Translations under genes and position numbers: made by a program
Source of the DNA: Elusimicrobia bacterium GWA2_56_46
GTDB lineage: Bacteria > Elusimicrobiota > Elusimicrobia > Elusimicrobiales > UBA9959
Reading direction: 5' to 3'
Assembly: GCA_001799575.1 (NCBI GenBank)
Contig: MGTT01000016.1
Span: forward strand, 62,001-126,000
DNA length: 64,000 bases
Shown: one piece after another, positions 1 to 64,000 of the stretch
Layout: each line of letters opens with the position of its first letter
Numbering within the stretch: position 1 is the stretch's first letter
Notes under the pieces: model-generated
Database searches by the model: none
What the model was told of the DNA's origin: nothing
The model's input: only the letters and a program-made list of their open reading frames with translations

Positions 1-134
1 CCCTGGTGGTCGATAACGGCAGGATTCGGCGGGAGCTGGGTTGGAAGCCGCCGTTTACTATGACGGAGGGACTAAGGGAAACTACTGACTGGTATAAGAA
101 GCGTGAAGAGCGGGGATTGATGGATCCCGGCTAA
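1..134 (+). CDS. NAD-dependent sugar epimerase/dehydratase, C-terminal fragment
   Basis: The reading frame is open from base 3 to the TAA at 132-134 and is cut by the window start, so only about 43 residues are visible. The tail contains ELGWKPPFTMTEGLRETTDW followed by a charged end. This is the usual C-terminus of extended short-chain dehydrogenases such as UDP-glucose 4-epimerase, where a Leu-Gly-Trp-x-Pro segment precedes the last helix. The downstream sugar transferase and dehydratase support a nucleotide-sugar role. The stop codon lies inside the dRS3-like repeat at 121-151, so the repeat has supplied the end of the gene. The substrate cannot be told from this fragment. Confidence 0.7.
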   Translation, partial: LVVDNGRIRRELGWKPPFTMTEGLRETTDWYKKREERGLMDPG

Positions 135-191
135 CGGATTGCCGGGATGACGGTGTTTTATGGATCCCCGCTTACGAATTGCGGGGATGAC
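113..191 (+). repeat. dRS3-like palindromic repeat pair, upstream copy
   Basis: Two 31-bp modules lie at 121-151 and 161-191. Each has the form TGGAT, stem, TWACG-type loop, complementary stem, ATGAC. The first stem is ATCCCGGC/GCCGGGAT and the second is ATCCCCGC/GCGGGGAT, so stem bases change in pairs. The layout resembles Neisseria dRS3 repeats (ATTCCC-N8-GGGAAT). The segment from 113 is repeated almost exactly at 813-883, on the other side of the sugar transferase gene. Confidence 0.8.
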
Positions 192-228
192 AGGGGGGGC
201 AGCACTAGGGGGGGTAGGATAGGTTTTT

Positions 229-789
229 ATGAAACGCATGTTTGACATTGCTTTATCTTTTGTTGCGTTGGTGTTATTGGGCCTACCGATGCTGATGGTC
301 GCTGTGCTGGTCAGGTTGACCTCGCGGGGGGCGGCGCTGTATTGGTCTGACCGGGTCGGGCGGGACAATGTCATATTCAGGATGCCTAAATTCCGCACTA
401 TGCGGGTGGACGCGCCGATTGTGGCTACTCACCTGTTGACGGATCCGGATCGGTTTTTGACCCCGGTGGGCAAATTCCTGCGCAAAGCCAGCTTGGACGA
501 GTTGCCGCAATTATTCAGTATCCTTAAGGGCGACATGAGTTTTGTGGGGCCCCGGCCCGCTCTTTTTAATCAGGAGGACTTGATAGGGCTTAGGACCGCC
601 AAAGGGGTGCAGCGCATGGCGCCGGGGCTTACCGGGTGGGCGCAGGTTAATGGAAGGGATGATTTATCAATCTCTGCCAAAGTAGATTTTGACGAATATT
701 ATATGAGGCATCGTTCTTTTGTTTTTGATTTGAAAATACTTCTGATGACGGCGTTTCAGGCGATGGCGGGGAAAGGGGTGAGGCATTAG
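229..789 (+). CDS. Initiating sugar-1-phosphate transferase (bacterial sugar transferase, PglC-like)
   Basis: The 186-residue protein is a short member of the bacterial sugar transferase family (Pfam PF02397). These enzymes transfer a sugar-1-phosphate from a UDP-sugar to undecaprenyl phosphate, the first membrane step of polysaccharide or glycan assembly. Residues 1-30 form one hydrophobic re-entrant helix. The family signatures are visible: FRMPKFRTM near residue 50, SLDELPQL near 88, GDMSFVGPRPAL near 102, and PGLTGWAQVNGR near 133. It lacks the N-terminal membrane domain of WcaJ, as PglC and WecA-independent initiators do. Nearly identical repeats flank it on both sides. The sugar specificity is not evident. 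Confidence 0.9.
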   Translation: MKRMFDIALSFVALVLLGLPMLMVAVLVRLTSRGAALYWSDRVGRDNVIFRMPKFRTMRVDAPIVATHLLTDPDRFLTPVGKFLRKASLDELPQLFSILKGDMSFVGPRPALFNQEDLIGLRTAKGVQRMAPGLTGWAQVNGRDDLSISAKVDFDEYYMRHRSFVFDLKILLMTAFQAMAGKGVRH

Positions 790-812
790 GGGAGCGTAAA
801 GCGGGAAGCGTG

Positions 813-883
813 GGGATTGATGGATCCCGGCTAACAGATTGCCGGGATGACAGTGTTTTATGGATCCCCGCTTACGGATGACG
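813..883 (+). repeat. dRS3-like palindromic repeat pair, downstream copy
   Basis: One complete module lies at 821-851 and a shortened module at 861-883. About 70 bp match the copy at 113-183 with only a few changes. The sugar transferase gene between the two copies is therefore flanked by direct repeats. Confidence 0.8.
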
Positions 884-924
884 GAGCCTGAAAGGAGAAA
901 CGGGGGATTTGCGGGGGGCGGGGA

Positions 925-935
925 TTTGGTATAAT
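925..935 (+). promoter_or_regulatory. Probable extended -10 promoter element
   Basis: TTTGGTATAAT contains a perfect -10 hexamer at 930-935. It ends only 7 bases before the ATG of the dehydratase gene at 943, so the transcript would begin at or next to the start codon. The same TTTGTTATAAT-like element precedes several other genes in this window. Confidence 0.5.
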
Positions 936-942
936 GGTATGA

Positions 943-2838
943 ATGAAAGCCGCATTGAAGAAGCACCGGAACTGGTTTGTTTTTTCGGCTGACGCAGTGG
1001 CGGTTGCGGTTTCGTTCTGGCTGGCTTTCCAGCTCAGATTTGATTTTCACCCGCCTGAACTCCAATTTTCCAATTTCCTCCAGACGGTGCTGATCGTGAT
1101 CGCGGCCCGCCTGGCGGCGTTTTACTATTTTGGCCTTTATAAAGGGATATGGCGTTATGCCAGTATTAATGATCTGACCTCTGTTTTTAAGGCGATTGCC
1201 GTAAGTCAGGTCTTTATCCTGGCGGCTATCCTTTTCCTGAAACACGCCAATTTTTCGCGCGCGGTGATTTTGATCGATCCTATATTGACCATAGTCCTGG
1301 TCGGGGGGATACGGTTCTTTATCCGGGCTACCAGGGAAATGCGGTATAAGGGTAATACCGCGGAACTGCCGAAAGTGCTTATTTTCGGCGCCGGGGATCT
1401 TGGCGAGAGCATTTTGAGGGGTATTAAAAGGGACAGGGGCAACAAATACTATGTTGTCGGTTTCCTTGACGACAACCATGAAAAGTGGGGTCATAATATT
1501 CACGGCACTCCTATTTTGGGGGGGCGGAGCGCGCTGGCCAGGGTGATCGCCAAATATTCGGTGGATGAAGTGATCATAGCCGTGAATCATTCCAGAGGGA
1601 AGCTGATCGGCGATCTGATAGCCCTCTACAAAGACAGTCTGTTGCTTAAAAAGGTTCAGTTTAAGACCGTTCCGACGCTGTCGGAGTCTCTGGCCTATTC
1701 CTCACGTTCCGGGAAAGGTTTGAGGAAGATAGAATTGAGCGATCTTCTGAACCGGAAGCCGGTTCAGACCGATATGGCCGCGGTTACGCGGCTGGTGGCG
1801 GGAAAAACCGTGCTTGTTACCGGCGCCGGCGGTACGATAGGCGCGGAGCTTTGCCGGCAGATCCTGAAATTCCGGCCCAAGACGCTGTTGCTGCTTGAAA
1901 ATCACAATACAGCGCTGTTCTATATCGAGAAAGAGCTGCTGGAACTGTCGGAGAGCACCGAGATAGTGCCTTTGGCCGGGGATATTAAGGACCGCAGCCT
2001 GCTGGGTAATATTTTCAAAACATATAAGCCCGCGCTGGTGTTTCACGCGGCGGCCCATAAGCATGTGCCGCTGATGGAGACTAACCCGCAGGAAGCGGTG
2101 AAGAACAACACTCTGGCGACGCAGCTGCTGGCGGAAACGGCCGCGGCTTACGGCGCGGAAAGGGTGCTTTTCATTTCCACCGATAAGGCTGTGCGGCCTT
2201 CGAGCGTGATGGGGGCCACGAAGCGGCTGGGGGAGATGATCCTTACGGCGATGTCCGCTTCTTCTACGGCGACAAAATTTATGGCCGTGCGCTTCGGCAA
2301 TGTGCTGGGCAGTTCCGGCAGCGTGGTTAATATTTTTAAGGAGCAGATAGCCAACGGCGGGCCTGTTACGGTCACGCATCCCGAGGCGACCCGGTACTTT
2401 ATGACCACTCAGGAGGCCGTTCAGCTTATCCTGCAGGCCTGCACTATGGCGGCCGGCGGCGAGATCTTTGTATTGAATATGGGTGAGCCGGTCAAGGTGC
2501 TGGATCTTGTCAAAAATATGATCCTGCTGGGCGGGTTGGAGCCGGACAGGGATATCGCTATCCGATTTACCGGTCTGCGGCCCGGCGAAAAGATGCACGA
2601 GGAGCTTTTCCGGCCTGAGGACGTGCGCAAGGATACGGGGCACCCCGATATCTTCATGGCTGTTCCGGAGGGGCAGGGTTCGGCCCTGACAAAGGAACAG
2701 GTGGTGGAGATGGGCCATTTGTGCGAGGCGGCCGATCCCGCGCCTCTGCTGCGGAAAATCAAAGAACTTATCCCCGCCTATACCAGTCTCCCTAACGATA
2801 AGAAAACTCTGTCTCAGATCCCCGATTCGATAGGATGA
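943..2838 (+). CDS. Membrane UDP-sugar 4,6-dehydratase/epimerase, CapD/WbpM type
   Basis: The 631-residue protein has the full architecture of membrane-bound WbpM/CapD enzymes. The N-terminal part, to about residue 115, carries hydrophobic segments that fit four membrane helices. A CoA/NAD-binding-like domain follows, with GAGDLGE near 148. The catalytic extended SDR domain contains GAGGTIGAE near 294. The active-site segment STDKAVRPSSVMGATKR has the Met that replaces the usual SDR Tyr in this family, followed by the Lys three residues on. These enzymes convert UDP-GlcNAc to the 4-keto-6-deoxy sugar at the inner membrane. The start at 943 gives a normal N-terminus but leaves almost no 5' leader. 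Confidence 0.92.
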   Translation: MKAALKKHRNWFVFSADAVAVAVSFWLAFQLRFDFHPPELQFSNFLQTVLIVIAARLAAFYYFGLYKGIWRYASINDLTSVFKAIAVSQVFILAAILFLKHANFSRAVILIDPILTIVLVGGIRFFIRATREMRYKGNTAELPKVLIFGAGDLGESILRGIKRDRGNKYYVVGFLDDNHEKWGHNIHGTPILGGRSALARVIAKYSVDEVIIAVNHSRGKLIGDLIALYKDSLLLKKVQFKTVPTLSESLAYSSRSGKGLRKIELSDLLNRKPVQTDMAAVTRLVAGKTVLVTGAGGTIGAELCRQILKFRPKTLLLLENHNTALFYIEKELLELSESTEIVPLAGDIKDRSLLGNIFKTYKPALVFHAAAHKHVPLMETNPQEAVKNNTLATQLLAETAAAYGAERVLFISTDKAVRPSSVMGATKRLGEMILTAMSASSTATKFMAVRFGNVLGSSGSVVNIFKEQIANGGPVTVTHPEATRYFMTTQEAVQLILQACTMAAGGEIFVLNMGEPVKVLDLVKNMILLGGLEPDRDIAIRFTGLRPGEKMHEELFRPEDVRKDTGHPDIFMAVPEGQGSALTKEQVVEMGHLCEAADPAPLLRKIKELIPAYTSLPNDKKTLSQIPDSIG

Positions 2839-2847
2839 TGGAAAAAT

Positions 2848-3564
2848 ATGAAAGAGCCCGCTGTGACGCTGGTGGTGCCGTTTTATAACGAGAAGGACTG
2901 CGCGGAAAGGGCGGTGGGCGAGCTTGCCTCGGCGCTGGACGCTGTGGAGCCCGGCTTCGAGCTTTTGCTGGTGGAGAACGCCTCTACGGACGGCACCAGG
3001 GAGATCCTGCGGCGGGCGGCGGCCGGGGATCCGCGTATCAGGGTGGTGGAACTGGACGTCAATATCGGGTACGGAGGAGCGGTTCTTAAGGGCCTTTCTC
3101 TCGGGCGCGGCGAGTGGGTGGGGTTTACATGCGGCGACGGCGAGATCTCGGCTTCGGACACCGCCTGGATGTGCTCTTTTACGCGGGTGTCGGGGCTGGA
3201 TTTTTGCAAGGCGAAGCGGCTGAACAGGCGGGACGGGGCCTGGCGCAAGTTCCTTTCCCTCGGCTACCACTTTCTGGTCGGTTCGTGTTTCAGCATCCAT
3301 GTCACCGATATAAACGGTTATCCGGTGCTTATGCGGAGAGCGGTTTATTCCAGGCTCCGGCTCTCCAGGACCGATTGGGTATTTAATGTGGAAATGCTTT
3401 TAAGACTGCGCCAGGAGGGGCTGCGGATGGCGGAAGTGGATGTGACGCACAGGCCGCGCCTGGGAGGGCGGTCGCATGTTAGTCTCCGGACCCCGGTGGA
3501 GTTCTTTTTCCAGCTAGTCTCTCTCTGGAGGCGGAACCGGCTGCGGCGGGAGACGGCTGTCTGA
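2848..3564 (+). CDS. Glycosyltransferase family 2, polyprenol-phosphate sugar synthase-like
   Basis: The 238-residue protein is a GT-A fold transferase. The N-terminal strand TLVVPFYNE, the ENASTDGT nucleotide-binding segment and NIGYGGAVLKG are typical of the DPM1/GtrB branch that glycosylates polyprenyl phosphate. The usual DxD is replaced by GDGE near residue 99, an acidic variant. No C-terminal membrane helices are obvious, so it resembles the soluble DPM1 type. It starts 9 bases after the dehydratase stop, which implies co-transcription. The donor and acceptor are unknown. Confidence 0.85.
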   Translation: MKEPAVTLVVPFYNEKDCAERAVGELASALDAVEPGFELLLVENASTDGTREILRRAAAGDPRIRVVELDVNIGYGGAVLKGLSLGRGEWVGFTCGDGEISASDTAWMCSFTRVSGLDFCKAKRLNRRDGAWRKFLSLGYHFLVGSCFSIHVTDINGYPVLMRRAVYSRLRLSRTDWVFNVEMLLRLRQEGLRMAEVDVTHRPRLGGRSHVSLRTPVEFFFQLVSLWRRNRLRRETAV

Positions 3565-3580
3565 AAGGCGGAGGGGAATT

Positions 3581-4447
3581 GTGAAAAAAGTTCTGGTTAC
3601 TGGGGCTATGGGGACGATCGGTAATCACGTGATCTCCGAGCTTCTGAAATACGACGTGCGGATCATCGCTTCCTCGATCGAGGGGAGCGTGCCTTCCGGC
3701 GCCCGCGCCTGGGCGGATAGTCCGAAGGTCAGGTACATCGGCCACGATATCTCAAGGCGGGAAAATCAGATTTTCCGTAAACTGGACAAGCCGGACATTA
3801 TGATCCACCTCGCGTGGGGGGGGCTGCCTGATTACGGCAATATGGTCCATCTTGAAAAGGGCCTTTTTGACAGTTACTATTTTGCGAAGCAGATGATCGA
3901 GGAAGGCCTGGGGGAGCTGACCGTCGCCGGGACCTGCTTCGAGTACGGTCTTAAGAACGGCCCCCTTTCGGAAGAAATGGAGACGTCCCCCGTCATGCCG
4001 TACGCCCTCGCAAAGGATACTCTGCGGAAATTCATGGAAGAACTGCGCAAGAAGCGGGAGTTCGGGTTTAAATGGCTCAGGATCTTCTACCTCACGGGGA
4101 AGGGGCTCAGGAAAGAATCCCTGCTTTCCAAGCTGGACGAGGCCATCGCAAAGGGGGATAAAGTTTTCAAGATGTCGCCCGGCGATCAGCTGCGGGATTT
4201 CCTTCCTGTGGAGACGCTTTCCGAATATATCTGCAAGATCGCCCTCAGCGGCTATTTCTCGGGCGTGGTGAACTGCGGAAGCGGCAAGCCGGTTTCGGTC
4301 AGGAGGCTTGTCGAAGACCATCTGAAAGCCCAAAAAAAGAGCGTCGAATTGCGGCTGGGCTATTATCCCTATTCCGCGTACGAGCCGATGGCTTTTTGGG
4401 CGGACACCCGCAGGCTTGAGAGTATCCTGGGCAAATTCAAACGGTAA
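3581..4447 (+). CDS. NAD-dependent sugar epimerase/reductase (SDR family)
   Basis: The 288-residue protein begins with the Rossmann signature TGAMGTIG and has the SDR catalytic YxxxK as YALAK near residue 144. A GTCFEYG strand precedes it, as in dTDP-6-deoxysugar and CDP-sugar reductases. A GGAGGGG ribosome site precedes the GTG-proximal ATG closely. The gene lies between a GT2 and an RmlC-like epimerase, so it most likely completes a deoxysugar nucleotide. The exact sugar cannot be assigned from motifs. Confidence 0.82.
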   Translation: MKKVLVTGAMGTIGNHVISELLKYDVRIIASSIEGSVPSGARAWADSPKVRYIGHDISRRENQIFRKLDKPDIMIHLAWGGLPDYGNMVHLEKGLFDSYYFAKQMIEEGLGELTVAGTCFEYGLKNGPLSEEMETSPVMPYALAKDTLRKFMEELRKKREFGFKWLRIFYLTGKGLRKESLLSKLDEAIAKGDKVFKMSPGDQLRDFLPVETLSEYICKIALSGYFSGVVNCGSGKPVSVRRLVEDHLKAQKKSVELRLGYYPYSAYEPMAFWADTRRLESILGKFKR

Positions 4448-4451
4448 TACG

Positions 4452-4994
4452 ATGAACTTTATAAAGAAAACCACTTCCATTCCCGGCTGTTTTGAAATAA
4501 TCCCGACGATACGCAAGGATCCGCGGGGGATGTTCATAAAGATCTTTCACGCCCCGGAGTTTAAGGCGCTGGGGCTGGACTCGGATTTCCGGGAGGAATA
4601 TTACTCCGTTTCCAAAAAAGGCGTGCTGCGCGGGCTGCATTTTCAGAAGCCGCCGGCCGCGATCTCTAAACTGGTTTTTTGCGTGGAGGGAGACATCCTG
4701 GACGCGGTGGTGGATCTGCGCAAAAGGTCAAAGAGTTACGGTAAGGCGTTTACGGTGAAGCTCAGTACCCGGAAAGCGAATATGCTTTATATTCCCGAAG
4801 GCTGCGCGCATGGTTTCTACGCTTTGTCCGAAAAAGTGGTGATGCTTTATAAAACTTCCGGGGTGTATTCGCCGGAGAATGACGCTGGGGTACTCTGGAG
4901 TTCGGCCGGCATCAAGTGGCCCTGTAAAAGGCCGATAATTTCTGGGCGGGACTCCTCTTTCCCCGCTTTTAACGAATTCAAGACGCCTTTTTAA
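4452..4994 (+). CDS. dTDP-4-dehydrorhamnose 3,5-epimerase-like protein (RmlC family cupin)
   Basis: The 180-residue protein matches RmlC in length and motifs. The catalytic His lies in GVLRGLHFQ near residue 60, and the conserved EGCAHGFYAL segment carries the Tyr/Phe pocket near 120. RmlC enzymes invert C3 and C5 of a 4-keto-6-deoxyhexose nucleotide. I chose the ATG at 4452 rather than an upstream in-frame start, because it gives the normal RmlC N-terminus and lies 4 bases after the SDR stop. The pairing with the SDR suggests a two-step epimerase-reductase route to a 6-deoxysugar. Confidence 0.85.
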   Translation: MNFIKKTTSIPGCFEIIPTIRKDPRGMFIKIFHAPEFKALGLDSDFREEYYSVSKKGVLRGLHFQKPPAAISKLVFCVEGDILDAVVDLRKRSKSYGKAFTVKLSTRKANMLYIPEGCAHGFYALSEKVVMLYKTSGVYSPENDAGVLWSSAGIKWPCKRPIISGRDSSFPAFNEFKTPF

Positions 4995-5110
4995 TGCCGT
5001 TTCCTTGCCGCCTCTGTCCTCCAAAATATACCAAAGTGTAAAAATGTGTAGTGAAATATATATAGTGGTATAAAAAGGGGGATATAGTGTTCGGATATGT
5101 CGCCGGATGT
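4995..5110. other. AT-rich convergent intergenic spacer
   Basis: This spacer separates two convergent genes. It contains short AT-rich runs but no strong GC hairpin followed by a T-run. I see no gene in it. Confidence 0.4.
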
Positions 5111-7036
5111 TTACCTGCCTGCTGCGAGCAGCCGCGCTTTTCCGTTTTTGACTGTCACTTTAAAGAAATACTCTTTGCGGGCTTCCGGCTGGTTCTCGAA
5201 GAGGCCGCCGTATCTGTCCCAGAAGATTTTATCCGCGCCGCCTAGCAGGACATAATCGTAATCTTTCAGTGTCTTTTGCCAGGCGTCCGGCGTGAGGTCG
5301 GCGGTCCAGACGTCGCCGGGGGAATATGGTTTGCCCAGGGACCAGGCGGCTCCCAGGGGCAGGCTGGTCGGGTTAGGGGCCAGCTCGTAAGCCAGTACCT
5401 GGGGGCCGTAGCCGTTATCATTCTGCCACACTAAATATGTCCTTGCCCCGGCCGGCATCAGCGAGAGCGCGCGGGCCGCTTTTTCATTTATAATTTTCCG
5501 GAATTCTGTTTTTTTGGCCGGCGGCTGATGTATGGCCCCGTTGAGAATCAGGCCCGTCCCCACGAGGATGATCAGCGCTTTGGCCCAGGCGGGTAGAAGG
5601 CGGGAGTCTCCCGCGGCGGGGCCGCGCAGGAAGAAAACCGCGGCGAGAAGCGCCCAGGCCATGAAAAAAATACTCATATATCTGCCGAAAGAGGCGAGCC
5701 TGGGGCCTTCATAACCGGTGAAAGAATACAGGTATAAAAAAAGAATGCCGGCGGAATATGCGATAAATCCCGCGAGCGTCAGCAGCGTGGATGTCCGGAT
5801 CCAGGCGTTTTCCCCGGGGTGTTTTCCTTTCTTTGCCAGGAGGATGCCGAGCGCCGTCAGGAGCAGCGCCATGAAAAAAGGCGGCAGGGAATTTTTGGCC
5901 CGCTTTGAAAAAAAGGCGTTTTCGAAATTCAATAAAGTTGTTTTGTCCCTTTCCGTTGCGGCGGCCGAGAACGGCCGTTTTATATCGGCAAGTCCCGCTT
6001 TTAGCGGCAAGGTTATGGATATTCCCATTTTGTCCACGTGCCGGCTCCAGGTTTTGGCTGAAACTACCGGGGCAAGAAGTATAAGCGCGCAAAGGCCGAG
6101 GCGGACCGGGAGCCGGCTCCCGGCCGGGTTTGGCTGCCGCGCGCCCGGGCCGCGCAGTTGGTCCGCGGTGATGATGGCCGCGGCCGTCAGCGCGAAGATA
6201 ATTCCCGCGGCTTTGATAAGCGGAAGGATAAATAACGCGGGAAGCAGCCGTAAAACGGCGGCGGGGCCGCGGTCATCCGAGATGAAATAGGAGGCGAGGA
6301 GCGCCCCGAAAAAAAAGCCCAGGATGTGGTCTACGTATACGCTTGGCAGGCTGAAGCCGAATATCACCATCAGGAGATGCAGGACGATGAGGATGGCGGC
6401 CATTTTCAGCCATTGGCGCCAGGGCAGGCCGGTAAGGAAAGTCACGGCGGCGGATAGGGTTATGGCCGCCTGGGCGAAACAGGTCATTCCTTCCGACCAG
6501 CCGGTGGAAATGAGCGTGTAATACTGGAAGAGCGCGGTGGCGGGAGGATAATCCTTGCAGATCAGGACGCTGTCTTTCGGGATAAGGGAATTGCGGGCGA
6601 AGATCTCCTTTATTGTCAGCCCCCAGTGCGAAAATTCGTCAAAAAAAGAATATTGGGCTCCCTTGAAAGCGAGCCAGAGCAGGAACGATAAGAGGAGAAA
6701 AACGGCCGTGCCCGGTTCGAGGAGGCGCGCTAAATATTCTTTTGGCCGGGAAAGAGGGCTGGATTCCGGCTTTCCCGCTTCGCCAGGGCTGCGCAGGACA
6801 GGTCTCCGGAATGACGGAATAGGAAAATACGCGCCGGTGATTCCGGCAATAAGGCCGAGTGCGGTAAGGCAGCGGGCCGCCGGGAGCAGCAGGCCGGCCA
6901 TGGCCGCGGCGTAGAGTAGGCACATGAGGGTGGAGACGGTGAAAAAGGGGAGGAAAGCGCCGGGCCAGGAGGTAAATCTCAGCAGGAAAAGGAAATAGCC
7001 GGCCAGCGAGGCAAAGGGCAGGATGGGGGCGCTCAT
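5111..7036 (-). CDS. Polytopic membrane protein, possible GT-C type glycosyltransferase
   Basis: The 641-residue protein has about 11-13 hydrophobic segments through residue 520, then a soluble tail of about 110 residues. An acidic motif, FFDEFSHW near residue 145, sits in an early loop followed by KDYPPATALFQYY. GT-C glycosyltransferases place a metal-binding acidic pair in the first external loop, so this fold is possible. I do not recognise a named family. The ATG at 7036 is used because it overlaps the stop of the upstream fusion gene by four bases (ATGA), giving a two-gene unit with it. A lipid-linked donor made by that gene would be a natural substrate, but this is inference. Confidence 0.7.
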   Translation of the reverse strand: MSAPILPFASLAGYFLFLLRFTSWPGAFLPFFTVSTLMCLLYAAAMAGLLLPAARCLTALGLIAGITGAYFPIPSFRRPVLRSPGEAGKPESSPLSRPKEYLARLLEPGTAVFLLLSFLLWLAFKGAQYSFFDEFSHWGLTIKEIFARNSLIPKDSVLICKDYPPATALFQYYTLISTGWSEGMTCFAQAAITLSAAVTFLTGLPWRQWLKMAAILIVLHLLMVIFGFSLPSVYVDHILGFFFGALLASYFISDDRGPAAVLRLLPALFILPLIKAAGIIFALTAAAIITADQLRGPGARQPNPAGSRLPVRLGLCALILLAPVVSAKTWSRHVDKMGISITLPLKAGLADIKRPFSAAATERDKTTLLNFENAFFSKRAKNSLPPFFMALLLTALGILLAKKGKHPGENAWIRTSTLLTLAGFIAYSAGILFLYLYSFTGYEGPRLASFGRYMSIFFMAWALLAAVFFLRGPAAGDSRLLPAWAKALIILVGTGLILNGAIHQPPAKKTEFRKIINEKAARALSLMPAGARTYLVWQNDNGYGPQVLAYELAPNPTSLPLGAAWSLGKPYSPGDVWTADLTPDAWQKTLKDYDYVLLGGADKIFWDRYGGLFENQPEARKEYFFKVTVKNGKARLLAAGR

Positions 7037-8751
7037 GCTTCTCCCGGTTCCAGCGCGGCGGCGGCGCTTCCGGCGGCGGAGGCTCGCGCGGCTATGAAGC
7101 CCTGCGTGAGGATGATCTTCCAATTGATCCCGCTGCTCAGGATCTCGCCGTAGCGGGCCATTTCTTTTTCCACGGCGGCCAGGGCGAGGGGGCGTTCGTC
7201 GAAGAAGATCCACAGGCCCAGGAGCTCGGCGGCTTTTCTTACGGCGGTGTAAAGCCAGGTGGGCGTGGGGAAAGAGATTATCACCAGGCCGCCCGGTCTG
7301 GCGCAGGCGAAATGGGCCTGTATGGCCCGCGCGGTCTGCTTTGGGGAGAAGTGTTCTATAAGGCCGGCGCTGAAGACTATGTCGGCGTTAAGAGCCGGCG
7401 GCGGGGAGGCGAGGATGTCGTCCCGGCGAAGCTCCAGTTTCTCCGGGACTTTGCATCTTTCCCTGAGAAGTTCCAGGCCGCGCCGGTTGTTGTCTATGAC
7501 GGTGTAAAGCGCGCCGGGGTAAGTTTCCGAAATGGCCGAGTAAAAGCAGCTGTTGGCCCCGCCCAGTTCGCAGAAGCGGGTTATCGGGCGGGCGGCGTAT
7601 TTGTCAATAGCGGTTAAAAACAGCCGCTCGGTTATCTTGCGGGTGAAGCGGGCGGGTGAGGCGGGCGCCGCGTAGTAGCGGTCCCAGTCGGTGGGCCTGG
7701 GCGCGGCCGTTCCGCCTTCGTCTTCGTGATGGGGGAAAACCAGGATGTCCTGGGCCGCGAAGCTGGCCAGGAACAGGCCTGTTTCGGCTATCAGTTTGGC
7801 CAGGTAGACGTTTATACCCAGGAAAATCACGATGCTTGTGACCAGTCCGTAGGAGACGGACATCAGGAAAGCGACCAGGGCGGCATATTTGACAAGTTCC
7901 GGCAGCAATTCTCTTCTGGATCTGAAGACAAGATTTTTGCCCAGCGTGAAGTTCAGCGCTCCGGCCAGCAGGCGGGCCGCGGCGATGCTCAGGAATATTT
8001 TTGAGGAAAACAGGTATACCGCGGAGAAGACGGCGTAATCAACTATGGCGCTGAGGATGGAGGACGCCGCGAACCGCAGGAAAACGAAATAGACGCGCAG
8101 CGAATCCCACAGGGGGTTGAAGTGGGAGTGTTCGTTATTGCCGAGATAGACGGTCTTTATCGGAATTTCTTTTATCTCCAGGCGCGAACGGACGGCGAGC
8201 AGGAGCATTTCCAGTTCGAACTCGTAGCCCTGCGGCGGGACTTTAAGCAGTTCTTTCATGAAGTCCCTGGGGATGGCGCGCAGGCCGGTCTGGGTGTCGC
8301 GCAGCGGGCGGCCGGAGAAGACGCGGAAGACCAGGCGCGTGAGAGAGTTGCCCAGGAGGCTGCGGGCCGGGATCGGCCCTTTGAAGGCGCGTATGCCCAG
8401 GCTGAGGGCGCTGGGTTTTTTCAGGAGCGCCTGGCCGACCTTTTCTATGTCTTCGGGGAGGTGCTGGCCGTCGGAGTCGGCGGTGACGACGCCGGGATAT
8501 TCGGGGGACATACTGGTCAGGAAATAATTGAAAGCTGTTTTAAGGGCCTGGCCCTTGCCGAGGTTGGCGGCGTGGCGCAGGAGGTGGACGTTGGGGAGCG
8601 CGGCCAGGGCGGCGAAGACGGCGGCGGAGTCGCCGGTGGAGCCGTCGTCCACGATTATGAGTTCGCGGCCGGGGTCGGAGCGCAGCGCCCGGACGAGTTT
8701 TTCAAGTTCCGGACCGGGCTGGTAGGCGGGTATTATTACTGGAGGTTTCAT
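7033..8751 (-). CDS. GT2 - GtrA-like membrane - SAM methyltransferase fusion protein
   Basis: The 572-residue protein joins three parts. Residues 1-230 are a DPM1/GtrB-like glycosyltransferase with VIIPAYQPG, IIVDDGSTGD, NLGKGQALKT and TADSDGQHLPEDI, where DSD is the metal site. Residues 235-340 are four hydrophobic helices resembling GtrA, which moves lipid-linked sugars across the membrane. Residues 370-560 are a class I methyltransferase with FCELGGANSCF as motif I and ADIVFSAGLIEHF later. The protein would make a polyprenyl-phosphate sugar, flip it, and methylate a related product on the cytoplasmic face. The first two parts often occur together; the methyltransferase addition is unusual. 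Confidence 0.85.
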   Translation of the reverse strand: MKPPVIIPAYQPGPELEKLVRALRSDPGRELIIVDDGSTGDSAAVFAALAALPNVHLLRHAANLGKGQALKTAFNYFLTSMSPEYPGVVTADSDGQHLPEDIEKVGQALLKKPSALSLGIRAFKGPIPARSLLGNSLTRLVFRVFSGRPLRDTQTGLRAIPRDFMKELLKVPPQGYEFELEMLLLAVRSRLEIKEIPIKTVYLGNNEHSHFNPLWDSLRVYFVFLRFAASSILSAIVDYAVFSAVYLFSSKIFLSIAAARLLAGALNFTLGKNLVFRSRRELLPELVKYAALVAFLMSVSYGLVTSIVIFLGINVYLAKLIAETGLFLASFAAQDILVFPHHEDEGGTAAPRPTDWDRYYAAPASPARFTRKITERLFLTAIDKYAARPITRFCELGGANSCFYSAISETYPGALYTVIDNNRRGLELLRERCKVPEKLELRRDDILASPPPALNADIVFSAGLIEHFSPKQTARAIQAHFACARPGGLVIISFPTPTWLYTAVRKAAELLGLWIFFDERPLALAAVEKEMARYGEILSSGINWKIILTQGFIAARASAAGSAAAALEPGEA

Positions 8752-8936
8752 TTCAGGCCGAAGATTCGCGGGCGCATAATTTGTTAATATTCAATTATAT
8801 TATCAAATTTTGAGGCGTCGCTTGCGGGCCCGCAGGGCCGCCTAAAATGCTAAAATATAAAAAAGGCCTGCAAGGAAAAATCTGAAAACAGACGCCATGG
8901 GCGGGGTTGTCCGGCAGGCGAAAACCGGGATTATTT
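8752..8936. promoter_or_regulatory. Divergent promoter region
   Basis: This AT-rich spacer lies between the leftward fusion gene and the rightward toxin-antitoxin-like pair. Candidate -10 elements occur on both strands around 8780-8815. No -35 is convincing, so exact promoters are not assigned. Confidence 0.35.
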
Positions 8937-9158
8937 ATGGACCAAACCGACAAGGATATTAAACAATGGGTTTCATGCTGGGCGGGGGCTGAACCTCAGC
9001 TTAAAAGTCTGCGTTACCGGGAAATAAGGAACACAAATACGGCCCGGGGAATCGGAATTCTTAACGATGCGTTCGAGTCGGCGATGCTGAACTCTTCTCC
9101 TCGTTTAACCTCGGGCCTGGTTAGCCAGCAAATGTATTTTAAACGGATGGCGAAATGA
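8937..9158 (+). CDS. Small hypothetical protein paired with a nucleotidyltransferase (candidate antitoxin)
   Basis: The 73-residue soluble protein has no recognised domain. It starts at the ATG at 8937; an in-frame upstream start would add ten residues. Its stop overlaps the start of the next gene by four bases (ATGA), so the two are translated together. Small proteins of this type often precede AbiEii-like or MNT-like nucleotidyltransferases in toxin-antitoxin modules. The antitoxin role rests on position only. Confidence 0.6.
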   Translation: MDQTDKDIKQWVSCWAGAEPQLKSLRYREIRNTNTARGIGILNDAFESAMLNSSPRLTSGLVSQQMYFKRMAK

Positions 9159-9718
9159 CAGGGCTGTTCCAGACAGCCAAAGAATTACAGGGCGTCTTCA
9201 CGGAGAAGGCGTGGAAGTTCTGTTTTATAGGCGGGGTGGCTCTTCAAAGGTGGGGGGAAATGCGGCTGACCCGGGATGTCGATGCCACCCTTTTTACCGG
9301 GTTCGGGGCGGAAGAACCGGTCGTTGACGAACTGTTGGCGCGATACAAACCGCGCGTGGAAAACGCGAAAGAATTCGCTCTTGCCAACAGAGTGCTTCTG
9401 ATCGAATCCAAAGACGGTATCGGGCTGGATGTGGCCCTTGGGGGGATTCCTTTTGAAGAAGAAATGACGCGCCGCGCCACCTGGTTTGAATTTATCCCCG
9501 GGCTGTCCCTCCTTACATGCTCAGCGGAAGATCTGATAGTGCTTAAGGCGTTCGCCGACCGCGAACAGGATTGGGCGGACATCAGAGGCGTGCTCATCAG
9601 GCAACAGGACGGAATTATGTGGGATTACGTGCGCAAGCAGCTTGAACCCTTATGCCTGGCGAAAGAAGCTCCTGAAATTATGCGGCATTTGGATAAAATA
9701 CGGCGCGATGTGGCGTGA
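9155..9718 (+). CDS. Nucleotidyltransferase, AbiEii/MNT-like (candidate toxin)
   Basis: The 187-residue protein has a DNA-polymerase-beta-type nucleotidyltransferase core. FCFIGGVALQRWGE near residue 23 supplies the GG motif, and LTRDVDATL near 38 supplies the DxD metal-binding pair. A later segment, GLDVAL near 87, fits the third acidic position. The C-terminal SAEDLIVLKAFADR resembles AbiEii and DUF6036 proteins, which modify tRNA or other targets with NTPs in type IV toxin systems. It overlaps the small upstream gene, which may neutralise it. The target is unknown. Confidence 0.78.
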   Translation: MTGLFQTAKELQGVFTEKAWKFCFIGGVALQRWGEMRLTRDVDATLFTGFGAEEPVVDELLARYKPRVENAKEFALANRVLLIESKDGIGLDVALGGIPFEEEMTRRATWFEFIPGLSLLTCSAEDLIVLKAFADREQDWADIRGVLIRQQDGIMWDYVRKQLEPLCLAKEAPEIMRHLDKIRRDVA

Positions 9719-9776
9719 TCGGAACTTAAGGCCGCCTCCCGCAAACAGCCGGCCACCGGACAAGAGGGATGCTAAG

Positions 9777-11192
9777 ATGATCTGTCTTATAAATCCGTTC
9801 ATAACGAGCGCTGAGCGGTATGGGAAAGAGATAGGCGATATCGGCGGGCATCAGATGCCTCTTGGTATCTATTACCTGGCCGCCGTGCTTTTGAGGGACG
9901 GGGAGCGGGTGGAAGTGATAGACGCTGAGGCCATGAAGCTGGTGCATGAGGAGCTGGTTAAAAAGCTGAAAGCCGCGCCGCCCGCTCTCATCGGCATTAC
10001 TTCCACCACCGTCGCTTTCCGCAACGCCAGGTCGCTCGCCGAATTGCTGCGCCGCGAACTGCCCGGCGTGCCCATAGTCATAGGCGGGCCTCATATGACG
10101 GCCATGCCCGAACCGACCATGCGCACGGGGGCGTTCGATTACGGGATAGTCCGGGAGGGGGAAGAGGCCTTTTCAAGGCTTGTCCGCCTGCTTATTCACG
10201 GCGAGGGCGTCCCGGCGGAGATCCCCAATCTGTGGCGGGCCGCCGCCGGCGTGGTGACGCCTCCGGCCAAAGTTGAGTATCTCGCCGACATAGACACCAT
10301 TCCTTTTCCCGCGCGGCAGCTTTGCGGGGATCTTTCCATGTACAGGCCGCCCGTGGGGGCTTTCAAGCGGGAGCCGGTGATGAGCCTTATCACCAGCCGG
10401 GGCTGCCCGTACCAGTGTATGTTCTGCGACAATAACACTTTCGGCAGGAAGACGCGCTTTTTTTCCGCCGAATACGTGGTGCGGGAGATAAAGGAGCTGG
10501 TGGGCCGCTACGGGGCGCGCGAGATCGCTTTCCTGGACGACACTTTCGTCTTGGACAAGAAACGGCTGCATAAGATCTTCGAACTGCTGGAAAAGGAAGA
10601 TATAAAATTCTCCTGGACATGCATGACCCGGGCCAATAATCTGGATTTTGAAACGCTAAAGTTCATGGCCGACAAGGGCTGCTGGCAGTTGCGCGTGGGC
10701 GTGGAAAGCGGCAATCAGAAAGTGCTGGATTTTATAAAAAAGGGGATAACGCTGGAACAGGTGCGCAATGCGGCCGCCTGGTGCAAAGAGCTGAAGATCC
10801 AGACCACCGGCTTTTTTATGATCGGGCATCACATAGACACGCCGGAGACCATACAGCAGACCATTGAATTTGCCCTGTCTCTGCCGTTTACGGACGTTAC
10901 CGCCACGATAAATACGCCCATGCCGGGCACGGAATCGTACGAGAAGGCCAGGCAGTACGGTTCCTACGACGAAAGCGACTGGACCTCTTTGAATTACTGG
11001 ACCCCGGTATTCGTTCCCAAAGGCCTGACGCGCGAATTTATGCTGGAGAAGCAGTCGGAATTCTACCGCAGATTTTATATGCGCCCCGGAGTGCTGCTGC
11101 GCCAGCTGGGAAAGATCCGCTCCCCGCGGGCCGCGGTCCTGGCCGCGAAGAACGCCGTCCTCGGTTTAAGCTTCATCAAAAGAAAGAAGTGA
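9777..11192 (+). CDS. B12-binding radical SAM protein
   Basis: The 471-residue protein begins with a cobalamin-binding domain, residues 1-150, typical of the BchE/HpnJ-like group. The radical SAM domain carries the iron-sulfur CxxxCxxC motif as CPYQCMFCD near residue 212. The SAM-binding GVESGNQKVLDFI lies near 310. Such enzymes perform methylations, ring closures or rearrangements, often on lipids or secondary metabolites. The start at 9777 gives the normal MICLINPF beginning; the longer frame upstream overlaps the nucleotidyltransferase gene. The substrate is unknown. The btuFCD system further down would supply the cofactor precursor. Confidence 0.88.
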   Translation: MICLINPFITSAERYGKEIGDIGGHQMPLGIYYLAAVLLRDGERVEVIDAEAMKLVHEELVKKLKAAPPALIGITSTTVAFRNARSLAELLRRELPGVPIVIGGPHMTAMPEPTMRTGAFDYGIVREGEEAFSRLVRLLIHGEGVPAEIPNLWRAAAGVVTPPAKVEYLADIDTIPFPARQLCGDLSMYRPPVGAFKREPVMSLITSRGCPYQCMFCDNNTFGRKTRFFSAEYVVREIKELVGRYGAREIAFLDDTFVLDKKRLHKIFELLEKEDIKFSWTCMTRANNLDFETLKFMADKGCWQLRVGVESGNQKVLDFIKKGITLEQVRNAAAWCKELKIQTTGFFMIGHHIDTPETIQQTIEFALSLPFTDVTATINTPMPGTESYEKARQYGSYDESDWTSLNYWTPVFVPKGLTREFMLEKQSEFYRRFYMRPGVLLRQLGKIRSPRAAVLAAKNAVLGLSFIKRKK

Positions 11193-11236
11193 TATGTATT
11201 GAAATTTAGTTATAACTAAATTCCAATACATATCAC
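11189..11236 (+). repeat. 48-bp near-perfect palindrome
   Basis: Two 24-base arms meet without a spacer and match at 23 of 24 positions. The sequence is AT-rich, unlike the surrounding genes. It begins at the stop codon of the radical SAM gene and lies about 95 bases upstream of the AbiE-type promoter. No T-run follows, so a classical terminator is not certain; an operator or recombination site is also possible. Confidence 0.85.
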
Positions 11237-11330
11237 CGGAGCCGGATTTTTCCGAAACTTTCAGTTTTAAAAAGGCCGCCGTAAATAAGGGGGCGATCTT
11301 TCTAAGTGCATGAAATTTTATAAAAAATAC

Positions 11331-11359
11331 TTGCATTTTAGGGGGAATTGGTGTATACT
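11331..11359 (+). promoter_or_regulatory. Sigma-70-type promoter for the AbiE-like operon
   Basis: TTGCAT at 11331-11336 and TATACT at 11354-11359 are separated by 17 bases. A GGGAG ribosome site then precedes the ATG at 11376. This is one of the clearest two-part promoters in the window. Confidence 0.7.
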
Positions 11360-11375
11360 GTAATAGGGAGCTATT

Positions 11376-11948
11376 ATGAGGAACGCGGAAAAACTCAGAA
11401 ATTTTATGCAGCCGGGCCGGATCTACAGGCGCCAGGATCTGGAGGCGCACTCAACTGCCGTGGATCGGGATTTGAATACCTTGGTTGAAAGCGGAGCAGT
11501 GAGGAAACTGTCCGGGGGGATCTATTATCGCCCCCGCAAAAACGCGTTTGGCTTTACGCCGCCCGGGGAGCGGGAGCTTCTGCGCGCTTTCCTTAAAACC
11601 GATGATTTTCTTCTTACTTCATATAACTATTTTAATCAATTCGGACTGGGGCTTACGCAGGTCTACAGCGCCGGGTTGGTTTATAACCATAAAAGAGCGG
11701 GGGAATATTCACTGGGGGGGAAAAGATTCGAGTTCCGCCTGGTGCCCGCGTACCCGGATAAACTAAGCCGGGAATTTCTTCTGGTTGATCTGTTGAACAA
11801 TCTTAGGCGTCTGCCTGATAATACCGCCGGAGTTCTTGAAAATTTAAAAACACGCTTAAACGAATTTGACCGCGCCGGGCTGACGGCTTGCCTGGAACGA
11901 TATGGAAACCCCGGCGCTAAAAAAGCTTTCCGCGAGATCTATGCTTGA
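11376..11948 (+). CDS. AbiEi/DUF6088-like antitoxin and transcription regulator
   Basis: The 190-residue protein has an N-terminal winged helix: FMQPGRIYRRQDL, then VDRDLNTLVESGAVRKLSGGIYYRPR. This is the usual beginning of AbiEi-type antitoxins, which repress their own promoter and neutralise an AbiEii nucleotidyltransferase. The middle section ELLRAFLKTDDFLLTSYNYF also fits. The gene overlaps the AbiEii-like gene by eight bases (ATGCTTGA). The near-perfect palindrome upstream could be connected with autoregulation. Confidence 0.85.
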   Translation: MRNAEKLRNFMQPGRIYRRQDLEAHSTAVDRDLNTLVESGAVRKLSGGIYYRPRKNAFGFTPPGERELLRAFLKTDDFLLTSYNYFNQFGLGLTQVYSAGLVYNHKRAGEYSLGGKRFEFRLVPAYPDKLSREFLLVDLLNNLRRLPDNTAGVLENLKTRLNEFDRAGLTACLERYGNPGAKKAFREIYA

Positions 11949-12888
11949 TTTTTTCCACGCCAGGCCCGACGCCAAAGAACTTTTTGAAACGCTGGCGGCC
12001 CAGAAAGGCCTGCCGCCTGCCGTGGTCGAAAAAGATTACTGGATAATGCACTGCTTATGGGGGCTGAAGCGATCGGGTTTGAGTTTTGAGATGAAGGGCG
12101 GAACCTCGCTGTCCAAAGGCTGGCGCGTTATCGAACGGTTTTCGGAGGATATTGATATCCGCTTTGAGCCTCCGCCCGAATTGAATGTGAAGGGAGACAA
12201 ACCGGCGCAGATCAAGGCCAGGTTCGAGTTTTATGACGCGCTTGCCGCGAAGATAAAGATTCCGGGGATTACGGCGGCCAGGAATCGGGTCTACGATGCC
12301 GACAAAGCGCAAAACGGCGGTATAAGCCTGAAGTACGATTCTTTCTTTGCGCCTGATCCCGGGCTCGGCTTAAATCCGGATGTTCTGCTGGAAGCGGGCT
12401 TTGCCCGGACCGCGCCTAACGAACCCAGGGATTTCAGCAGCTGGGCGCTGGACAAGGCGCTGTCCGCCGGACTTGAGGTCGCGGATAACCGCGCCGCTGG
12501 AATTAAATGTTTTAATCCCGAATATACGTTCGTAGACAAACTTCAGACGATCTGCAGACGTTTCCGGCAATGGCGGGATCGCAATGACCAGCAGAAAGAC
12601 AGGCCAAGGCAGTTCAGCCGCCATTATTATGACCTTTATATGCTTCTGGCTGTTGACCGGGTTAAGAAGTTTATAGGCACTCCTGATTATGAAAAGTACA
12701 AGAAGGAAAAGTTGAAAGGGGCGGACGCAAGAGAGTTCGCCTCGCGCGCCGCTTTTACATTGCCGGATGCCGGGGCATACGGCTTGTTTGAAAAAGAATT
12801 TAAAGCGCTGAACAGCCTGTTATTGTCCCCCGGCCCGTCGTTCAAAGAGGTTATTGAAAGAATCCGGGCATACTCCCCCGGATTTTAA
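11941..12888 (+). CDS. AbiEii-family nucleotidyltransferase toxin
   Basis: The 315-residue protein shows the core motifs of the AbiEii family (PF08843). EMKGGTSLSKGW near residue 50 is the GG/S motif, and RFSEDIDIRF near 66 contains the metal-binding DxD. VVEKDYWIMHCLWGL near 23 and YTFVDKLQTI near 197 are also typical. AbiEii toxins transfer nucleotides to tRNA acceptor ends in type IV systems and give phage resistance. I chose the ATG at 11941, which overlaps the antitoxin stop; an upstream start at 11902 would overlap by 47 bases. Confidence 0.87.
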   Translation: MLDFFHARPDAKELFETLAAQKGLPPAVVEKDYWIMHCLWGLKRSGLSFEMKGGTSLSKGWRVIERFSEDIDIRFEPPPELNVKGDKPAQIKARFEFYDALAAKIKIPGITAARNRVYDADKAQNGGISLKYDSFFAPDPGLGLNPDVLLEAGFARTAPNEPRDFSSWALDKALSAGLEVADNRAAGIKCFNPEYTFVDKLQTICRRFRQWRDRNDQQKDRPRQFSRHYYDLYMLLAVDRVKKFIGTPDYEKYKKEKLKGADAREFASRAAFTLPDAGAYGLFEKEFKALNSLLLSPGPSFKEVIERIRAYSPGF

Positions 12889-12899
12889 TTTGTTATATT
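12889..12899 (+). promoter_or_regulatory. Probable extended -10 promoter element
   Basis: TTTGTTATATT lies directly after the AbiEii-like stop codon. The -10 hexamer ends 13 bases before the ATG at 12913, so the leader would be about 7 bases or absent. Confidence 0.5.
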
Positions 12900-12912
12900 A
12901 TTCTCAAACCAT

Positions 12913-13800
12913 ATGCCGGAGCGAATCTTAATACTGGGCGGGAGCGGGATGCTGGGGCACAAGCTTTGGCAGTATCTGCCCGCCAGATTTCAGAATACTT
13001 TTGTTTCTATCCGCAAATCCAGGGAGTATTATCATAAGTGCGGGCTTTTTACCGGCCCTAACGTGATGGACGGGCTGGATCTGCGCGATCTCGCGCGGCT
13101 GGAAAAAACATTGGACGGCCTGAAGCCTTCCGTGGTGGTAAATTGCGCCGGCGTGACCCTCCGGAGCAAGGAGCTCCTGGACAAGGCCTCCTGCATAGCC
13201 GTCAACGCCCTGCTGCCTCATAAGCTCGCGGACTGGTGCGCCAGGAACGATTCCCGCCTCATCCACTTCAGCACGGTCTGCGTTTTCGACGGCAGGACCG
13301 GCGGCTATTCCGAGGACGACCTGCCCGACGCCCGCGATCTTTACGGCATGACCAAGGCCCTCGGGGACGTTTCCGCTCCGCGCGCGCTGACGCTGCGGTC
13401 CTCTTTTATCGGGCGGGAACTCTTCGCCGGGGCCGAGCTCCTGGAATGGTTCCTGGCCCAGCGCGGCAAAAAGATAAAAGGATTCAGGAAAGCGATTTTT
13501 ACCGGCCTCACCACCAACCGGCTGGCGGAACTGGCGGGGGAACTGATCGCCAAATTCCCGGCCCTGAACGGCCTGTATCATGTTTCCAGCGAAGCGGTCA
13601 CCAAGTTCGAACTGCTTAATTTGCTCAAAGAAGCTTACAACCTGGACGTTGAAATAGAGCCGGACGATAAATTCGAATGCAGGCGCGATCTGGACGGCGC
13701 CAGGTTCGCGGAAGCCGCGGGGTTCGAGTGCCCGCCCTGGAAAGAGATGGCGCGGGCCATGGCAGCCGACCCGACGCCCTACGCGGAATGGAGAAATTGA
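12913..13800 (+). CDS. Sugar-nucleotide reductase of UDP-L-FucNAc synthesis (WbjC/FnlB-like)
   Basis: The 295-residue SDR protein begins with ILGGSGMLGHKLW, the RmlD-type nucleotide-binding loop. HFSTVCVFDG and the YGMTK active-site YxxxK near residue 144 follow. In UDP-N-acetyl-L-fucosamine synthesis, WbjC/FnlB reduces the 4-keto intermediate made by WbjB. The next two genes encode WbjB-like and WbjD-like enzymes, so the assignment rests on both family and order. It is one base from the next gene, in one operon. Confidence 0.82.
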   Translation: MPERILILGGSGMLGHKLWQYLPARFQNTFVSIRKSREYYHKCGLFTGPNVMDGLDLRDLARLEKTLDGLKPSVVVNCAGVTLRSKELLDKASCIAVNALLPHKLADWCARNDSRLIHFSTVCVFDGRTGGYSEDDLPDARDLYGMTKALGDVSAPRALTLRSSFIGRELFAGAELLEWFLAQRGKKIKGFRKAIFTGLTTNRLAELAGELIAKFPALNGLYHVSSEAVTKFELLNLLKEAYNLDVEIEPDDKFECRRDLDGARFAEAAGFECPPWKEMARAMAADPTPYAEWRN

Positions 13801-13801
13801 A

Positions 13802-14815
13802 ATGACGAACCTTAAGAACAAGACCATTCTTATAACCGGCGGGACGGGCTCGTTCGGGCATGAGCTGCTGAAAACCATAATCGACAAGGATTTTAAAGAG
13901 GTCCGCATCTTCAGCCGGGACGAACTCAAGCAGGAGCTGATGCGTATCCGGCTTAATAACCCCAGGATAAAGTTCTATATCGGCGACGTGCGGGACCGGG
14001 ACAGCGTGGATCAGGCCATGAATGGCGTGGACCTGGTGTTTCACGCGGCGGCCCTGAAGCAGGTGCCTTCCTGCGAGTTCTTCCCCATGCAGGCGGTGAT
14101 GACGAACATCCTCGGCAGCAGTAACGTCGTCGAATCCGCGATCCGGCATAAGGCGGAAAGCGTGGTCTGTCTGGGCACGGACAAAGCGGTTTATCCGATA
14201 AACGCTATGGGTATGACCAAGGCCCTTATGGAAAAAGTCAGCCAGGCCGCCTGCCGCGGTCTGACCGAAAAGGACACGCGGATCTGCTGCGTGCGGTACG
14301 GGAACGTTATGTGCTCGCGCGGGTCGGTCATCCCGCTGTTCATCAGGCAGATAAAGGAGAAAAAGCCTATAACCGTGACCGACGCCGGCATGACCCGCTT
14401 TCTCCTGCCTCTTAACGAGGCGATAAAGCTCGTGCTTTTCGCTTTCTCGAACGCCAGGCAGGGCAATATCTTCATCAAGAAATCTCCCGCCTGCACCGTC
14501 GGGGATCTTGCGGCGGCCTTAAAGGAACTTTTCAATTCCGACGTGCCGGTCAAAAGCATCGGGATACGCCACGGCGAAAAGATCTACGAGACCCTCGCCA
14601 CCATCGAGGAACTGCGCAGGGCCGACGACATGGGGGATTATTTCCGGGTGGCGATGGACGACCGCGACCTGAACTACAATAAGTATTTTACCGAAGGGGA
14701 TAAAAAAGAGGCCCTGCTGTCGGATTACACCTCGCACAATACGCGCCGTCTGAATGTCAAAGAGGTCAAAGAGCTGCTGAGGAAACTGCCGGAAGTGGCG
14801 GCGGAACTGGGGTAG
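13802..14815 (+). CDS. UDP-GlcNAc 4,6-dehydratase/5-epimerase (WbjB/FnlA-like)
   Basis: The 337-residue soluble SDR protein has TGGTGSFGHELL near residue 14. The catalytic segment GTDKAVYPINAMGMTKALMEK has Met at the usual Tyr position, as in WbjB, FlaA1 and CapD enzymes. It lacks the membrane domain found in the gene at 943. WbjB removes water from UDP-GlcNAc and inverts C5 (and C3), giving the L-sugar series. It lies between the WbjC-like and WbjD-like genes in a three-enzyme pathway. Confidence 0.88.
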   Translation: MTNLKNKTILITGGTGSFGHELLKTIIDKDFKEVRIFSRDELKQELMRIRLNNPRIKFYIGDVRDRDSVDQAMNGVDLVFHAAALKQVPSCEFFPMQAVMTNILGSSNVVESAIRHKAESVVCLGTDKAVYPINAMGMTKALMEKVSQAACRGLTEKDTRICCVRYGNVMCSRGSVIPLFIRQIKEKKPITVTDAGMTRFLLPLNEAIKLVLFAFSNARQGNIFIKKSPACTVGDLAAALKELFNSDVPVKSIGIRHGEKIYETLATIEELRRADDMGDYFRVAMDDRDLNYNKYFTEGDKKEALLSDYTSHNTRRLNVKEVKELLRKLPEVAAELG

Positions 14816-14849
14816 CGCGGGAATGACGGGAAAGACAAGGAGAATTTAG

Positions 14850-15983
14850 ATGCCTTTAAAAGTAATGACCATTGTGGGGACGCGGCCGGAGATAATAAAG
14901 CTGAGCCGCGTCATGTACGAACTGGAGAAGCACGTGAAGCACGTTCTCGTCCACACCGGCCAGAATTACGATTACGAACTTAACGAAATATTTTTCAGGG
15001 AAATGGAGCTCCGCAAGCCGGATCATTTTCTGGATTCGGTCGGGGATACCCTGGCCCGGACCATCGGCAATATTATCGCCAGAGCCGACGAAGTGATGGA
15101 GAAAGAAAAGCCGGACGCCGTCCTGCTTTACGGCGACACCAACAGCTGCCTTTCGGTGATGCCGGCGAAACGGCGCAAGATCCCGGTTTTCCACATGGAG
15201 GCCGGCAACCGCTGTTTCGACCAGCGCGTGCCCGAGGAGCTTAACCGCAAGGTCGTGGATCATCTGAGCGATATAAACATGACCCTGACCGAGCACGCCC
15301 GCCGCTATCTTCTCAGCGAGGGACTGCGCCCCGAGACGGTCATAAAGACCGGCTCCCCGATGAAGGAAGTCCTGGCCCATTATATGCCCGCTATAGAGAA
15401 GTCAAAGGCTCTTTCGCGGCTTAAACTTCACGAAGGGAAATATTTTATTCTCAGCGCTCACAGGGAAGAGAACGTGGACAGCGAAGAGAATTTCAGGAAT
15501 CTGCTTGATTCCATGAACGCCCTGGCGAAAAAATATAAATTCCCCGTCATCGTCTCCACCCACCCCAGAACCAGAAAACGTCTGGAAGAACTGAAACTTA
15601 AACATTTGGATTCACGGATAAGTTTCCTGAAGCCCCTCGGCTTTTACGACTATGTGAAGCTTCAGCAGAAAGCTTTTTGCGTGGTTTCGGACAGCGGCAC
15701 TATAACCGAGGAATCCACCATCCTTAATGTCCCGGCCGTGACCGTGCGCCAGGCCCATGAGCGCCCGGAGGGGATGGACGAGGGGACGCTTATCATGTGC
15801 GGCCTTAAGACGGAAAGGGTTCTGGAGTCCGTGGAGATAGTCGTCAGGCAACATTCCGCGAAAAAGCGCCAGTTCCGCCTGGTGCCGGACTACGATACGG
15901 ACAATGTTTCAAAGAAAGTCCTGCGCATCATCATGAGCTACACGGACTATATAAACCGCACCGTCTGGCATAAGCCGTCCTGA
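14850..15983 (+). CDS. UDP-N-acetyl-sugar 2-epimerase (WbjD/FnlC-like)
   Basis: The 377-residue protein belongs to the WecB-type 2-epimerase family. TIVGTRPEIIKLSRV near residue 6, LVHTGQNYDYELN near 34, LYGDTNSCL near 92, HMEAGNRCFDQRVPEE near 114 and SDSGTITEES near 272 are all diagnostic. In this setting it should convert the UDP-L-quinovosamine-type intermediate to UDP-N-acetyl-L-fucosamine, rather than GlcNAc to ManNAc. It follows the dehydratase gene by 34 bases. Confidence 0.9.
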   Translation: MPLKVMTIVGTRPEIIKLSRVMYELEKHVKHVLVHTGQNYDYELNEIFFREMELRKPDHFLDSVGDTLARTIGNIIARADEVMEKEKPDAVLLYGDTNSCLSVMPAKRRKIPVFHMEAGNRCFDQRVPEELNRKVVDHLSDINMTLTEHARRYLLSEGLRPETVIKTGSPMKEVLAHYMPAIEKSKALSRLKLHEGKYFILSAHREENVDSEENFRNLLDSMNALAKKYKFPVIVSTHPRTRKRLEELKLKHLDSRISFLKPLGFYDYVKLQQKAFCVVSDSGTITEESTILNVPAVTVRQAHERPEGMDEGTLIMCGLKTERVLESVEIVVRQHSAKKRQFRLVPDYDTDNVSKKVLRIIMSYTDYINRTVWHKPS

Positions 15984-15990
15984 AGGACGA

Positions 15991-16205
15991 CTTGCCATAA
16001 GCTTTAAGCCATAGGCCTGTCATCCCGGCAATCTGGCCGTTTGAGGGGCATAGCCCCTGATACGGCACCTACGCAGGTATTGTTAGCCGGGATCCACAAA
16101 AAAAGATTTATGGATTCCTGCTAACGGCATGCAGGAATGACAGATTGTGCGCCTACGGAAAACCCGGGTTTCTGCGTATGGCATATGGCGTACAGCTTAT
16201 GGCAA
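15991..16205. repeat. Composite repeat region between fnlC-like and wbuB-like genes
   Basis: The spacer holds several nested repeats. Degenerate copies of an ATGGCTT-like heptamer occur at 15991-16015 and, inverted, at 16174-16205. A dRS3-like module on the minus strand (16019-16096) is split in its loop by a second hairpin repeat at 16037-16065. Another dRS3-like module, with stem ATTCCTGC/GCAGGAAT, lies at 16111-16141. No gene is evident. Confidence 0.75.
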
Positions 16206-16212
16206 TAATTCT

Positions 16213-17418
16213 ATGCCCCTTAAAATCCTGATCGTCAGCGAGCGCTTTTATCCCGAAGAGTTCATCATCAACGACCTCGCCTCCCAGTGGGCGGAGCGCG
16301 GCTTTGAAGTGGACGTCCTGACCCAGATCCCCAGCTACCCTTTCGGAAAGGTCTTCCAGGGCTATTCCAACCGCCTTTTCTCGGAAGAGTGCTGGAAAAA
16401 GATCCGCATACTGCGCTTTTTCACCGTTACAGGCTACCGGGAATCCCTGTTTTTTAAACTTCTGAATTATCTGAGTTTCGCGATCACGGGCAGCCTTGCG
16501 GCCCTGTGGATAGGCCGGAAATACGACCGGATCTTCGTATACAATACGGGCCCGCTGACCGCCGCCCTGCCCGCCGTATTTTTGCATAAGTTTTACAAGA
16601 AACACGTTACTATCTGGACCCAGGATATCTGGCCGGACATGGTTTACGCCTACGGGTTCAGGAAGACAAAAACGCTTTCGTTTTTCCTGGACAGGCTGGT
16701 GGCGTTCATTTACAGGAACTGCGACACGATCTTTATTTCGTGCGCCGGTTTCCGCAAAAGTATAGAGCCGTACGCTCCCGGCAGAACCATGCATCACTTC
16801 CCGAACTGGCCAACGGTCGCTCCCTCGGCCGGCGCCGCCGGAGGAGCTCTTAAACTTCCGGACGGTTTCAACTTTACTTTCGCCGGGAACATAGGTAAAT
16901 TCCAGAATCTGGACAATATAATACGGGGATTCGCGCTGGCGGGCGCGTCAGGTTCCGGTCTGCGGTTGAATATCGTCGGGGACGGGTCGGAACTGGAACG
17001 GCTCAAGGAACTGGTGGAGGCGGAACATATCGGAGGAGTTGTGTTCTGGGGGCGGAAAAGCCAGTCCGAGATGCCCGCCTTTTTTAACGCCAGCGACGTT
17101 ATGATAGTCTCGCTTAAAGACGCCCCGGTTTTTGAGCTTACCGTTCCGGCCAAATTCCAGGCCTATCTGGCTTTTTCAAAACCCATTTTCTGCGTCATGA
17201 ACGGCGAAGTCCGCCGCATAGTTGAGGAATATAAGACCGGCCTCTGCGCCGCCCCCGGCGACCTGAACGGGATCCGGGATGGCTTCCTAAAATTCCATGG
17301 ATTAAGGGATGGGGGGTTGAAGAGCTTCGCCGAAAACTCAAAAATCCTCCTTGAAACCGTCTACGACAGGGACAAGATCACGGCCGCCATGACGGACCTG
17401 GTCGTGGCGGGAAAATAG
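16213..17418 (+). CDS. Glycosyltransferase family 4, WbuB-like (L-fucosamine transferase)
   Basis: The 401-residue GT-B protein starts with ILIVSERFYPEEFIINDLA and contains IWTQDIWPD near residue 134, both typical of the WbuB/WcaI group. The C-terminal half has FAGNIGKFQN near 219 and an acidic catalytic region FELTVPAKFQAYLA near 312. WbuB transfers L-FucNAc in Escherichia coli O26. The three upstream genes make UDP-L-FucNAc, so that donor is likely. The ATG at 16213 is preferred because an earlier in-frame start lies inside repeat DNA. Confidence 0.85.
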   Translation: MPLKILIVSERFYPEEFIINDLASQWAERGFEVDVLTQIPSYPFGKVFQGYSNRLFSEECWKKIRILRFFTVTGYRESLFFKLLNYLSFAITGSLAALWIGRKYDRIFVYNTGPLTAALPAVFLHKFYKKHVTIWTQDIWPDMVYAYGFRKTKTLSFFLDRLVAFIYRNCDTIFISCAGFRKSIEPYAPGRTMHHFPNWPTVAPSAGAAGGALKLPDGFNFTFAGNIGKFQNLDNIIRGFALAGASGSGLRLNIVGDGSELERLKELVEAEHIGGVVFWGRKSQSEMPAFFNASDVMIVSLKDAPVFELTVPAKFQAYLAFSKPIFCVMNGEVRRIVEEYKTGLCAAPGDLNGIRDGFLKFHGLRDGGLKSFAENSKILLETVYDRDKITAAMTDLVVAGK

Positions 17419-17424
17419 TATAAT
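17419..17424 (+). promoter_or_regulatory. Candidate -10 element upstream of the WcaJ-like gene
   Basis: A perfect TATAAT overlaps the end of the preceding gene and lies 22 bases before the ATG at 17446. A GAGGTGG ribosome site lies between. No strong -35 is visible. Confidence 0.4.
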
Positions 17425-17445
17425 TGTGGGCGAGGTGGACGTTGA

Positions 17446-18837
17446 ATGTTCATGTTCAGATGGCGGAGGCTGCTGCTTTTTCTCGGCGATATCGTCCTTT
17501 TTTACCTGTCGCTTGCGCTGGCCCTGACGGTCCGCCGGTGGGGGCTGCCCCCTTTTGAGTTTTTCGCGCAGCACGCCAGGATCTTTTCCCTGTTCATTCC
17601 CGTCTGGGCCGGCGTTTTTTATGTCGTGGGCTTTTACGACCTGCGGCGTATAAACAAACTGGTCAACCTGATCAACTATACCCTGCTGGCGTTCGCGGTC
17701 AACTTCGGCGCGGCGACGGCGTTCTTCTACATCTTTACCGTGCAGCTGGAGATAACGCCGAAGACCCACCTTCTGCTGACGCTGCTTTTTCTGCATGTTT
17801 TCGCCACGCTCTGCCGGCGCGTGTGGACCCGGTTCTTCCTTTTCAAGCTGCTGGCCCAGCGGGTGGCTTTCCTCGGCAGCAACCCGCTGGTAGAAGAAAT
17901 AAAGCGCGATCTGGCCAGGAATCCGCACCTGGGATTCACGGTGGTTCCCCTGCCGGAGCCGGACGGACAGCGGAAAATGCGGGACGAATACTGGCTCCCG
18001 CGCGGCGGCAACGCCGGCGGCGAGTTCTCCGCGCGCGTGGATCTCCTGGTGGTGGACGCGGAGGACGCGGAGAAAAACCCGTTCCAGGAAAGCGCCGCGA
18101 TCTCTTCCGCGGTGATGGAAGAGGTCCCTATTATCACGCATCTGGACTTTTATGAGGACCTTTACGACAAAATACCGCCGGAGCACGCCGCCAAGCCCAG
18201 TTGGCTTTTCAGCAATGTCCTCCACAAGCGCAACAGCTTTTATATCGTGATCAAGCGGGGGCTGGATGTGCTGGCGGCGGCGCTTGGGTTGCTGGTTCTG
18301 GCGCCGTTCCTGGCGGCGGCCTATCTGGCGCTGAAGGTTTTGGATGGCTGGGACAAGCCGGTCTTTTTCTTTCAGAAAAGGGTGGGGTACCTGGGCAGGA
18401 AATTCATAATCTGGAAGCTCAGGACCATGGTGCCCGGGGCCGACAAGGCCGGGCCGCTTTACCAGGCTTCGGACGGGGACGGCAGGATAACCGGCGTAGG
18501 CCGGCTTTTGAGGCTGACCCGCTTCGACGAGATCCCGCAGCTGTGGAACGTGCTGAAAGGGGACATGTCGCTGGTGGGGCCGCGGCCTGAGTGGACGAAA
18601 GAGGTGCGTATCCTGGAGAGGAGCATTCCGCATTATCATCTGCGCCATCTGGTGAAGCCCGGCATGAGCGGCTGGGCCCAGATAAATTTCCGCGCCACCG
18701 CCAGCGCGCGGGATTCCATCGAGAAACTGCACTTCGATCTTTATTACGTCAAGAATATGACGCTGGCGCTGGATATAGGCATCCTGCTGAGGACCGTCCG
18801 CCGCGTCTTCCAGCGGGACGAGTCCTTCGCCGCCTGA
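17446..18837 (+). CDS. Polyprenyl glycosylphosphotransferase, WcaJ/WbaP-like
   Basis: The 463-residue protein has the long form of the initiating transferase. Four membrane helices occupy residues 1-125, a Rossmann-like middle domain extends to about 260, and a re-entrant helix precedes the catalytic domain. The latter has FFQKRVGYLGRKF, IWKLRTM, LRLTRFDEIPQLWNVLKGDM, VGPRPEW and PGMSGWAQINF in the expected order. It transfers a sugar-1-phosphate to undecaprenyl phosphate and probably starts the FucNAc-containing glycan. It is a second initiator in the window, besides the short one at 229. Confidence 0.93.
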   Translation: MFMFRWRRLLLFLGDIVLFYLSLALALTVRRWGLPPFEFFAQHARIFSLFIPVWAGVFYVVGFYDLRRINKLVNLINYTLLAFAVNFGAATAFFYIFTVQLEITPKTHLLLTLLFLHVFATLCRRVWTRFFLFKLLAQRVAFLGSNPLVEEIKRDLARNPHLGFTVVPLPEPDGQRKMRDEYWLPRGGNAGGEFSARVDLLVVDAEDAEKNPFQESAAISSAVMEEVPIITHLDFYEDLYDKIPPEHAAKPSWLFSNVLHKRNSFYIVIKRGLDVLAAALGLLVLAPFLAAAYLALKVLDGWDKPVFFFQKRVGYLGRKFIIWKLRTMVPGADKAGPLYQASDGDGRITGVGRLLRLTRFDEIPQLWNVLKGDMSLVGPRPEWTKEVRILERSIPHYHLRHLVKPGMSGWAQINFRATASARDSIEKLHFDLYYVKNMTLALDIGILLRTVRRVFQRDESFAA

Positions 18838-18839
18838 AC

Positions 18840-18863
18840 GGGGTCAGGTCCGGATCTGACCCC
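18840..18863 (+). terminator. Hairpin after the WcaJ-like gene
   Basis: GGGGTCAG and CTGACCCC form an eight-base stem around a short loop, just after the stop codon. There is no T-run, so this may be a weak or Rho-assisted terminator, or a 3'-end stabiliser. Confidence 0.45.
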
Positions 18864-18950
18864 GACCCGCAACCCGACAGTACGCTGACGGGGTCGTGTG
18901 GTAGACTATTTTCAAGAAATAGATAACGTCGGTATCATAAGGAGGAGTTT

Positions 18951-19397
18951 ATGGCAAACCTGAACAGGGTCATGCTTATCGGTCGTCTGACCCGCGACCC
19001 CGAGGTCAAGGAATTCAGCAACGGCGGCAAGGTCGCCAATATCGGTTTTGCGGTCAATAATCGCCGCAAGAACCAGCAAAGCGGGCAGTGGGAGGACGTG
19101 CCGGTGTGGGTGGACCTGAAAGCGTTCAACCGCGACTCCGGGCGGAAGCTGGCCGATCTGGCCGAGAAGAGTCTGCGCAAAGGCCATCAGGTCTATGTCG
19201 AGGGGCATCTTGTCCTGGAAGAGTGGACCGGGAAAGAGGACGGCAGGAAGCAGTCCAAGATGGTGGTCTACGTGGACGAAATTGAATTCCTGGAAAAGCG
19301 CGAGGGCGGGGCGGCCGGCGTTCCGGAGACGGCGGCGCGCTCTTCGGCCAAGGCGTCGAAGACCGGCGGGGACGGGATAGAGGATGTCCCGTTCTGA
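18951..19397 (+). CDS. ssb: Single-stranded DNA-binding protein
   Basis: The 148-residue protein has the OB-fold of bacterial SSB. NRVMLIGRLTRDPEVK and VDLKAFNR are typical, and the acidic tip ends in EDVPF, which docks repair and replication partners. A flexible Ala/Ser-rich linker joins the two parts. A strong GGAGGAG ribosome site precedes the ATG by six bases. The gene stands alone rather than with rpsF and rpsR. Confidence 0.96.
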   Translation: MANLNRVMLIGRLTRDPEVKEFSNGGKVANIGFAVNNRRKNQQSGQWEDVPVWVDLKAFNRDSGRKLADLAEKSLRKGHQVYVEGHLVLEEWTGKEDGRKQSKMVVYVDEIEFLEKREGGAAGVPETAARSSAKASKTGGDGIEDVPF

Positions 19398-19473
19398 ATC
19401 CGGCCGGGAGCCGGTTATAAAGTCGATAGTTCGACAGCGTTGTGTGGGACGGGAATTCTGGGCGGACCGCTAA

Positions 19474-19484
19474 TTTGTTATAAT
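19474..19484 (+). promoter_or_regulatory. Extended -10 promoter for gap
   Basis: TTTGTTATAAT has a perfect -10 hexamer at 19479-19484. Transcription would begin near 19491, giving a leader of about 70 bases with an AGGAGG ribosome site just before the gap start codon. Confidence 0.65.
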
Positions 19485-19561
19485 ACTTATGACAGATTCG
19501 GTCGCGTCTTGGAGTTTGCGGTGTTCAGTAGAGACGAAACATAACTTCCAGGAGGAAAAAC

Positions 19562-20614
<1,053 letters not shown>

Positions 20615-20745
20615 GGAGTTTCGAAAGTTAGGGAGTTTGGAGAGCTGGACTTGGGCCGGAGATTTGCCTGGGTGTCGGGTTTTGTGCGGCGTTCCGGCGC
20701 GCGAACCCTAAGACGCCCGGCTTGGTGTGTTGGAGGGTGATGATC

Positions 20746-22068
20746 ATGGCGAAAAAAAGAGTTTTGATAATGGGCGCGGCGGGAAGGGACTTCCACAATT
20801 TCAACGTTTGCTACCGCGACAACGCGGACTACGAGGTTGTGGCTTTTACCGCTTACCAGATACCCAATATCGCCGGGCGCAAGTATCCGGCGGAGCTGGC
20901 CGGCGGGCTTTATCCGAACGGCATAGCCATTTATGAGGAAAAAGAGCTGCAGGATCTGATCAAAAAACTTAAGGTGGACGAAGTTGTGTTCGCCTATTCG
21001 GACGTGTCGTTCAATACCGTCATGACCAAAGGTTCCATGGCCCTGGCCTGCGGCGCGGACTTTACGATGCTTTCCGGCGAACACACCTACATCAAGTCCA
21101 AAAAGCCCGTTATCGCCGTCTGCGCCGTGCGCACCGGCTGCGGCAAAAGCCAGACCACTCGCTTTATAGCCTCGCTGCTCAAGAGCATGGGCAAAAAAGT
21201 GGTGGCCATACGCCACCCCATGCCTTACGGCGATCTGGTGGCGCAGACCTGCCAGCGCTTCGCTTCCCTCGAAGACCTTAAGAAGCACAAGTGCACCATC
21301 GAGGAGATGGAAGAGTATGAGCCGCATATAGCCGCCGGCGTCATAGTTTACGCCGGAGTGGACTACGGCAGGATCCTAGCCGAAGCGGAAAAAGAAGCCG
21401 ACGTCATTCTGTGGGACGGCGGCAATAACGATCTGCCTTTTTACAAGCCGGATCTGCATATCGTGGTTACCGACCCCCTGCGCCCCGGCCACGAGGGGAT
21501 CTATCATCCAGGCGCCGCCAATCTGCGCATGGCCGACGTCGTCATCATCAACAAAGTGGACACCGCCGAGCCGGACGCCGTCGAGGACGTCAAGGACAAC
21601 GTAAAGCTGATGAATCCGAAAGCGAAGATCATCGAGGCCGAATCGCCGGTCGCCATAGAGGGCGAAAACGGCAGGGTGAAGAACAAGAAAGTGCTGGTGG
21701 TGGAGGACGGCCCCACGCTTACGCATGGCGAGATGGATTACGGAGCCGCGTACGTGGCCGCCAAACAGTACGGCGCGAAAGAGATCGTGGATCCGAGGCC
21801 TTACGCCATAGGCACCATCAAAAAAGTTTACGAGAACTTCAAGCAGCTTGAGGACATTCTGCCGGCCATGGGTTACGGCGACGAGCAGATGAAAGAGCTG
21901 AAAGACACCATCAATGCCGTGCCGGCCGATCTGGTGCTGGTGGGCACGCCCATAGACCTGGCCGAGCACCTTCATTTCAACAAGCCCTCGCTGCGGGTCA
22001 CCTACGCGCTGAAAGAAAGGACCGCGCCGGGCCTGAAAGAGATACTGACGAAACTGTTGAAGAAATAA
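20746..22068 (+). CDS. Cyclic 2,3-diphosphoglycerate synthetase-like P-loop protein
   Basis: The 440-residue protein resembles the CpgS family, which closes 2,3-diphosphoglycerate into its cyclic anhydride in methanogens. VLIMGAAGRDFHNFN starts the protein. A P-loop, VRTGCGKSQTTRF, lies near residue 130, and ILWDGGNNDLPF and VVIINKVD follow as in GTPase-like proteins. It lies between gap and pgk, close to the metabolites of lower glycolysis. The bacterial function is not established: it may be a kinase-like enzyme or a GTPase with another role. I use the ATG at 20746, eight bases after GGAGGG. Confidence 0.78.
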   Translation: MAKKRVLIMGAAGRDFHNFNVCYRDNADYEVVAFTAYQIPNIAGRKYPAELAGGLYPNGIAIYEEKELQDLIKKLKVDEVVFAYSDVSFNTVMTKGSMALACGADFTMLSGEHTYIKSKKPVIAVCAVRTGCGKSQTTRFIASLLKSMGKKVVAIRHPMPYGDLVAQTCQRFASLEDLKKHKCTIEEMEEYEPHIAAGVIVYAGVDYGRILAEAEKEADVILWDGGNNDLPFYKPDLHIVVTDPLRPGHEGIYHPGAANLRMADVVIINKVDTAEPDAVEDVKDNVKLMNPKAKIIEAESPVAIEGENGRVKNKKVLVVEDGPTLTHGEMDYGAAYVAAKQYGAKEIVDPRPYAIGTIKKVYENFKQLEDILPAMGYGDEQMKELKDTINAVPADLVLVGTPIDLAEHLHFNKPSLRVTYALKERTAPGLKEILTKLLKK

Positions 22069-22082
22069 AACGGGAGACTGAA

Positions 22083-23300
22083 ATGACCACAGAAAACAAA
22101 ACCATGCTCAGACTGGCCAAGGTTCAGGACTCGCATTTGAAAGACAAGAGCGTCGTAGTCAGGGTGGACTATAACGTTCCCATGAAAGACGGCGTGATCA
22201 AGGACGACACCCGCATCCGCGAAACGCTCAAGACCGTGAAATATTTGCTGGACGCCAACTGTAAAGTGGTTCTTATGGCGCATCTTGGGCGGCCCAAGGG
22301 GAAAGCGGATCCCAAGTATACCCTCGCCCCCGTGGCGCCGCATCTGGAAAAACTGGCGGGCGTAAAAGTCCATTTTGCGTCCGACTGCGTGGGCCCGGAG
22401 GCCGCCAAGGCGGTAAAAGCCGCCAAGAACGGCGAGATCGTGCTACTGGAAAATTTGCGCTACCACGCGGAAGAGGAGAAGAACGACGAGGCTTTCGCCA
22501 GGGGCCTCGCCGCGCACGGCGAATTTTTCGTGCAGGAAGCTTTCGGCGCGCTGCACCGCGCCCATTCGTCCACTGCCGCGATAGCCAAATTCCTGCCCGG
22601 CGCCATAGGGTTCCTGGTGCAGAAAGAACTGGAATATCTGGACAAGGCCATGGTCAGTCCCGTGCGGCCGTTCGTCGCCATAATCGGCGGCGCCAAGGTT
22701 TCCGATAAGATCGACGTGCTTTACAGTCTGATAGACAAGGTGGACACCGTTATTATAGGCGGAGGCATGGCCTACACTTTCCTGGCCGCCCAGCAGACCA
22801 ATATCGGGAAATCGCTGCTGGAGGCGGACAAAGTGGAAGAAGCGCGGAAGATCATCATGAAAGCTTTCAAGAAGAACGTGGAGATGCTTCTGCCCGCCGA
22901 TCATGTAGTGGTGAAAGAAATAAAGCCCGACGCGGCGAAAGAAGTGACCCAGTCCATGGCCATCGGCGACGGCTGGATAGGCGTGGACATCGGCCCCAGG
23001 ACAGAGATGCTGTTCGTGGATAAGATAAAAGCCGCCAAGACCGTTTTCTGGAACGGGCCCGTGGGTATTTTCGAAACCCCGGCTTTCGCCGGCGGCTCAA
23101 TAGCCGTGGCCAAGGCTATGGCGGAAGCTACACGGAACGGCGCCACGACCATACTCGGCGGCGGCGATACGCTGTCGGTGCTGAAGACCGCGGGCGTGAA
23201 AACCGCGCAGATTTCGCATTGCTCCACCGGCGGAGGCGCGAGCCTTGAATTTATAGAAGGCAAGATGCTGCCCGGCCTGGTGGCGCTGTCGCAGAAATAA
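22083..23300 (+). CDS. pgk: Phosphoglycerate kinase
   Basis: The 405-residue enzyme transfers phosphate from 1,3-bisphosphoglycerate to ADP. The N-terminal VVVRVDYNVPMKDG near residue 24, HLGRPKGK near 67, the VQEAFGALHR segment near 154 and the C-terminal GGGDTLSVLK near 358 are standard. It begins 14 bases after the CpgS-like gene, so the three genes probably form one transcript. No triosephosphate isomerase gene follows, although tpiA often lies between pgk and secG. Confidence 0.97.
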   Translation: MTTENKTMLRLAKVQDSHLKDKSVVVRVDYNVPMKDGVIKDDTRIRETLKTVKYLLDANCKVVLMAHLGRPKGKADPKYTLAPVAPHLEKLAGVKVHFASDCVGPEAAKAVKAAKNGEIVLLENLRYHAEEEKNDEAFARGLAAHGEFFVQEAFGALHRAHSSTAAIAKFLPGAIGFLVQKELEYLDKAMVSPVRPFVAIIGGAKVSDKIDVLYSLIDKVDTVIIGGGMAYTFLAAQQTNIGKSLLEADKVEEARKIIMKAFKKNVEMLLPADHVVVKEIKPDAAKEVTQSMAIGDGWIGVDIGPRTEMLFVDKIKAAKTVFWNGPVGIFETPAFAGGSIAVAKAMAEATRNGATTILGGGDTLSVLKTAGVKTAQISHCSTGGGASLEFIEGKMLPGLVALSQK

Positions 23301-23302
23301 CA

Positions 23303-23365
23303 ACAGTGGTGAGTGGGCAGTAAGCAGTAACTGACCACCGACTACTGTACACTGACTACTGTATT
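23303..23365 (+). repeat. Degenerate heptanucleotide satellite
   Basis: Short CAGTAAC/GACTACT-like units recur across the spacer, seven bases or so apart. Related CAGTGAA-type repeats occur near 30840 and 35885. Confidence 0.55.
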
Positions 23366-23385
23366 TTAAATTGGAGGAATAAGAA

Positions 23386-23730
23386 ATGTACCATTTTATG
23401 ATAGCGATCCATGTGATGACGGCGTTCGCGCTTATCATCGCGATAGTGCTGTTTCAGACCAGCAAGGGCTCGGCCCTGTCCATGTTCGGGGGGGGAGGGG
23501 ACGCTCTTTTTAACGCCGCCAGCGGCACTTCTTTCATAAAGAAGTTCACCGCCGGGGCCGCGATAGTTTTCGCGGTCACTTCGCTGCTGCTGACCGTGAT
23601 GTCCTCCGGTAACAGGATGCGTTCGGTCGTCCAGCAGTACCCGCTGGGCGCTCCGCCCCAGGCCGCCCCGGCCCAGCCGGCTCCGGCGCAGCAGCCCGCC
23701 GCGCCCGCTCCCGTGAAAAAAGGCAAATAA
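23386..23730 (+). CDS. secG: Preprotein translocase subunit SecG
   Basis: The 114-residue protein has two membrane helices, residues 3-22 and about 52-72. Between them is the SecG signature QTSKGSALSMFGGGGD. The tail is rich in Pro, Ala and Gln, as in many bacterial SecG proteins. SecG assists SecYE in protein export through the inner membrane. A GGAGG site precedes the ATG, and a strong terminator follows the stop. Confidence 0.93.
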   Translation: MYHFMIAIHVMTAFALIIAIVLFQTSKGSALSMFGGGGDALFNAASGTSFIKKFTAGAAIVFAVTSLLLTVMSSGNRMRSVVQQYPLGAPPQAAPAQPAPAQQPAAPAPVKKGK

Positions 23731-23742
23731 CCGGTTTAGAAT

Positions 23743-23784
23743 AAAAAAACGGTGATTAAGGATCTTTCCTCATCACCGTTTTTT
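23743..23784. terminator. Bidirectional intrinsic terminator
   Basis: The arms AAAAAACGGTGAT and ATCACCGTTTTTT form a 13-base perfect stem. The A-tract and T-tract suit transcripts from both sides. It serves secG on the plus strand and overlaps the stop codon of the leftward DUF21 gene. Confidence 0.9.
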
Positions 23785-25309
23785 ATTTCATCACCTTGTT
23801 TTCGAAAGTGCGGGCTATGTCCATGAGGTCTTCCGGCGTTTTGGCCGAGAAGAGACGCTTGCGGAGAGTGAGATTGGAGATGAGGCCGGAGAGGTGGGAA
23901 AGGAGGTTCAACTGCGAGGTGGGGTCGTTGAACGGAGTGAGGATGAGGAAAATGACTTTGACGGGCTGGTTGTCGGGCGCGGGGAAATCGATACCTTTCC
24001 GGCTCATGCCTACGACTATCAGGGGCGAGGCCAGTTCCGGAAGCCTGGCGTGGGGGAAAGCGGTCTGATGGCCGAGGGCGGTGGAGAAATTCATTTCTCT
24101 TTTCATTACGGCTTTAAGCGTCAGTTCTTTGTCGAAGACGGGCCTGGCAGCGTGAAGGCTGTCCAGCATTTCCCGGATGGCCTCCGCCCGGCCGGCCGCT
24201 TTCAGTTCCGGGAGGAAAGCCTTTCCGACCAGAACCCGGCTGAGCGTCAGCGTGGGTAGCGGCTCGAATTCATCGCGTATCTCCCCGGTCAGTTCCTCCA
24301 CTATATCTTCCATGGTCAGCAGGCCCGAAACTGCGCCCTGCTGGTTTTTTACCAGAGCCAGTTGGACGCGCCTTTCCTGGAACTCCCTCAGCGCTTTCTC
24401 CACGGTTATATTTTCGGAGATGAAATGAAGCGGCCGTTTTAATTTGAGGAGTTCGGGGTTCCCGCAGCGTCCGGAGGAGTCCAGGAAATCCAGGGCCAGA
24501 TCCTTGAAATGGACGAAGTATGCGGCGTTCTCCAGGCCGGCGTCGGTCAGCGGGTAGCGCGAATACTTTTTATCCTTGATGACGGCCAGGTTCTCGCCCC
24601 AGGGGCGGGAGAGGGAGATGTAGGCTATGGAATTTCTGGGGGTCATGACCTCTTTTACTCCGGTCTTGCCGAAATCAAAAAGGTGTTCGAACATCATCAG
24701 CCTGCCCAGGGAGAGCCTGCCGTGTTCCTGCGACTGGCCCAGGATCATGCGCAACTCCTCGTCGGAGTGCAGCATCTCCTTTTCACTAGGTTTGATCCGC
24801 AGCAGCTTGAGAACGGAGTTCGCGGTTTCGTTAAGCAGCCACATGGGCGCGAACATGATCGTGTGAAAAATCTTGAAAGGAACGGCCACGAAAAGCGCTG
24901 AAGTTTCCGGCAGACGTATGGCCATATTCTTGGGAACCAGTTCGCCGAGCACGACATGCGAGCAGGTTATTAAGATAAAGGCCGCGGCCAGGGCCGCGCT
25001 ATGGGAGAATGCGCTGGAAAACGGCGCGTTGAAATAGTCGAATACGGGCTTTATGAGATGGGCGAGGGCGGGCTCTCCGACCCAGCCCAGGCCGAGGCTG
25101 GCTATAGTAATGCCCAGTTGGGCGGTGGACAGATAGGCCTCTAGCTGGCTGACCTGCTCTTTTGCCACCGCCGCGACGGCATTCCCCTTGGCGGCAAGTT
25201 CTTCAAGGCGCGTAAAACGGACTTTTACGACGGCGAATTCAGCGAGAACAAAAAAGGCGTTCAAAAACAGAAAAAAAACGGCGGCTAATATGGCGATAAG
25301 GTCCAGCAT
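23783..25309 (-). CDS. DUF21/CBS hemolysin-like transporter fused to a PTS EIIA domain
   Basis: The 508-residue protein begins with a CNNM/DUF21 membrane domain, residues 1-190, as in CorC/HlyC-type Mg or Co transport proteins; STAQLGITIASLGLGWVGEP is characteristic. Two CBS repeats follow to about residue 350, including EVMTPRNSIAY and LLTMEDIVEELTGEI. The C-terminal 145 residues are a fructose/nitrogen-type PTS EIIA domain, with the phospho-His in TAFPHARLPEL. The fusion would couple an ion transporter to the sugar-phosphotransferase state, or to an adenosyl-nucleotide sensed by CBS. This combination is uncommon. Confidence 0.87.
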   Translation of the reverse strand: MLDLIAILAAVFFLFLNAFFVLAEFAVVKVRFTRLEELAAKGNAVAAVAKEQVSQLEAYLSTAQLGITIASLGLGWVGEPALAHLIKPVFDYFNAPFSSAFSHSAALAAAFILITCSHVVLGELVPKNMAIRLPETSALFVAVPFKIFHTIMFAPMWLLNETANSVLKLLRIKPSEKEMLHSDEELRMILGQSQEHGRLSLGRLMMFEHLFDFGKTGVKEVMTPRNSIAYISLSRPWGENLAVIKDKKYSRYPLTDAGLENAAYFVHFKDLALDFLDSSGRCGNPELLKLKRPLHFISENITVEKALREFQERRVQLALVKNQQGAVSGLLTMEDIVEELTGEIRDEFEPLPTLTLSRVLVGKAFLPELKAAGRAEAIREMLDSLHAARPVFDKELTLKAVMKREMNFSTALGHQTAFPHARLPELASPLIVVGMSRKGIDFPAPDNQPVKVIFLILTPFNDPTSQLNLLSHLSGLISNLTLRKRLFSAKTPEDLMDIARTFENKVMK

Positions 25310-25326
25310 GCGGATATTCTACCATT

Positions 25327-25356
25327 TTGCCTTTCGGCCTGGATATTTACTACAAT
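25327..25356 (+). promoter_or_regulatory. Promoter for the tRNA-Leu leader
   Basis: TTGCCT at 25327-25332 and TACAAT at 25351-25356 are separated by 18 bases. Transcription would start near 25363, immediately before the first copy of the leader repeat. Confidence 0.55.
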
Positions 25357-25364
25357 TGGATAAT

Positions 25365-25648
25365 CGCCCCGCACATCCAGTGCGGGATGCAACACGCGAA
25401 GCGTGTGTTGCAGGTCAGTGTGCGACAGACGGAGAATCTGATTCCACAGTATTCAGGAGATTCCCGCATCGGGGGGTTCAGTGCAGCGACTGAGCCTTGT
25501 GGCGAAGGAAGCAAACGCGGAAGGGGGGCAGCGCCCCCCTCCGGGAGCACCGGCCCGAGTTCCTCTAGAGGGCCGGCGGTAATCCGCCCCGCGCATTCAG
25601 CGCGGGATGCAACACGCGAAGCGTGTGTTGCAGGTCAGTGTGCGACAG
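25365..25648 (+). ncRNA. Duplicated structured leader upstream of tRNA-Leu
   Basis: A 64-bp unit occurs at 25365-25428 and again at 25585-25648, in the same direction. Each unit forms two hairpins: CCCGCAC/GTGCGGG in the first copy and CCCGCGC/GCGCGGG in the second, then a GCAACACGC/GCGTGTGTTGC stem with a small bulge. The first stem differs by a compensatory base-pair change. The second copy ends two bases before the tRNA. The 156-base spacer contains further GC-rich hairpins but no convincing gene. The leader may guide tRNA processing or be a small RNA; this is inference. Confidence 0.5.
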
Positions 25649-25650
25649 GA

Positions 25651-25732
25651 GCGCGGGTGGCGAAACTGGTAGACGCGCACGTTTGAGGGGCGTGTGCCTA
25701 ACGGCTTGGGGGTTCAAATCCCCCCCCGCGCA
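25651..25732 (+). tRNA. tRNA-Leu (anticodon GAG)
   Basis: The acceptor stem GCGCGGG pairs with CCCGCGC. The D-arm GCG/CGC, the anticodon stem CACGT/GCGTG with loop TTGAGGG, a long variable arm, and the T-stem GGGGG/CCCCC are all present. The loop places GAG at positions 34-36, reading CUC and CUU. CCA is not encoded. A T-run follows, but lysA starts 12 bases later, so the tRNA may be processed from a longer transcript. Confidence 0.95.
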
Positions 25733-25744
25733 AATTTTTTGTTT

Positions 25745-26959
25745 ATGAACTTCCCGGCCGGCCTGGTAAAGCGGATAGTTGAAAAGACCGGCACCCCGGT
25801 CTATATTTATTCCGCGCAAAAGATCCTGGATAATCTGGGGGCGTATAAAAAACAGTTCGCCTCTCTCCAACCTCTGTTCTGCTATGCCATGAAGGCCAAT
25901 TCCAACGGCGCCGTGGCCCGGCTGCTGGCCCGGAACGGCGCTGGCGCGGACGTGGTCAGCGGGGGGGAATTATACCGGGCGCTGCGGGCCGGTTTCGATC
26001 CGCGGAAAATAATATTTTCAGGAGTGGGGAAGACGGCCGAAGAGCTCGCTTACGCTCTGCGTTCCGGCATTTTATTCATAAACGTGGAGTCGTTCGAGGA
26101 ACTGGAGGCGCTTGAGCGCGCCGCGGCCGGGCTGAAGCTCAAGGCCCCGGTTTCGGTCAGGATAAATCCGGATGTGGATCCTCATACCCATAAATTCATT
26201 ACCACGGGAAAGATCGGGAGCAAGTTCGGCGTGGCGTTCAAAGAGGCGGGACGGCTTTATTCTTTCGCCAAGGCCTCGCGCCACCTGGAGCCCGTAGGCC
26301 TCCATTTCCACCTCGGTTCGCAGATAGATTCTCCTGAACCGTACGCGAAAGCGCTCGCGGCCGCCGCTAACTTTATCCGCCGGCTTGAGAAAGACGGCGT
26401 AAAGCTGAAGTATCTGGATATCGGCGGCGGCTGGGGGGTAAAGGAAGGATCCGAGATGCTGCCGCCCGGCATCCTGGCGCGGACGGTAGGGCCCGCGGTC
26501 AAAGAACTGGGCCTTGCGCTCATTCTGGAACCGGGCCGCAGCCTGGTCGCGGCCGCCGGCGCGCTGGCCGTGCGGACACTTTACAGGAAGAAAAGCGGGC
26601 CGAAAAACTATGTTATAACCGATGGCGCCATGAATGATCTTATACGGCCGGCCTTTTACGGCGCCAGGCATCCGGTAATACCGCTGGTCAGGAGGCGCGG
26701 CAAGTCCGTCCGTTTCGATATAGCCGGGCCGGTGTGCGAAAGCGGGGATTTTCTGGCCCAGGATGTCGGCCTGCCCGTTCCTTTGCGGGGCGATATTCTG
26801 CTGGTCCTGTCGGCGGGGGCCTATGGATTTTCTATGAGTTCGCAGTACAATTCCCGGCCGAGGGCGGCCGAGGTTCTTATAACCGGCAAGAATTCCTGGC
26901 GCGTAGTAAGGAAGCGCGAAACCTACAAAGACCTGGTCGCCGGGGAAATAAACGTCTAA
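25745..26959 (+). CDS. lysA: Diaminopimelate decarboxylase
   Basis: The 404-residue PLP enzyme makes L-lysine from meso-diaminopimelate. The Schiff-base Lys lies in FCYAMKANSNGAV near residue 47. HLGSQID near 199, the GGGWGV loop near 231, EPGRSLVAAAG near 260 and CESGDFLAQD near 333 are the expected alanine-racemase-fold and decarboxylase motifs. The start at 25745 is used because the longer open frame would run through the tRNA. The gene follows the tRNA by 12 bases. Confidence 0.95.
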   Translation: MNFPAGLVKRIVEKTGTPVYIYSAQKILDNLGAYKKQFASLQPLFCYAMKANSNGAVARLLARNGAGADVVSGGELYRALRAGFDPRKIIFSGVGKTAEELAYALRSGILFINVESFEELEALERAAAGLKLKAPVSVRINPDVDPHTHKFITTGKIGSKFGVAFKEAGRLYSFAKASRHLEPVGLHFHLGSQIDSPEPYAKALAAAANFIRRLEKDGVKLKYLDIGGGWGVKEGSEMLPPGILARTVGPAVKELGLALILEPGRSLVAAAGALAVRTLYRKKSGPKNYVITDGAMNDLIRPAFYGARHPVIPLVRRRGKSVRFDIAGPVCESGDFLAQDVGLPVPLRGDILLVLSAGAYGFSMSSQYNSRPRAAEVLITGKNSWRVVRKRETYKDLVAGEINV

Positions 26960-27032
26960 ATTCCCCGATCCTCCGCTAACAAGCCTGCGTCATTGATGAA
27001 AAGATTTCACCCATTGGGTGAAAGTGGAAAAT

Positions 27033-27570
27033 GACGGCGGGCTGCTGGTTCGGGGGCCTGTCAGCCATGGGGCCCATCGGGCCGAAAGGGGCCCGGCGAC
27101 TGACCTATGGGCGTGCCGCAACAGGGCCTATGGCCAACAGGCGGCCTTCGCGCCGGTTCCCCTTTCGGTCCGATCCAACCCATGGCTGCCACCCCTCCAG
27201 TTTATACCCCGCCGCCATCCTCCTAAATACAGCCTTAAAAACGAACCTATATTTGCCCACGAGGCATCCACACTGCAAGATGGTTGCCAATGAAGAGATG
27301 ATAATTTTAAGGGGGGCCGTGGAAGTCTGGAAAAGCACCGGTGATTTTGTAAAACTTACTGATTCCTATACTGGGCGGGTAATTCAAGTATTAATTTGGG
27401 CGGGGTCAATATATTGTATTTTCAAATTGGAATGCCGAGCGACCATCAAGTGTGTAAATTTTACTAAGGGGTGACGATGGACAGCCTTTTTGTCCCGCAG
27501 GCCGCCGAGGGAAGCATAAAAGGCTGTCCATCGGCAGGCCCCCGGTTTTACTATCCTGCGGTTCGTTAAC
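27033..27570 (+). mobile_element. Second inverted-end cassette, short cargo
   Basis: This locus has the same left-type and right-type ends as the HEPN cassette at 50132-51656. At the left, a 29-bp imperfect stem (27063-27091 with 27159-27187) is followed inward by GCCACCCCT (27188-27196). At the right, AGGGGTGAC (27467-27475) is followed by a 15-bp stem (27476-27490 with 27518-27532) and GGCAGGCCCCCGG. Right-end flanks match those of the other locus closely. The roughly 240 bases between the ends are AT-rich and have no convincing gene. The copy has no outer 57-bp repeat, so it may be decayed. Confidence 0.6.
27280..27474 (+). CDS. Short open frame inside the second cassette (doubtful)
   Basis: An ATG at 27280 opens a 64-residue frame with a hydrophobic stretch VIQVLIWAGSIYCIF. 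No ribosome site or known domain is visible. It ends in the conserved right-end sequence. It may be a remnant of an earlier cargo gene, or chance. Confidence 0.2.
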   Translation: MVANEEMIILRGAVEVWKSTGDFVKLTDSYTGRVIQVLIWAGSIYCIFKLECRATIKCVNFTKG

Positions 27571-27614
27571 CCAAAGCTGCTAGGATTACCGCTTATCGGA
27601 GGATTTGGATAAAT

Positions 27615-28733
27615 TTATTCGGCGGACTGGAGCAGTTGGCGGAGGGACGGGCGGTTCATTGGGGGGATGGCAACTGAGAGGGGGAGCACCGGGCCGGGTA
27701 GGGGGGCGGCGGGGGCGAAGATCAGGCTTTTCAGTTCCGGCATCAGGGCGTGGAGTTCGTCCCCGGGGCAATCGGTATTGCCGATGTCCCGGTGGGCGTA
27801 AAAACTGCTTATGTCGATATTGTAGGCGGTTTTGAGATATTTTCCCATTTCGACAAAAGTGTAGAGAGTTTCTTTCGTGGGCTTCTGGCTGACCGGGGGA
27901 TGATAGTTGCCCATGACGGAGATGCCGATATTTCCGTCGTTCCGGCCTCTCACGTGCGCGCCCACCACATTCACCGGCCGGCCCTCAAAAATATCTCCCT
28001 GGGGATCTATGACAAAATGGTAGCCGAGGTCTATCCAGCCGCGGCCGTTCTGGTGATAGTCCTGCAGGAACTGCATTTCCCGGACGGCTTCGTCGTAGTT
28101 CTTAGGATAATGTCCAGCGGTGTTGTGGAGCGTGAATATTTTCGGGGCGTGAGGGGTATAAGGCTCGCTTGGGGGCGCGGCCTGCCAGGCGCCGCGCCTG
28201 ACGACGGTAAATGGCATTTCCGCGGGCAGATAGAATCCGGGGTCGGGCTTGTAGGCCGCGGGCGCCGGGGCCGAAATAATTTCCTTTACTAAGGTCTCGC
28301 GGAAAGCCTCCGCGCCGTAGATGGTGAACGTGTGGCGCAGGGAAACGCCGGCGTTGAGAAGAGCGAGTTTTACCGGCTCCCCGGTCCGGCGTCCCATTTT
28401 GTATTTGGCCCAGAATCTGCCGCCCGGAAACCGGTGAATGGCGGTTTTGTCATAGGTTTTGAAAGCCGCGCCGTTCTTTATTCTGACCTGGAGCTGCACG
28501 CCGGGATCCGGCATCTCGCCCTGGATCAGGATCGTGTCGTAATCCTGAGAGGGGATTTCGCTGAACGGCGTTTCATACAGTACGGCGCCGGGCGCGGTTT
28601 CGGGGGAGACGGAAATTTCCAGGGGATACGCGGCGCTCCCGAAGATGAGCGAGTTGTCCCCGCTCCCGGCGGCCGCGCCGGCCGCCGCCAGGAAAATAAT
28701 CAAAGCCGCGAACTTGAACGATCTCATAAGCAT
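27615..28733 (-). CDS. Secreted N-acetylmuramoyl-L-alanine amidase, PGRP/amidase-2 type
   Basis: The 372-residue protein has a signal peptide ending near residue 23 in an Ala-rich segment. The catalytic domain covers about residues 180-350. Zinc ligands are visible as the His in FTLHNTAGHYP, the His in YAHRDIGNTDCPGDEL, and the Cys in that segment. YHFVIDPQGDIFEGRP and GAHVRGRNDGNIGIS are family signatures. It should cut the bond between MurNAc and L-Ala in peptidoglycan. The first 150 residues are unassigned and may bind cell wall. A second ATG, two codons downstream, is an alternative start. Confidence 0.9.
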   Translation of the reverse strand: MLMRSFKFAALIIFLAAAGAAAGSGDNSLIFGSAAYPLEISVSPETAPGAVLYETPFSEIPSQDYDTILIQGEMPDPGVQLQVRIKNGAAFKTYDKTAIHRFPGGRFWAKYKMGRRTGEPVKLALLNAGVSLRHTFTIYGAEAFRETLVKEIISAPAPAAYKPDPGFYLPAEMPFTVVRRGAWQAAPPSEPYTPHAPKIFTLHNTAGHYPKNYDEAVREMQFLQDYHQNGRGWIDLGYHFVIDPQGDIFEGRPVNVVGAHVRGRNDGNIGISVMGNYHPPVSQKPTKETLYTFVEMGKYLKTAYNIDISSFYAHRDIGNTDCPGDELHALMPELKSLIFAPAAPLPGPVLPLSVAIPPMNRPSLRQLLQSAE

Positions 28734-28825
28734 ATTAAATTATAGGACAAAGACGCTGTCGTTTAAAGGGCAAAAGGCCCGGCGGCGCGTAGGCCGTAAG
28801 GGACGGGGCCGGGCTGGAGGGGCCG

Positions 28826-29581
28826 CTATTTTTTGGCGGCCGCTGTTTTTTCCCTGAACCTGAGAATAGAGACGAAAATGACCAGGAAATCCAGCAGGGC
28901 GGTCTTCAGGCCCGCGGCGCCGTCCAGGAAACCGAGTTTCAGCAGGTAGGCTGAGATGAAGCGTGTGAAAGGCCGCGTGAAGATGAACCTCGGATCCCTG
29001 CCGCTTCTGATATAGTTCTCGGAAAGGGCTTCGGCGTAGAAGCCCAGTTTGCGCGGAATATCCAGGGCGGAGCGGTAGGGATAATGGAGCAGGGGATTAA
29101 GCAGCAGCCCCGTAGCGCCCGCCGCCTCCAGCTTTTCATGCACGGGGAGGGGGAGGAACTTGGCTTTGCCCTTGCGGAAAAGGCGGAGCTGGGTGTCGGG
29201 ATATTTGCCCCCGTGCCGGAGCCAGCGTCCGAAGTAGAAATTCTTTCTGGGCATTTCATAGGCGTCGTTCCTCTCCGACGCCGCGCTGCCGAGGATTTCA
29301 TCCCTGAGCGCGGGGGAGATCTCCTCGTCCGCGTCAAGAATAAAGATCCAGTCTCCTGAGGCCTGATCCGCCGCAAACTGCTTGTTGATGTATACGGCGA
29401 GGCTGTTTTCCCGGCTGAAAAGACGGACTTTCGGATGGGCCGCGGCCAGGGCCGCGGTGCGGTCGGTGGAGCCGCAGTCCACGAAAATTATCTCGTCGGC
29501 CCAGGCCGCGCTTTCCAGCGCCCGGGAGGCCGTGTCTTCCTCGTTGTGGGCTATAATGGCGATGGAAATGCGGGGATTCAT
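28826..29581 (-). CDS. Glycosyltransferase family 2, WaaE/KdtX-like
   Basis: The 251-residue protein starts with SIAIIAHNEEDTASRALES, and has VDCGSTDRT near residue 34 and the metal-binding DADEE near 81. This matches the WaaE/KdtX group, which adds glucose to the lipopolysaccharide inner core. The C-terminal LGFLDGAAGLKTALLDFL is a typical amphipathic end. Its start overlaps the stop of the O-antigen ligase-like gene by four bases, so the two are co-translated. Confidence 0.87.
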   Translation of the reverse strand: MNPRISIAIIAHNEEDTASRALESAAWADEIIFVDCGSTDRTAALAAAHPKVRLFSRENSLAVYINKQFAADQASGDWIFILDADEEISPALRDEILGSAASERNDAYEMPRKNFYFGRWLRHGGKYPDTQLRLFRKGKAKFLPLPVHEKLEAAGATGLLLNPLLHYPYRSALDIPRKLGFYAEALSENYIRSGRDPRFIFTRPFTRFISAYLLKLGFLDGAAGLKTALLDFLVIFVSILRFREKTAAAKK

Positions 29582-30825
29582 AAGGAACTCCTGTCGGGAG
29601 AAACGGAATTAGTAGAGGCCGCCAGGGCCATGAAGACCGCGAAAGAAGTGTGGATATGCTGGAACGAGATCTCGGTCAGGTTCATGATGAAATAAGGCGG
29701 CAGTATCGTCAGCGCCCAGAGAGTGTAGGCGTTCCGCTCCGCGCGGAAGTTTCTCATGGCCAGCGCAAGCATGGCGCCGAAAAGAGTTAAAAGGGCCGCC
29801 AGGCCTATGAGGCCGCGTTCCGCCATATGGTGCAGATACAGGTTATGGATGCTGCCCCAGGTTTCCTGGTAGGCTATCGGGGCGGGATGGTATCGTTTGA
29901 AAGCGCTTTTAACGTTGGCCGGGCCCACGCCCAGGATGGGGCGGTCACTGAACATTCTGAAGCCCAGCCGCCAGAGTTCCAGGCGGATGTTTATGCCGAC
30001 GGAAGAATCGCCGTAATTTACCGCTCCGGCGGGCTGAACGCCGGGCGTCCCGGTAAGCCTGTCCCTGAAAGCCGGGTTCAGCAGGGAGATGAAACCGCCG
30101 ATGAGCAGAAAAGCCAGGCTCCACCTGGCGACTTTTTTACGGGAAGGGATGCCGAACCAGAACATCAGGCCCACCATTACCGCGAAGCCGAGGTAGGGGC
30201 CGCGCGACTGGCTCAGAACGATGGCCGAGAAGATGAGCACCAGCGCCGGAACGTGGGTTTTCCAGATAGCGCGCGTTTCCGTATCTCCGGAGGCGAGAAG
30301 GCGGCTGAAAACGAAAGTGGCCGCTATGACCATGATCTCTCCGAAACGGACCGGGTTCGAGAACGCTCCGGCCCGCAGATCGAAATTGCCGTTAATGTGA
30401 AAGCCCCAGAGCGCCTCCGCGATGCCGGCGGCGGCCACGAACGCGGCGCCCGCCGCGTAGAACCTGGACATTACCGCCAGACCGTCCTTTTTAAGGCCGG
30501 CAAAAAGTACCGCGAAGCAGGCGTACTTTATAAGATCCGAAGGCAGATAGCGCAGGGCCTTCCCCGTGTCCAGCGCGAATAGCGCCGATAAGAGCCCGGC
30601 CGCCAGATAGAACATCCAGGGCCGGAAGAGGGGCTGTCCTTTTATCCGCGCGAACAGCGAAAGCGGATCGTTTTCCCTGTAATACCCTAAGACCAGGACG
30701 CCGGCGAGCAGGAGCATGGACGCTTCCGCCAGGGTCACGGAACAAAGTATGCTGAAAGCGAAAAGCGCGATAGCAAAAGTTTTGACTTTATTTGTATTTT
30801 CCGAAGCCCGTTCTAAATTTATCAT
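29578..30825 (-). CDS. O-antigen ligase-like membrane protein
   Basis: The 415-residue protein has about ten membrane helices. It contains a large periplasmic loop near residues 275-335 with the motif RLELWRLGFRMFSDRPILGVGPANV, shortened here: the key part is GVGPANV followed by the HNLYLHHMAERG segment. These are hallmarks of the WaaL family, which joins polymerised O-antigen to lipid A-core. I use the ATG at 30825, since a start at 30849 would overlap the upstream gene through a heptamer repeat. It lies in a leftward LPS-type operon. Confidence 0.85.
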   Translation of the reverse strand: MINLERASENTNKVKTFAIALFAFSILCSVTLAEASMLLLAGVLVLGYYRENDPLSLFARIKGQPLFRPWMFYLAAGLLSALFALDTGKALRYLPSDLIKYACFAVLFAGLKKDGLAVMSRFYAAGAAFVAAAGIAEALWGFHINGNFDLRAGAFSNPVRFGEIMVIAATFVFSRLLASGDTETRAIWKTHVPALVLIFSAIVLSQSRGPYLGFAVMVGLMFWFGIPSRKKVARWSLAFLLIGGFISLLNPAFRDRLTGTPGVQPAGAVNYGDSSVGINIRLELWRLGFRMFSDRPILGVGPANVKSAFKRYHPAPIAYQETWGSIHNLYLHHMAERGLIGLAALLTLFGAMLALAMRNFRAERNAYTLWALTILPPYFIMNLTEISFQHIHTSFAVFMALAASTNSVSPDRSSL

Positions 30826-30860
30826 AAGTTCCCGCTGCTCACTGAGCACTGTTCACTGCT
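30826..30860. repeat. Heptanucleotide satellite at a gene junction
   Basis: CACTGAG, CACTGTT and CACTG units occur in tandem across the end of the GT4 gene and the start of the ligase-like gene. The GT4 stop codon lies in this array. Confidence 0.5.
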
Positions 30861-31909
30861 TTTCTGAATGCCGTTTCCGTCCGTTCCGCGAAAGCGGCGG
30901 GGCTGAAATCCCTGAGGATTTTTGCTCTGCCGTCGGCGCCGGCCGCCAGCCTCTTTTCAGGCGATTCCAGCAGGGCCAGAATCTTTTCGGCCAGCATGGC
31001 GGGGTCTTGGGGCGGAACCAGCCACTCCGCCGCCGCGAATTCCGGCAGGCCGCCTACGGAGGACGCCACCAGCGGTTTTCCCGACGCGAGCCATTCAAGC
31101 GCCGCGCGCGAAACGGCTTCGCTGGATAAAGAAGTTATCGCGCCTATATCGCAGGAGCGGATAAAGGCGAACTTGTCCGGCACATGGCCGAGGTATTTCA
31201 CCTTGCCGGCTATGCCCAGTTTTTTGGCCAGGGTTTCAAGCGCCGCGTATTTTACGTTTTCTTCCCTGCCGGCTATGAGAAATTCCGTGTCAGGGGCTTT
31301 TTTGAGGATCAGCGCGGCGGCGGCTATGAAGCAGGTATGGCCTTTGACGGGATCCAGTCTGCCGAGAATGCCGACGGTGAGCGGCTTGTGGCTTGTGGCT
31401 CGTGGTTGGTCAGGCGGGGGGATAATCCCCTGGTAAATCACTTCTATCTGATCGTCGTTTACGCCGGCGATGGTGCACATTTTCTTTATATGTCCGGAGC
31501 CGGCGATCACCAGCGCGGCTTTGCCAAGCGCGAAGCCGTTACGGGGCCGCCTGGCGTCCGCCTTGGTGCGGATCAGCGCGAAAGGCCTGGAACTTATGAG
31601 GGACAGAAGCCGGGCCATGGATTGGGCTTTGCCGGTGTGGGTGTTGACTACGTCTATGCTTTCGGTTTCTACGAGTTTTTTCAGCCGCAGCAGCGCTCCC
31701 AGGAGCAGATAATTATTGCGGGAAGGGATCAGGGTCAGAGGGAAACCGTTAGTCCGCGCGAAAGCGGCGGCGGCGCTGTTTTCCGGAGCGGCGAAAAAGA
31801 CGCCGTGCCCCCGCCCCGCCAGGGCGGCGCTCTGGTCGAAAGCGTAAGCGGCCAGAGCGCTATGCCAGGGAATATCTATGATGTTTAAAATTTTCAAGTT
31901 CCTGCTCAT
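30839..31909 (-). CDS. Glycosyltransferase family 4
   Basis: The 356-residue GT-B protein begins with ILNIIDIPWHSALAAYAFDQ and has VNTHTGKAQSMARLL near residue 84. GILGRLDPVKGH near 175 is the start of the C-terminal domain. The acidic catalytic region SLSSEAVSRAALEWLASGKP near 257 fits the E-x7-E pattern of GT4 enzymes. Its start overlaps the upstream GT4 gene by 50 bases. It probably adds a sugar to lipopolysaccharide core or O-antigen; the donor is unknown. Confidence 0.86.
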   Translation of the reverse strand: MSRNLKILNIIDIPWHSALAAYAFDQSAALAGRGHGVFFAAPENSAAAAFARTNGFPLTLIPSRNNYLLLGALLRLKKLVETESIDVVNTHTGKAQSMARLLSLISSRPFALIRTKADARRPRNGFALGKAALVIAGSGHIKKMCTIAGVNDDQIEVIYQGIIPPPDQPRATSHKPLTVGILGRLDPVKGHTCFIAAAALILKKAPDTEFLIAGREENVKYAALETLAKKLGIAGKVKYLGHVPDKFAFIRSCDIGAITSLSSEAVSRAALEWLASGKPLVASSVGGLPEFAAAEWLVPPQDPAMLAEKILALLESPEKRLAAGADGRAKILRDFSPAAFAERTETAFRKAVNSAQ

Positions 31910-33032
31910 ATATTTTAAGGATCGATTCGGCCATTCTGGGACTGGAGAAGTCCGATCCTCGCCGGCGGCCCTCTTCGGCCAGGCGGCGTTTTAAGGACGG
32001 ATTCTCAAGCAATTCTATCTGGGCCGCGGCCAGTCCCGCCGGATCTTTTATCTCCGCCAGGAGGCCGTTGACTCGGTCTTCGATGACGTCGGTTATCCCG
32101 CCGGCCCTGGTGGCCGCTATCGGGACGCGGGAGTTCATGGCTTCTATGAGGACGCTGCCCATGCCTTCTTCGGACGAGGGCAGTACGAAGATATCCAGCG
32201 CGGAGAGCAGTTCGTAGGAATCGCCGTAGTGGCCCAGCAGGTGGAATTTTCCGGCAAGATCGAGGGTTTCGGCCAGACGCCGCACTTTTTCGGCCAGGCA
32301 GCCCGCGCCGGCCAGCAGGAAGCGGGCTTCGGGATGTTTTTCCGCCACCAGCGCCGCCGCCTTGACGAAATTCTCCGGATCCTTGTGGGGAACCAGGGCT
32401 ATAAGCGAACCTATCCACGGGGCCCCGGCGGGGATGCCGAACCTTCCGGCTATGGTCCGCCGCGCGGCTTCCCTGTATTTTTCAAAATCCCCGTTCTTCC
32501 AGGGAATCTCGTCAAGATCCGCGGTGCTGTTGACTACGGCGACCTTGCTTTCCGGCAGGCCCAGCGAGAGCATGATCTTTTTTACGGGGTTGGAAATGGC
32601 GATCACGCGGTGGGCTGTTCCGTATTTTAATCTGGAGGAGAATCCCCCGCCGGGGACGAAATCCACGCGGCGGTGGGCGATGCGCACGCACGGCGTATTC
32701 AGGGACGCAAGATAGGAAACCGCCGCGGTATGAGAGGTGTGGGAGTGCAGGATGGGCCGGCCGCGATGCGCGCCGGCGGCGGCTATGGTTCCGACCCTGC
32801 CGCTCAGCAGCAGCGCCGAAACGGGATCCCATTCAAAAAAATAAGGCAGGGTCGTCACGCTGAAGCCTTTTTTCCGCGCGGCGAGGAAGAGGGGGGAATT
32901 TTTCCGGCACACGATATGGTTCAGGTGGCCCAGCTTGTTGAGTTCTTTTACCAGGTACAGGAGCTGGCGCTGTCCGCCGCGCAGTTCTTTCCCGTCGTCA
33001 AGATGGAAGATCAGCAGTTTGTCAGGTTCCAT
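31860..33032 (-). CDS. Glycosyltransferase family 4
   Basis: The 390-residue GT-B protein has GGQRQLLYLVKEL near residue 19 and HSHTSHTAAVSYLA near 95. The C-terminal part contains FVLPSSEEGMGSVLIEAMN with the catalytic Glu pair, and PIAATRAGGITDVIE. It is the first gene of the leftward operon. I chose the ATG at 33032; the longer open frame runs through the tRNA-Ala gene and is not credible. Confidence 0.87.
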   Translation of the reverse strand: MEPDKLLIFHLDDGKELRGGQRQLLYLVKELNKLGHLNHIVCRKNSPLFLAARKKGFSVTTLPYFFEWDPVSALLLSGRVGTIAAAGAHRGRPILHSHTSHTAAVSYLASLNTPCVRIAHRRVDFVPGGGFSSRLKYGTAHRVIAISNPVKKIMLSLGLPESKVAVVNSTADLDEIPWKNGDFEKYREAARRTIAGRFGIPAGAPWIGSLIALVPHKDPENFVKAAALVAEKHPEARFLLAGAGCLAEKVRRLAETLDLAGKFHLLGHYGDSYELLSALDIFVLPSSEEGMGSVLIEAMNSRVPIAATRAGGITDVIEDRVNGLLAEIKDPAGLAAAQIELLENPSLKRRLAEEGRRRGSDFSSPRMAESILKIYEQELENFKHHRYSLA

Positions 33033-33048
33033 AGCTCGTAAACAAAGA

Positions 33049-33068
33049 AGCCCCGATAACGGGGCTTG
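33049..33068 (-). terminator. Intrinsic terminator after tRNA-Ala
   Basis: AAGCCCCG and CGGGGCTT form an eight-base stem with a four-base loop. On the minus strand a T-rich tract follows. It ends the tRNA-Ala transcript just before the GT4 gene. Confidence 0.75.
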
Positions 33069-33078
33069 CTCTAAAATC

Positions 33079-33154
33079 TGGTGGACGTGACAGGGATCGA
33101 ACCTGCGACCTCCTGCATGCCATGCAGGCGCTCTCCCAACTGAGCTACACGCCC
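33079..33154 (-). tRNA. tRNA-Ala (anticodon GGC)
   Basis: The acceptor stem GGGCGTG pairs with CACGTCC with one G-U pair. The D-loop TTGGGA, the anticodon stem CCTGC/GCAGG with loop ATGGCAT, and the T-loop TTCGATC are standard. GGC occupies positions 34-36. The 3' CCA is encoded. Confidence 0.97.
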
Positions 33155-33273
33155 CTTGAAACATCGCGATTACTGCACCCATATTCTACAACAAAAAATC
33201 CGGGTTTTCAAGCCCTATTTTTCGCGCAATTTTAAATCTTTCAGGGGCTTTTTCTGGCTTCTTCGCCGGATTA

Positions 33274-33284
33274 TTTTGTAAAAT
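33274..33284 (+). promoter_or_regulatory. Candidate -10 element for the glucan phosphorylase gene
   Basis: TTTTGTAAAAT resembles the TTTGTTATAAT elements elsewhere. It lies about 40 bases before the start codon, with an AAGGAG ribosome site in between. No clear -35 is seen. Confidence 0.4.
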
Positions 33285-33323
33285 TTCGTATCGATATCGT
33301 GCGTCTCGTCTAAGGAGCGTGTA

Positions 33324-35879
33324 ATGAAAATCAGATCTTTTAACGTCATGCCCAATCTGCCGGAGAACCTTAAGGCCCTGGAAGAGCTGTCCACCAATAT
33401 GTGGTTCACCTGGAACTGGGATGCCATTATGATGTTCGTGGGGATAGACGAAGATCTCTGGCACCGCTCCCACCGCAATCCGAAGTGGATGCTGGGCACG
33501 GTGTCTCCCGAGAGGCTGGACGCGCTCAGCCGGGACGGGGCTTTCCTCGGCCGCGTCCAGGAGATCAAGAACAAATACGAAGCCTACATGCGCTACCAGG
33601 ACACCTGGTTCAACAAAACTCATGATCAGCAGGAGAACGACATGCTGGTCGCGTACTTCTCCATGGAGTACGGGATAGGAGAAGGCCTGCCCATCTATTC
33701 CGGCGGCCTCGGCATGCTGTCCGGCGACCATTTAAAATCGGCCTCTGACCTCGGAGTGCCGCTGGTGGGAGTGGGGCTGCTTTACCGCAAGGGCTATGTT
33801 CAGCAGGTTCTGAACCGGGACAACTGGCAGGTGGAACGGTATCCCGAGAACGACTGGTACAATATGCCGGTGGAGATAGTTAAGGCCGCGGGCGGCGGGC
33901 CCCTGCGGATAGAGGTGCAGCTCGACGGCGAGACCGTGAAAGTCGGGATCTGGAAAGCGCCGGTGGGCCGCAACTCGCTCATTTTGCTGGACACAAACCT
34001 TCCGGAGAATTCGCCACAGTCCCGGGCCATTACGGAACAGCTTTATGGCGGCGACCGGGAAAACCGCATACGCCAGGAGATAGTTCTGGGTGTGGGCGGC
34101 GCGCGCGCGCTTGAGGCCATGGGGCTGAAACCCACTGTTTACCACGTCAACGAGGGACATTCCGCGTTCCTGCTGTTCGAGCGTATACGCCACCTGATGG
34201 CGGACAGGAAGCTCTCTTTCAAAGAGGCCAGGGAGGCCGTCTGGGCGTCCTCGGCTTTCACCACCCATACGCCTGTCATGGCGGGAAACGAGTATTTCGA
34301 TTTTGAACTGGTGCGCAAATACATGGAGCCCTACTGCAGGCAGATGGGGCTTACCATGGCGGAGTTCCTGGAGATAGGAAAAGAAGAGCCTACCTCTATG
34401 GGGTTCTGCATGACGGTCGTGGCCCTGCGGTTGTGCGCTTTCCTGAACGCCGTCAGCCTCCTGCACCGGGACACTTCCCGTGATATGTGGCATAAGATCT
34501 GGCCGCAGCTTCCGCGCTACGAGATCCCAATCGAGGGCATAACCAACGGCGTGCATATCAGTTCCTGGATCAGCCAGGAACAGCAGAAACTTTACCGTAA
34601 ATATCTCTCCGGGGACAGGCAGTGCGTGGATAACGGCCCGGACAGCTGTGATTGGAGCAAGATGGCGGAGGTGGATGACCGGGAGCTCTGGGAAACCCAC
34701 TTAATAAGGAAGCAAAAACTGGTAAAGCTGGTGCGCGACCGGCTTAAGAGGCAGTGCCAGCGGATGGGATCCGACCATACCGTGCTGGAAGAGGCCGGGC
34801 AGGTCCTCAACCCGGAGTATCTCACCATCGGTTTCGCGCGGCGCTTCGCCACTTACAAGCGCGCCACGCTTTTTATGCGCAATATCGAGCGCCTGCTTGA
34901 GGTCGTGACCAGCGAGAAGCTGCCGGTGCAGTTCGTGGTGGCCGGGAAGGCCCACCAGGCCGACACCCACGGCAAGGAGTATATCAAGGCGGTGGCCCGT
35001 CTCAGCATGGACAAGCGGTTCAAGAACCGCATCATTTTCGTAGAGGACTACAATATGAACGTGGCCCGCTACATGGTGCAGGGCGTAGACGTCTGGCTTA
35101 ATAACCCCATAAGGCCCCTTGAAGCCTCCGGTACCAGCGGAATGAAAGCCGCCGCGAACGGCGTGCTGAATCTGTCGGTGCTGGACGGCTGGTGGGCGGA
35201 GGGGTATTCCCGGGACGTGGGCTGGTCTATCGGCAGCACCGAGACCTATAACAGCGAGGAGGAGCGCGATTACGTGGAATCGGAGGCTATTTACAACCTT
35301 CTGCAGAAAGTTATCGCCCCTCTTTACTACGATCGCGGGCCCGACGGCCTCCCTCATAACTGGATAAAGATGATGAAGGCCTCTATCCGCAAGCTGGCCC
35401 CGCAGTTCAACACCAACCGTATGGTCCGCGAATACTACGAAAAATTCTATATGCCCGCCCACCGGGCCACGAAAAGGCTGCTGGATAACGGCAGGCTGGT
35501 GGAACTGGCGCGCTGGCGGAAGAAAGTGGAAAACAGCTGGTCGCGCGTCCGCATAGTTACGGATAACTTCAAGCCTGAGATGGAGATCTATTCCGGAACC
35601 AGGGTGCCGATCCGCGCCATCGTCTGGCTGGGGGATCTGGCGCCGGAAGATGTGGACGTGCAGCTGCACGTCGGTTCGGCGGGCGGCGAAACCGCTTTCA
35701 CGGAAGGAAAGTCGGTGTCCATGACGCTGGATTCGAAAATGGGGGAGGCGTATATCTTTAAGGGAGAGGCCGAGGCCTTCCGGAGCGGCCGGCACGACTT
35801 CGCGGTGCGGGTCATCCCGAGGCATCCGGATCTTGTGAATCCGTTCATGCCGTTCTTTGTGAGGTGGAACGAGGAGTGA
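33324..35879 (+). CDS. glgP: Alpha-glucan phosphorylase with N-terminal DUF3417
   Basis: The 851-residue enzyme releases glucose-1-phosphate from glycogen or maltodextrin. The first about 115 residues, with NMWFTWNWDA, are the DUF3417 domain of the Thermotoga/archaeal-type phosphorylases. The catalytic region includes NEGHSAFLLFERI near residue 276 and IGFARRFATYKRA near 502. The PLP Lys lies in SGTSGMKAAANG near 611. The C-terminal 120 residues form an extra beta-rich domain. The DUF4912 and GH57 genes at the right end also concern alpha-glucans. Confidence 0.95.
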   Translation: MKIRSFNVMPNLPENLKALEELSTNMWFTWNWDAIMMFVGIDEDLWHRSHRNPKWMLGTVSPERLDALSRDGAFLGRVQEIKNKYEAYMRYQDTWFNKTHDQQENDMLVAYFSMEYGIGEGLPIYSGGLGMLSGDHLKSASDLGVPLVGVGLLYRKGYVQQVLNRDNWQVERYPENDWYNMPVEIVKAAGGGPLRIEVQLDGETVKVGIWKAPVGRNSLILLDTNLPENSPQSRAITEQLYGGDRENRIRQEIVLGVGGARALEAMGLKPTVYHVNEGHSAFLLFERIRHLMADRKLSFKEAREAVWASSAFTTHTPVMAGNEYFDFELVRKYMEPYCRQMGLTMAEFLEIGKEEPTSMGFCMTVVALRLCAFLNAVSLLHRDTSRDMWHKIWPQLPRYEIPIEGITNGVHISSWISQEQQKLYRKYLSGDRQCVDNGPDSCDWSKMAEVDDRELWETHLIRKQKLVKLVRDRLKRQCQRMGSDHTVLEEAGQVLNPEYLTIGFARRFATYKRATLFMRNIERLLEVVTSEKLPVQFVVAGKAHQADTHGKEYIKAVARLSMDKRFKNRIIFVEDYNMNVARYMVQGVDVWLNNPIRPLEASGTSGMKAAANGVLNLSVLDGWWAEGYSRDVGWSIGSTETYNSEEERDYVESEAIYNLLQKVIAPLYYDRGPDGLPHNWIKMMKASIRKLAPQFNTNRMVREYYEKFYMPAHRATKRLLDNGRLVELARWRKKVENSWSRVRIVTDNFKPEMEIYSGTRVPIRAIVWLGDLAPEDVDVQLHVGSAGGETAFTEGKSVSMTLDSKMGEAYIFKGEAEAFRSGRHDFAVRVIPRHPDLVNPFMPFFVRWNEE

Positions 35880-35882
35880 CGG

Positions 35883-35930
35883 CAAGTGGTGAGTGGGTAG
35901 TGGTAAGTGAACAGCGGGGAGCGGTTCTGG
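35883..35930 (+). repeat. Degenerate heptanucleotide satellite
   Basis: GTGGTGA, GTGGGTA, GTGGTAA and GTGAACA units follow the glgP stop codon. The family resembles the arrays at 23303 and 30826. Confidence 0.5.
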
Positions 35931-35957
35931 TGTTATGTTTTTGAGCGGGAATTTATA

Positions 35958-35963
35958 TATAAT
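35958..35963 (+). promoter_or_regulatory. -10 element for the cold-shock gene
   Basis: A perfect TATAAT lies 57 bases before the ATG. The transcript leader would be about 50 bases and includes GAGAGGT as ribosome site. Confidence 0.55.
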
Positions 35964-36020
35964 ATTTCCAAGGCCGAAGGCGGTTCGGAAGATAGCAATT
36001 AAAGAGAGGTATACAGACAA

Positions 36021-36242
36021 ATGGCAAAAGGCAAAGTGAAGTGGTTTAACGACAAGAAAGGTTTCGGTTTTATAATTCCCGAAGATGGCTCAAAGGATCT
36101 CTTTGTCCATCATTCCTCGATCATGGGCGAAGGCTTTAAAACCCTTGCCGAAAATCAGGAAGTGGATTTTGACACCGAAAACACCGACAAAGGCCCCAAG
36201 GCCGTCAATGTGAAGAAGGCCCAGGTTCCCAAAAAAGCGTAA
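36021..36242 (+). CDS. Cold-shock protein, CspA family
   Basis: The 73-residue OB-fold protein has both nucleic-acid-binding motifs: KGFGFI near residue 15 and LFVHHS near 30. [12 protein letters not shown] at the N-terminus is diagnostic. CspA proteins bind single-stranded RNA and prevent structures that block translation. The gene has its own promoter and intrinsic terminator. Confidence 0.97.
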
Positions 36243-36247
36243 CTTGG

Positions 36248-36276
36248 CCGTCTGAGGGGCATGGCTCCTGATACGG
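36248..36276 (+). repeat. Second hairpin repeat family (CCGT...ACGG)
   Basis: CCGTCTGAGGGGC and GCTCCTGATACGG form a hairpin. The same sequence, with small changes, occurs at 16037-16065 and, inverted, at 45760-45788. Confidence 0.7.
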
Positions 36277-36306
36277 CGCTTACGCGAGTATTGTTTTTAA
36301 AATTTA

Positions 36307-36344
36307 CCGGCTCTGTCGAGTAAGATGACAGGGCCGGTTTTTTT
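36307..36344 (+). terminator. Intrinsic terminator for the cold-shock gene
   Basis: CCGGCTCTGTC pairs with GACAGGGCCGG with one G-U pair, and seven T residues follow. It also lies just beyond the stop codon of the convergent gene at 36349. Confidence 0.88.
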
Positions 36345-36348
36345 ACGC

Positions 36349-37368
36349 CTAATAATATATTATTTCCCTTTTGGTTATCTGGGGGGCGACTCTGGGGTCT
36401 TCAAAACGTTTGTCTTCGTAAAGGTTCAGTTTCACTTTCCGTTTTTCAGTCCAGTTGCCTTTGACGTCGGATTTATAAGAATAACGGTATTCATGATCCT
36501 GTTTTTCAAGGTCGCCCTGGAAAACAAGTTCCGTTTCCCTGCCGCCTTTCGCGCCGTAGAGGAACACGGTCTTTGCCAGCGCCTGCTCGCCGGCGTCGTA
36601 GGACGTGGCTGTTTCCCGCCGCAGCGCGCCGTCCTCTCGGTATTCGTAAACGGTTTTTTTCACGAGTTGATCGTTGGCGCCGAAAAGGGAGATCGTCCGC
36701 GAAGCGGTCAGCTTATCGGAAGCGTAGGTTTCGCGCCGCAACTGGTCATCCTGGGGCCCGTAATCGGTTTTCTCCAGCAGATTGTTTTTGGAGTCGTACC
36801 TGTAGAGCGTCCTGGTCTCAAGCTCCGCCGACGGATCGAACGCGTATTCTTCGGAGGGGAATCCCTTGGAATTATACAGCCGGAAGATCTGCCGTATGGG
36901 CTTTTGGGGGTCGGCGGGGGCCGTTCCCGGAGAAGCGTCGTAGACCAGTACCGCGTCGAAGTCTTTCTTACGGTTATTCCGGCAGAAATCGTCCAGGGAG
37001 GAGCGGGCCTCCTCGCTGAAAGTGCTGGTAAGCTTTTCCTCGGATTTCAGCGCGTCGCAGATCAGTTTGGAATCTTCCCGGGATTTATGGACGAACCTGG
37101 TTTTGAGAACCAGGTTCTTCTGCTGATATTCTGCCTCCTCGGTTTTCAGGCCTCGGGGATCGCAGGCGGTATAAAAAATGGTTTTCGGAGCGCCTTCCAG
37201 CCAGGCCTTTCCGCGCCGGCGCGGCTCCATGGTCATCACTTTAAGACTTTTGACGGCCGGCCTGAGCTCCGCGCATTTCAGTTCCCCGGCCCCCGCGGCC
37301 GCCGCCGGCGGAACCGCCGCCAGCAGGATCGGCAGAACGGTTGTCAGTGTCGCGATAAGGTAATTCAT
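36349..37368 (-). CDS. Secreted hypothetical protein with repeated Tyr/Arg-rich strands
   Basis: The 339-residue protein has a signal peptide ending after the Ala-rich segment near residue 25. I do not recognise its family. The C-terminal 200 residues show short repeats with a Tyr-x-x-x-Gly/Asn-x pattern, for example FRLYNSKGFPSEE, TLYRYDSKNNLLEKT and TVYEYREDGALRRET. These resemble the beta-strand units of MORN- or YD-like proteins, so a beta-sheet surface protein is plausible. I chose the ATG at 37368, which has GGAGG nearby and a full signal peptide. Confidence 0.65.
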   Translation of the reverse strand: MNYLIATLTTVLPILLAAVPPAAAAGAGELKCAELRPAVKSLKVMTMEPRRRGKAWLEGAPKTIFYTACDPRGLKTEEAEYQQKNLVLKTRFVHKSREDSKLICDALKSEEKLTSTFSEEARSSLDDFCRNNRKKDFDAVLVYDASPGTAPADPQKPIRQIFRLYNSKGFPSEEYAFDPSAELETRTLYRYDSKNNLLEKTDYGPQDDQLRRETYASDKLTASRTISLFGANDQLVKKTVYEYREDGALRRETATSYDAGEQALAKTVFLYGAKGGRETELVFQGDLEKQDHEYRYSYKSDVKGNWTEKRKVKLNLYEDKRFEDPRVAPQITKREIIYY

Positions 37369-37385
37369 AGCGCCTCCAAATATAT

Positions 37386-37391
37386 TATACT
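37386..37391 (+). promoter_or_regulatory. Candidate -10 element for the DUF3467 gene
   Basis: TATACT lies 31 bases before the ATG at 37423, with a GGGAGG ribosome site between. The spacer is only 54 bases and must also contain the leftward promoter. Confidence 0.4.
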
Positions 37392-37422
37392 TTACTAGGC
37401 AGTATCGACAGCGGGAGGATTT

Positions 37423-37725
37423 ATGGCGGAAAATAAACCGGAAAGCGGCAAGGCCGTGCAGCTGCAGGTGGAGATGGATGACGCCACGGCCCAGGGGTTG
37501 TACGCCAACCTGGCGGGCGTGACGCACAGCGAAACTGAATTTATCCTTGATTTTCTGTTCCTGCAGCCTAACCAGCCGAAAGCCAAACTGCGCTCGCGTA
37601 TCATCTCAAGCCCCGTTCACACAAAGCGGCTCCTCTCGGCGCTCGTCGAGAATGTCAAAAGGTACGAGGAGCGTTTCGGCGTCATCCCCGAAAGGGCGGT
37701 GACCGTCGCTCATGGACACAGTTAG
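37423..37725 (+). CDS. DUF3467 family protein
   Basis: The 100-residue protein matches DUF3467 in length and layout. GLYANLAGVTHSETEFILDF near residue 25 and RIISSPVHTKRLL near 58 are the conserved blocks. The function of this family is unknown. Its stop codon TAG lies in a TTAG sequence which is repeated at the far end of a 220-bp repeat element. The reading frame therefore ends exactly at the element edge. Confidence 0.85.
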   Translation: MAENKPESGKAVQLQVEMDDATAQGLYANLAGVTHSETEFILDFLFLQPNQPKAKLRSRIISSPVHTKRLLSALVENVKRYEERFGVIPERAVTVAHGHS

Positions 37726-37945
37726 CAGTCTGCTGAAAAACCCCCTTTCGGGGTCTTTTGGCCGATTTTTGCCTGCGCCTTTGCGCTGCTCAACTTACAG
37801 TCTTATCGATACCGCGAATTGTGTCCATGGGAAACGCAGGACTGCGGTAAAGTCCACTCTAGTCGAGAATGCTCGTTTCGCATCGCTTCGGCTCGGCTTC
37901 AAAATCGGCTCAAAATCCCTCCGAGTGGGGTTTTTCAGCGGACTG
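37726..37945 (+). mobile_element. MITE-like element 1 (220 bp)
   Basis: The ends CAGTCTGCTGAAAAACCCC and GGGGTTTTTCAGCGGACTG are inverted repeats with one change in 19. TTAG occurs on both sides (37722-37725 and 37946-37949), fitting a 4-bp target duplication. The interior has no gene. Two internal blocks are shared with the element at 45680-45887. The insertion leaves the stop codons of both flanking genes intact. Confidence 0.82.
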
Positions 37946-39274
37946 TTAGCCGGCGCCCTGCAGCAGAAAGCTTTTTCCTTCCGTGCCCAGATGGCAGTTC
38001 AGGGAATAACCCCTGGTCTGTATGCGCGCCTGGGCGGAGCGGAGCATTTCGTCCAACTCCTCATCCGTGTACCCGGGATTAAGGTGGGCCAGGACCACGT
38101 CGCGGACTTTGGCCTTTTCGGCGGCGAAGTCCACCACGATGGACATGGCTGAATGGCCTTCGCGCGCGTGAGCGGCGTAATCAGCGTCGGTAAACATGCA
38201 GTCGTGGATAAAAAGATCCGCGTCTTTCGCGAAAACCGCAAGCCTTTCGTCATAATCCTGGAAAGCCGTGGCGTCGCCCCAGATCTCGCTGTCGGGGGCG
38301 TAAACTATCTTTTTGCCCAGATGCTCCAGACCGTAGATCATGGTGCTGGTCGGGTGGTTGGCGTACATACTTGAAAGTTTCACTCCGGGCAGCACTTCGT
38401 AGTTGTCTTCCAGGACTTCGTAAATATCGATCTTGGCCTTTGGAGGCTGGCGCGTCATGGCGAAAGAACTGTAGAGGGCGGCCTGCGCCACGTCTTTCAG
38501 GCTTTTTTCCGGGTCGTTAGCGCCGATGATATGAATCGAAAAATCAGGGTCGTACATCGGACGGAAACCGCCCAGCCCTATTATGCCGCCCGCGTGAAAA
38601 TGGGTGAGGAAGATCCAGATATCCTTGTAATAGTTTTTTGCCGCCATTATTTCTTCGCCCAGCGGAACCAGGCCGGTGCCCGCGTCCAGGATGAAGAGGC
38701 TGGACTGCGTTTCCACGGAAACGCAGGCGGTCTGGCGGCCGTGGCGCGAAAGGGAGTTGGGTATCGTGGAGGGAAAACCCCTGGCGCCCCACACGGTCAC
38801 GCGAAGCTGGCCCGGCGCGAGATCGGTGGTTTGAACGGGGGCGGAGTTTACGGGAGCGGGGACGGGCGCCTGCGCCACGGGCTCCGTCCGGGCGGTAATG
38901 GTTGAGCCGTCCAGGATGTTTTTTATCGTTTTTGAGAAAGTCTCCACGTTATAGGGTTTCTGGAGGAAAAAATCCGCTCCGAACTGCGCCGCGCGTTGTT
39001 TCTCCACCTGGTAGGCCTTGCCGGAAACCACGATGATCTTTATGTGCCTGAGCGCGGGATCGGCCTTTATGGATTTGCAGATGTCCATGCCCGTAATGCC
39101 GGGCATCATGATGTCAGTTACCACCAGCCTGGGCATATTGGCTCTTATGGTTTTGACGGCTTCAAGGGAGTCCTGCACCAGCATTACATTGTAGCCGGCG
39201 TCCGTAAGCAGGTCGCGGGAAAGTTCTCCCACCATCAGGTCGTCGTCAATTATGATAATGTCCGGTTGCGGCAT
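37946..39274 (-). CDS. Response regulator fused to a metallo-beta-lactamase-fold domain
   Basis: The 442-residue protein has a CheY-like receiver domain at residues 1-122: IIIDDD supplies the acidic pocket, DIMMPG the phospho-Asp and KPYN the conserved Lys. A Pro/Ala linker to about 158 joins a metallo-beta-lactamase-fold phosphodiesterase-like domain. That domain keeps NHPTST, APDSEIWGD, EGHSAMS and LAHLNPG, but the first metal motif reads THFHAGG, where THxHxDH is usual. Two metal ligands thus appear lost. The protein may use phosphorylation to control an altered hydrolase or a binding domain. No partner kinase is adjacent. Confidence 0.83.
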   Translation of the reverse strand: MPQPDIIIIDDDLMVGELSRDLLTDAGYNVMLVQDSLEAVKTIRANMPRLVVTDIMMPGITGMDICKSIKADPALRHIKIIVVSGKAYQVEKQRAAQFGADFFLQKPYNVETFSKTIKNILDGSTITARTEPVAQAPVPAPVNSAPVQTTDLAPGQLRVTVWGARGFPSTIPNSLSRHGRQTACVSVETQSSLFILDAGTGLVPLGEEIMAAKNYYKDIWIFLTHFHAGGIIGLGGFRPMYDPDFSIHIIGANDPEKSLKDVAQAALYSSFAMTRQPPKAKIDIYEVLEDNYEVLPGVKLSSMYANHPTSTMIYGLEHLGKKIVYAPDSEIWGDATAFQDYDERLAVFAKDADLFIHDCMFTDADYAAHAREGHSAMSIVVDFAAEKAKVRDVVLAHLNPGYTDEELDEMLRSAQARIQTRGYSLNCHLGTEGKSFLLQGAG

Positions 39275-39366
39275 AGGGTTCCCTATTTATTCTATAATAC
39301 ATTATATCCCTTTTTGAATTGCCGATTTGTTGCGTAAAGATTGTACACTAGCCTTGGATCGAATTT

Positions 39367-39966
39367 ATGAGAATAATAGCCGGTTCGATGAGGGGGCGGC
39401 GCATACTTTCCGTCTCCAAAGATAAGAACGTGAAGCCTATTTCCGCGCGCATCCGGCAGTCCGTCTTCGACATTCTGCGCCCTTACGTCACAGGGGCGGT
39501 TTTCCTTGACCTTTACGCCGGAGTGGGCACGGTGGGCCTGGAGGCTCTTTCGAGAGGCGCGGGCCCGGTCGTGTTCGTGGAGAAAGCCGGCGTCTGTATA
39601 AAAACGATCGAGAAGAACGTCGAGAACCTCGGAGTTAAAGAAAAGGCCAAAGTCCTGAAAGCCGATGTCCTGAGCGGCCTGAAATGGCTTGAGCATTATG
39701 CCGATTACAAAGGGTATGACCTTATTTTTTTAAGCCCGCCCTACCGGGACACGGAGAACCTTCCGCTGTCTTATACGTCTAAAACGCTGGCTTTGATAGC
39801 CGAAGGCGGGATTATGGGGCCGGATTGCCTTATAGTCGCCCAGCACCACAAAAACGAAAAGGTGGAGATCCCGGCCGGCCTGAAAAAGACCAGGCAGGAA
39901 AAATACGGAGACACCCTCGTTGAATTTTTTCGCAAATCTTTATGCACTCCGATCCCTTTGAGCTGA
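39367..39966 (+). CDS. rsmD: 16S rRNA (guanine-966-N2)-methyltransferase RsmD
   Basis: The 199-residue methyltransferase starts with MRIIAGSMRGRRI and has the conserved RIRQSVFDIL near residue 30. FLDLYAGVGTVGLEALSRGA is SAM motif I. The catalytic motif is SPPY near 122 in place of the more common DPPY. RsmD methylates G966 of 16S rRNA. It overlaps the next gene by 25 bases; coaD, its frequent neighbour, is absent. Confidence 0.9.
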   Translation: MRIIAGSMRGRRILSVSKDKNVKPISARIRQSVFDILRPYVTGAVFLDLYAGVGTVGLEALSRGAGPVVFVEKAGVCIKTIEKNVENLGVKEKAKVLKADVLSGLKWLEHYADYKGYDLIFLSPPYRDTENLPLSYTSKTLALIAEGGIMGPDCLIVAQHHKNEKVEIPAGLKKTRQEKYGDTLVEFFRKSLCTPIPLS

Positions 39967-40664
39967 ATTATTCCAAAGTAAAAGCCTATCTCGACTGTCC
40001 GTATCTGTACAAATACATTTACCTGGATCGCAATTATCCGCCCCATACCCCGTTTTCGTCGCTGGGCATTTCGGTTCACCGCGCCCTGGACCGCTACCAC
40101 TCCGGGGGGGGCGGCCTGGACGAGCTGATGCTGTGTTACGACGAGAACTGGCACCACCATGGTTTCGAGAGTCCGCAGCAGACCCTGGAATTCTACAGGC
40201 AGGGACGCAGGATACTGGAAAATTACCGGCGGGCGGAACAGGCCGGATCCCGCGCGGAGATAATTTTCACGGAAAAAGAATTTGAATTCGAGTTCGAACG
40301 GTGGCGCGTGCGCGGAACCATAGACAGGGTGGACCGGCTTTCCCCGGCCGGAGGCTGCGAGATTATCGATTATAAGATGGGATTTGAGACGAAAACGCGG
40401 GAAGAGCTGGAAAAAGATCTGCAGCTTTCCATATACGCGCTCGCCCTGAAAAAGACCTTTAATATGGACGTGCGGATCATTTCCTGGCTTCTCCTTCTCA
40501 AGGGGGAAAAGGTTTCGATCCCGTATGATCCCTCCCGTGAAGCGGCGATCCTGTCCGTGCTGCGCGACACGGGCGAAAAGATCCTGGCCCTCGACCTCTC
40601 CCGCAAAGGAAAATGTTCTTCCTGCCCGATAAGAAAATTGTGCGCTGTTTCGGAAGCGAAGTGA
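39942..40664 (+). CDS. PD-(D/E)XK nuclease with probable iron-sulfur cluster, RecB/Cas4-like
   Basis: The 240-residue protein has the RecB-type nuclease core. SSLGISVHRALDRY near residue 39 contains the His, RGTIDRVD near 127 the Asp, CEIIDYKMGF near 140 the E-x-K-like centre, and LQLSIYALAL the QxxxY-like helix. One Cys in LDCPYLYKY near the N-terminus and three in CSSCPIRKLC at the C-terminus match the four-Cys cluster of AddB and Cas4. It should cut or process DNA. No CRISPR array or helicase gene is nearby, so a repair role is more likely. Confidence 0.85.
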   Translation: MHSDPFELNYSKVKAYLDCPYLYKYIYLDRNYPPHTPFSSLGISVHRALDRYHSGGGGLDELMLCYDENWHHHGFESPQQTLEFYRQGRRILENYRRAEQAGSRAEIIFTEKEFEFEFERWRVRGTIDRVDRLSPAGGCEIIDYKMGFETKTREELEKDLQLSIYALALKKTFNMDVRIISWLLLLKGEKVSIPYDPSREAAILSVLRDTGEKILALDLSRKGKCSSCPIRKLCAVSEAK

Positions 40665-40674
40665 ACTATGCGTG

Positions 40675-41745
40675 TTATTCCGCTTTCTGCAGATTTTTTG
40701 TTTCCCTGTAGATCTGGAGGAACACTATCAGGCAGGAGATAAGGAGCGGGCCCATAAAGATGCCGATGGGGCCGTAAATCCGCAGGCCGCCGAAAATGCC
40801 CAGGAACAGCAGGAATACGGGGAGTTTAGCCCGCTGGCCTATCAGGACGGGCCGCAGGACGTTATCGAGAAGACCCACAACGATCATGCCCCATAAAATT
40901 ACGAACAGGCCGGTGGAAAGGCTTTTTACAAATATCAAAGCGGTGCCGAGCGGCAGCCAGATAAGGCTGGTTCCCACGAAAGGGATCAGCGCGGCGAACG
41001 AGGTCAGCAGGCCGAAGAGAACCGGCGCCGGGGCGCCGGCCAGGGCGTAGCCTATGGCGCCGGTCACTCCCTGCACCGCCGCCGTCAGAAGAATGCCTCT
41101 TACAATGGCGATCGTGGTGTTGTAAAGCTGATTCGCTATGCGGTATTTATGCTCCGTATCCATCGGCATAAGATCTATCATCCAGTGGAGCAGACGCTCC
41201 CCGTCCCTGAAAAAAACGAACAGCATGGCTATTACGACCATGAAACTGACAAGAAAAAAGAAAATATTCTTGAGTATGGTGCCGGCGGATTTTATGATGT
41301 TTTCCTGGAGATTTTTGATATTGCCCAGAACAATATCTCCGGCGTCCAGGTTCCAGACCGAACGGAGCCCCTCGGGAATCTGAAAGTCCAGCGCGGACTG
41401 GGAAAAGCGCGCCAGTAATTGGTTGGTCTTGGGATATATTTCCTTTGATTCCTTGAAAAGCAGCCAGCCGAAGATCAGCAGCGGCAGAACCACGGTAAGC
41501 AGTACGGCGCCCGTAGAAACCGCGGCGGCAAGGTTGTTGCGGGGGGCGAAGCGGCGCGCGAGCCAGAGGTGCGCGGGGTAGAAGATCAGGGCCAGGGTGC
41601 CGGCGACAAGTATGGCGCCCAGAAAAGGCGAAAGTATCCTTAACAACTGGTAAAGAAGGAACAGAAGTATTCCGAAAAAGAAAAAATTAAAGACCTGGAG
41701 CTTGTCGAATTTAAGGAATTTCACGGTCTGCGGCGGGTTTTCCAT
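40675..41745 (-). CDS. AI-2E family membrane transporter
   Basis: The 356-residue protein has about eight membrane helices and a long central soluble region, as in the PF01594 family. FGLLTSFAALIPFVGTSLIWLP near residue 240 (only its IPFVGT core is strongly conserved) and the C-terminal GPIGIFMGPLL support this. Members include the AI-2 exporter TqsA and sodium-proton antiporter-like proteins, so the substrate is open. It is convergent with the nuclease gene. Confidence 0.88.
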   Translation of the reverse strand: MENPPQTVKFLKFDKLQVFNFFFFGILLFLLYQLLRILSPFLGAILVAGTLALIFYPAHLWLARRFAPRNNLAAAVSTGAVLLTVVLPLLIFGWLLFKESKEIYPKTNQLLARFSQSALDFQIPEGLRSVWNLDAGDIVLGNIKNLQENIIKSAGTILKNIFFFLVSFMVVIAMLFVFFRDGERLLHWMIDLMPMDTEHKYRIANQLYNTTIAIVRGILLTAAVQGVTGAIGYALAGAPAPVLFGLLTSFAALIPFVGTSLIWLPLGTALIFVKSLSTGLFVILWGMIVVGLLDNVLRPVLIGQRAKLPVFLLFLGIFGGLRIYGPIGIFMGPLLISCLIVFLQIYRETKNLQKAE

Positions 41746-41802
41746 GGGGTAATTATATCACAAATTTCCACCGCAGAAAATAAATGCTATATTGTAGCGG
41801 AG

Positions 41803-43089
41803 ATGAGCAATTTACCTGGAACTTTTGACAGGGGGAGCGTCACCAATTTTTCCCGGAACTCGTATGAAGCCGTTTTTTCCGTCTTTATGGTGGCGATCGC
41901 CTATTTTTACCGGGATAATCCGCAAATTGTCTACCCCGCCGTCCTTTATTTTTTTCTGCTGTTGATGGTCTCCAATTTTGTCTTCAACCAGCTGCTGCGC
42001 GAACGGTCTTCGGTCAGCCTCTGGGTCGTGGACCTGATTTTGCTGTTCAACCTGTGGGTCATTACCGGGGTTCTTTATTATTCGGGCGGAAAGGAATCTT
42101 ATTTCTGGGTGCTCTATCTGCTGCCGATCTTCGCCTCCGCGCTGCTGGTCAGCCGCACGGACGTGGTCGGCGTCGTCTTTCTGGCCGCGTTGGCGTCGTC
42201 GCTGTTCGCCCTGCCGCTGCGTTCCTCCGACCTGGCCGGGGTCATGAGCCTGCTGGTAAAGTTGTCGGTATTCATTCTTTCGGCCGCGGTAGTCTACCGC
42301 ACCGCGGAAGCGAAGAAAAAGACGGAGGCCGTTCTGGTGTCCAAGAGGCGGGAGGTGGAAGCGATAGCCCGTGAACTCATGAACAGGGACACGGAGCTTG
42401 TGAAGACGGCCTCCGCCGGGGAAATGGGCCAGCTGGTAAGCGGCGTAATGCACGACCTCGGCAACTCGGTTTCGGTCATACTTCTGAGCGCCCAGATAGC
42501 CAGCGAGGACGAGCAGGTGGATAAGAAAGATATAGAGCGCATAATAAAAGCGGCCAAATTCTCCAAAAGCGTGGTGGCCAGCGCTCTCAGTATCGCGCGC
42601 GGACAGGAATACGTCTTTGAACCGGGCGGGATAGGGGAGCCGCTGGGCAATGCCGTCCAATTGGTCGAATACGCTGCGAGGGAAAAGGGCGCGTCCATAA
42701 AAGTGGAGCTGCCGGCGGATCTGCCCCGGGTGAACATGAGCAAAGTGCATATAGAGCGTCTGTTCATAAACGCTCTCTCAAATGCCCTGTCCTTTGTGCC
42801 GGAAAAAGGGGAGGTGGCGGTCAAGCTGGCGGCTGCCGGCGGGAATCTGGAGATAGAGATCGCCGATAACGGCCCCGGTTTCCCGGAGTCGCTGCTTAAG
42901 GACGGTATCAGACCGTTCAGCACCACCAGAAAGGCGGCCGGCGGCACCGGTCTCGGCCTTTATGTATGCGAGCAGATAGCCGGGAAACACGGCGGGAAAC
43001 TCACGCTCTCCAACCGCCCGGGTGGCGGCGCGCTGCTGAAAATAAATTTGCCGGCAATAAAGGGGGAAAGGCTTAAGGATGAGGGATAA
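41803..43089 (+). CDS. Membrane sensor histidine kinase
   Basis: The 428-residue protein has about five or six membrane helices in residues 20-165 and a short coiled coil to about 210. The phospho-His is residue 217, in VMHDLGNSVSVIL. The ATP-binding domain has NALSNAL, ADNGPGFPESLL and GGTGLGLYVCEQIAGKHGG in the N-G1-G2 order. Its signal is unknown, and no adjacent response regulator is present. It resembles the kinase at 56061 in layout. A -10-like TATATT lies only 12 bases upstream of the ATG. Confidence 0.9.
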   Translation: MSNLPGTFDRGSVTNFSRNSYEAVFSVFMVAIAYFYRDNPQIVYPAVLYFFLLLMVSNFVFNQLLRERSSVSLWVVDLILLFNLWVITGVLYYSGGKESYFWVLYLLPIFASALLVSRTDVVGVVFLAALASSLFALPLRSSDLAGVMSLLVKLSVFILSAAVVYRTAEAKKKTEAVLVSKRREVEAIARELMNRDTELVKTASAGEMGQLVSGVMHDLGNSVSVILLSAQIASEDEQVDKKDIERIIKAAKFSKSVVASALSIARGQEYVFEPGGIGEPLGNAVQLVEYAAREKGASIKVELPADLPRVNMSKVHIERLFINALSNALSFVPEKGEVAVKLAAAGGNLEIEIADNGPGFPESLLKDGIRPFSTTRKAAGGTGLGLYVCEQIAGKHGGKLTLSNRPGGGALLKINLPAIKGERLKDEG

Positions 43090-43165
43090 AGGCTAAAGGG
43101 CGGAAAGAACTTTATATATTCTCTATGGTTTCCCTTAATCCTTTAGCCTTAAGCCTTTATCCTTC
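43076..43165 (+). repeat. Inverted heptanucleotide satellite arrays
   Basis: AAGGCTTAAGGAT and AAAGGCTAAAGG on the left face CTTTAGCCTTAAGCC on the right, around an AT-rich loop. The arrays can form a long imperfect hairpin at the end of the histidine kinase transcript. Confidence 0.65.
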
Positions 43166-43235
43166 TGAAAGTTGCATGGAATAATTGTATCCCCGTTGTT
43201 TATCCATTAAAACCGATCTCAACTGCAACTTTCAG
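43165..43235. terminator. Hairpin between convergent genes
   Basis: CTGAAAGTTGCA and TGCAACTTTCAG are perfect 12-base inverted repeats separated by 47 bases. They sit between the convergent histidine kinase and uppP genes. No T-run adjoins the stem on the plus strand, so termination is uncertain. Confidence 0.5.
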
Positions 43236-43236
43236 A

Positions 43237-44019
43237 TTAGTTGATATAGACTTTCCACAATATAAATATCCCCAGCATTACCCGATAGACTATGAAAGGC
43301 CTTAGGTTGTTGCTTTTCAGGTAGGCAAGGAGGAATTTTATTGAGAGCAGTCCCGCGATGAAAGAGGCGGCGAGTCCCGCCGCGAACGCGGCGTTCAGAT
43401 CCGCCGGACCTATCTTGCGTGCCTCCAGCAGGCCCGCGCCGAATATCACGGGCGTCGCCAGCAGAAAAGAAAGTCTCGCGGCGTCGTAGCGCGCATATCC
43501 CAGAAAGAGCGCCGCCATGATGGTCATGCCCGCGCGCGAAGCGCCCGGCATGAGGGCCACGGACTGCGCCAGGCCGATAAGAAAGATGTCTTTGACGCTT
43601 ATGTCTCCGGCGGTCTTTTTCTGGGACGGGGATCTGTCCGCCAGATAGATCAATCCCGAGAAAAAAATGAGGTTAAAAGCTATCCACCGGGGATCCCGGA
43701 AGGCGTGTTCGGCCAGGTCGTTCAGAAGCAGGCCTGCGGCGGCGGCCGGCACGCTTCCGGCGGCCAGCAGCCAGAGCAGCTTCCCGCCGGGCTCTTTCGG
43801 CCTGGTAAGCCCGGCCTTTATAATGACAAACCAATCTTTCGCGAAGTAGACTGAGATGGCCAGGAGCGTTCCCAGATGCAGCATGACGTCGTAGGCCAGG
43901 CCCTGATACCGCCAGCCGAAGACATAAGGCGCCAGCGCCAGGTGCGCCGAGCTGGAGATAGGCAGAAATTCTCCCACGCCCTGGAGAATACCGAGCGCGA
44001 CCGCGTGAAGTTCAGTCAT
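43237..44019 (-). CDS. uppP: Undecaprenyl-diphosphatase UppP/BacA
   Basis: The 260-residue protein has about seven or eight membrane helices. QGVGEFLPISSSAHLAL near residue 13 and PGASRAGMTIMAAL near 158 are the two active-site motifs. It recycles undecaprenyl diphosphate to the monophosphate used for peptidoglycan and surface glycans, and gives bacitracin tolerance. It overlaps the SpoIID-like gene by eight bases and ends a three-gene leftward operon. Confidence 0.95.
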   Translation of the reverse strand: MTELHAVALGILQGVGEFLPISSSAHLALAPYVFGWRYQGLAYDVMLHLGTLLAISVYFAKDWFVIIKAGLTRPKEPGGKLLWLLAAGSVPAAAAGLLLNDLAEHAFRDPRWIAFNLIFFSGLIYLADRSPSQKKTAGDISVKDIFLIGLAQSVALMPGASRAGMTIMAALFLGYARYDAARLSFLLATPVIFGAGLLEARKIGPADLNAAFAAGLAASFIAGLLSIKFLLAYLKSNNLRPFIVYRVMLGIFILWKVYIN

Positions 44020-45160
44020 AAGAGATCTCCGTCCCCGGATAATAATGCTTGAGGATGTCGCGGTATTTGAAGCCCAGCCGCGCCATCCCTTCGGCGCCCC
44101 ATTGGCACATGCCGACGCCGTGGCCGTTGCCGACGCCTTCGAATATCACATAGTCCTTGCCAGAATACAGGTAAAAAAGAGTGCTTCGTATTACGTTCCA
44201 GCCCGCCCGGCGGCCGATGCCGTGATAAAATTTTGTCGCGGACAGGGTTGCCCGCCTGTTTTCGGTAGAGAGGATCAGCGTCACCGCCCGTTTTGAGATG
44301 CCGCGATCCATGACTTCCATCTTCCTTATGTTTTCCTGCGGCAGGATCCACTTCTGCGAGCGGGCCATGCCGGTCAGCGCTTTCAGGGAGACGCGGGTTT
44401 TCCAGGAGAAGCCCGGCGCGACGGAGCAATAAGGCTTGTTTGCGGGGCCGTCTTTCACGGAGACCAGGTAGGGTTTATGTTCGAACGGCCAGACATAGAT
44501 CATGGCTTCCGTCCTGCCGCCGCAGATGGAATGGTAGAAGGTGGCGGCCAGCTTGCCGTGGTAGGTTACGACTTCGCCGCGCGTGAAATCCGCGGCGGCC
44601 TGGGCGCTGGCTTTTACGGCGCCGAATCCCCCAAAGAACTGGCAGTGGGTGGAATCGCACATATTGTACCCATCCCTGGTGTGGTTGCCCATGTGTTTCA
44701 GTACGTACGTGCGGGCGGCGACGGCCTGCGCCTTGAAAGCCTCGGTCTGGGAGAGATCTCCCGCCTCGGCTGAGACCACGCTGGCGATGTAGGCTTCCAG
44801 GGGAACGGTATTGATGATCTTCAGACGGCCTTTTTCGGCGGTGATCTCGATCAGACCTTTGTAAAGACGCCGCGGGCTCTTCCCTCCGGAAAACCATATC
44901 CCCCTGCCGGCGGCGTCCACGCGGATACGTTTACCGGGGGGGGCGAAGCCCCTGGCCGCCGCCAATTGCCCTTTTGCTTCTATCACGACCGGAGTCCTGA
45001 GTACCTTGTCGTTCAGGAAAACGTTTCCCTGTTCCGGGGTGAGGGTTATGGCGGCCGGTTTGTTCACCGAATAGAGCAGGATGCGCACTTTCCTTTCTTT
45101 GGCGGAGAGGGGGAGGGCCGTTAAAAGGCAGGCCGCCGCAAAAAAGATGATCTTGTTCAA
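44012..45160 (-). CDS. SpoIID/LytB domain protein
   Basis: The 382-residue protein has a signal peptide, residues 1-20. EAYIASVVSAEAGDLSQTEAF near residue 123 (key part SVVSAEAG) and AQAVAARTYVLKH are the core motifs, with DSTHCQFF and YHSICGGRTEAM following. SpoIID proteins are lytic transglycosylases that cut denuded glycan strands of peptidoglycan. LytB-type homologues occur outside spore-formers. The link with uppP fits envelope maintenance. Confidence 0.88.
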   Translation of the reverse strand: MNKIIFFAAACLLTALPLSAKERKVRILLYSVNKPAAITLTPEQGNVFLNDKVLRTPVVIEAKGQLAAARGFAPPGKRIRVDAAGRGIWFSGGKSPRRLYKGLIEITAEKGRLKIINTVPLEAYIASVVSAEAGDLSQTEAFKAQAVAARTYVLKHMGNHTRDGYNMCDSTHCQFFGGFGAVKASAQAAADFTRGEVVTYHGKLAATFYHSICGGRTEAMIYVWPFEHKPYLVSVKDGPANKPYCSVAPGFSWKTRVSLKALTGMARSQKWILPQENIRKMEVMDRGISKRAVTLILSTENRRATLSATKFYHGIGRRAGWNVIRSTLFYLYSGKDYVIFEGVGNGHGVGMCQWGAEGMARLGFKYRDILKHYYPGTEISYD

Positions 45161-45657
45161 AAGGGCTCCGGGGTGAAAAATTCCGTCAGTTCGGCCTTGC
45201 CGGAGCCGGGGTCTGCGGGAAGCTTTAAGTCGTATGAGAGCTTGAGATAAATGAAAGAGCCGGCGCCGAGGAACAGGCCGTCGGTCTTGAGAAGAAGTCC
45301 GCCCAGCGCGCCCAGAACCGGCTGGTGGCCGATGACCAGTACGGAGTATTCCCCCGCCGCGCGTTCGGAGACGGTCTTAAGCAGGCCGGGAAGAGAAGAC
45401 TGGGAGACCAGGGCCGTTTCTTCGACGCGCCTGGCGCCGGGGAAGAGGGAGGCCGCGATCGCGGCTGTTTCGGCGGCTCTGAGAAAAGGGCTGGAGATTA
45501 TAACTCCGGGGGAAAAGCCCAGTTCTTTAAGGCGCTTTGACGACGCCAGGATCTGCGCTTTCCCGTCCGGAGAAAGTTTCCTGCCGGCGTCGCCGCCGGC
45601 TCCGGACTCCTGAACCGAAAGCGCCAGGCCGTGGCGCATTAAAACCAGTTCTGTCAT
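45157..45657 (-). CDS. sixA: Phosphohistidine phosphatase SixA
   Basis: The 166-residue protein belongs to the histidine phosphatase superfamily. LVLMRHGLAL contains the catalytic RHG near residue 9, and LVIGHQPVLGAL contains the second His near 109. IISSPFLRAAETA has the conserved Arg. SixA removes phosphate from phospho-His proteins. It overlaps the SpoIID gene by four bases. Confidence 0.88.
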   Translation of the reverse strand: MTELVLMRHGLALSVQESGAGGDAGRKLSPDGKAQILASSKRLKELGFSPGVIISSPFLRAAETAAIAASLFPGARRVEETALVSQSSLPGLLKTVSERAAGEYSVLVIGHQPVLGALGGLLLKTDGLFLGAGSFIYLKLSYDLKLPADPGSGKAELTEFFTPEPF

Positions 45658-45679
45658 GAAACTATTTTACCAGTTACTG

Positions 45680-45887
45680 AGCCTGTTGCACAAACCCCGA
45701 TTCTACTGCAATCGCGGCTTTTTGCCTGCGCCTTTGCGCCGCTCAAGGCTATGCCAGTGCCGTATCAGGAGCTATGCTCATTGAACGGCCAACTTACAGG
45801 CTCTAGTCGAGCCTGCTCGTTTCGCGTCGCTTCGGCTCGGCTTCAAAACCCGCGATTTCGCGACGAAAGCGGTTTATGCAACAGGCT
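45680..45887 (+). mobile_element. MITE-like element 2 (208 bp)
   Basis: AGCCTGTTGCACAAACC and a right end that reads AGCCTGTTGCATAAACC on the other strand form inverted repeats. Two internal blocks match element 1 at 37726-37945: a GCCTGCGCCTTTGCG block and a CTAGTCGAG...TCGGCTTCAAAA block. A copy of the second hairpin repeat lies inside at 45760-45788. No clear target duplication is visible, and there is no gene. Confidence 0.75.
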
Positions 45888-46139
45888 CTAACTGAGGCCC
45901 GCGTAAATCCGATATTATTTTTTCTTATCGTCCGCGTCGCGCCCCAGGCCCCGGGGGACATGGAGCGGACAAGGGGGGAGGGCGCTTTCCGGCGCCGTAA
46001 TTATTAGCCGGCCTTATAACCGCCGGAGTTCCACGGCGCGCCCCGTCCCCGGTTAGCGGACAAAAGCGGCGCAATTTAGAATATAATATACCTGTTCTCC
46101 GCTGTAATATGCGACTCTGCTTGATGGAGGTCTAAACGG
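45888..46139. other. Intergenic region before the hydrogenase operon
   Basis: The spacer contains no credible gene. A GC-rich stretch lies at 45930-46050, followed by the promoter at 46082-46087 and a GGAGG ribosome site at 46124-46130. Confidence 0.5.
46082..46087 (+). promoter_or_regulatory. -10 element for the hydrogenase operon
   Basis: A perfect TATAAT lies about 53 bases before the GTG start of the first hydrogenase gene. A clear -35 is not seen. GGAGG follows at a normal distance from the start codon. Confidence 0.5.
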
Positions 46140-47174
46140 GTGAATTACCATATACTCAAAAAAGACGAACTGGACGGCTTCATAAAGAAGCTTTCCGGAA
46201 AAATGAAAGTTGTCGCTCCCGTAGCCAGGGGCGCCGGCAATTTCGCTTTCCAGGAGGTCTCCGGGGCCTCCGAGATAGCGCTTAAATATATTCCGACCAT
46301 ACTTCCGCCCAAAAAATATTTCATGCCCCAGCGCGAAACGATGCTGGAATTCGATATTTCCGGCGCCAAGCCCTCTGATACCGCGGTGGTGGATGCCGGG
46401 GAGACGGCGGTGTTCGGCGTACACACCTGCGACCTGGCCGGCATCCAGTGCCTGAACATGGTTTTCTCGGAGCGTCCGAGGGATTATAACTACCTGCGCA
46501 GGAAAGATAAGATTCTCCTTATAGGTCTTGAATGCGGCGATTACTGCGACGAGTACGCCAGCTGCGCCCTGGTCAACTCCCATATGCCGAGCGGCGGCTA
46601 CGACCTGTTCTTTACGGATCTGGGCGACAGATTCATTATCCACGTGCACACCCAGAAAGCCGAGGAGCTCGTGGAGGAAATGGGGCTGGCCAAGGCCGTG
46701 CCCGCCGACATGACGGCCCTCGAAAAGGTCCGCGCCCACAAACGCTCCGTTTTCAAGAAAGAGGTAAACGTGGATCCCCGCAAACTTCCGGCGATCTTCG
46801 CCGCGGGAGCGGACAGCAAGGTCTGGAAAGACGTCGGCGCACGTTGCGTTTCCTGCGGCAACTGCACGAATGTCTGCCCCAGCTGCTACTGCTTCGACAT
46901 GGCCGACACCATGAACCTGGACCTGAAGACCGGCGTCCGGACCAGAACCTGGGATTCCTGCCAGCTGGAGCCATTTGCACAGGTGGCGGGCGGAGAGAAT
47001 TTCCGCAAGGAGCGCTCGGAGCGGCAGCGCCACAGATATTTCCGGAAATTCAAATATTCGGTGGATAAATTCTACCGGTTCTTCTGCACCGGCTGCGGGC
47101 GCTGCACCAGGACCTGCATGGCCGATATCAGCCTTAAGGAAACTCTAACGTCTCTCGTGAAGGAAAACGTATGA
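46140..47174 (+). CDS. Group 3b [NiFe] hydrogenase beta subunit, iron-sulfur protein (HydB-like)
   Basis: The 344-residue protein has two ferredoxin-like [4Fe-4S] sites: CVSCGNCTNVCPSCYC near residue 237 and CTGCGRCTRTC near 318. Several earlier Cys residues lie in HTCDLAGIQC and LECGDYC. This is the layout of the sulfhydrogenase beta subunit, which carries electrons between the delta and gamma subunits. GTG is the start codon and GGAGG precedes it. It overlaps the next gene by four bases. Confidence 0.9.
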   Translation: MNYHILKKDELDGFIKKLSGKMKVVAPVARGAGNFAFQEVSGASEIALKYIPTILPPKKYFMPQRETMLEFDISGAKPSDTAVVDAGETAVFGVHTCDLAGIQCLNMVFSERPRDYNYLRRKDKILLIGLECGDYCDEYASCALVNSHMPSGGYDLFFTDLGDRFIIHVHTQKAEELVEEMGLAKAVPADMTALEKVRAHKRSVFKKEVNVDPRKLPAIFAAGADSKVWKDVGARCVSCGNCTNVCPSCYCFDMADTMNLDLKTGVRTRTWDSCQLEPFAQVAGGENFRKERSERQRHRYFRKFKYSVDKFYRFFCTGCGRCTRTCMADISLKETLTSLVKENV

Positions 47175-48007
47175 AAGAGGAAATCAAGAATTCGAACTGG
47201 AAATTAAGGAAAGGGACGATCATCGCGGCGAAGCAGATGACCGACGCCGAGAAATGGTTCGACATAAGGCTGGAGGACGGCGAGCTGGATCATGAGCCCG
47301 GCCAGTTCGTCCAGGTGGAACTGTACGGCGTCGGCGAGGCCCCCATCTCGGTCTGCTCAAGCCCCACCAAGAGGGGGTCTTTCGAGCTGACCGTAAGGGC
47401 GACCGGACGCCTGACCAACGCTATGCATAAGCTGGACGCCGGGGACCAGCTCGGCATCCGCGGACCGTTCGGGAAACCTTTCCCGGTCAAGGTCATGGCC
47501 GGCAACGATCTGCTTTTTGTCGCCGGCGGCCTGGGCATCGCCCCGCTCCGCTCGCTCATTAACTACGTGTTCGACAACCGCAGGGACTTCGGAAAAGTGG
47601 ACATCCTGCTCGGCTGCCGCACGCCGCACGATATGCTTTTCGGCTCGGAGATAGGCACGTGGCAGAAACGCCTTGACCTGAATTTCCTGTGCACCGTAGA
47701 CCGCGGGGCGCCGGACTGGAAAGGCAACGTGGGCCTGATCACAACCCTGATCCCCGGAGTCACCATACAGCCGGAGAGGACTTTCGCCGTGGTGGTGGGC
47801 CCGCCTGTCATGTATAAGTTCGTGATCGCCGAGCTGATAAAAAAGAAGGTTCCGGAAAGGCAGATCGTGCTGTCGCTGGAACGGCATATGAAGTGCGGCA
47901 TGGGAAAGTGCGGCCACTGCCAGATCGACCATCCGAAGAACTATTACTGCTGCAAGGATGGCCCCACCTTCACTTACGACGAAGTGAAAGAATCGAAGAA
48001 ACTGTGA
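47171..48007 (+). CDS. Group 3b hydrogenase gamma subunit, FAD/NAD(P) reductase (HydG-like)
   Basis: The 278-residue protein is a ferredoxin-NADP-reductase-like flavoprotein. PGQFVQVELYG near residue 38 and the FAD-binding PISVCSS near 57 are followed by the NAD(P) loop FVAGGLGIAPLRS near 117. CGMGKCGHCQID with a further Cys-rich YYCCKDGP near the C-terminus binds a [2Fe-2S] cluster. It exchanges electrons with NAD(P)H. The beta-gamma-delta-alpha order matches Pyrococcus sulfhydrogenase I. Confidence 0.92.
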   Translation: MKEEIKNSNWKLRKGTIIAAKQMTDAEKWFDIRLEDGELDHEPGQFVQVELYGVGEAPISVCSSPTKRGSFELTVRATGRLTNAMHKLDAGDQLGIRGPFGKPFPVKVMAGNDLLFVAGGLGIAPLRSLINYVFDNRRDFGKVDILLGCRTPHDMLFGSEIGTWQKRLDLNFLCTVDRGAPDWKGNVGLITTLIPGVTIQPERTFAVVVGPPVMYKFVIAELIKKKVPERQIVLSLERHMKCGMGKCGHCQIDHPKNYYCCKDGPTFTYDEVKESKKL

Positions 48008-48023
48008 CCCAAGAGGATTTAAT

Positions 48024-48800
48024 ATGACTAACGCATCAAAAACCGCAACCAAACCTAAAGTGGCTTTCTTTGACTTCGCGTGCTGCGAGGGCTGCCAGCT
48101 CCAGGTGGCGAATCTCGGGGAATCGCTGCTGGATATCCTGGGCGCCATAGACGTGGTGGAATTCCGCGAGGTCATGAGCGAGAAGTGGGACAAGGATTAT
48201 GACGTGGCGATCATCGAGGGCTCCATAACGGATCACCACGCCGAGGAGCGCATCAAAAAGATACGCGCGCGCTCCAGGGTTCTCATCGCCTACGGCGCCT
48301 GCGCCTGCATCGGCGGCGTAAACGGCATGAAGAATTCTTTCGAACTGGACGAGATCCGCCGCTGCGTCTACGGCAAGGATTTTAAACTGTTCGACAGCGT
48401 CAAAACCAGGCCCGTCCACCAGGTGGTGAAAGTGGATTACTTCGTGAACGGCTGTCCGATATATCCGCCGGAACTGGTGGAAGTGCTTAAGTGCGCCCTG
48501 CGCGGCCTCCCTTATACCGTGCCCGACAATCCGGTCTGCGTGGAATGCAAGCTGAACGAGAACGTCTGCATGTACGACCGCGGCGTTTCGTGCCTCGGCC
48601 CCTGGACCAAAGCGGGCTGCAATTCCTGGTGCGTCAATAACGGCAATATCTGCTACGGCTGCCGCGGCGAGGTGAAGAATCCGGCGAAGAACGCCGCCTC
48701 GGACGTCATCGGCAAATACAAGCTCAGCGCCGGCCTGATAAAGAACAAATTCGAGATGTACAACAAGTGCAAGGAAGGTGACATCAATGGCGGTAAATAA
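48024..48800 (+). CDS. Group 3b hydrogenase delta (small) subunit (HydD-like)
   Basis: The 258-residue protein carries the proximal and distal clusters next to the NiFe site. FDFACCEGCQLQ near residue 15 and AYGACACIGG near 91 bind the proximal cluster, with NGCPIYPPE near 142. Further Cys residues at about 170-215 (CVECKLNENVC, CLGPWTKAGC, CYGC) provide extra clusters. It has no twin-Arg signal, so the enzyme is cytoplasmic. It overlaps the alpha subunit gene by 14 bases. Confidence 0.93.
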   Translation: MTNASKTATKPKVAFFDFACCEGCQLQVANLGESLLDILGAIDVVEFREVMSEKWDKDYDVAIIEGSITDHHAEERIKKIRARSRVLIAYGACACIGGVNGMKNSFELDEIRRCVYGKDFKLFDSVKTRPVHQVVKVDYFVNGCPIYPPELVEVLKCALRGLPYTVPDNPVCVECKLNENVCMYDRGVSCLGPWTKAGCNSWCVNNGNICYGCRGEVKNPAKNAASDVIGKYKLSAGLIKNKFEMYNKCKEGDINGGK

Positions 48801-50115
48801 GGATCTTGATATAAAAGTGGAGTACGTGACCCGCGTCGAAGGCCACGGCAACATCGTGGTTAACGTCAAGAACGGCAAAATAGAGAAGTCGGAGTTCCAC
48901 GTGGTGGAGTCGCCCCGCCTTTTCGAAGGGATGCTCCGCGGCCGGTCCGTTTTCGAGGCGCAGCATATCACCTCCCGCATCTGCGGCATCTGCTCCTGCG
49001 GGCATTCCCTGGCCTCCATAGAGGCGGCCGAGGACGCGCTGGGCGTCACGCCGAGCGCGCAGACCATAAAACTGAGGAAGCTGCTGCTGGATTACGAGTT
49101 CCTGGACAGCCATATTTTGCACGTCTACCTGCTGGCCGCTCCCGATATCCTGGGCGTGCCCTCCTTTGTGCCGCTTATCAAGACGCATAACGCAGTGGTC
49201 AGGCGCGCGCTGCGCATGAAAAAGGCGTGCAACGACGTCTGCGACATCCTGGTCGGGCGCCATGTGCATCCCATCAGCGCCATCGCGGGCGGGTTCACCA
49301 AGCTGCCCAGGCCCAAAGATCTCGACGCGCAGATAAAGTTGCTGGAAGATCTGGGCGAAGATATGGCCGAGACGCTTAAGCTCGCGGCGACCCTCAAGTT
49401 CCCCGATTTTCACCGGGAGACCGAGTACGTGGCGCTGGTGTCCGACGACGGAGACTACCCGCTGCTGACGGGCGAGATCGGCTCCACGGACGGAAAGCGC
49501 TTCAAGAAGAAGGATTACAGGAAAGCCACCAACGAGTTCGTGGATCCGCGCTCTTCTGCCAAGTTCACCAAACTCTCCCGCGAGTCCTATTTTGTGGGCG
49601 CGCTGGCGCGGTTCAACCTCAACTACGACAAGCTTCACCCCGAGGCGAAGAAGGTCGCCGTTGCCCTGGGTTTTAAGCCCGTCTGCCACAATCCGTATCT
49701 GAACACCGTGGCGCAGGTCATTGAGATAGTGCACTGTTACCACCACGCTTTGGAAATTCTCAGGGATCTCAAAAAGAACGGGGTGGATTACAGCCAGGAA
49801 CTGGTCGTGGGCGTAAACGAAAAGGGCGCTATCCCCGTCCGGGCCGGCGACGGCGTGGGCGCCGTGGAGGTGCCGCGGGGGATCCTGTTCCATAACTACG
49901 AGACCGACGCCAAGGGGCTGATCAAGCAGGCCAACTGCATAATCCCGACCAACCAGAACATCAATAACATCGAGCACGACTTCGCGAAGCTGCTGCCGGA
50001 GATCATCACCAGGTCCAAGGAAGAGATCACTCTGGCGCTGGAGATGCTGGTGCGGGCCTACGACCCCTGCATCTCGTGCTCCACGCATTACCTGAATGTC
50101 ACTTTCGTTGATTGA
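48787..50115 (+). CDS. Group 3b [NiFe] hydrogenase alpha (large) subunit (HydA-like)
   Basis: The 442-residue subunit holds the NiFe centre. RICGICSCGHSLAS near residue 60 is the N-terminal Cys pair and DPCISCSTH near the C-terminus is the second. Eight residues follow the final His, a tail that the maturation protease should remove. I chose the ATG at 48787 with GGAAGG upstream. The enzyme probably couples NAD(P)H and H2, reversibly, with possible sulfur reduction. The gap to the protease gene is filled almost wholly by the mobile cassette. Confidence 0.94.
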   Translation: MAVNKDLDIKVEYVTRVEGHGNIVVNVKNGKIEKSEFHVVESPRLFEGMLRGRSVFEAQHITSRICGICSCGHSLASIEAAEDALGVTPSAQTIKLRKLLLDYEFLDSHILHVYLLAAPDILGVPSFVPLIKTHNAVVRRALRMKKACNDVCDILVGRHVHPISAIAGGFTKLPRPKDLDAQIKLLEDLGEDMAETLKLAATLKFPDFHRETEYVALVSDDGDYPLLTGEIGSTDGKRFKKKDYRKATNEFVDPRSSAKFTKLSRESYFVGALARFNLNYDKLHPEAKKVAVALGFKPVCHNPYLNTVAQVIEIVHCYHHALEILRDLKKNGVDYSQELVVGVNEKGAIPVRAGDGVGAVEVPRGILFHNYETDAKGLIKQANCIIPTNQNINNIEHDFAKLLPEIITRSKEEITLALEMLVRAYDPCISCSTHYLNVTFVD

Positions 50116-50291
50116 CGGATAATATAACTTCGGGGCAAAGGGCCAGGCTTCAGGGCAAAGGTGCCAGCCTTCTTTTTCAGCAGAAAAAGTAGGCTGGCTC
50201 TCTTTGCCAGGCGCGGGGTTGGATGGCTTTGGGCTAAGAGCCGCACGATAGCCCAGTCGGGTCGGCGGCGGCTGCAAGTTCGGGGTCCTGT

Positions 50292-50357
50292 CGACGGGCA
50301 GTCTTTTCGCTTCCCTCGGAAGCCTGCGGGACGAAAAGGCTGCCCATCGCCACCCCT
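50292..50357 (-). repeat. Left-type end hairpin of the HEPN cassette
   Basis: Arms at 50292-50309 and 50332-50349 match at 16 of 18 positions, with two wobble-type differences. The loop on the minus strand reads CCCGCAGG, then CCGAGGGAA. GCCACCCCT (50349-50357) is the inner boundary motif, AGGGGTGGC on the minus strand. An ACAGGACCCCGAAC block lies outward. Confidence 0.8.
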
Positions 50358-50434
50358 CCAACTATACCCGCCGCCGCCCCTCCGCCAAAACTTACGCGTA
50401 TTATGTTCCCCAGGCTTATGTGCGAAAAGGCAAA

Positions 50435-51382
50435 ATGCTTTTTCGTATTGTGAAAAATATCGAACTTTTACCATTAAGGATTATGGATAGGAAAGAGAGT
50501 TATCTGTCGGTAATTGGGGCGCACTATGTGCCAGATATCGTTTTGGACTTTTTACCCAGAATATTTGAAGCGTATAAAATTCGTGATTACAAAAGTAAGA
50601 ACTTTCAAGTAAGTGCTTGTGAAAATACCCTTTCAACGGCAGGATTACTATTATCTGTAGCAAGTATTGAATCGTACGCTAACCGCATTTTCCGGTTTGA
50701 AGAGAAGCGGGGGCCAGTTCCGGAGAAGATTTCGGAAATATTCTGGAGCAAAAATAATAATTTCCCAAAAGAGGATTTTGAAAGATTATTGTGCGAAGTA
50801 TACATACTCAGAGATGTTATTGTCCATAACCATATTTACGACATTTCTACTGCGGTTGACAGGGAATCTTGGGAAATTAAGCATCTGGATGAGACTTTGG
50901 TGATTGGAAAGGGCGAGAAAGATAAAAAATTCAAGGAGTGTGTTGATTGCGCTGCTAAAAAAACCAAATTGTTGAAACTGCATGTGCAACCTCTTAAAAT
51001 AGGTTTTGAGGATTTGTTTACAGTGCTTTTTGTCTTTGACACTTTCGTGCGCTTATCGCAATCGATGCTCAGCGATTCCCATGTCCCGTTTCGGCTTTAC
51101 TGTAAAATTGGGAAAACAACCGAGTCCAGCCTTTCACGTCTTCTGGCCTCTTACTATCGGCAAATCACGAACGAAGAGTATCTTAAAGCATTAGAATCTC
51201 TTTTAACGGAATTGCGGGGAAAATATGCGCACTTTCTCGTGTCTCCATACGATGATGCCTTTATAAATAATATTTGTCCGCGTCCTAATTGTGGAAAGAT
51301 TGGATTTCATACAATTCTTCGGGGGAACACTTGTGCAGCTTGTGGGTTATCAATTGGGAGGCCACTTGCTCAGAATGCTTAG
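50435..51382 (+). CDS. HEPN-motif protein with C-terminal zinc ribbon (cassette cargo)
   Basis: The 315-residue protein shows a HEPN-type helical domain in the first half. SVASIESYANRIF near residue 73 fits the first HEPN helix. R126-DVIV-H131 gives the Rx4H catalytic motif of HEPN ribonucleases. A four-Cys zinc ribbon at the C-terminus uses C281, C286, C300 and C303. The gene is much richer in A+T than its neighbours and sits between inverted repeats, signs of transfer. A role as an RNase toxin or defence protein is inferred. The start could also be ATG at 50483 or GTG at 50420. Confidence 0.72.
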   Translation: MLFRIVKNIELLPLRIMDRKESYLSVIGAHYVPDIVLDFLPRIFEAYKIRDYKSKNFQVSACENTLSTAGLLLSVASIESYANRIFRFEEKRGPVPEKISEIFWSKNNNFPKEDFERLLCEVYILRDVIVHNHIYDISTAVDRESWEIKHLDETLVIGKGEKDKKFKECVDCAAKKTKLLKLHVQPLKIGFEDLFTVLFVFDTFVRLSQSMLSDSHVPFRLYCKIGKTTESSLSRLLASYYRQITNEEYLKALESLLTELRGKYAHFLVSPYDDAFINNICPRPNCGKIGFHTILRGNTCAACGLSIGRPLAQNA

Positions 51383-51442
51383 ATGAAAATGTGGAGGGTC
51401 GGGTAATTAGGCCGATGGATCATCAAGTGTGTAAGTTTTACA

Positions 51443-51522
51443 AGGGGTGACGGGGCAAGGCTTTTTCGACCCCGCAGGTTGCCGAGGGAACGCGAAAAAG
51501 CCTTGCCCCGGCAGGCCCCCGG
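51443..51522 (+). repeat. Right-type end hairpin of the HEPN cassette
   Basis: AGGGGTGAC (51443-51451) is followed by a perfect 17-bp stem, 51452-51468 with 51493-51509. The loop has CCCGCAGG and CCGAGGGAA. GGCAGGCCCCCGG (51510-51522) lies outward, then TTTTACTATCCTGCGG. The inner flank CATCAAGTGTGTAA is also found at the right end of the second cassette. Confidence 0.85.
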
Positions 51523-51664
51523 TTTTACTATCCTGCGGTGCTAAAGCCCAAAGTTGACCAGCCCCGCTTTTTGGCAAAGAGAGCCAGCCTACTTTTTCTG
51601 CTGAAAAAGAAGGCTGGCACCTTTGCCCCGGAAAAATAAGCCTGGCACCTTTGCCCTGATAAAT

Positions 51665-52144
51665 ATGAGTGATTATTTGACGGACGAGATTAAGGCGGCT
51701 ATCGCGCCTAAGGGGAGGACGCTGCTGATCACCATAGGCAACTCTCTGAGGGGCGACGACGGGGTTGGCCCCTTTGTGGGGGAACGTGTGAAATTCAAAT
51801 CTCCGGAATGCCGGGTCATCAACGCCTGCACCACACCCGAGAATATCGCCCAGACCGCCATAGATTTTAAACCCGGAAAAATAATGCTCCTGGACGCCGC
51901 CCATTTCGGCGGCCGGCCGGGCGAACTTAAAATCATCCCGCTTGAGCTTATAAACCGGCAGACGGTCATCTCCACCCATAGCTTCCCGCTCAGCGTCACT
52001 TTTTCCATAGTAAAGGAAGACACCGGCGCGGAGCTGGTGGTGATCGGCGTGGAACCCGCCTCCATGGAATACGCCGAAGGCCTTACGCCCGAGGTAAAAG
52101 AATCGGCGCTGAGTTTGATAGAGCATTTTAATAATATAAAATGA
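51665..52144 (+). CDS. Hydrogenase maturation protease
   Basis: The 159-residue protein belongs to the HyaD/HybD/HycI family (M52). TIGNSLRGDDGVGPFVGE near residue 22 has the nickel-recognition Asp, DAAHFGG near 79 the second Asp and STHSFPL near 105 the His. It should cut the eight-residue tail of the large subunit after nickel insertion. I chose the ATG at 51665, eight bases beyond the cassette. Its own ribosome site is poor, so the cassette may have changed its expression. Confidence 0.92.
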   Translation: MSDYLTDEIKAAIAPKGRTLLITIGNSLRGDDGVGPFVGERVKFKSPECRVINACTTPENIAQTAIDFKPGKIMLLDAAHFGGRPGELKIIPLELINRQTVISTHSFPLSVTFSIVKEDTGAELVVIGVEPASMEYAEGLTPEVKESALSLIEHFNNIK

Positions 52145-52191
52145 TTGTTCGTGGAAGTAAAGCCAGGAAGCGTTGAAAAACAGGAGTGTTA

Positions 52192-53667
52192 ATGTCCATT
52201 TTCCAGGTTAAATCCGTAGACGAGATAATGGCCGAGTCTCACGAACGCGGCCATAAACTCCCCAGAGTCCTGGGTTCCTTCGACGTGACCATGATAGGCA
52301 TAGGCGCCATCATCGGCGCGGGCATCTTCGCGATGCTCGGAGAGGCCGCGGTCAAAGGCGGCGCCGGACCTTCTCTTATAATCTCCATTATATTGACGGC
52401 TGTCGCCTGCGGTTTCTCCGCTCTGTGCTACGCGGAACTGGCCGCCATGGTCCCGATTTCCGGCAGCGCCTATACTTATGCCTACGCCACCATGGGCGAG
52501 CTGGCGGCCTGGATAATCGGCTGGGATCTCATTCTTGAGTACGCTATAGGCAACGTCGCCGTGGCCATAAGCTGGTCCGGTTATTTCAACGATTTTCTGC
52601 GAAGCGTTTTCGGTTTCGGAGTGCCGCTCTGGCTGAGGACGGACTATCATACTTTTCTGAAGTCGGGCGCCGATGTCGCTTCCGTGCCGCATCTCTTCGG
52701 AATGCCGGTGATCTGCAATCTGCTCGCGGCGTCCGTGGTCGCTTCTCTTACCTGGCTGCTGGTGCTGGGCATAAAAGAGAGCACCAGGTTCAACTCCCTT
52801 ATGGTCGGCATTAAGCTGCTTGTGCTGGCTGTTTTCGCCGGAGTGGGTATTTATTACTTCAACCCAGACAACTGGGTTCCTTTCGCGCCGGGCGGGTGGA
52901 AGGGCATTCAGGTCGGCGCGGCGTATATCTTTTTCGCCTATATAGGTTTTGACGCCGTTTCCACCGTGGCCGAGGAAACCCGCGAGCCGCAGAAGAATAT
53001 GCCGATAGGCATAATAGGCTCCCTTCTGATCTGCACCGTAATATATGTGCTGGTCACCGTGGCCCTGACGGGCATGATGCCGTTCACCGAGATGAAAGAC
53101 AAGATAGCCGAACCTCTGGTGGCCGGGCTCCAGTATAATCACGCGGCCCAATGGCTGGTCGGCCTGGTTTCGCTGGGCGCGGTCGTGGCCACCACGGCCG
53201 TCCTGCTTGTCTTCCAGATGGGGCAGCCCAGGATTTTCTTTTCCATGAGCCGCGACGGCCTGCTGCCGCGGTATTTTTCGAAAGTGCATCCGAAATACAA
53301 AACCCCGCATATAACCACCGTCTGGACCGGCATAGTCGTGGCGGGCTTCGCGTCGCTTTTCAGCCTGGACGTCATGGCCGAGCTTTGCAATATCGGCACG
53401 CTTTTCGCTTTTGTGGTGGTTTGCGCCGGAGTTATAATCCTCCGGGTGAAAGATCCGGACCGCCCCCGGCCTTTCAGGGCGCCTGGCGGATATGCGACGC
53501 CCGTCCTCGGTATAGGCTTCTGCCTGTTCCTGATGCTGGGGCTCGGCTTTATGACCTGGATCAGGTTTTTCGGCTGGCTCGCGGCGGGTCTGGCGGTTTA
53601 TTATTTTTACGGTTATCGGAATTCCAGGCTCAGAACCGGGGAGCTGGCTATCAAAGGGCCGGTTTAA
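52192..53667 (+). CDS. APC-family amino acid permease
   Basis: The 491-residue protein has about twelve to fourteen membrane helices. IGIGAIIGAGIFAMLGE near residue 33 is the substrate-binding unwound helix of APC carriers, and FFAYIGFDAVSTVAEE near 245 marks the YfnA/CAT cationic amino acid group. The start is ATG at 52192, after CAGGAG. It lies between the hydrogenase protease and ybaB genes without a functional link that I can see. The substrate is unknown. Confidence 0.9.
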   Translation: MSIFQVKSVDEIMAESHERGHKLPRVLGSFDVTMIGIGAIIGAGIFAMLGEAAVKGGAGPSLIISIILTAVACGFSALCYAELAAMVPISGSAYTYAYATMGELAAWIIGWDLILEYAIGNVAVAISWSGYFNDFLRSVFGFGVPLWLRTDYHTFLKSGADVASVPHLFGMPVICNLLAASVVASLTWLLVLGIKESTRFNSLMVGIKLLVLAVFAGVGIYYFNPDNWVPFAPGGWKGIQVGAAYIFFAYIGFDAVSTVAEETREPQKNMPIGIIGSLLICTVIYVLVTVALTGMMPFTEMKDKIAEPLVAGLQYNHAAQWLVGLVSLGAVVATTAVLLVFQMGQPRIFFSMSRDGLLPRYFSKVHPKYKTPHITTVWTGIVVAGFASLFSLDVMAELCNIGTLFAFVVVCAGVIILRVKDPDRPRPFRAPGGYATPVLGIGFCLFLMLGLGFMTWIRFFGWLAAGLAVYYFYGYRNSRLRTGELAIKGPV

Positions 53668-53677
53668 AAGGAGAAAT

Positions 53678-53959
53678 ATGTTTGATAAAATGAAAGAACT
53701 TATGGAGATGAAACGGAAGATGGAGGAGATAAAGAAAGAGCTGGATTCCATCACGCTTGAGAGCGAAGACAATTATGTGAAAGTCGGGATATCGGCTTCT
53801 CAGAATGTGACCGGCGTGACCGTGAAAGTGGATCTGGCAACGGCCGACAAAGCCAGGCTTGAAGCCTCGCTTACCGAGACCATAAACCGCGCCATCAGGC
53901 AGTCACAGAAGACCGCGGCCGAAAAGATGAGCAAGCTGAGCCTGCCGGGTATGGGGTAA
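53678..53959 (+). CDS. YbaB/EbfC nucleoid-associated protein
   Basis: The 93-residue protein matches YbaB in length and pattern: FDKMKELMEMKRKMEEIKKEL is an N-terminal coiled helix (beyond which VKVGISASQNVTGV forms the sheet), and a C-terminal helix ends in LSLPGMG. YbaB dimers bind DNA as tweezers. It commonly lies with dnaX and recR, but here it lies two bases before hypA. The setting is unusual. Confidence 0.85.
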   Translation: MFDKMKELMEMKRKMEEIKKELDSITLESEDNYVKVGISASQNVTGVTVKVDLATADKARLEASLTETINRAIRQSQKTAAEKMSKLSLPGMG

Positions 53960-53961
53960 TT

Positions 53962-54369
53962 ATGCACGAATGGGCGCTTGCCGAATCTGTCATTAAGACA
54001 TCCGCTGAGCACGCGGCGCGCGAAAAGCTGCGCTGCGTCTCCGAGGTCGGAGTGGCGCTGGGCGAACTTCAGTCCATAGACAGGGAGATCTTCGCTTTCG
54101 CCCTGGCGGAGCTTGTGAAAAGCTCTTTTAAAGACCTGGCGGCGTGTAAATTCAGTCTCCTGGACGATCCGGCGGCGTTTAAATGCCGGGCCTGCTCCGC
54201 GGAGTTCACCCTCAAGGCCCTGAAGAGGACCGGGGAAGAAGCCGAGAACATCCATTTCATCCCCGAGATGGCTCACACCTTTCTTAAATGTCCCGAATGC
54301 GCCAGCCCGGACTTTGATATTACGGCCGGCCGGGGCGTTACTATAAAACATATCCGGGGCGAGCAATGA
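53962..54369 (+). CDS. hypA: Hydrogenase nickel-incorporation protein HypA
   Basis: The 135-residue metallochaperone begins MHEWALAESV, whose first His binds nickel. The zinc site has two CxxC pairs: CRACSAEF near residue 75 and CPECASPDF near 111. The spacing between them is longer than in most HypA proteins. It should deliver nickel to the large subunit with a HypB-type NTPase. It overlaps the MinD-type ATPase gene by four bases. Confidence 0.92.
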   Translation: MHEWALAESVIKTSAEHAAREKLRCVSEVGVALGELQSIDREIFAFALAELVKSSFKDLAACKFSLLDDPAAFKCRACSAEFTLKALKRTGEEAENIHFIPEMAHTFLKCPECASPDFDITAGRGVTIKHIRGEQ

Positions 54370-55133
54370 CTCCGGCGCCGGGCAAGTCGCCGATTCAGCG
54401 CTCCGCGCCCCGCATTTCCGGCGGCCTGCGCCTGGATCCCAGGCCCGCCGTTATCGGCGCGCGGTTTTCCAAAATAAAAAAGGTGATCGCGGTCACCGGC
54501 TGGAAAGGCGGCATAGGCAAGAGCGTGACGGCTTCCACTCTGGCCCTCCTGCTGGCTGAAAAAGGCTTTAAGACCGGCCTGCTGGATCTGGATCTCGCGG
54601 GGGCGTCCGCCCATATCGTCCTGGGGGCGTCCGGATTGTTTCCGAAAGAGGAAATGGGCCTTGAGCCTCCGTCGGTCGCGGGTGTAAAATTCATGTCCGT
54701 GTCTTTTTTTTCCAGTAATAAAGCGGTTCCTTTAAGAGGCGCGGGCGTTTCGGACGCCATCATGGAAATGCTGGCTATAACGCGGTGGGGGGAGCTGGAT
54801 TATCTTGTAATAGATATGCCGCCCGGCATCAATGACACGGCGCTGGACATTATCAGGCTGCTGCCCGGGACCCGGGTGCTGGCCGTGACCACTCCTTCCA
54901 TCATGGCTCACTCCGTGCTGGAACGTTCGCTGCGGCTTTATAAGAGCCTGAAGGTTCCGGTTCTGGGCGTCATCGAGAATATGACCCGGGGCGCGCACGC
55001 TCTTTCAAAAGCCGCCGCCGGACGCGTGCGCTATGACGCGCGCCTTGAAAAAGCCCTGGGCAGTCCGGCCAGGATCCTGAAGACGGATTTTGCGAAAGAT
55101 CTTGCGAAGATCGCCGGCAGAATCGTAAACTGA
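54366..55133 (+). CDS. MinD/Mrp-type ATPase, possible atypical HypB partner of HypA
   Basis: The 255-residue protein has a deviant Walker A motif, GWKGGIGKSVTAS near residue 45, and YLVIDMPPGIND near 146 as Walker B and switch. LGVIENM near 203 fits the Mrp branch, but the C-terminal CxxC of scaffold proteins is absent. In Thermococcus kodakarensis an atypical HypB of the MinD/Mrp family partners HypA. Overlap with hypA makes the same role likely here, but chromosome partitioning or another function is not excluded. Confidence 0.8.
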   Translation: MTPAPGKSPIQRSAPRISGGLRLDPRPAVIGARFSKIKKVIAVTGWKGGIGKSVTASTLALLLAEKGFKTGLLDLDLAGASAHIVLGASGLFPKEEMGLEPPSVAGVKFMSVSFFSSNKAVPLRGAGVSDAIMEMLAITRWGELDYLVIDMPPGINDTALDIIRLLPGTRVLAVTTPSIMAHSVLERSLRLYKSLKVPVLGVIENMTRGAHALSKAAAGRVRYDARLEKALGSPARILKTDFAKDLAKIAGRIVN

Positions 55134-55311
55134 GAGCAGCCGGTGAGCGGTAAGGGGGGCGGTATGATCCCGGTCACGTTCACCGGTTTCTGTTATATTG
55201 ATATTGGAGGGCGGGATTTAATAAAATTAACACATTTAATATACCTAATGCCAGAGTTGTCCATGTTGGGAATAGTTTTGCCGCTACCGGGGGATTTAGG
55301 CCGCTTTGATT
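55134..55311. other. AT-rich spacer before the cyclase-like pair
   Basis: The spacer shifts from GC-rich to AT-rich near 55200. It contains possible promoter elements but none with good spacing. No gene is evident. Confidence 0.35.
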
Positions 55312-55641
55312 ATGCCTGTTTACTTTATAACTTACGTCGTTCTTTTCTGGCTTCCCGCGCTTTTCCTCGGCATCTTTGTTTTTAAGGCACTCTCCCCTTC
55401 CCTGAAGAGATCTATTTTGGCCACCTTGTTTTTGATAGCCCTGATTACCACGGTCATGGAATACGTTTATCTCTGGTTCGATGTGTGGACTTTTTCGCAG
55501 AAAACGGATAAACTGCTGGGTGTCTGGCTGGGGCCCGCGCCCATTGAGGAATTTGTGTTCTGGTTCGGAGGGCCGCTTTTTTGTCTGGCGGTCTATTTTA
55601 CATACAAGAGATTGTTTGAGATACTTCATGCTGGAAGATAA
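55312..55641 (+). CDS. Lycopene cyclase domain protein, first half (CrtYc-like)
   Basis: The 109-residue protein has three membrane helices. The family motif PIEEFVFWFGGPLF lies near residue 74, and DVWTFSQK near 54 precedes it. This matches one of the two repeats in CarRA/CrtY-type lycopene cyclases, which close the rings of lycopene. The second half is encoded next, with a 14-base overlap, as in the heterodimeric actinobacterial CrtYc/CrtYd. No other carotenoid gene is visible in this window. Confidence 0.8.
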   Translation: MPVYFITYVVLFWLPALFLGIFVFKALSPSLKRSILATLFLIALITTVMEYVYLWFDVWTFSQKTDKLLGVWLGPAPIEEFVFWFGGPLFCLAVYFTYKRLFEILHAGR

Positions 55642-56011
55642 CCCGCTCTTGAGCGAAGAGGACAAGAAGAAAAGGGTGTTACAGGAGAAATGGCCGGCCA
55701 CCGTTATACTGGCGGCGCCGTTCGTGTTTCTGTTGCTGCCGCTCTGGACAGCGGCAAGGGAACGCGTGGATCGGCGCGCGGCCGCCGCCATGATCTTAAC
55801 TTTCGAGGCGGTCATGCTCGGGGCGGAATATTTTTCCATTTCCAGGGGACACTGGGTCTGGAACCCGAACCGGACACTGGGGCCCACGATCTTCGGCATT
55901 CCGATAGAAGAGCCGCTTTTGTATTACTGGTTTCCGCCGCTTTTCGTGGTTGTCCTGATGCACACGCTGGATAAATACATATTTGAAAAAAGGGGGAACA
56001 GGGAAGGGTGA
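55628..56011 (+). CDS. Lycopene cyclase domain protein, second half (CrtYd-like)
   Basis: The 127-residue protein has three membrane helices. GHWVWNPNRTLGPTIFGIPIEE near residue 76 (key part GIPIEEPLLYYWF) is the second copy of the cyclase motif. The start at 55628 overlaps the previous gene by 14 bases, so both subunits should be made together. With the upstream gene it forms a six-helix enzyme. Cyclisation of lycopene or a related polyene is inferred from the family. Confidence 0.82.
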   Translation: MLEDNPLLSEEDKKKRVLQEKWPATVILAAPFVFLLLPLWTAARERVDRRAAAAMILTFEAVMLGAEYFSISRGHWVWNPNRTLGPTIFGIPIEEPLLYYWFPPLFVVVLMHTLDKYIFEKRGNREG

Positions 56012-56060
56012 CCTTTTCCCGTTATTAGATATATTTCCGGAAGCGGTTTTTTGTGTATTT

Positions 56061-57374
56061 ATGCCTAAAGCGGCAGATGAACCTATCAATATCATCGGCA
56101 AAAATTATCTCCGAAGACAGACGCTGTTCGTCGGATTTGCGGATCTGCTCGCCGCATTGTTTTTTTACCTGGTTCCCGAATCGCCTTTCGACAGGAGGCT
56201 GGCTCCGGTTCTTGCCGCCGCCTCGGCGATGTATTTTTGTTTCTTTGTCTGGTTTGAGTGCTGTGTCAAATATTTGCACGCTATTGTTATCGCCCTGAGT
56301 CTTGCCGGTCTTTGCGTGGTTGCCTTTGTGGTGCATATGAGCGGCGGCATAGCCTCTCCGCTGGTCTGTTTTTATTTCGCCCTGCTGGTGTCGGAGGCCG
56401 GCTATGGCGTTACCTCTCCGATCACCGTTTACGCCGCCGTCATCAGCTACCTCTGCGTCGTGCTGGGAGAAGCTTTCGGTTTTCTCAGCGTGAACAACGC
56501 GCTGTCTAAAGCTATTTATGAAAACCATGTGGTTTTTGTTTTTATAATCCTGACAATCGCCATGCATATGATCATAGCCAGCTATATCTCCAAGCAAATA
56601 CTGAGAAAGCTGCGGAGCGATTTTGCCGAAGAACAACAGCAGACGCAGGCGCTCCTTAAAAGGTTCAGCGAGCTTGACGCGCATTCCCATATCGGCATGC
56701 TGGCGCACAGAATGGTGCACGATCTCCGCAACCCGCTGGCCTCCATCTCCGGTTACGTGGAACTTGAACGTCTCGCTCCCGGCAAAGACAGCGCGCAGCA
56801 GGCCATGCTTGCGGATCTTTCGGAAACGGTTACGCAGATCTCCAACACTTTGACCAATATCACCCGCTTCGGCCGCGCCACGGAAAGCAAAAAACAGAGG
56901 CTCTTCGTAAAAGACTTTTTCAACAACCTTATCTCTATCGTGAGTTTTTCCAAGGACGCGGCCAAGGTTCGGTTCCGCCGGAATTATCCGCAGAACCGGG
57001 ATTTCTGCGTCCTGGCCGTCCGCCAGGATCTTCAGCAGGCCTACTTCAACATTCTGAAAAACGCGCTCGAAACGGTAAAGGAAAATGCCGGCGATAAAAC
57101 GGTGGAAATTTCAATGCGCTCTTCGGCCGGTATGCTGGAAGTGGAGATCGCGAACAACGGCAAGCCGATCCCGGAAGAGATACTCGGAAAGATTTTTAAG
57201 AAAGCGGTGACCGGAAAGAGCGGCGGCACCGGAGTGGGGCTGCTTATCACCCGCGACCTGCTGGCGAAAAACGATATCAGTATAGAAATTAAGAACATGG
57301 AGGTTGAAGGTGTCAAAGTTATCACTAAGCTGCCGTTGTGCGGCAATGAAAGACAAGGGGGAGAAAACGGTTAA
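56061..57374 (+). CDS. Membrane sensor histidine kinase
   Basis: The 437-residue protein has about six membrane helices in residues 22-185. The phospho-His is residue 220, in RMVHDLRNPLASISGY. The ATP domain has NILKNALE, IANNGKPIPEEIL and GGTGVGLLITRDLLAKN. Layout and length resemble the kinase at 41803, so the two may be paralogues. No response regulator is adjacent. The start at 56061 gives a soluble 20-residue lead before the first helix. It overlaps the next gene by 29 bases. Confidence 0.9.
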   Translation: MPKAADEPINIIGKNYLRRQTLFVGFADLLAALFFYLVPESPFDRRLAPVLAAASAMYFCFFVWFECCVKYLHAIVIALSLAGLCVVAFVVHMSGGIASPLVCFYFALLVSEAGYGVTSPITVYAAVISYLCVVLGEAFGFLSVNNALSKAIYENHVVFVFIILTIAMHMIIASYISKQILRKLRSDFAEEQQQTQALLKRFSELDAHSHIGMLAHRMVHDLRNPLASISGYVELERLAPGKDSAQQAMLADLSETVTQISNTLTNITRFGRATESKKQRLFVKDFFNNLISIVSFSKDAAKVRFRRNYPQNRDFCVLAVRQDLQQAYFNILKNALETVKENAGDKTVEISMRSSAGMLEVEIANNGKPIPEEILGKIFKKAVTGKSGGTGVGLLITRDLLAKNDISIEIKNMEVEGVKVITKLPLCGNERQGGENG

Positions 57375-58620
57375 CGCTTTCTCCTGCGCGTTGGCGCTGG
57401 CGTTCTTCGCGGCAAGCCCTTCCGGGCTTTTCGCTTCGGGTTATGAGTTCGACGGCATAGGCGCGCGCGCCATCGCCCGCGGCGGCGCGGTCATAGCCGA
57501 CGCGGCCGACTGGACCGCCATATACTGGAACCCGGCGAACCTGGTTTCAGTGGCGAAAAAGGAAGCGGGTCTCGAACTGAAATCAGGCTATATGTACACG
57601 AAAGATGGAAACTCTTTCAACACGGGCCTGGCCGGCGATACTTTCCGCAAAACGCATGCCGCTTCTTCTTTCCTGTTCGGCTCCCTGGGCGCCGCGCTTC
57701 CCCTTAACGCAGATTCGGCGCTTGGAGCCGGTTTTTATATGCCTCTGATGCAGGGCTCGGAATTTAAGGACAACGGCGTTCCCGGCAATGCCCTCTACAC
57801 CAGCCTGGATTATGACGGTTTTGCCACTATCATGGTGGGCAATATCTCTTATTCCCGGAAAGTGTCCGATAAGACGGCGGTGGGCGTTGGAGTGGATCTG
57901 ATCCGCGGCGATCTGAGCAACGACGCCAAGGCGGGCCTTACGATGTATCCGGCTCTGGTCGGAGTGCTGGGCCCAGTGCCCGGTACGCTTAAGAGCGAGA
58001 CTGACGCGGCCGGCTACGGCCTGGAAGGCCTTTTCGGAGTACGCTACCAGATCAGCGACGCGGTTACGTTGGGCGCGGTTTTAAGAACCGGAAGCAAAGT
58101 CAAATTAAAGGGGGATTCCGAAGCTTCTTTTCTCACTGTCACGGAAAAGTCGGATATGGAGTTCACGCTTAAGCAGCCTCCCACCTCTGGCATAGGCGCG
58201 GCCTGGCAGGCAAAGAAAAACCTGAAGCTCACCTGCGACCTGGCTCAGACCTGGTGGCGTGGATTTTCCAATGAGCTGAACTATGACGCCCCAGGCGCGC
58301 TGCTTGTCGACCGGCCTAACAGTTTCAACTGGAAAACCTCATATAAATTCAGGGCGGGCGCCCTTTGGGCCTACAGTGAAAGAACCGACCTGATGTTCGG
58401 CTACGCTTTCGATACCCCGGCCATAGACAAGGACAATCTGGACTTTTCAACGGCGGTGGACGTGCCCATGCACCGCATTTCGGCCGGAGTTTCAAGGCGT
58501 TGGGGCGACTTACTGGGTTCCCTTTCCGCTCTGGCCGGCAGCGGGTCGCGGAGGACGGGCGCGGTGAGCTACCGGCTCTCCGGCTGGTATCTTATCAGCG
58601 AACTGAAATACAGTTTCTAA
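57346..58620 (+). CDS. Outer-membrane FadL/TodX-like transport protein
   Basis: The 424-residue protein has a signal peptide ending near FASG at residue 24. The mature N-terminus GYEFDGIGARAIARGGAVIA with DWTAIYWNPANL is the OMPP1/FadL/TodX hallmark: the N-terminal hatch of a hydrophobic-substrate channel. The protein ends in a beta-strand with a terminal Phe, the outer-membrane insertion signal. It likely moves fatty acids or other hydrophobic compounds. It proves an outer membrane is present. Confidence 0.88.
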   Translation: MKDKGEKTVNAFSCALALAFFAASPSGLFASGYEFDGIGARAIARGGAVIADAADWTAIYWNPANLVSVAKKEAGLELKSGYMYTKDGNSFNTGLAGDTFRKTHAASSFLFGSLGAALPLNADSALGAGFYMPLMQGSEFKDNGVPGNALYTSLDYDGFATIMVGNISYSRKVSDKTAVGVGVDLIRGDLSNDAKAGLTMYPALVGVLGPVPGTLKSETDAAGYGLEGLFGVRYQISDAVTLGAVLRTGSKVKLKGDSEASFLTVTEKSDMEFTLKQPPTSGIGAAWQAKKNLKLTCDLAQTWWRGFSNELNYDAPGALLVDRPNSFNWKTSYKFRAGALWAYSERTDLMFGYAFDTPAIDKDNLDFSTAVDVPMHRISAGVSRRWGDLLGSLSALAGSGSRRTGAVSYRLSGWYLISELKYSF

Positions 58621-58682
58621 CAGTTTGCTAACCGGACTCCGCGAACGCGCCCCGGCTTTACAACGAATGGAGGCCTGATCAT

Positions 58683-59228
58683 ATGAGCGACACCCTGATA
58701 TTGATAGAGATATTCGGCTGGATAGAGGTTCCGCTAGTCTGGTTCCTTTTTAAGCGTTACGCCAAGCGTAACGTGCTGGGGGAAATGGCGGCCAGCTGCG
58801 TCTTCGGGATTTTTTTCGAAGTGGTCAGTGAACCTTTGTGGGATTATCATATGGCGGTAACCTTTTACCGGGACACTCCGGTTGTCGCTATTACGGGCTG
58901 GATGGTGATGTTCACGCTGGTGGTGGTTATGTCGGAAAAACTTTATCGTTTCGCGCTGCGCGAAGAACGGATCATACCCTATGACAAACGGATAGTTCTT
59001 TCCGACATCCTGGCCGGCATTATTGTATGTCTGCCGCTGGAGACGTTCGGCGCCAGGACGGGTGTCTGGACTTACCGCACCGAACTGCTGAAATGGAACT
59101 GGGACAGTCTTATCCCGGTTTTTAAAGTGCCTTACGAGGTAGTTTGGTGTTATGCCCTGCTTATGCTTATAGCCCCCACGTTCGTGCGGTATTGGGCGAA
59201 AAGTTTCGAGCGGGTATCACCGGAGTAA
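58683..59228 (+). CDS. Multi-membrane hypothetical protein, possibly cyclase-related
   Basis: The 181-residue protein has about five or six hydrophobic helices. I do not recognise a named family. The segment FGARTGVWTYRTELLKWNW, followed by PVFKVPYEVVW, loosely recalls the W-x-Y / P-x-E arrangement of the lycopene cyclase domain proteins at 55312 and 55628. It lies upstream of the cobalamin riboswitch. A carotenoid role is a weak inference. Confidence 0.6.
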   Translation: MSDTLILIEIFGWIEVPLVWFLFKRYAKRNVLGEMAASCVFGIFFEVVSEPLWDYHMAVTFYRDTPVVAITGWMVMFTLVVVMSEKLYRFALREERIIPYDKRIVLSDILAGIIVCLPLETFGARTGVWTYRTELLKWNWDSLIPVFKVPYEVVWCYALLMLIAPTFVRYWAKSFERVSPE

Positions 59229-59244
59229 GCTGGCGTTGTCCCAA

Positions 59245-59260
59245 TTTTGTAAGATATAAT
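59245..59260 (+). promoter_or_regulatory. Promoter for the btu operon
   Basis: TATAAT at 59255-59260 is preceded by TTTTGTAAGA. Transcription would start near 59267, at the edge of the riboswitch. Confidence 0.6.
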
Positions 59261-59261
59261 C

Positions 59262-59390
59262 ATTCCGCAGAGGAACCCGGTGCGACTCCGGGGCTGCCCC
59301 GCAACGGTAATACCGAAAGGTTAAGCCCGGTCTACTGCCAGCCTGTCCCCGGTTCCGGGCGATAGGAATTCCGAGGGGGAAAATCGCGCC
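59262..59390 (+). promoter_or_regulatory. Cobalamin riboswitch
   Basis: The core elements occur in the usual order: GGAACCCGGTG, then GACTCCGGGGCTGCCCCGCAA, of which GCTGCCCCGCAAC is the conserved block, then the CTACTGCCAG B12-box-like end. The riboswitch binds adenosylcobalamin or a related cobamide. A terminator at 59396-59425 follows directly, so it probably stops transcription of btuFCD when B12 is plentiful. Confidence 0.95.
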
Positions 59391-59395
59391 TTGAA

Positions 59396-59425
59396 AGCCC
59401 GGCCCCGACGGAGCCGGGCTTTTTG
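59396..59425 (+). terminator. Riboswitch-controlled intrinsic terminator
   Basis: AAGCCCGGC and GCCGGGCTT form a nine-base stem with a short loop, followed by five T residues. It lies between the cobalamin aptamer and the btuF-like gene. Confidence 0.85.
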
Positions 59426-59459
59426 CCGCCCGGGTGGGGCCAAAAAGGAGACGCTTTAT

Positions 59460-60284
59460 ATGCGAAAAAACAAATCAAAGAGGGTTGAAAAAATATTCCT
59501 GTTCTCTTGTTTTATCATGATTTTTTGCTTTTTGCCCGCCGGGGCCGCGCGCGTGATTTCTTTGCTGCCCTCCTATACGGAAATAATTTTTGAGCTGGGC
59601 GCCGGCGCCGAGCTGGCTGGCGTATCCACTTTCTGCGACTGGCCTCCCGCCGCCGCGCAAAAGGAGAAGATCGGGGATTATCTGCGCCCGAATCTGGAAA
59701 AAATCTACTCTCTCAAACCGGATCTCGTATTCGCCGGGATCTGGCAGGGTTCTCCGGTGGCCCAGGAGTTGCGCAACGCGGGTATAAAAGTCGTGGAACT
59801 GCCGGAAGAGCGGAAAATTGAGGATATCTTCCGTACCGTAGAGCTTATCGCCGCCGGACTGGGACGAAAAAAAGAAGCCGCCGCGCTGGTCAAAAAGATG
59901 AAAACGGGTTTGAAAAGCGCGCTTGCCGCCTCCCGCCGGCCCGCGGTATACCTGGAGGTGGATGAGGGCGGCTGGACGGCGGGAAAGCGTTCCTTTCTTT
60001 CCGACGCGATAGAGAAAGCCGGCGGGAAAAATATTTTCGCGGGCGAGGATAAAAGCTATTTTCAGGCGTCCTGGGAGGCCGTGGTGAAGAGAGACCCGGA
60101 CGCCGTTGTGCTGCTTTCAGGGTCGGCCGGAGATTTCGCCCGCCGGCCCCTGGCCCAGGGACTTAAAGCCGTAAAGGGCGGCCGGGTTTTCACCGGCCTG
60201 GACCGGGACGCGTTCTCCAGGCCCGGCCCGCGCATCGCGGCGGAAATAAGGAAACTCAGGGCCTGGCTGGACGGGAGGGAGTGA
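59460..60284 (+). CDS. btuF: Cobalamin ABC transporter substrate-binding protein (BtuF-like)
   Basis: The 274-residue periplasmic protein has a signal peptide in residues 1-30 and starts its mature part with ARVISLLPSYTEIIFELGAG, the class III binding-protein pattern. GIWQGSPVAQELR near residue 97 and the DPDAVVLLSG segment near 198 fit the BtuF family. The riboswitch upstream and the BtuC/BtuD genes downstream support B12 uptake. AAGGAG precedes the ATG at 59460. Confidence 0.92.
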   Translation: MRKNKSKRVEKIFLFSCFIMIFCFLPAGAARVISLLPSYTEIIFELGAGAELAGVSTFCDWPPAAAQKEKIGDYLRPNLEKIYSLKPDLVFAGIWQGSPVAQELRNAGIKVVELPEERKIEDIFRTVELIAAGLGRKKEAAALVKKMKTGLKSALAASRRPAVYLEVDEGGWTAGKRSFLSDAIEKAGGKNIFAGEDKSYFQASWEAVVKRDPDAVVLLSGSAGDFARRPLAQGLKAVKGGRVFTGLDRDAFSRPGPRIAAEIRKLRAWLDGRE

Positions 60285-60289
60285 TCAGG

Positions 60290-60330
60290 ATTTAATCTTG
60301 AATCCGGAATCTTGAATCTTAAATCGTGAA
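60290..60330 (+). repeat. Heptanucleotide satellite (GAATCTT type)
   Basis: AATCTTG, AATCCGG, AATCTTG and AATCTTA units occur in tandem between btuF and btuC. The same unit returns after btuD at 62075-62120. Confidence 0.65.
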
Positions 60331-60335
60331 CGTAT

Positions 60336-61277
60336 ATGGATAAAGAGCGGAGAAAGGTGGTGTGGCTGGTTCCGGCGGTCATTGCGGCCGCGGTACTGGC
60401 GCTCTTTTCAGGCGCGGTGGACGGCGCGGGCCCCGATATTATTTTTGGCCTGAGGCTGCCCCGGATCCTGGCGGCGGCGGTGGTAGGCGCCGGTCTGGGC
60501 TTTTCGGGGGCCGTGTTCCAGGGTCTGCTTAAAAATCCGCTCAGCGACCCTTATATCCTCGGCACTTCGGCGGGCGCCATGGCGGGGGCGGTGCTCTGTT
60601 CCGCTTCCGGCATCGGCCGCGCCTCGCCTCTGTTTTATCTGGCGGTTTTTGCCGGCGCATTTGCCGCCACTTTTTTAACCTATTCCCTGGCAAGGATAAA
60701 AAAATACCCGTCGGTTTCCCATCTGGTGCTGGCCGGAGTAGCGGTCAGCACTTTTCTCACCGCGCTTATAATGCTTTTTATCACGCTTTACCGGGAACAT
60801 TCGCTTTCACTGGTTTATTTCCTGCTGGGCGGTTTTTTCCCGGCGGATAATTATCTGCTGGCGGTTTCGTGCTGTCTTGTGGCGGCCTCTGTCTGCGGCG
60901 GGGCGCTGTTGTGGAGATACCTGGATATTTTCTCGCTCGGAGAGGAAAAAGCCTCCTGTCTGGGCGCGGATCCGGACAAGATCCGGCTGGCGTTCTTCGC
61001 GCTGGCCTCGCTGGCCACTTCGGCGGCTGTGGCGCTGGCCGGAACGGTGGGTTTCGTCGGACTTATAGTGCCTCATATCTTACGGCTGATTTTCGGCGCC
61101 TCGCACAGGCGGCTGCTCGTTTCCTCAGCGCTGGGCGGGGCGTTATTCCTGATTTTGGCCGATACTGCGGCGAGAACCGCGGCGGCCCCGGCCGAAATCC
61201 CGGTGGGGGTGGTGACGGCGCTGTTCGGCGCGCCGTTCTTTATCTGGCTGCTGCGCAGGATGAGGGATGAAGGCTAA
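60336..61277 (+). CDS. btuC: Cobalamin ABC transporter permease (BtuC-like)
   Basis: The 313-residue FecCD-type permease has about ten membrane helices. LRLPRILAAAVVGAGLGFSG near residue 32 and FQGLLKNPLSDPYILGTSAGA near 61 (core NPLSDPYILG) are diagnostic, as is GFVGLIVPHILRLIFG near 238. It forms the membrane channel for cobalamin, with BtuD as motor. The final codons run into a heptamer array. Confidence 0.93.
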   Translation: MDKERRKVVWLVPAVIAAAVLALFSGAVDGAGPDIIFGLRLPRILAAAVVGAGLGFSGAVFQGLLKNPLSDPYILGTSAGAMAGAVLCSASGIGRASPLFYLAVFAGAFAATFLTYSLARIKKYPSVSHLVLAGVAVSTFLTALIMLFITLYREHSLSLVYFLLGGFFPADNYLLAVSCCLVAASVCGGALLWRYLDIFSLGEEKASCLGADPDKIRLAFFALASLATSAAVALAGTVGFVGLIVPHILRLIFGASHRRLLVSSALGGALFLILADTAARTAAAPAEIPVGVVTALFGAPFFIWLLRRMRDEG

Positions 61278-61302
61278 AGGCTAAAGGCTAAAGGCTAAAG
61301 GC
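61264..61302 (+). repeat. Tandem GGCTAAA heptamers
   Basis: Four near-perfect copies of AAGGCTA follow each other between btuC and btuD. The stop codon of btuC lies in the array. The same unit occurs at 43076-43165. Confidence 0.8.
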
Positions 61303-61306
61303 AGAT

Positions 61307-62065
61307 ATGGCACTGATACGAGCTAAAAATTTGAAGTTTTCTTATAATGGGGTTCCGGCGGTGGCCGGCGTGGATTTTGAACTTCTGGAGAAAGATTTTC
61401 TGGCGGTCATAGGCCCTAACGGATCCGGTAAATCCACTCTTCTGCGGCTCATAAGCGGCGTCCTGGAGCCGTCGGAAGGCCTGGTCGAACTGCTCGGCCG
61501 CGACGTCCGTTCCTACCCGAAAACGGAGCTGGCGCGCCTTGTCGCGTACGTGCCCAGCGAATTTTATCTGCCGTACGATTTTTCGGTCTTTGAAATAATC
61601 ATGATGGGGCGCAGTCCTTATGTGGCCTGGTGGCGCAATTATTCAGCCGCCGATGCCGCCCGCGTGGGGGAAGTCCTGAGCGAAGTCGGTATCGATAAGC
61701 TAAGGGATCGGGGCATTAATTCCCTTTCAAGCGGCGAACGGCAGCTGGCTTTTATCGCGCAGGCGCTGGCCCAGGATCCGAAAGTCCTCCTGCTGGACGA
61801 GCCTACTTCCCATCTGGACATAAATTATAAGCTCCAGGTCTTTGATCTGCTCTCCCGCCTGGCCGGAGCGGGGGGGCTGGGTGTGGCCGTGGTCTCCCAT
61901 GATCTGGCGCTCATGGCCGCTTACGCCGGCAAGTCGCTTGTGCTTAAAAAAGGCGGCGGGCTCTTTTATGGGCCGGCGAAAGAGGGGCTGTCCGGCGCCA
62001 ATATCGCGGCCGCTTACGGCATCAGCGATCCGGCCTCCGTTACCCGGCTGCTCAAAATCCTCTGA
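61307..62065 (+). CDS. btuD: Cobalamin ABC transporter ATPase (BtuD-like)
   Basis: The 252-residue ATPase has Walker A GPNGSGKST near residue 38, the signature LSSGERQ near 141, Walker B VLLLDEPTSHLD near 161 and the switch His in VVSHDLAL. The FecE/BtuD branch is supported by MMGRSPYVAWWRNYS near 102. It powers the BtuC channel. The operon ends with a terminator made from heptamer units. Confidence 0.94.
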   Translation: MALIRAKNLKFSYNGVPAVAGVDFELLEKDFLAVIGPNGSGKSTLLRLISGVLEPSEGLVELLGRDVRSYPKTELARLVAYVPSEFYLPYDFSVFEIIMMGRSPYVAWWRNYSAADAARVGEVLSEVGIDKLRDRGINSLSSGERQLAFIAQALAQDPKVLLLDEPTSHLDINYKLQVFDLLSRLAGAGGLGVAVVSHDLALMAAYAGKSLVLKKGGGLFYGPAKEGLSGANIAAAYGISDPASVTRLLKIL

Positions 62066-62074
62066 GGATTCCGG

Positions 62075-62130
62075 ATTGAAGATTCCGGTTCCTCTTCCAC
62101 TCCGGAATCTTGAATTTTGAATAGTTTTTT
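62075..62130 (+). terminator. Terminator built from heptamer repeats after btuD
   Basis: ATTGAAGATTCCGG (62075-62088) pairs with CCGGAATCTTGAAT (62102-62115) at 13 of 14 positions. A T-run follows at 62125-62130. The arms are inverted copies of the GAATCTT satellite. Confidence 0.7.
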
Positions 62131-62151
62131 GATTGCCTGTCTGCCCGGAAA

Positions 62152-62162
62152 TTTGTTACACT
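62152..62162 (+). promoter_or_regulatory. Candidate extended -10 element for the DUF4912 gene
   Basis: TTTGTTACACT resembles the TTTGTTATAAT elements upstream of gap and others. It would give a leader of about 135 bases, in which no known riboswitch is visible. Confidence 0.4.
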
Positions 62163-62303
62163 TTTTGTGGTATGGGGGTTATGGGGGATATAGCCAGTTC
62201 TTGCGCTTTTTATCGGGCCTTGCCGGAAGATTGATATAGTCCGCGGCAACGGTTTTCATCACGGATACGACCTCCCTGCGCCACGAAAGCTAAGGAGAAA
62301 AAA

Positions 62304-63167
62304 ATGACTTCATCAGGGCAATTGGATAATAAGGACAAACAGCCGGATTCCGACTATAAATCCTTGCCGGAATCCTATGGCAGCACTGAGGCGGCTTTGC
62401 TGCCGCGCGATCCCAACTGGATGTTCATTTATTGGGAAATAACCGACAACGCAAAAGCCAAAATATCCCGCGAATACGGCCACGATGTTTTTGAAAAGTC
62501 GCGCCACGTGCTGCGTGTTTACGACGCCGCCGCGACCGACGGGCGGGGACACGCCTATTTCGACATCCCCGTGATGATAGACGCCAAAAACTGGTATATA
62601 AATGTGCAGGAGGGCGGAAAGGCTTATTATTGCGAGGTCGGTCTTATACTGCCGAACGGACGCTTTATAGCCCTGGTCAGGACAAATACCGTACATCTGC
62701 CGGTTGGCCGGGTTTCCGATGTCACGGACGAGAAGTGGATGTCCGTTTCCTCTGACTTCGACAAGCTTCTGCAGATCTCCGGCGTGGAGTATATCGGCAA
62801 AGGTTCGGGCGAGGTGGCCAAATCGCTCGCCCAGCGCTGGGAGATGCTGCGTTCCGTGTTCTCCAGGGCCGCGTCCTGGGGGGTCAGTTCGCTTTCTTCC
62901 CATTCCCTGCAAAAGCCCGCGGCGGGGAAGAAATTCTGGCTGGTGGCCGATTGCGAACTTATCCTGTACGGAGCCACGGAACCCGACGCCGCCGTTACCG
63001 TGGCCGGGCGCAAAGTGACTTTAAATCCGGACGGCACTTTCTCCATGCGCTTCGCGCTTCCGGACGGCAATATGGAACTGCCGATCAAGGCGGTATCCGG
63101 GGACGGAACTGATTCCCGTCAGATCGAGATCAAAGTGACAAGAGCGACAAGGAACGATGGAAAATAA
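62304..63167 (+). CDS. DUF4912 domain protein
   Basis: The 287-residue protein has the DUF4912 core at residues 20-150: LLPRDPNWMFIYWEI, then VLRVYDAA and YYCEVGLILPNGRF. The C-terminal part, about 205-285, is a small beta-rich domain with LYGATEPDAAVTVAGRKV. DUF4912 proteins often lie beside GH57 alpha-glucan enzymes, and this gene overlaps such a gene by 11 bases. Carbohydrate binding or enzyme assembly is inferred. AAGGAG precedes the ATG. Confidence 0.85.
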   Translation: MTSSGQLDNKDKQPDSDYKSLPESYGSTEAALLPRDPNWMFIYWEITDNAKAKISREYGHDVFEKSRHVLRVYDAAATDGRGHAYFDIPVMIDAKNWYINVQEGGKAYYCEVGLILPNGRFIALVRTNTVHLPVGRVSDVTDEKWMSVSSDFDKLLQISGVEYIGKGSGEVAKSLAQRWEMLRSVFSRAASWGVSSLSSHSLQKPAAGKKFWLVADCELILYGATEPDAAVTVAGRKVTLNPDGTFSMRFALPDGNMELPIKAVSGDGTDSRQIEIKVTRATRNDGK

Positions 63168-64000
63168 AGAAAAAGGCTACTTCGCGCTGGTTCTGCACGC
63201 GCATCTGCCCTTCATCCGGCATCCCGAGCACGAGGATTTTCTGGAAGAAGACTGGTATTTTGAGGCGATGTGCGAAACGTATCTCCCGCTTCTGGACATC
63301 TATGAGCGGCTTACCGGTGAGAACACGGATTTCCGCGTCACCATGTCGCTGACTCCGCCTTTGTGCAACATGATGTCCGACGACCTCCTGCGCGAGCGCT
63401 TCCGCCGTTATTACGGCAAGCGCCTGGAGCTGGCGGAAAAGGAAGTGTTCCGCAACCGCAATACCCCGTTCGAGAAAGTGGCCAAAATGTACGAGCGGAA
63501 GTTCCGCCGCATCCGCGAGCTCTACGAGGATTATTACCACGGCAATATCCTGGAAGGTTTCAAAAAATTCCAGGACATGGGCAAGCTTGAGATCATTACC
63601 TGCGGCGCCACGCACGGCTTCCTGCCGCTGGAAATAAGAAAAGAGGCGGTTTACGCCCAGATAAAAACGGCGGCCGACGATTACCGGTTCCGTTTCGGCC
63701 GCAGCCCAAGGGGCATCTGGCTGGCGGAATGCGCTTATAATCCGGGGGACGAAGTTTATCTGAAAGCCAACGGCATCAGGTATTTTTTCCTCGAAACCCA
63801 CGGCATAATTTACGGCAGTCCCCGGCCCCGCTACGGCGTTTATGCCCCGGTCTACTGCCCCTCCGGCGTCGCCGCGTTCAGCCGCGACATGGAATCCGCG
63901 CACCAGGTGTGGAGCGCGGAGATCGGCTATCCGGGCGACCACCGCTACCGCGAGTTTTACCGCGACCTCGGTTACGACCTGGAATACGATTACGTAAAGC
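63157..64000 (+). CDS. GH57 family protein, probable 1,4-alpha-glucan branching enzyme, N-terminal part
   Basis: The gene runs off the window, leaving about 281 residues. FALVLHAHLPFIRHPEHEDFL starts the protein (core HAHLPF), MSLTPPLCNMM lies near residue 64, and GIWLAECAYNPG near 185 contains the probable nucleophile Glu. These are the conserved regions of GH57 branching enzymes and the associated DUF1957 group. It should form alpha-1,6 branches in glycogen. Amylase activity is also possible within GH57. It overlaps the DUF4912 gene, so the two are co-translated. Confidence 0.9.
   Translation, partial: MENKEKGYFALVLHAHLPFIRHPEHEDFLEEDWYFEAMCETYLPLLDIYERLTGENTDFRVTMSLTPPLCNMMSDDLLRERFRRYYGKRLELAEKEVFRNRNTPFEKVAKMYERKFRRIRELYEDYYHGNILEGFKKFQDMGKLEIITCGATHGFLPLEIRKEAVYAQIKTAADDYRFRFGRSPRGIWLAECAYNPGDEVYLKANGIRYFFLETHGIIYGSPRPRYGVYAPVYCPSGVAAFSRDMESAHQVWSAEIGYPGDHRYREFYRDLGYDLEYDYVK

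Follow-up and report, generated by a model that had tools for sequence, protein, structure and literature searches.

Two loci in the window analyzed here, a 64,000-nucleotide stretch (C16:62001-126000) of the 2.66-Mb, 30-contig Elusimicrobiota genome G000, are bounded by ends of one repeat family that folds into hairpins. Taken as a whole, the evidence is probably best explained by a hairpin-frame superfamily in which locus 2 is an IS1380-mobilized MITE and locus 1 is an older relative that bears a gene. Both loci would then belong to a single superfamily of mobile elements, with long imperfect inverted frames as their ends. We found no account of this hairpin-end family in the Elusimicrobiota literature.

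The motifs that an earlier note on this DNA had reported for the left and right ends are in place at both loci. At the right ends, CATCAAGTGTGTAA occurs exactly at 27444 and 51421, on the plus strand in both cases, and has no further occurrence; with two mismatches allowed, two matches were obtained in 0 of 100 shuffles. The same ends share GGCAGGCCCCCGG and CTATCCTGCGG (27533 and 27551 at locus 2, 51510 and 51528 at locus 1), and AGGGGTGGC is found on the minus strand of both left ends (27188 at locus 2, 50349 at locus 1). Each of these three short motifs is weak alone, while all shared motifs combined are far beyond chance.

Alignments indicate one frame that exists in four versions (R, Lf, S and L), each composed of GGGGTGRC, an inner palindromic module, GRCAGGMCCCC and version-specific flanks (GACCATCAAGTGTGTAAGTTTTAC ... 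TTTACTATCCTGCGG in the R version, GGGTATARCTGGA ... GAACTKGCAGCC in the L version). The asymmetric core GGGGTGRC ... GRCAGGMCCCC is invariant and is closed by an exchangeable inner hairpin. The common inner module, m1, has the apex GTCCCGCAGGYYKCCGAGGGAAGC; modules m2, m3 and m4 are unrelated in sequence, and in five frames, including the left end of locus 1, a whole L hairpin takes the place of the inner hairpin. The two ends that had been described as distinct can indeed be told apart, but they are homologous, having diverged from one frame that is present in inverted copies; in some elements both ends are R-type frames. Module m3 also occurs in dozens of solo copies in the comparison genomes G001 (same genus as G000) and G002 (a sister species), apparently more than in G000 (L052:5500-6040, corresponding to C4:37.5-38.0k).

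Among 29 aligned cores, compensatory changes were found in 15 of 30 pairs, and the share of paired cells is 98.9% (85.0% in shuffles). The covariation score is 0.403, compared with 0.132 when shuffled and at most 0.087 when the partner is slid by 1-3 columns. Folded as single-stranded DNA, the R end of locus 2 reaches -33.8 kcal/mol (z = -4.0 versus shuffles). Compensatory changes of this kind would also fit RNA, and frames often lie directly 3' of stop codons, as would functional RNAs (terminators, mRNA stabilizers or structured non-coding RNA) that are repeated by chance. We regard this explanation as very improbable, given the outward pairing of frames around DNA segments, the target duplications and the transposase linkage described below; moreover, the end hairpins were unmatched by Rfam, which recognized only a tRNA and a cobalamin riboswitch in the window. 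A terminator role acquired after insertion is possible.

The right-end block of locus 2 (window positions 27380-27600) has 61 matches in G000, many with E < 1e-20, and the consensus left end has 52; the two sets overlap because one core is common to all ends. The family amounts to about 70 frames in this genome, among which many R ends and most L hairpins are solo. In the stretches fetched, neighboring frames less than 5 kb apart are oriented outward in 20 cases, in the same direction in 6 and inward in 1, so the paired ends are not scattered singly and in random orientation. A covariance model, R1, was used for a scan of the phylum and matched (E <= 0.001) in 20 of 341 Elusimicrobiota genomes, all from one family and five genera, a count that weak matches may escape. 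Viral contigs contained neither exact matches to the apex pattern or the terminal-repeat pattern nor a relative of the gene carried by locus 1, and a phage origin was rejected on these grounds.

Counting its terminal inverted repeats (CCNNATCCTCCGNTAA), the locus 2 element extends over 645 bp (26964-27608) and is thus larger than the interval 27033-27570 first proposed; TAAATT, a 6-bp duplication of the target, flanks it (Table 1). Target duplications in the family include ATCTCC, TAAATT, TGCGCC, AATCAC and AGCTCCAC; most are 5-6 bp long and one is 8 bp. Over 11 paired elements of 105-710 bp, one of which is probably a false pair, the duplication score was 41, and none of 5000 re-pairings of the flanks scored as high (mean 9.2, maximum 40). 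The earlier note had proposed a family of cassettes, as opposed to random repeats, with different DNA and differing cargo inside. The paired ends bear out the first part, and different DNA is enclosed by the ends of locus 1 and of about a dozen further loci that bear genes. The interiors of loci 1 and 2 do differ, but locus 2 is not a cassette: its body of about 200 bp is conserved and common to eight copies, and is therefore not cargo. With shared terminal inverted repeats, a target duplication, a conserved body and no transposase gene of its own, locus 2 has the features of an IS1380-derived MITE, and we conclude with high confidence that it is a MITE with unusual hairpin ends. An open frame of 147 codons (window 27031-27474) that runs through the L palindrome and the body is probably spurious. 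Nearby, two copies of another dispersed repeat family (GCGGGATGCAACACGCGAAGCGTGTGTTGCAGG...; window 25360-25660) lie beside tRNA-Leu(GAG) (25651-25732); this family has many matches in G001 and G002.

Table 1. Features of locus 2 and locus 1, in window coordinates.
Feature	Position	Strand	Remarks
Target duplication TAAATT, left copy, locus 2	26957..26962		One base (C) between duplication and terminal repeat
Left terminal inverted repeat CCCGATCCTCCGCTAA, locus 2	26964..26979	+	Nearly identical to the G001 IS1380 left end over roughly 90 bases, counted inward
L-type hairpin end, locus 2, inner module m2 (AGCCATGGG..GGCGCGAAG..)	27016..27232	-	nhmmer L profile; inverted repeat
AT-richer body without gene cargo, locus 2	27233..27430		79-99% identity in 8 copies, some with internal deletions
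R-type hairpin end, locus 2, inner module m1	27431..27598	+	nhmmer; ssDNA fold
Right terminal inverted repeat CCAAATCCTCCGATAA, locus 2	27593..27608	-	Read on the minus strand
Target duplication TAAATT, right copy, locus 2	27610..27615		One base between duplication and element
57-nt palindrome outside left frame, locus 1	50153..50209	+	100% complementary to 51572-51628
Left frame, R-like (Lf), locus 1	50199..50419	-	R profile match; CTATCGTGCGGCTCTTAGCCCAAAG
L hairpin nested in left frame, replacing inner hairpin, locus 1	50249..50395	-	L profile match; alignment
Cargo gene, 320 aa, locus 1	50420..51382	+	GC 0.396 (window 0.56)
R-type hairpin end, locus 1	51395..51579	+	Alignment; R profile
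57-nt palindrome outside right frame, locus 1	51572..51628	-	Complementary to 50153-50209

A candidate mobilizer is encoded in G001. This IS1380-family transposase gene (a 347-residue stretch; NF033539 at 193.5 bits with a cut-off of 180, PF13701 at 106 bits) is bounded by a terminal inverted repeat and an L hairpin on contig C44 and by the matching right terminal inverted repeat on contig C75, and the two contigs overlap inside the gene. The alignment of its left end with locus 2 runs through the terminal repeat, ACCCATTGGGTGAAA and an L frame that contains module m2. The right end reads CCAAATCCTCCGCTAAG and lacks an R frame, and the joined flanks of this split IS show no clear target duplication. 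Because the terminal repeat and left hairpin end found at locus 2 also bound an IS1380 gene in a sister species, the reading that fits locus 2 best is an IS1380-mobilized MITE. An IS1380-type transposase probably moves it, a conclusion drawn from shared ends and held with somewhat lower confidence than the MITE assignment. G000 retains only part of this gene (81% over 31 codons), which adjoins a young MITE and is accompanied by a TIR-like end of its own and by an L frame that contains module m3; an intact IS1380 transposase was not found in this genome, a point against the model that makes present mobility there uncertain. No frames were detected at the ends of three further, more distantly related IS1380-like genes, which belong to G034 and G005. 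Other transposase sequences near frames in G001 and G002 include an IS110-family gene (L211:2880-3899, NF033542) and an IS110-like fragment (L157:7700-7993).

Locus 1 spans 50.15-51.65 kb and carries one low-GC gene. Its frames are homologous to the IS1380-linked L frame, and locus 1 is an older, different member of the superfamily that includes locus 2. The 320-aa product has no Pfam, NCBIfam, PADLOC or PDB-sequence match and no plasmid match, and a single-sequence AlphaFold model has a pLDDT of 32.7, too low to be informative. Locus 1 showed no CCNNATCCTCC termini, and we were unable to establish a TA target duplication, considered as a possibility for the older termini (TAAKGTRAYGCC). Gene-bearing elements of this type have neither CCNNATCCTCC termini nor a clear target duplication, and their tie to IS1380 is thus one that we infer. 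Inverted copies of a 57-nt palindrome (GGGCAAAGGTGCCAGCC...) lie outside locus 1, and similar hairpins occur outside R frames on C4, C14, C27 and C30.

The cargo of other loci is varied. A SAM methyltransferase lies between two R frames (C28:202714-204027), and an element on C30 carries a Bro-N protein (PADLOC PDC-S13). We also identified DUF1016/YhcG cargo (PADLOC PDC-S02), toxin-antitoxin-type cargo in the form of a HigB/HigA-like pair (HigBA) and a BrnT/CopG pair (BrnTA), an M23 peptidase, a DUF3800 protein, a C11 peptidase, an ADPrib_exo_Tox-domain protein and an alpha/beta hydrolase. Only one frame was recognized at several of these loci, which makes their other boundary uncertain. The cargo is foreign-looking by GC, with a mean of 0.474 versus 0.573 for 377 other ORFs (p = 4e-13).

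Comparison with the sister species indicates both gain of elements and turnover of their contents. Neither the methyltransferase element nor either of two solo frames on C28 is present at the orthologous sites in G001 and G002, and two sites on C4 have no frame at their counterparts in these genomes. Conversely, ten frame clusters in G001 and G002 occupy seven sites that hold a frame in G000 too, with different cargo or none; because stretches were picked for comparison on the strength of the frames they hold, no occupancy rate should be read from these counts. The shared sites are RsmE/MiaB-like, RlmD/lipoprotein, uvrC/MGMT, the hydrogenase (locus 1), the AmmeMemo 3' end, a 409-aa dehydrogenase-like gene and transketolase. 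At the RsmE/MiaB-like site, the cargo is DUF1016 in G000, ORF6N plus a helicase in G001 and a TylF-like methyltransferase in G002; the AmmeMemo site has a hydrolase in one species versus a ChaN-like protein in another, and the uvrC/MGMT site has an M23 peptidase versus none. Frames with an ORF6N-like gene are also present after rpsJ in G002 and in G021, which belongs to a different genus (L170:762-2250, L192:786-2119).

Different cargo at the same site across sister species (RsmE/MiaB-like, AmmeMemo, uvrC/MGMT and hydrogenase) could reflect structure-recognized recombination sites of a dispersed integron-like platform, in which a recombinase acting on folded hairpins swaps cargo at fixed sites. 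The variable hairpin on a conserved bulged core, with its strong covariation, and the series of R frames along contig C27 would suit such a system. We nevertheless consider it quite unlikely: no recombinase was found within the frames or next to them in the stretches read, the target duplications of young copies are of the transposase type, and several sites are empty in relatives. Boxes of the integron attC type (RYYYAAC ... GTTRRRY) surround the hairpin in 0 of 34 frames, and the integron gene cassette was rejected as an identity for these elements. Another reading, which we view as unlikely, is a dispersed, sedentary cassette platform in one Elusimicrobiota family, with hairpin-bounded sites after core genes, at which a putative dedicated enzyme exchanges single genes (toxin-antitoxin, candidate phage defense, hydrolases) and inner hairpins between frames, with no tandem arrays or integron-type sites.

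Alternatively, the cargo turnover of the older elements might be plain homologous recombination, with near-identical dispersed frames serving as portable homology arms and the whole element no longer transposing. Inner modules are swapped between frames and positions are common to three species, as this would predict. On C27, the 3' end of an AmmeMemoRadiSam-type gene is partially duplicated beside two successive R frames (L053:14990-15150, 16300-16460), which is expected from, and suggests, a recombinational merger of two cargo versions. The empty orthologous sites of the methyltransferase element and the two solo frames indicate, however, that new sites are also occupied, and we regard homologous recombination as a possible but rather doubtful account of the older elements.

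According to the transposition reading that we prefer, locus 2 would be a non-autonomous MITE that depends on an IS1380-family transposase acting in trans; this enzyme would cut at CCNNATCCTCCGNTAA and duplicate about 6 bp of target. At locus 1, the same kind of frames would bound one acquired gene. By analogy with ISEcp1 and paired TIMEs, gene pick-up may have occurred when IS1380-type transposition took a distant or second frame as the other end. Today, gene-bearing elements might remain at fixed sites 3' of core genes, their cargo and inner hairpins changing over time, probably via later transposition or homologous recombination between frames. If this reading holds, ends supplied by an IS1380-type transposase are dispersed in two forms in a phylum with few cultured members: as tiny elements without genes and, in the older versions, as carriers of single acquired genes. 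The cargo forms a concrete set that includes toxin-antitoxin pairs and PADLOC phage-defense candidates (the DUF1016 and Bro-N proteins), and the ends have a defined structure; their inner hairpins covary and can be swapped, and what these hairpins do in transposition is directly testable.

Several known systems resemble parts of this family. REP and REPIN sequences are dispersed extragenic palindromes, often in inverted pairs and downstream of genes (PMC3733652), and the frames share these properties. Their hairpins are 90-140 bp long, however, compared with 20-40 bp, and have no conserved foot tag (GTAG in 1 of 34 frames, CGTC in 0 of 34), so REP/REPIN was rejected. TIMEs and TIME-flanked mosaic transposons of the Tn3 family (PMC4133298) have non-autonomous ends that mobilize intervening DNA and form gene-bearing elements of variable size. 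The elements described here are similar in these respects and in their 5-6 bp duplications, but have IS1380-type termini instead of the 38-bp repeats of Tn3, have hairpin ends and were confined to one Elusimicrobiota family in our scan. Within the IS1380 family, ISEc9 mobilizes adjacent genes via poorly matching right ends (PMC12116815); our elements would be linked to it by membership in the same transposase family, a capture event not having been observed here. Target duplications of ISEcp1/IS1380 are reported as 4-5 bp long (5 bp for ISEc9; PMC12116815), whereas here most are 5-6 bp and one is 8 bp, which counts against the IS1380 reading.

Like IS-derived MITEs, elements of the locus 2 type are short and gene-free, with terminal inverted repeats, target duplications, many copies and a parental transposase elsewhere. 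They differ in that each has a pair of large subterminal hairpin frames whose inner modules can be swapped, and in that the parental IS is known only from a sister species. Mobile insertion cassettes of the MIC231 type carry a passenger gene between transposon ends and have no transposase; locus 1, the methyltransferase element and the Bro-N element on C30 likewise have a passenger gene between inverted ends and no transposase. The MIC231-type cassettes (Chen et al. 1999, cited in PMC6542083) involve another IS family, and the older ends described here differ further in having no identified parent IS. We classify the hairpin-end family as a variant of the MITE and mobile insertion cassette types.

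Follow-up and report, generated by a model that had tools for sequence, protein, structure and literature searches.

Gene content and repeats of the hydrogenase-protease gap

The window (the whole stretch of 64,000 nucleotides that was analysed) belongs to a genome of 2.66 Mb in 30 contigs (hereafter G000) and contains a NiFe-hydrogenase large subunit gene (hydA) followed by a hydrogenase maturation protease gene, with a gap of 1549 bp between them. The features of this region and a related repeat elsewhere in the window are:

48778..50115, plus strand: NiFe-hydrogenase large subunit gene, left neighbour, outside the cassette (Pfam NiFeSe_Hases, E 2.9e-33)
50118..50125, plus strand: putative left target-duplication copy GATAATAT, an imperfect match to GATAAATAT at 51658-51666 (by eye; one-base indel, weak)
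50125..50235, plus strand: left terminal inverted repeat, comprising TAAC..CGGGGC, a partial hairpin copy, the 57-bp hairpin and the start of the T segment
50153..50209, plus strand: left copy of the 57-bp hairpin repeat (rep57), self-folding at -36.2 kcal/mol with RNA parameters
50215..50262, plus strand: conserved T segment, left (87% over consensus positions 11-48)
50259..50380, plus strand: second structured hairpin, left, B type
50483..51382, plus strand: cargo gene, 299 aa, GC 0.40, orphan
51396..51522, minus strand: second structured hairpin, right, A type, with a conserved inner TTACxCAC..GATG segment
51518..51565, minus strand: conserved T segment, right (79% over 48 nt)
51572..51628, minus strand: right copy of the 57-bp hairpin repeat
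51545..51659, minus strand: right terminal inverted repeat, including another partial hairpin copy (51638-51656)
51658..51666, plus strand: putative right target-duplication copy GATAAATAT, overlapping the protease start (by eye; weak)
51665..52144, plus strand: hydrogenase maturation protease gene, right neighbour (Pfam HycI, E 4.1e-14)
26964..27607, minus strand: full-length gene-less MITE of the E1 subfamily, with T segment and hairpins as in the cassette ends; its own ends read CC..ATCCTCCG[A/C]TAA

A preliminary description of this DNA had reported a perfect 57-bp inverted repeat, further diverged inverted repeats inside it, one AT-rich gene and a gap filled save for 24 bases, all of which was borne out. 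The two 57-nt arms are 100% complementary and 1362 nt apart. Inside them lie a diverged pair at 50213-50235 and 51545-51567 (78%) and a second at 50311-50330 and 51471-51490 (90%), outside them a pair at 50132-50150 and 51638-51656 (79%). The bases beyond the cassette are 16 on the left (50116-50131) and 8 on the right (51657-51664, before the protease ATG).

The cargo gene has AAGGA ahead of its ATG. It had been labelled a HEPN protein and possible RNase, and one motif fits the label: residues 110-115 read R110-D-V-I-V-H115, and a passage of PMC3710099 gives the HEPN motif as Rx4-6H with a polar residue (N, D or H) following R, a pattern with which the hexapeptide agrees. Such a motif (R[NDH]xxxH) arises in 5.3% of shuffles of the cargo protein, and profiles lend the label no support, since comparison with Pfam, NCBIfam, PADLOC and PDB gave no meaningful match; a single NCBIfam profile (E 0.11) and a single Pfam profile (E 0.14) were hit, both far below cut-off. 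A structure model built without an alignment was unusable (pLDDT 32). The C-terminal CPRPNC...CAAC looks zinc-ribbon-like by eye; neither this nor the HEPN reading is backed by any profile, structure or homologue.

Searches for homologues returned none in 100 relatives at E 1e-3, in phages and plasmids at E 0.01 or in PDB at E 1, and none of 22 pattern stretches from the genome contig collection and three from viral contigs was confirmed. Five weak plasmid records came up for a 188-aa piece when E values up to 10 were allowed. Across 340 genomes of the phylum seven others reach E 0.05, the best at 0.0014 with 26% identity and 17.6 bits; given this score and internal stops in three of the seven, these matches were taken as chance. 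The cargo gene is known from the window species alone. Judged by its motif and by the genes found near other copies of the ends (HigB-like, Fic, ORF6N, OLD-like and ADP-ribosyltransferase-like), it probably belongs to the accessory genes of conflict or toxin type; calling it a toxin or RNase is a guess from that company.

Structure and distribution of the repeat family

The 57-mer is found by BLAST at 30 places in its own genome, a figure that includes short fragments and palindromes read twice, and so is not a chance sequence; the right end of the cassette occurs at no fewer than 47 places (40 of 95 candidates scored). The 57-bp sequence is itself a self-complementary hairpin. The 22 copies aligned from fetched loci fall into two variants in which pairing is kept, CCAGCCT/AGGCTGG and CCAGGC/GCCTGG. 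Five of the 231 copy pairs are 100% identical and the window pair is one of these, so that the perfect identity of the arms reflects mostly homogeneity of the family, and we rejected it as a sign of a special, recent origin of the window cassette.

Twelve of the 22 57-mers sit just outside the conserved 48-nt T segment, copies of which were located by BLAST, and within a longer, diverged terminal structure. From outside to inside this structure consists of TAACGCCGGGC, the hairpin, the T segment and, directly inward of T, a second, large covarying hairpin of A or B type. The A-type hairpin has 30 pairs, with 96.5% of cells paired over 25 ends from three genomes, these ends being picked from 46 stretches after exclusion of reverse readings, one interrupted copy and B-type hairpins. 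Changes on both sides of a pair number 89, as against 26.8 +/- 4.3 in shuffles and at most 9 in slid controls; further pair types show no excess (23 versus 23.7 in shuffles). Folding of these ends is under constraint. Mismatches in helices 1 and 2 (alignment A1, which includes window positions 51396-51570) are 13 A-C against one G-T, which hints that it is the opposite strand that folds; helix 3 disagrees, with 42 G-T and two A-C.

Covarying hairpins between genes could be structured RNA or regulatory elements, such as terminators or mRNA-stabilising hairpins, selected where they stand, the gene being incidental. The mismatch bias of helices 1 and 2 hints that one strand folds and would suit this account, but helix 3 is biased the opposite way, no Rfam family matches at gathering score in either place scanned, and in 12 relatives other than two congeneric species (G001 and G002) the hydA junction showed no such repeat. 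We consider this explanation highly improbable, and a known structured RNA was dropped as a candidate on the Rfam result.

In the genome contig collection the repeat pattern matched one record, MGVA01000014.1 from Elusimicrobia bacterium RIFOXYA12_FULL_51_18, 1994 bp of which are letter-identical in contig C14 of G002. As G002 is listed in the same genus as G000, the window can be placed in Elusimicrobiota. The repeat searches in relatives scored part of the candidates (e.g. 7 or 12 per genome), and their negatives apply to the loci read and not to whole genomes.

Gene-less members of the family (E1) share the T segment and hairpins. Nine places match the E1 end over at least 70 of 71 nt at 96-99%. 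Full copies are about 640 bp long (the window copy and L142), and deletion derivatives about 270 bp (L013 at 16015-16289, and L141). The window copy is flanked by a perfect 6-bp TAAATT (26957-26962 and 27610-27615). Among seven copies with both flanks read, three carry 6-bp duplications in a register chosen from the data (TAAATT/TAAATT, ATCTCC/ATCTCC and TGTTGC/TGTTAC; two perfect, one 5/6) and four have none. A passage of PMC4133298 defines MITEs as 30-300 bp long. E1 resembles them in being multicopy and gene-less, with terminal inverted repeats, no transposase ORF and target duplications in three of seven copies, and differs in that its full copies are longer and that its sister branch, E2, carries genes. 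E1 is a good MITE family and sister to the cassette ends.

Cassettes with the same ends and their sites in relatives

E2 ends begin with TAACGCCGGGC and occur with or without the 57-bp hairpin around a variety of genes. At L014 an M23 peptidase gene lies between uvrC and an alkyltransferase-like gene, within rep57(+)-T-hairpin and hairpin-T-rep57(-), the order seen in the window. L015, between pilin-like and reductase-like genes, encodes a phosphonate-binding protein, a histidine kinase and a 195-aa ORF; rep57 is present on both sides, T and the large hairpin were detected only at the right. L048 (locus positions 3934-13610, on contig C10) is a 9.6-kb AT-rich island with inverted T-hairpin ends lacking rep57 and containing Fic, an S41 peptidase, a sigma factor, LRV proteins and, by eye, a nucleotidyltransferase-like ORF. 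L157, in G002, holds a nucleoside phosphorylase within T-hairpin ends, again without rep57, the right end being weaker. Two further E2 cassettes, L017 and L019, are interrupted by contig ends. A Gp49/HigB-like gene at L011 is accompanied by 57-bp hairpins and by no T segment. The names uvrC, rsmE, rpsJ, pilin, reductase and alkyltransferase were assigned by eye and not by profile. One locus, L013 (locus positions 2539-10311, on contig C27), looks array-like, with three A-type ends in one orientation, 1.3 and 2.7 kb apart, among genes for clostripain, an ADP-ribosyltransferase-like protein and a hydrolase.

In the five cassettes at the window, L014, L015, L048 and L157, the 15 ORFs have a mean GC of 0.469, as against 0.576 for 42 ORFs outside (p 4e-8, the ORFs not being independent; ORFs of 120 aa or more from a simple longest-ORF caller). 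Pfam scans of the window gene and of the main ORFs of L014, L015, L048 and L157/L132 found no transposase, in agreement with the preliminary description. By eye no clear target duplication flanks L011, L014, L015, L048 or L127; the window has an imperfect one of 8/9 bp.

The junction between hydA and the protease gene was sought in 41 genomes including G000, of which 17 matched (G016 by repeats only), and was read in 14 relatives; G004 matched and is outside these 14. The earlier statement that the two genes normally lie close together agrees with seven of the 14, where they abut or overlap: the protease frame begins 20-29 bases before the hydrogenase stop in G003, G006, G017 and G021, and protease-like sequence follows immediately after that stop in G014, G022 and G024. 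An insert of roughly 280 bp lies here in G013, and G012, G015, G020 and G023 have short spacers of 63-150 bases where measured. The repeat consensus matched at none of the 12 junctions outside G001 and G002, the fetched stretch of G013 giving one weak 27-nt match outside its junction. The DNA in G000 is an insertion relative to other genera, which lack it. Of the empty sites and target duplications for which the preliminary description proposed a comparison, the former exist as closed junctions and the latter is at best imperfect.

At the same junction G001 and G002 have inserts without a gene, of 628 and 350 bp; T-type ends border the G001 insert on one side and the G002 insert on both, so an element was probably present there before these species split. 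The inserts in the three species may also be independent insertions, and the gene-less inserts permit a further reading, that the window gene may have come separately into a resident repeat cluster.

Other sites also differ in content between sister species. The uvrC site was compared in ten genomes, the counts leaving out G003, G013 and G017. The genes abut in G006 (coordinates only), G014, G022 and G024 and are about 90 bp apart in G021; the insert is 1.94 kb in G000, 2.12 kb with an unrelated 509-aa ORF in G001, and 0.83 kb of AT-rich DNA without a long ORF in G002. An internal remnant is common to G001 and G002. Both ends of the G002 insert and the right end of the G001 insert start at, or no more than some ten bases from, the point used in G000; the left of the G001 insert has no such end. 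At the pilin site the 3.84-kb L015 cassette is absent from G002, where the two genes abut. At the rsmE site T-type ends occur in G000 and G001, enclosing a 194-aa ORF in the former and an ORF6N gene (E 2.8e-27) with a helicase (weak Mrr match) in the latter. An ORF6N-like gene bordered by hairpins lies at the rpsJ site of G001 and G002, where G000 has a lone hairpin and G003 nothing; no T segment was detected in any copy. The ORF6N-like genes at different slots have 53-56% protein identity and are therefore paralogues, which is no proof of a recent jump. At the L011 site G001 carries other AT-rich genes, around which no ends could be detected, and the site is shorter in G024 and G003. In G002, L152 (locus positions 1110-6700, on contig C68) is an island of defence type next to a ribosomal gene: the rpsJ-like gene is followed by the ORF6N-like gene among hairpins and then by an OLD-like nuclease and more AT-rich ORFs.

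That two gene-less repeats of MITE or REPIN type settled independently beside an accessory gene in a permissive intergenic hotspot, never moving as a unit, would account for the many single, gene-less copies and for the gene-less inserts at the hydA junction of the sister species. It would account as well for inverted pairs around apparent housekeeping genes; the pair at C18:5560-13224 encloses primase- and sigma-factor-like ORFs (by eye), for which reason we do not take such large pairs as transposons and inverted pairing alone means little. Against it, the foreign DNA in the window, L014 and L015 begins and stops at the repeat ends, no more than some 25 bp from the genes on either side, L015 is cleanly missing from G002, and the cargo is AT-rich compared with its neighbours. 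On balance we regard independent repeats as rather unlikely. The preliminary description had itself counted single, cargo-free intergenic copies as speaking against a mobile element, and in part this is what is seen, many copies being single and gene-less.

Mobility of the element and comparison with known systems

The best explanation, which we favour with moderate confidence, is that the window element is a non-autonomous gene cassette derived from a lineage-specific MITE family and resembling a mobile insertion cassette, moved in trans by a putative enzyme and occupying slots in which cargo turns over. Confidence was lowered slightly by the G001 insert, which has T-type ends on one side only, and by the rpsJ copies, none of which has them. 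The earlier reading as a non-autonomous mobile element is upheld in part, by ends that recur around other genes, by the closed junctions of relatives and by the missing transposase; it needs amending in that the 57-bp repeat belongs to a set of dispersed hairpins and sits inside the true ends, and that two sister species have gene-less inserts. The ends are inverted copies of TAACGCCGGGC, an optional 57-bp hairpin, a T segment and a large covarying hairpin, with the accessory gene in the middle. A transposase acting in trans would recognise these ends and move the element, a REP/RAYT-like process would have added the 57-bp hairpin to them, and resident elements would acquire new cargo either through recombination of their similar ends or through renewed insertion. 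At the hydA junction a family element would have entered before G000, G001 and G002 diverged from their common ancestor, the window gene being either present in that ancestor and lost twice or gained in the G000 lineage.

The general type is already known, from MITE-borne passenger genes and mobile insertion cassettes; the less usual traits are the large covarying hairpin ends and a slot content that differs among sister species. Mobile insertion cassettes carry passenger genes, and MIC231 of Bacillus cereus is reportedly one of them. Their trans-activation is stated in a passage of PMC4133298, and MIC231 of B. cereus appears in a title cited by PMC6542083. Like them, the window element has no transposase, has inverted terminal repeats around a passenger gene and would move in trans. 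It differs in that no parent insertion sequence is known, in that its ends measure 100-250 bp, contain covarying hairpins and have taken up a REP-like hairpin, in its many cargo types and in the differing content of shared slots. Among the titles and abstract openings listed for literature on mobile insertion cassettes, RAYT, pdif modules and Elusimicrobiota repeats and mobile elements, none concerns the repeat family.

Dif modules of Acinetobacter and integron gene cassettes are likewise units of accessory genes that do not encode their own recombinase. The structured ends could be sites of recombination where genes are exchanged between fixed slots by a recombinase of the host or by one since lost, and constant slot positions with varying cargo, a single accessory gene in several cassettes and the strong covariation of the large hairpin (89 versus 26.8 in shuffles) fit such a scheme. 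We nevertheless think it very unlikely. Boxes of attC type (RYYYAAC..GTTRRRY, R''/R') occur in 0/25 ends on either strand; the window ends match the 28-bp XerC/XerD site dif in its E. coli form at 15 and 14 of 28 positions, when shuffles reach 18 and 17; and the gene-less relatives are transposon-like, with terminal inverted repeats and target duplications in 3/7. An identity of the ends with attC or with dif of the E. coli form was dropped. Distinctly unlikely, too, is a variant with fixed "cassette slots", in which single ancestral insertions kept their hairpin-rich ends and exchanged cargo from species to species, via recombination of the ends or a putative single-strand recombinase reading the hairpins, in an integron-like manner with no attC and no known integrase.

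G000 has two Y1-type transposase genes, and no autonomous insertion sequence with matching ends was noticed among the fetched loci. One of the two, at L064 (locus positions 1165-1908, on contig C6; IS200-like, Y1_Tnp E 2.2e-11), is flanked in RAYT-like fashion by three copies of AAAAGGTGCCAGGCACCTTTT, which corresponds to the palindrome arms of the 57-mer and is also scattered elsewhere. These 21-nt palindromes match about 20/57 nt of the 57-mer, which itself does not lie beside L064. Since the arms are shared, a RAYT-like origin is plausible for the 57-bp hairpin; we do not claim it for the whole cassette. REPINs as described in a passage of PMC3116915 carry no genes. The 57-bp repeat resembles them in being multicopy and in pairing as an inverted REP doublet into a hairpin, whose variants are compensatory; it differs in the small number of copies aligned (22), the partial match at L064 and the genes carried.

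If this explanation holds, the family would be a genus-level system of passive gene delivery, by which accessory genes as diverse as peptidases, toxin-like proteins, sensors and restriction-type helicases are slipped into operons, between genes that in relatives lie directly next to each other. Several slots comparable across species would give a view of cargo replacement, and the element would be a concrete case for studying how cassettes that lack a transposase are moved and why large covarying hairpins persist in their ends.

At the left junction of the window, positions 50096-50122 in the 3' end of the hydrogenase gene contain an ATG where the overlapping protease frame begins in G003; here it now opens a dead frame of 8 codons. 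A gene overlap of 20-30 bp, as in G003, G006, G017 and G021, may have been duplicated at insertion and left this old start as a remnant; a simpler account of the junction is offered by the imperfect duplication GATAA(A)TAT.
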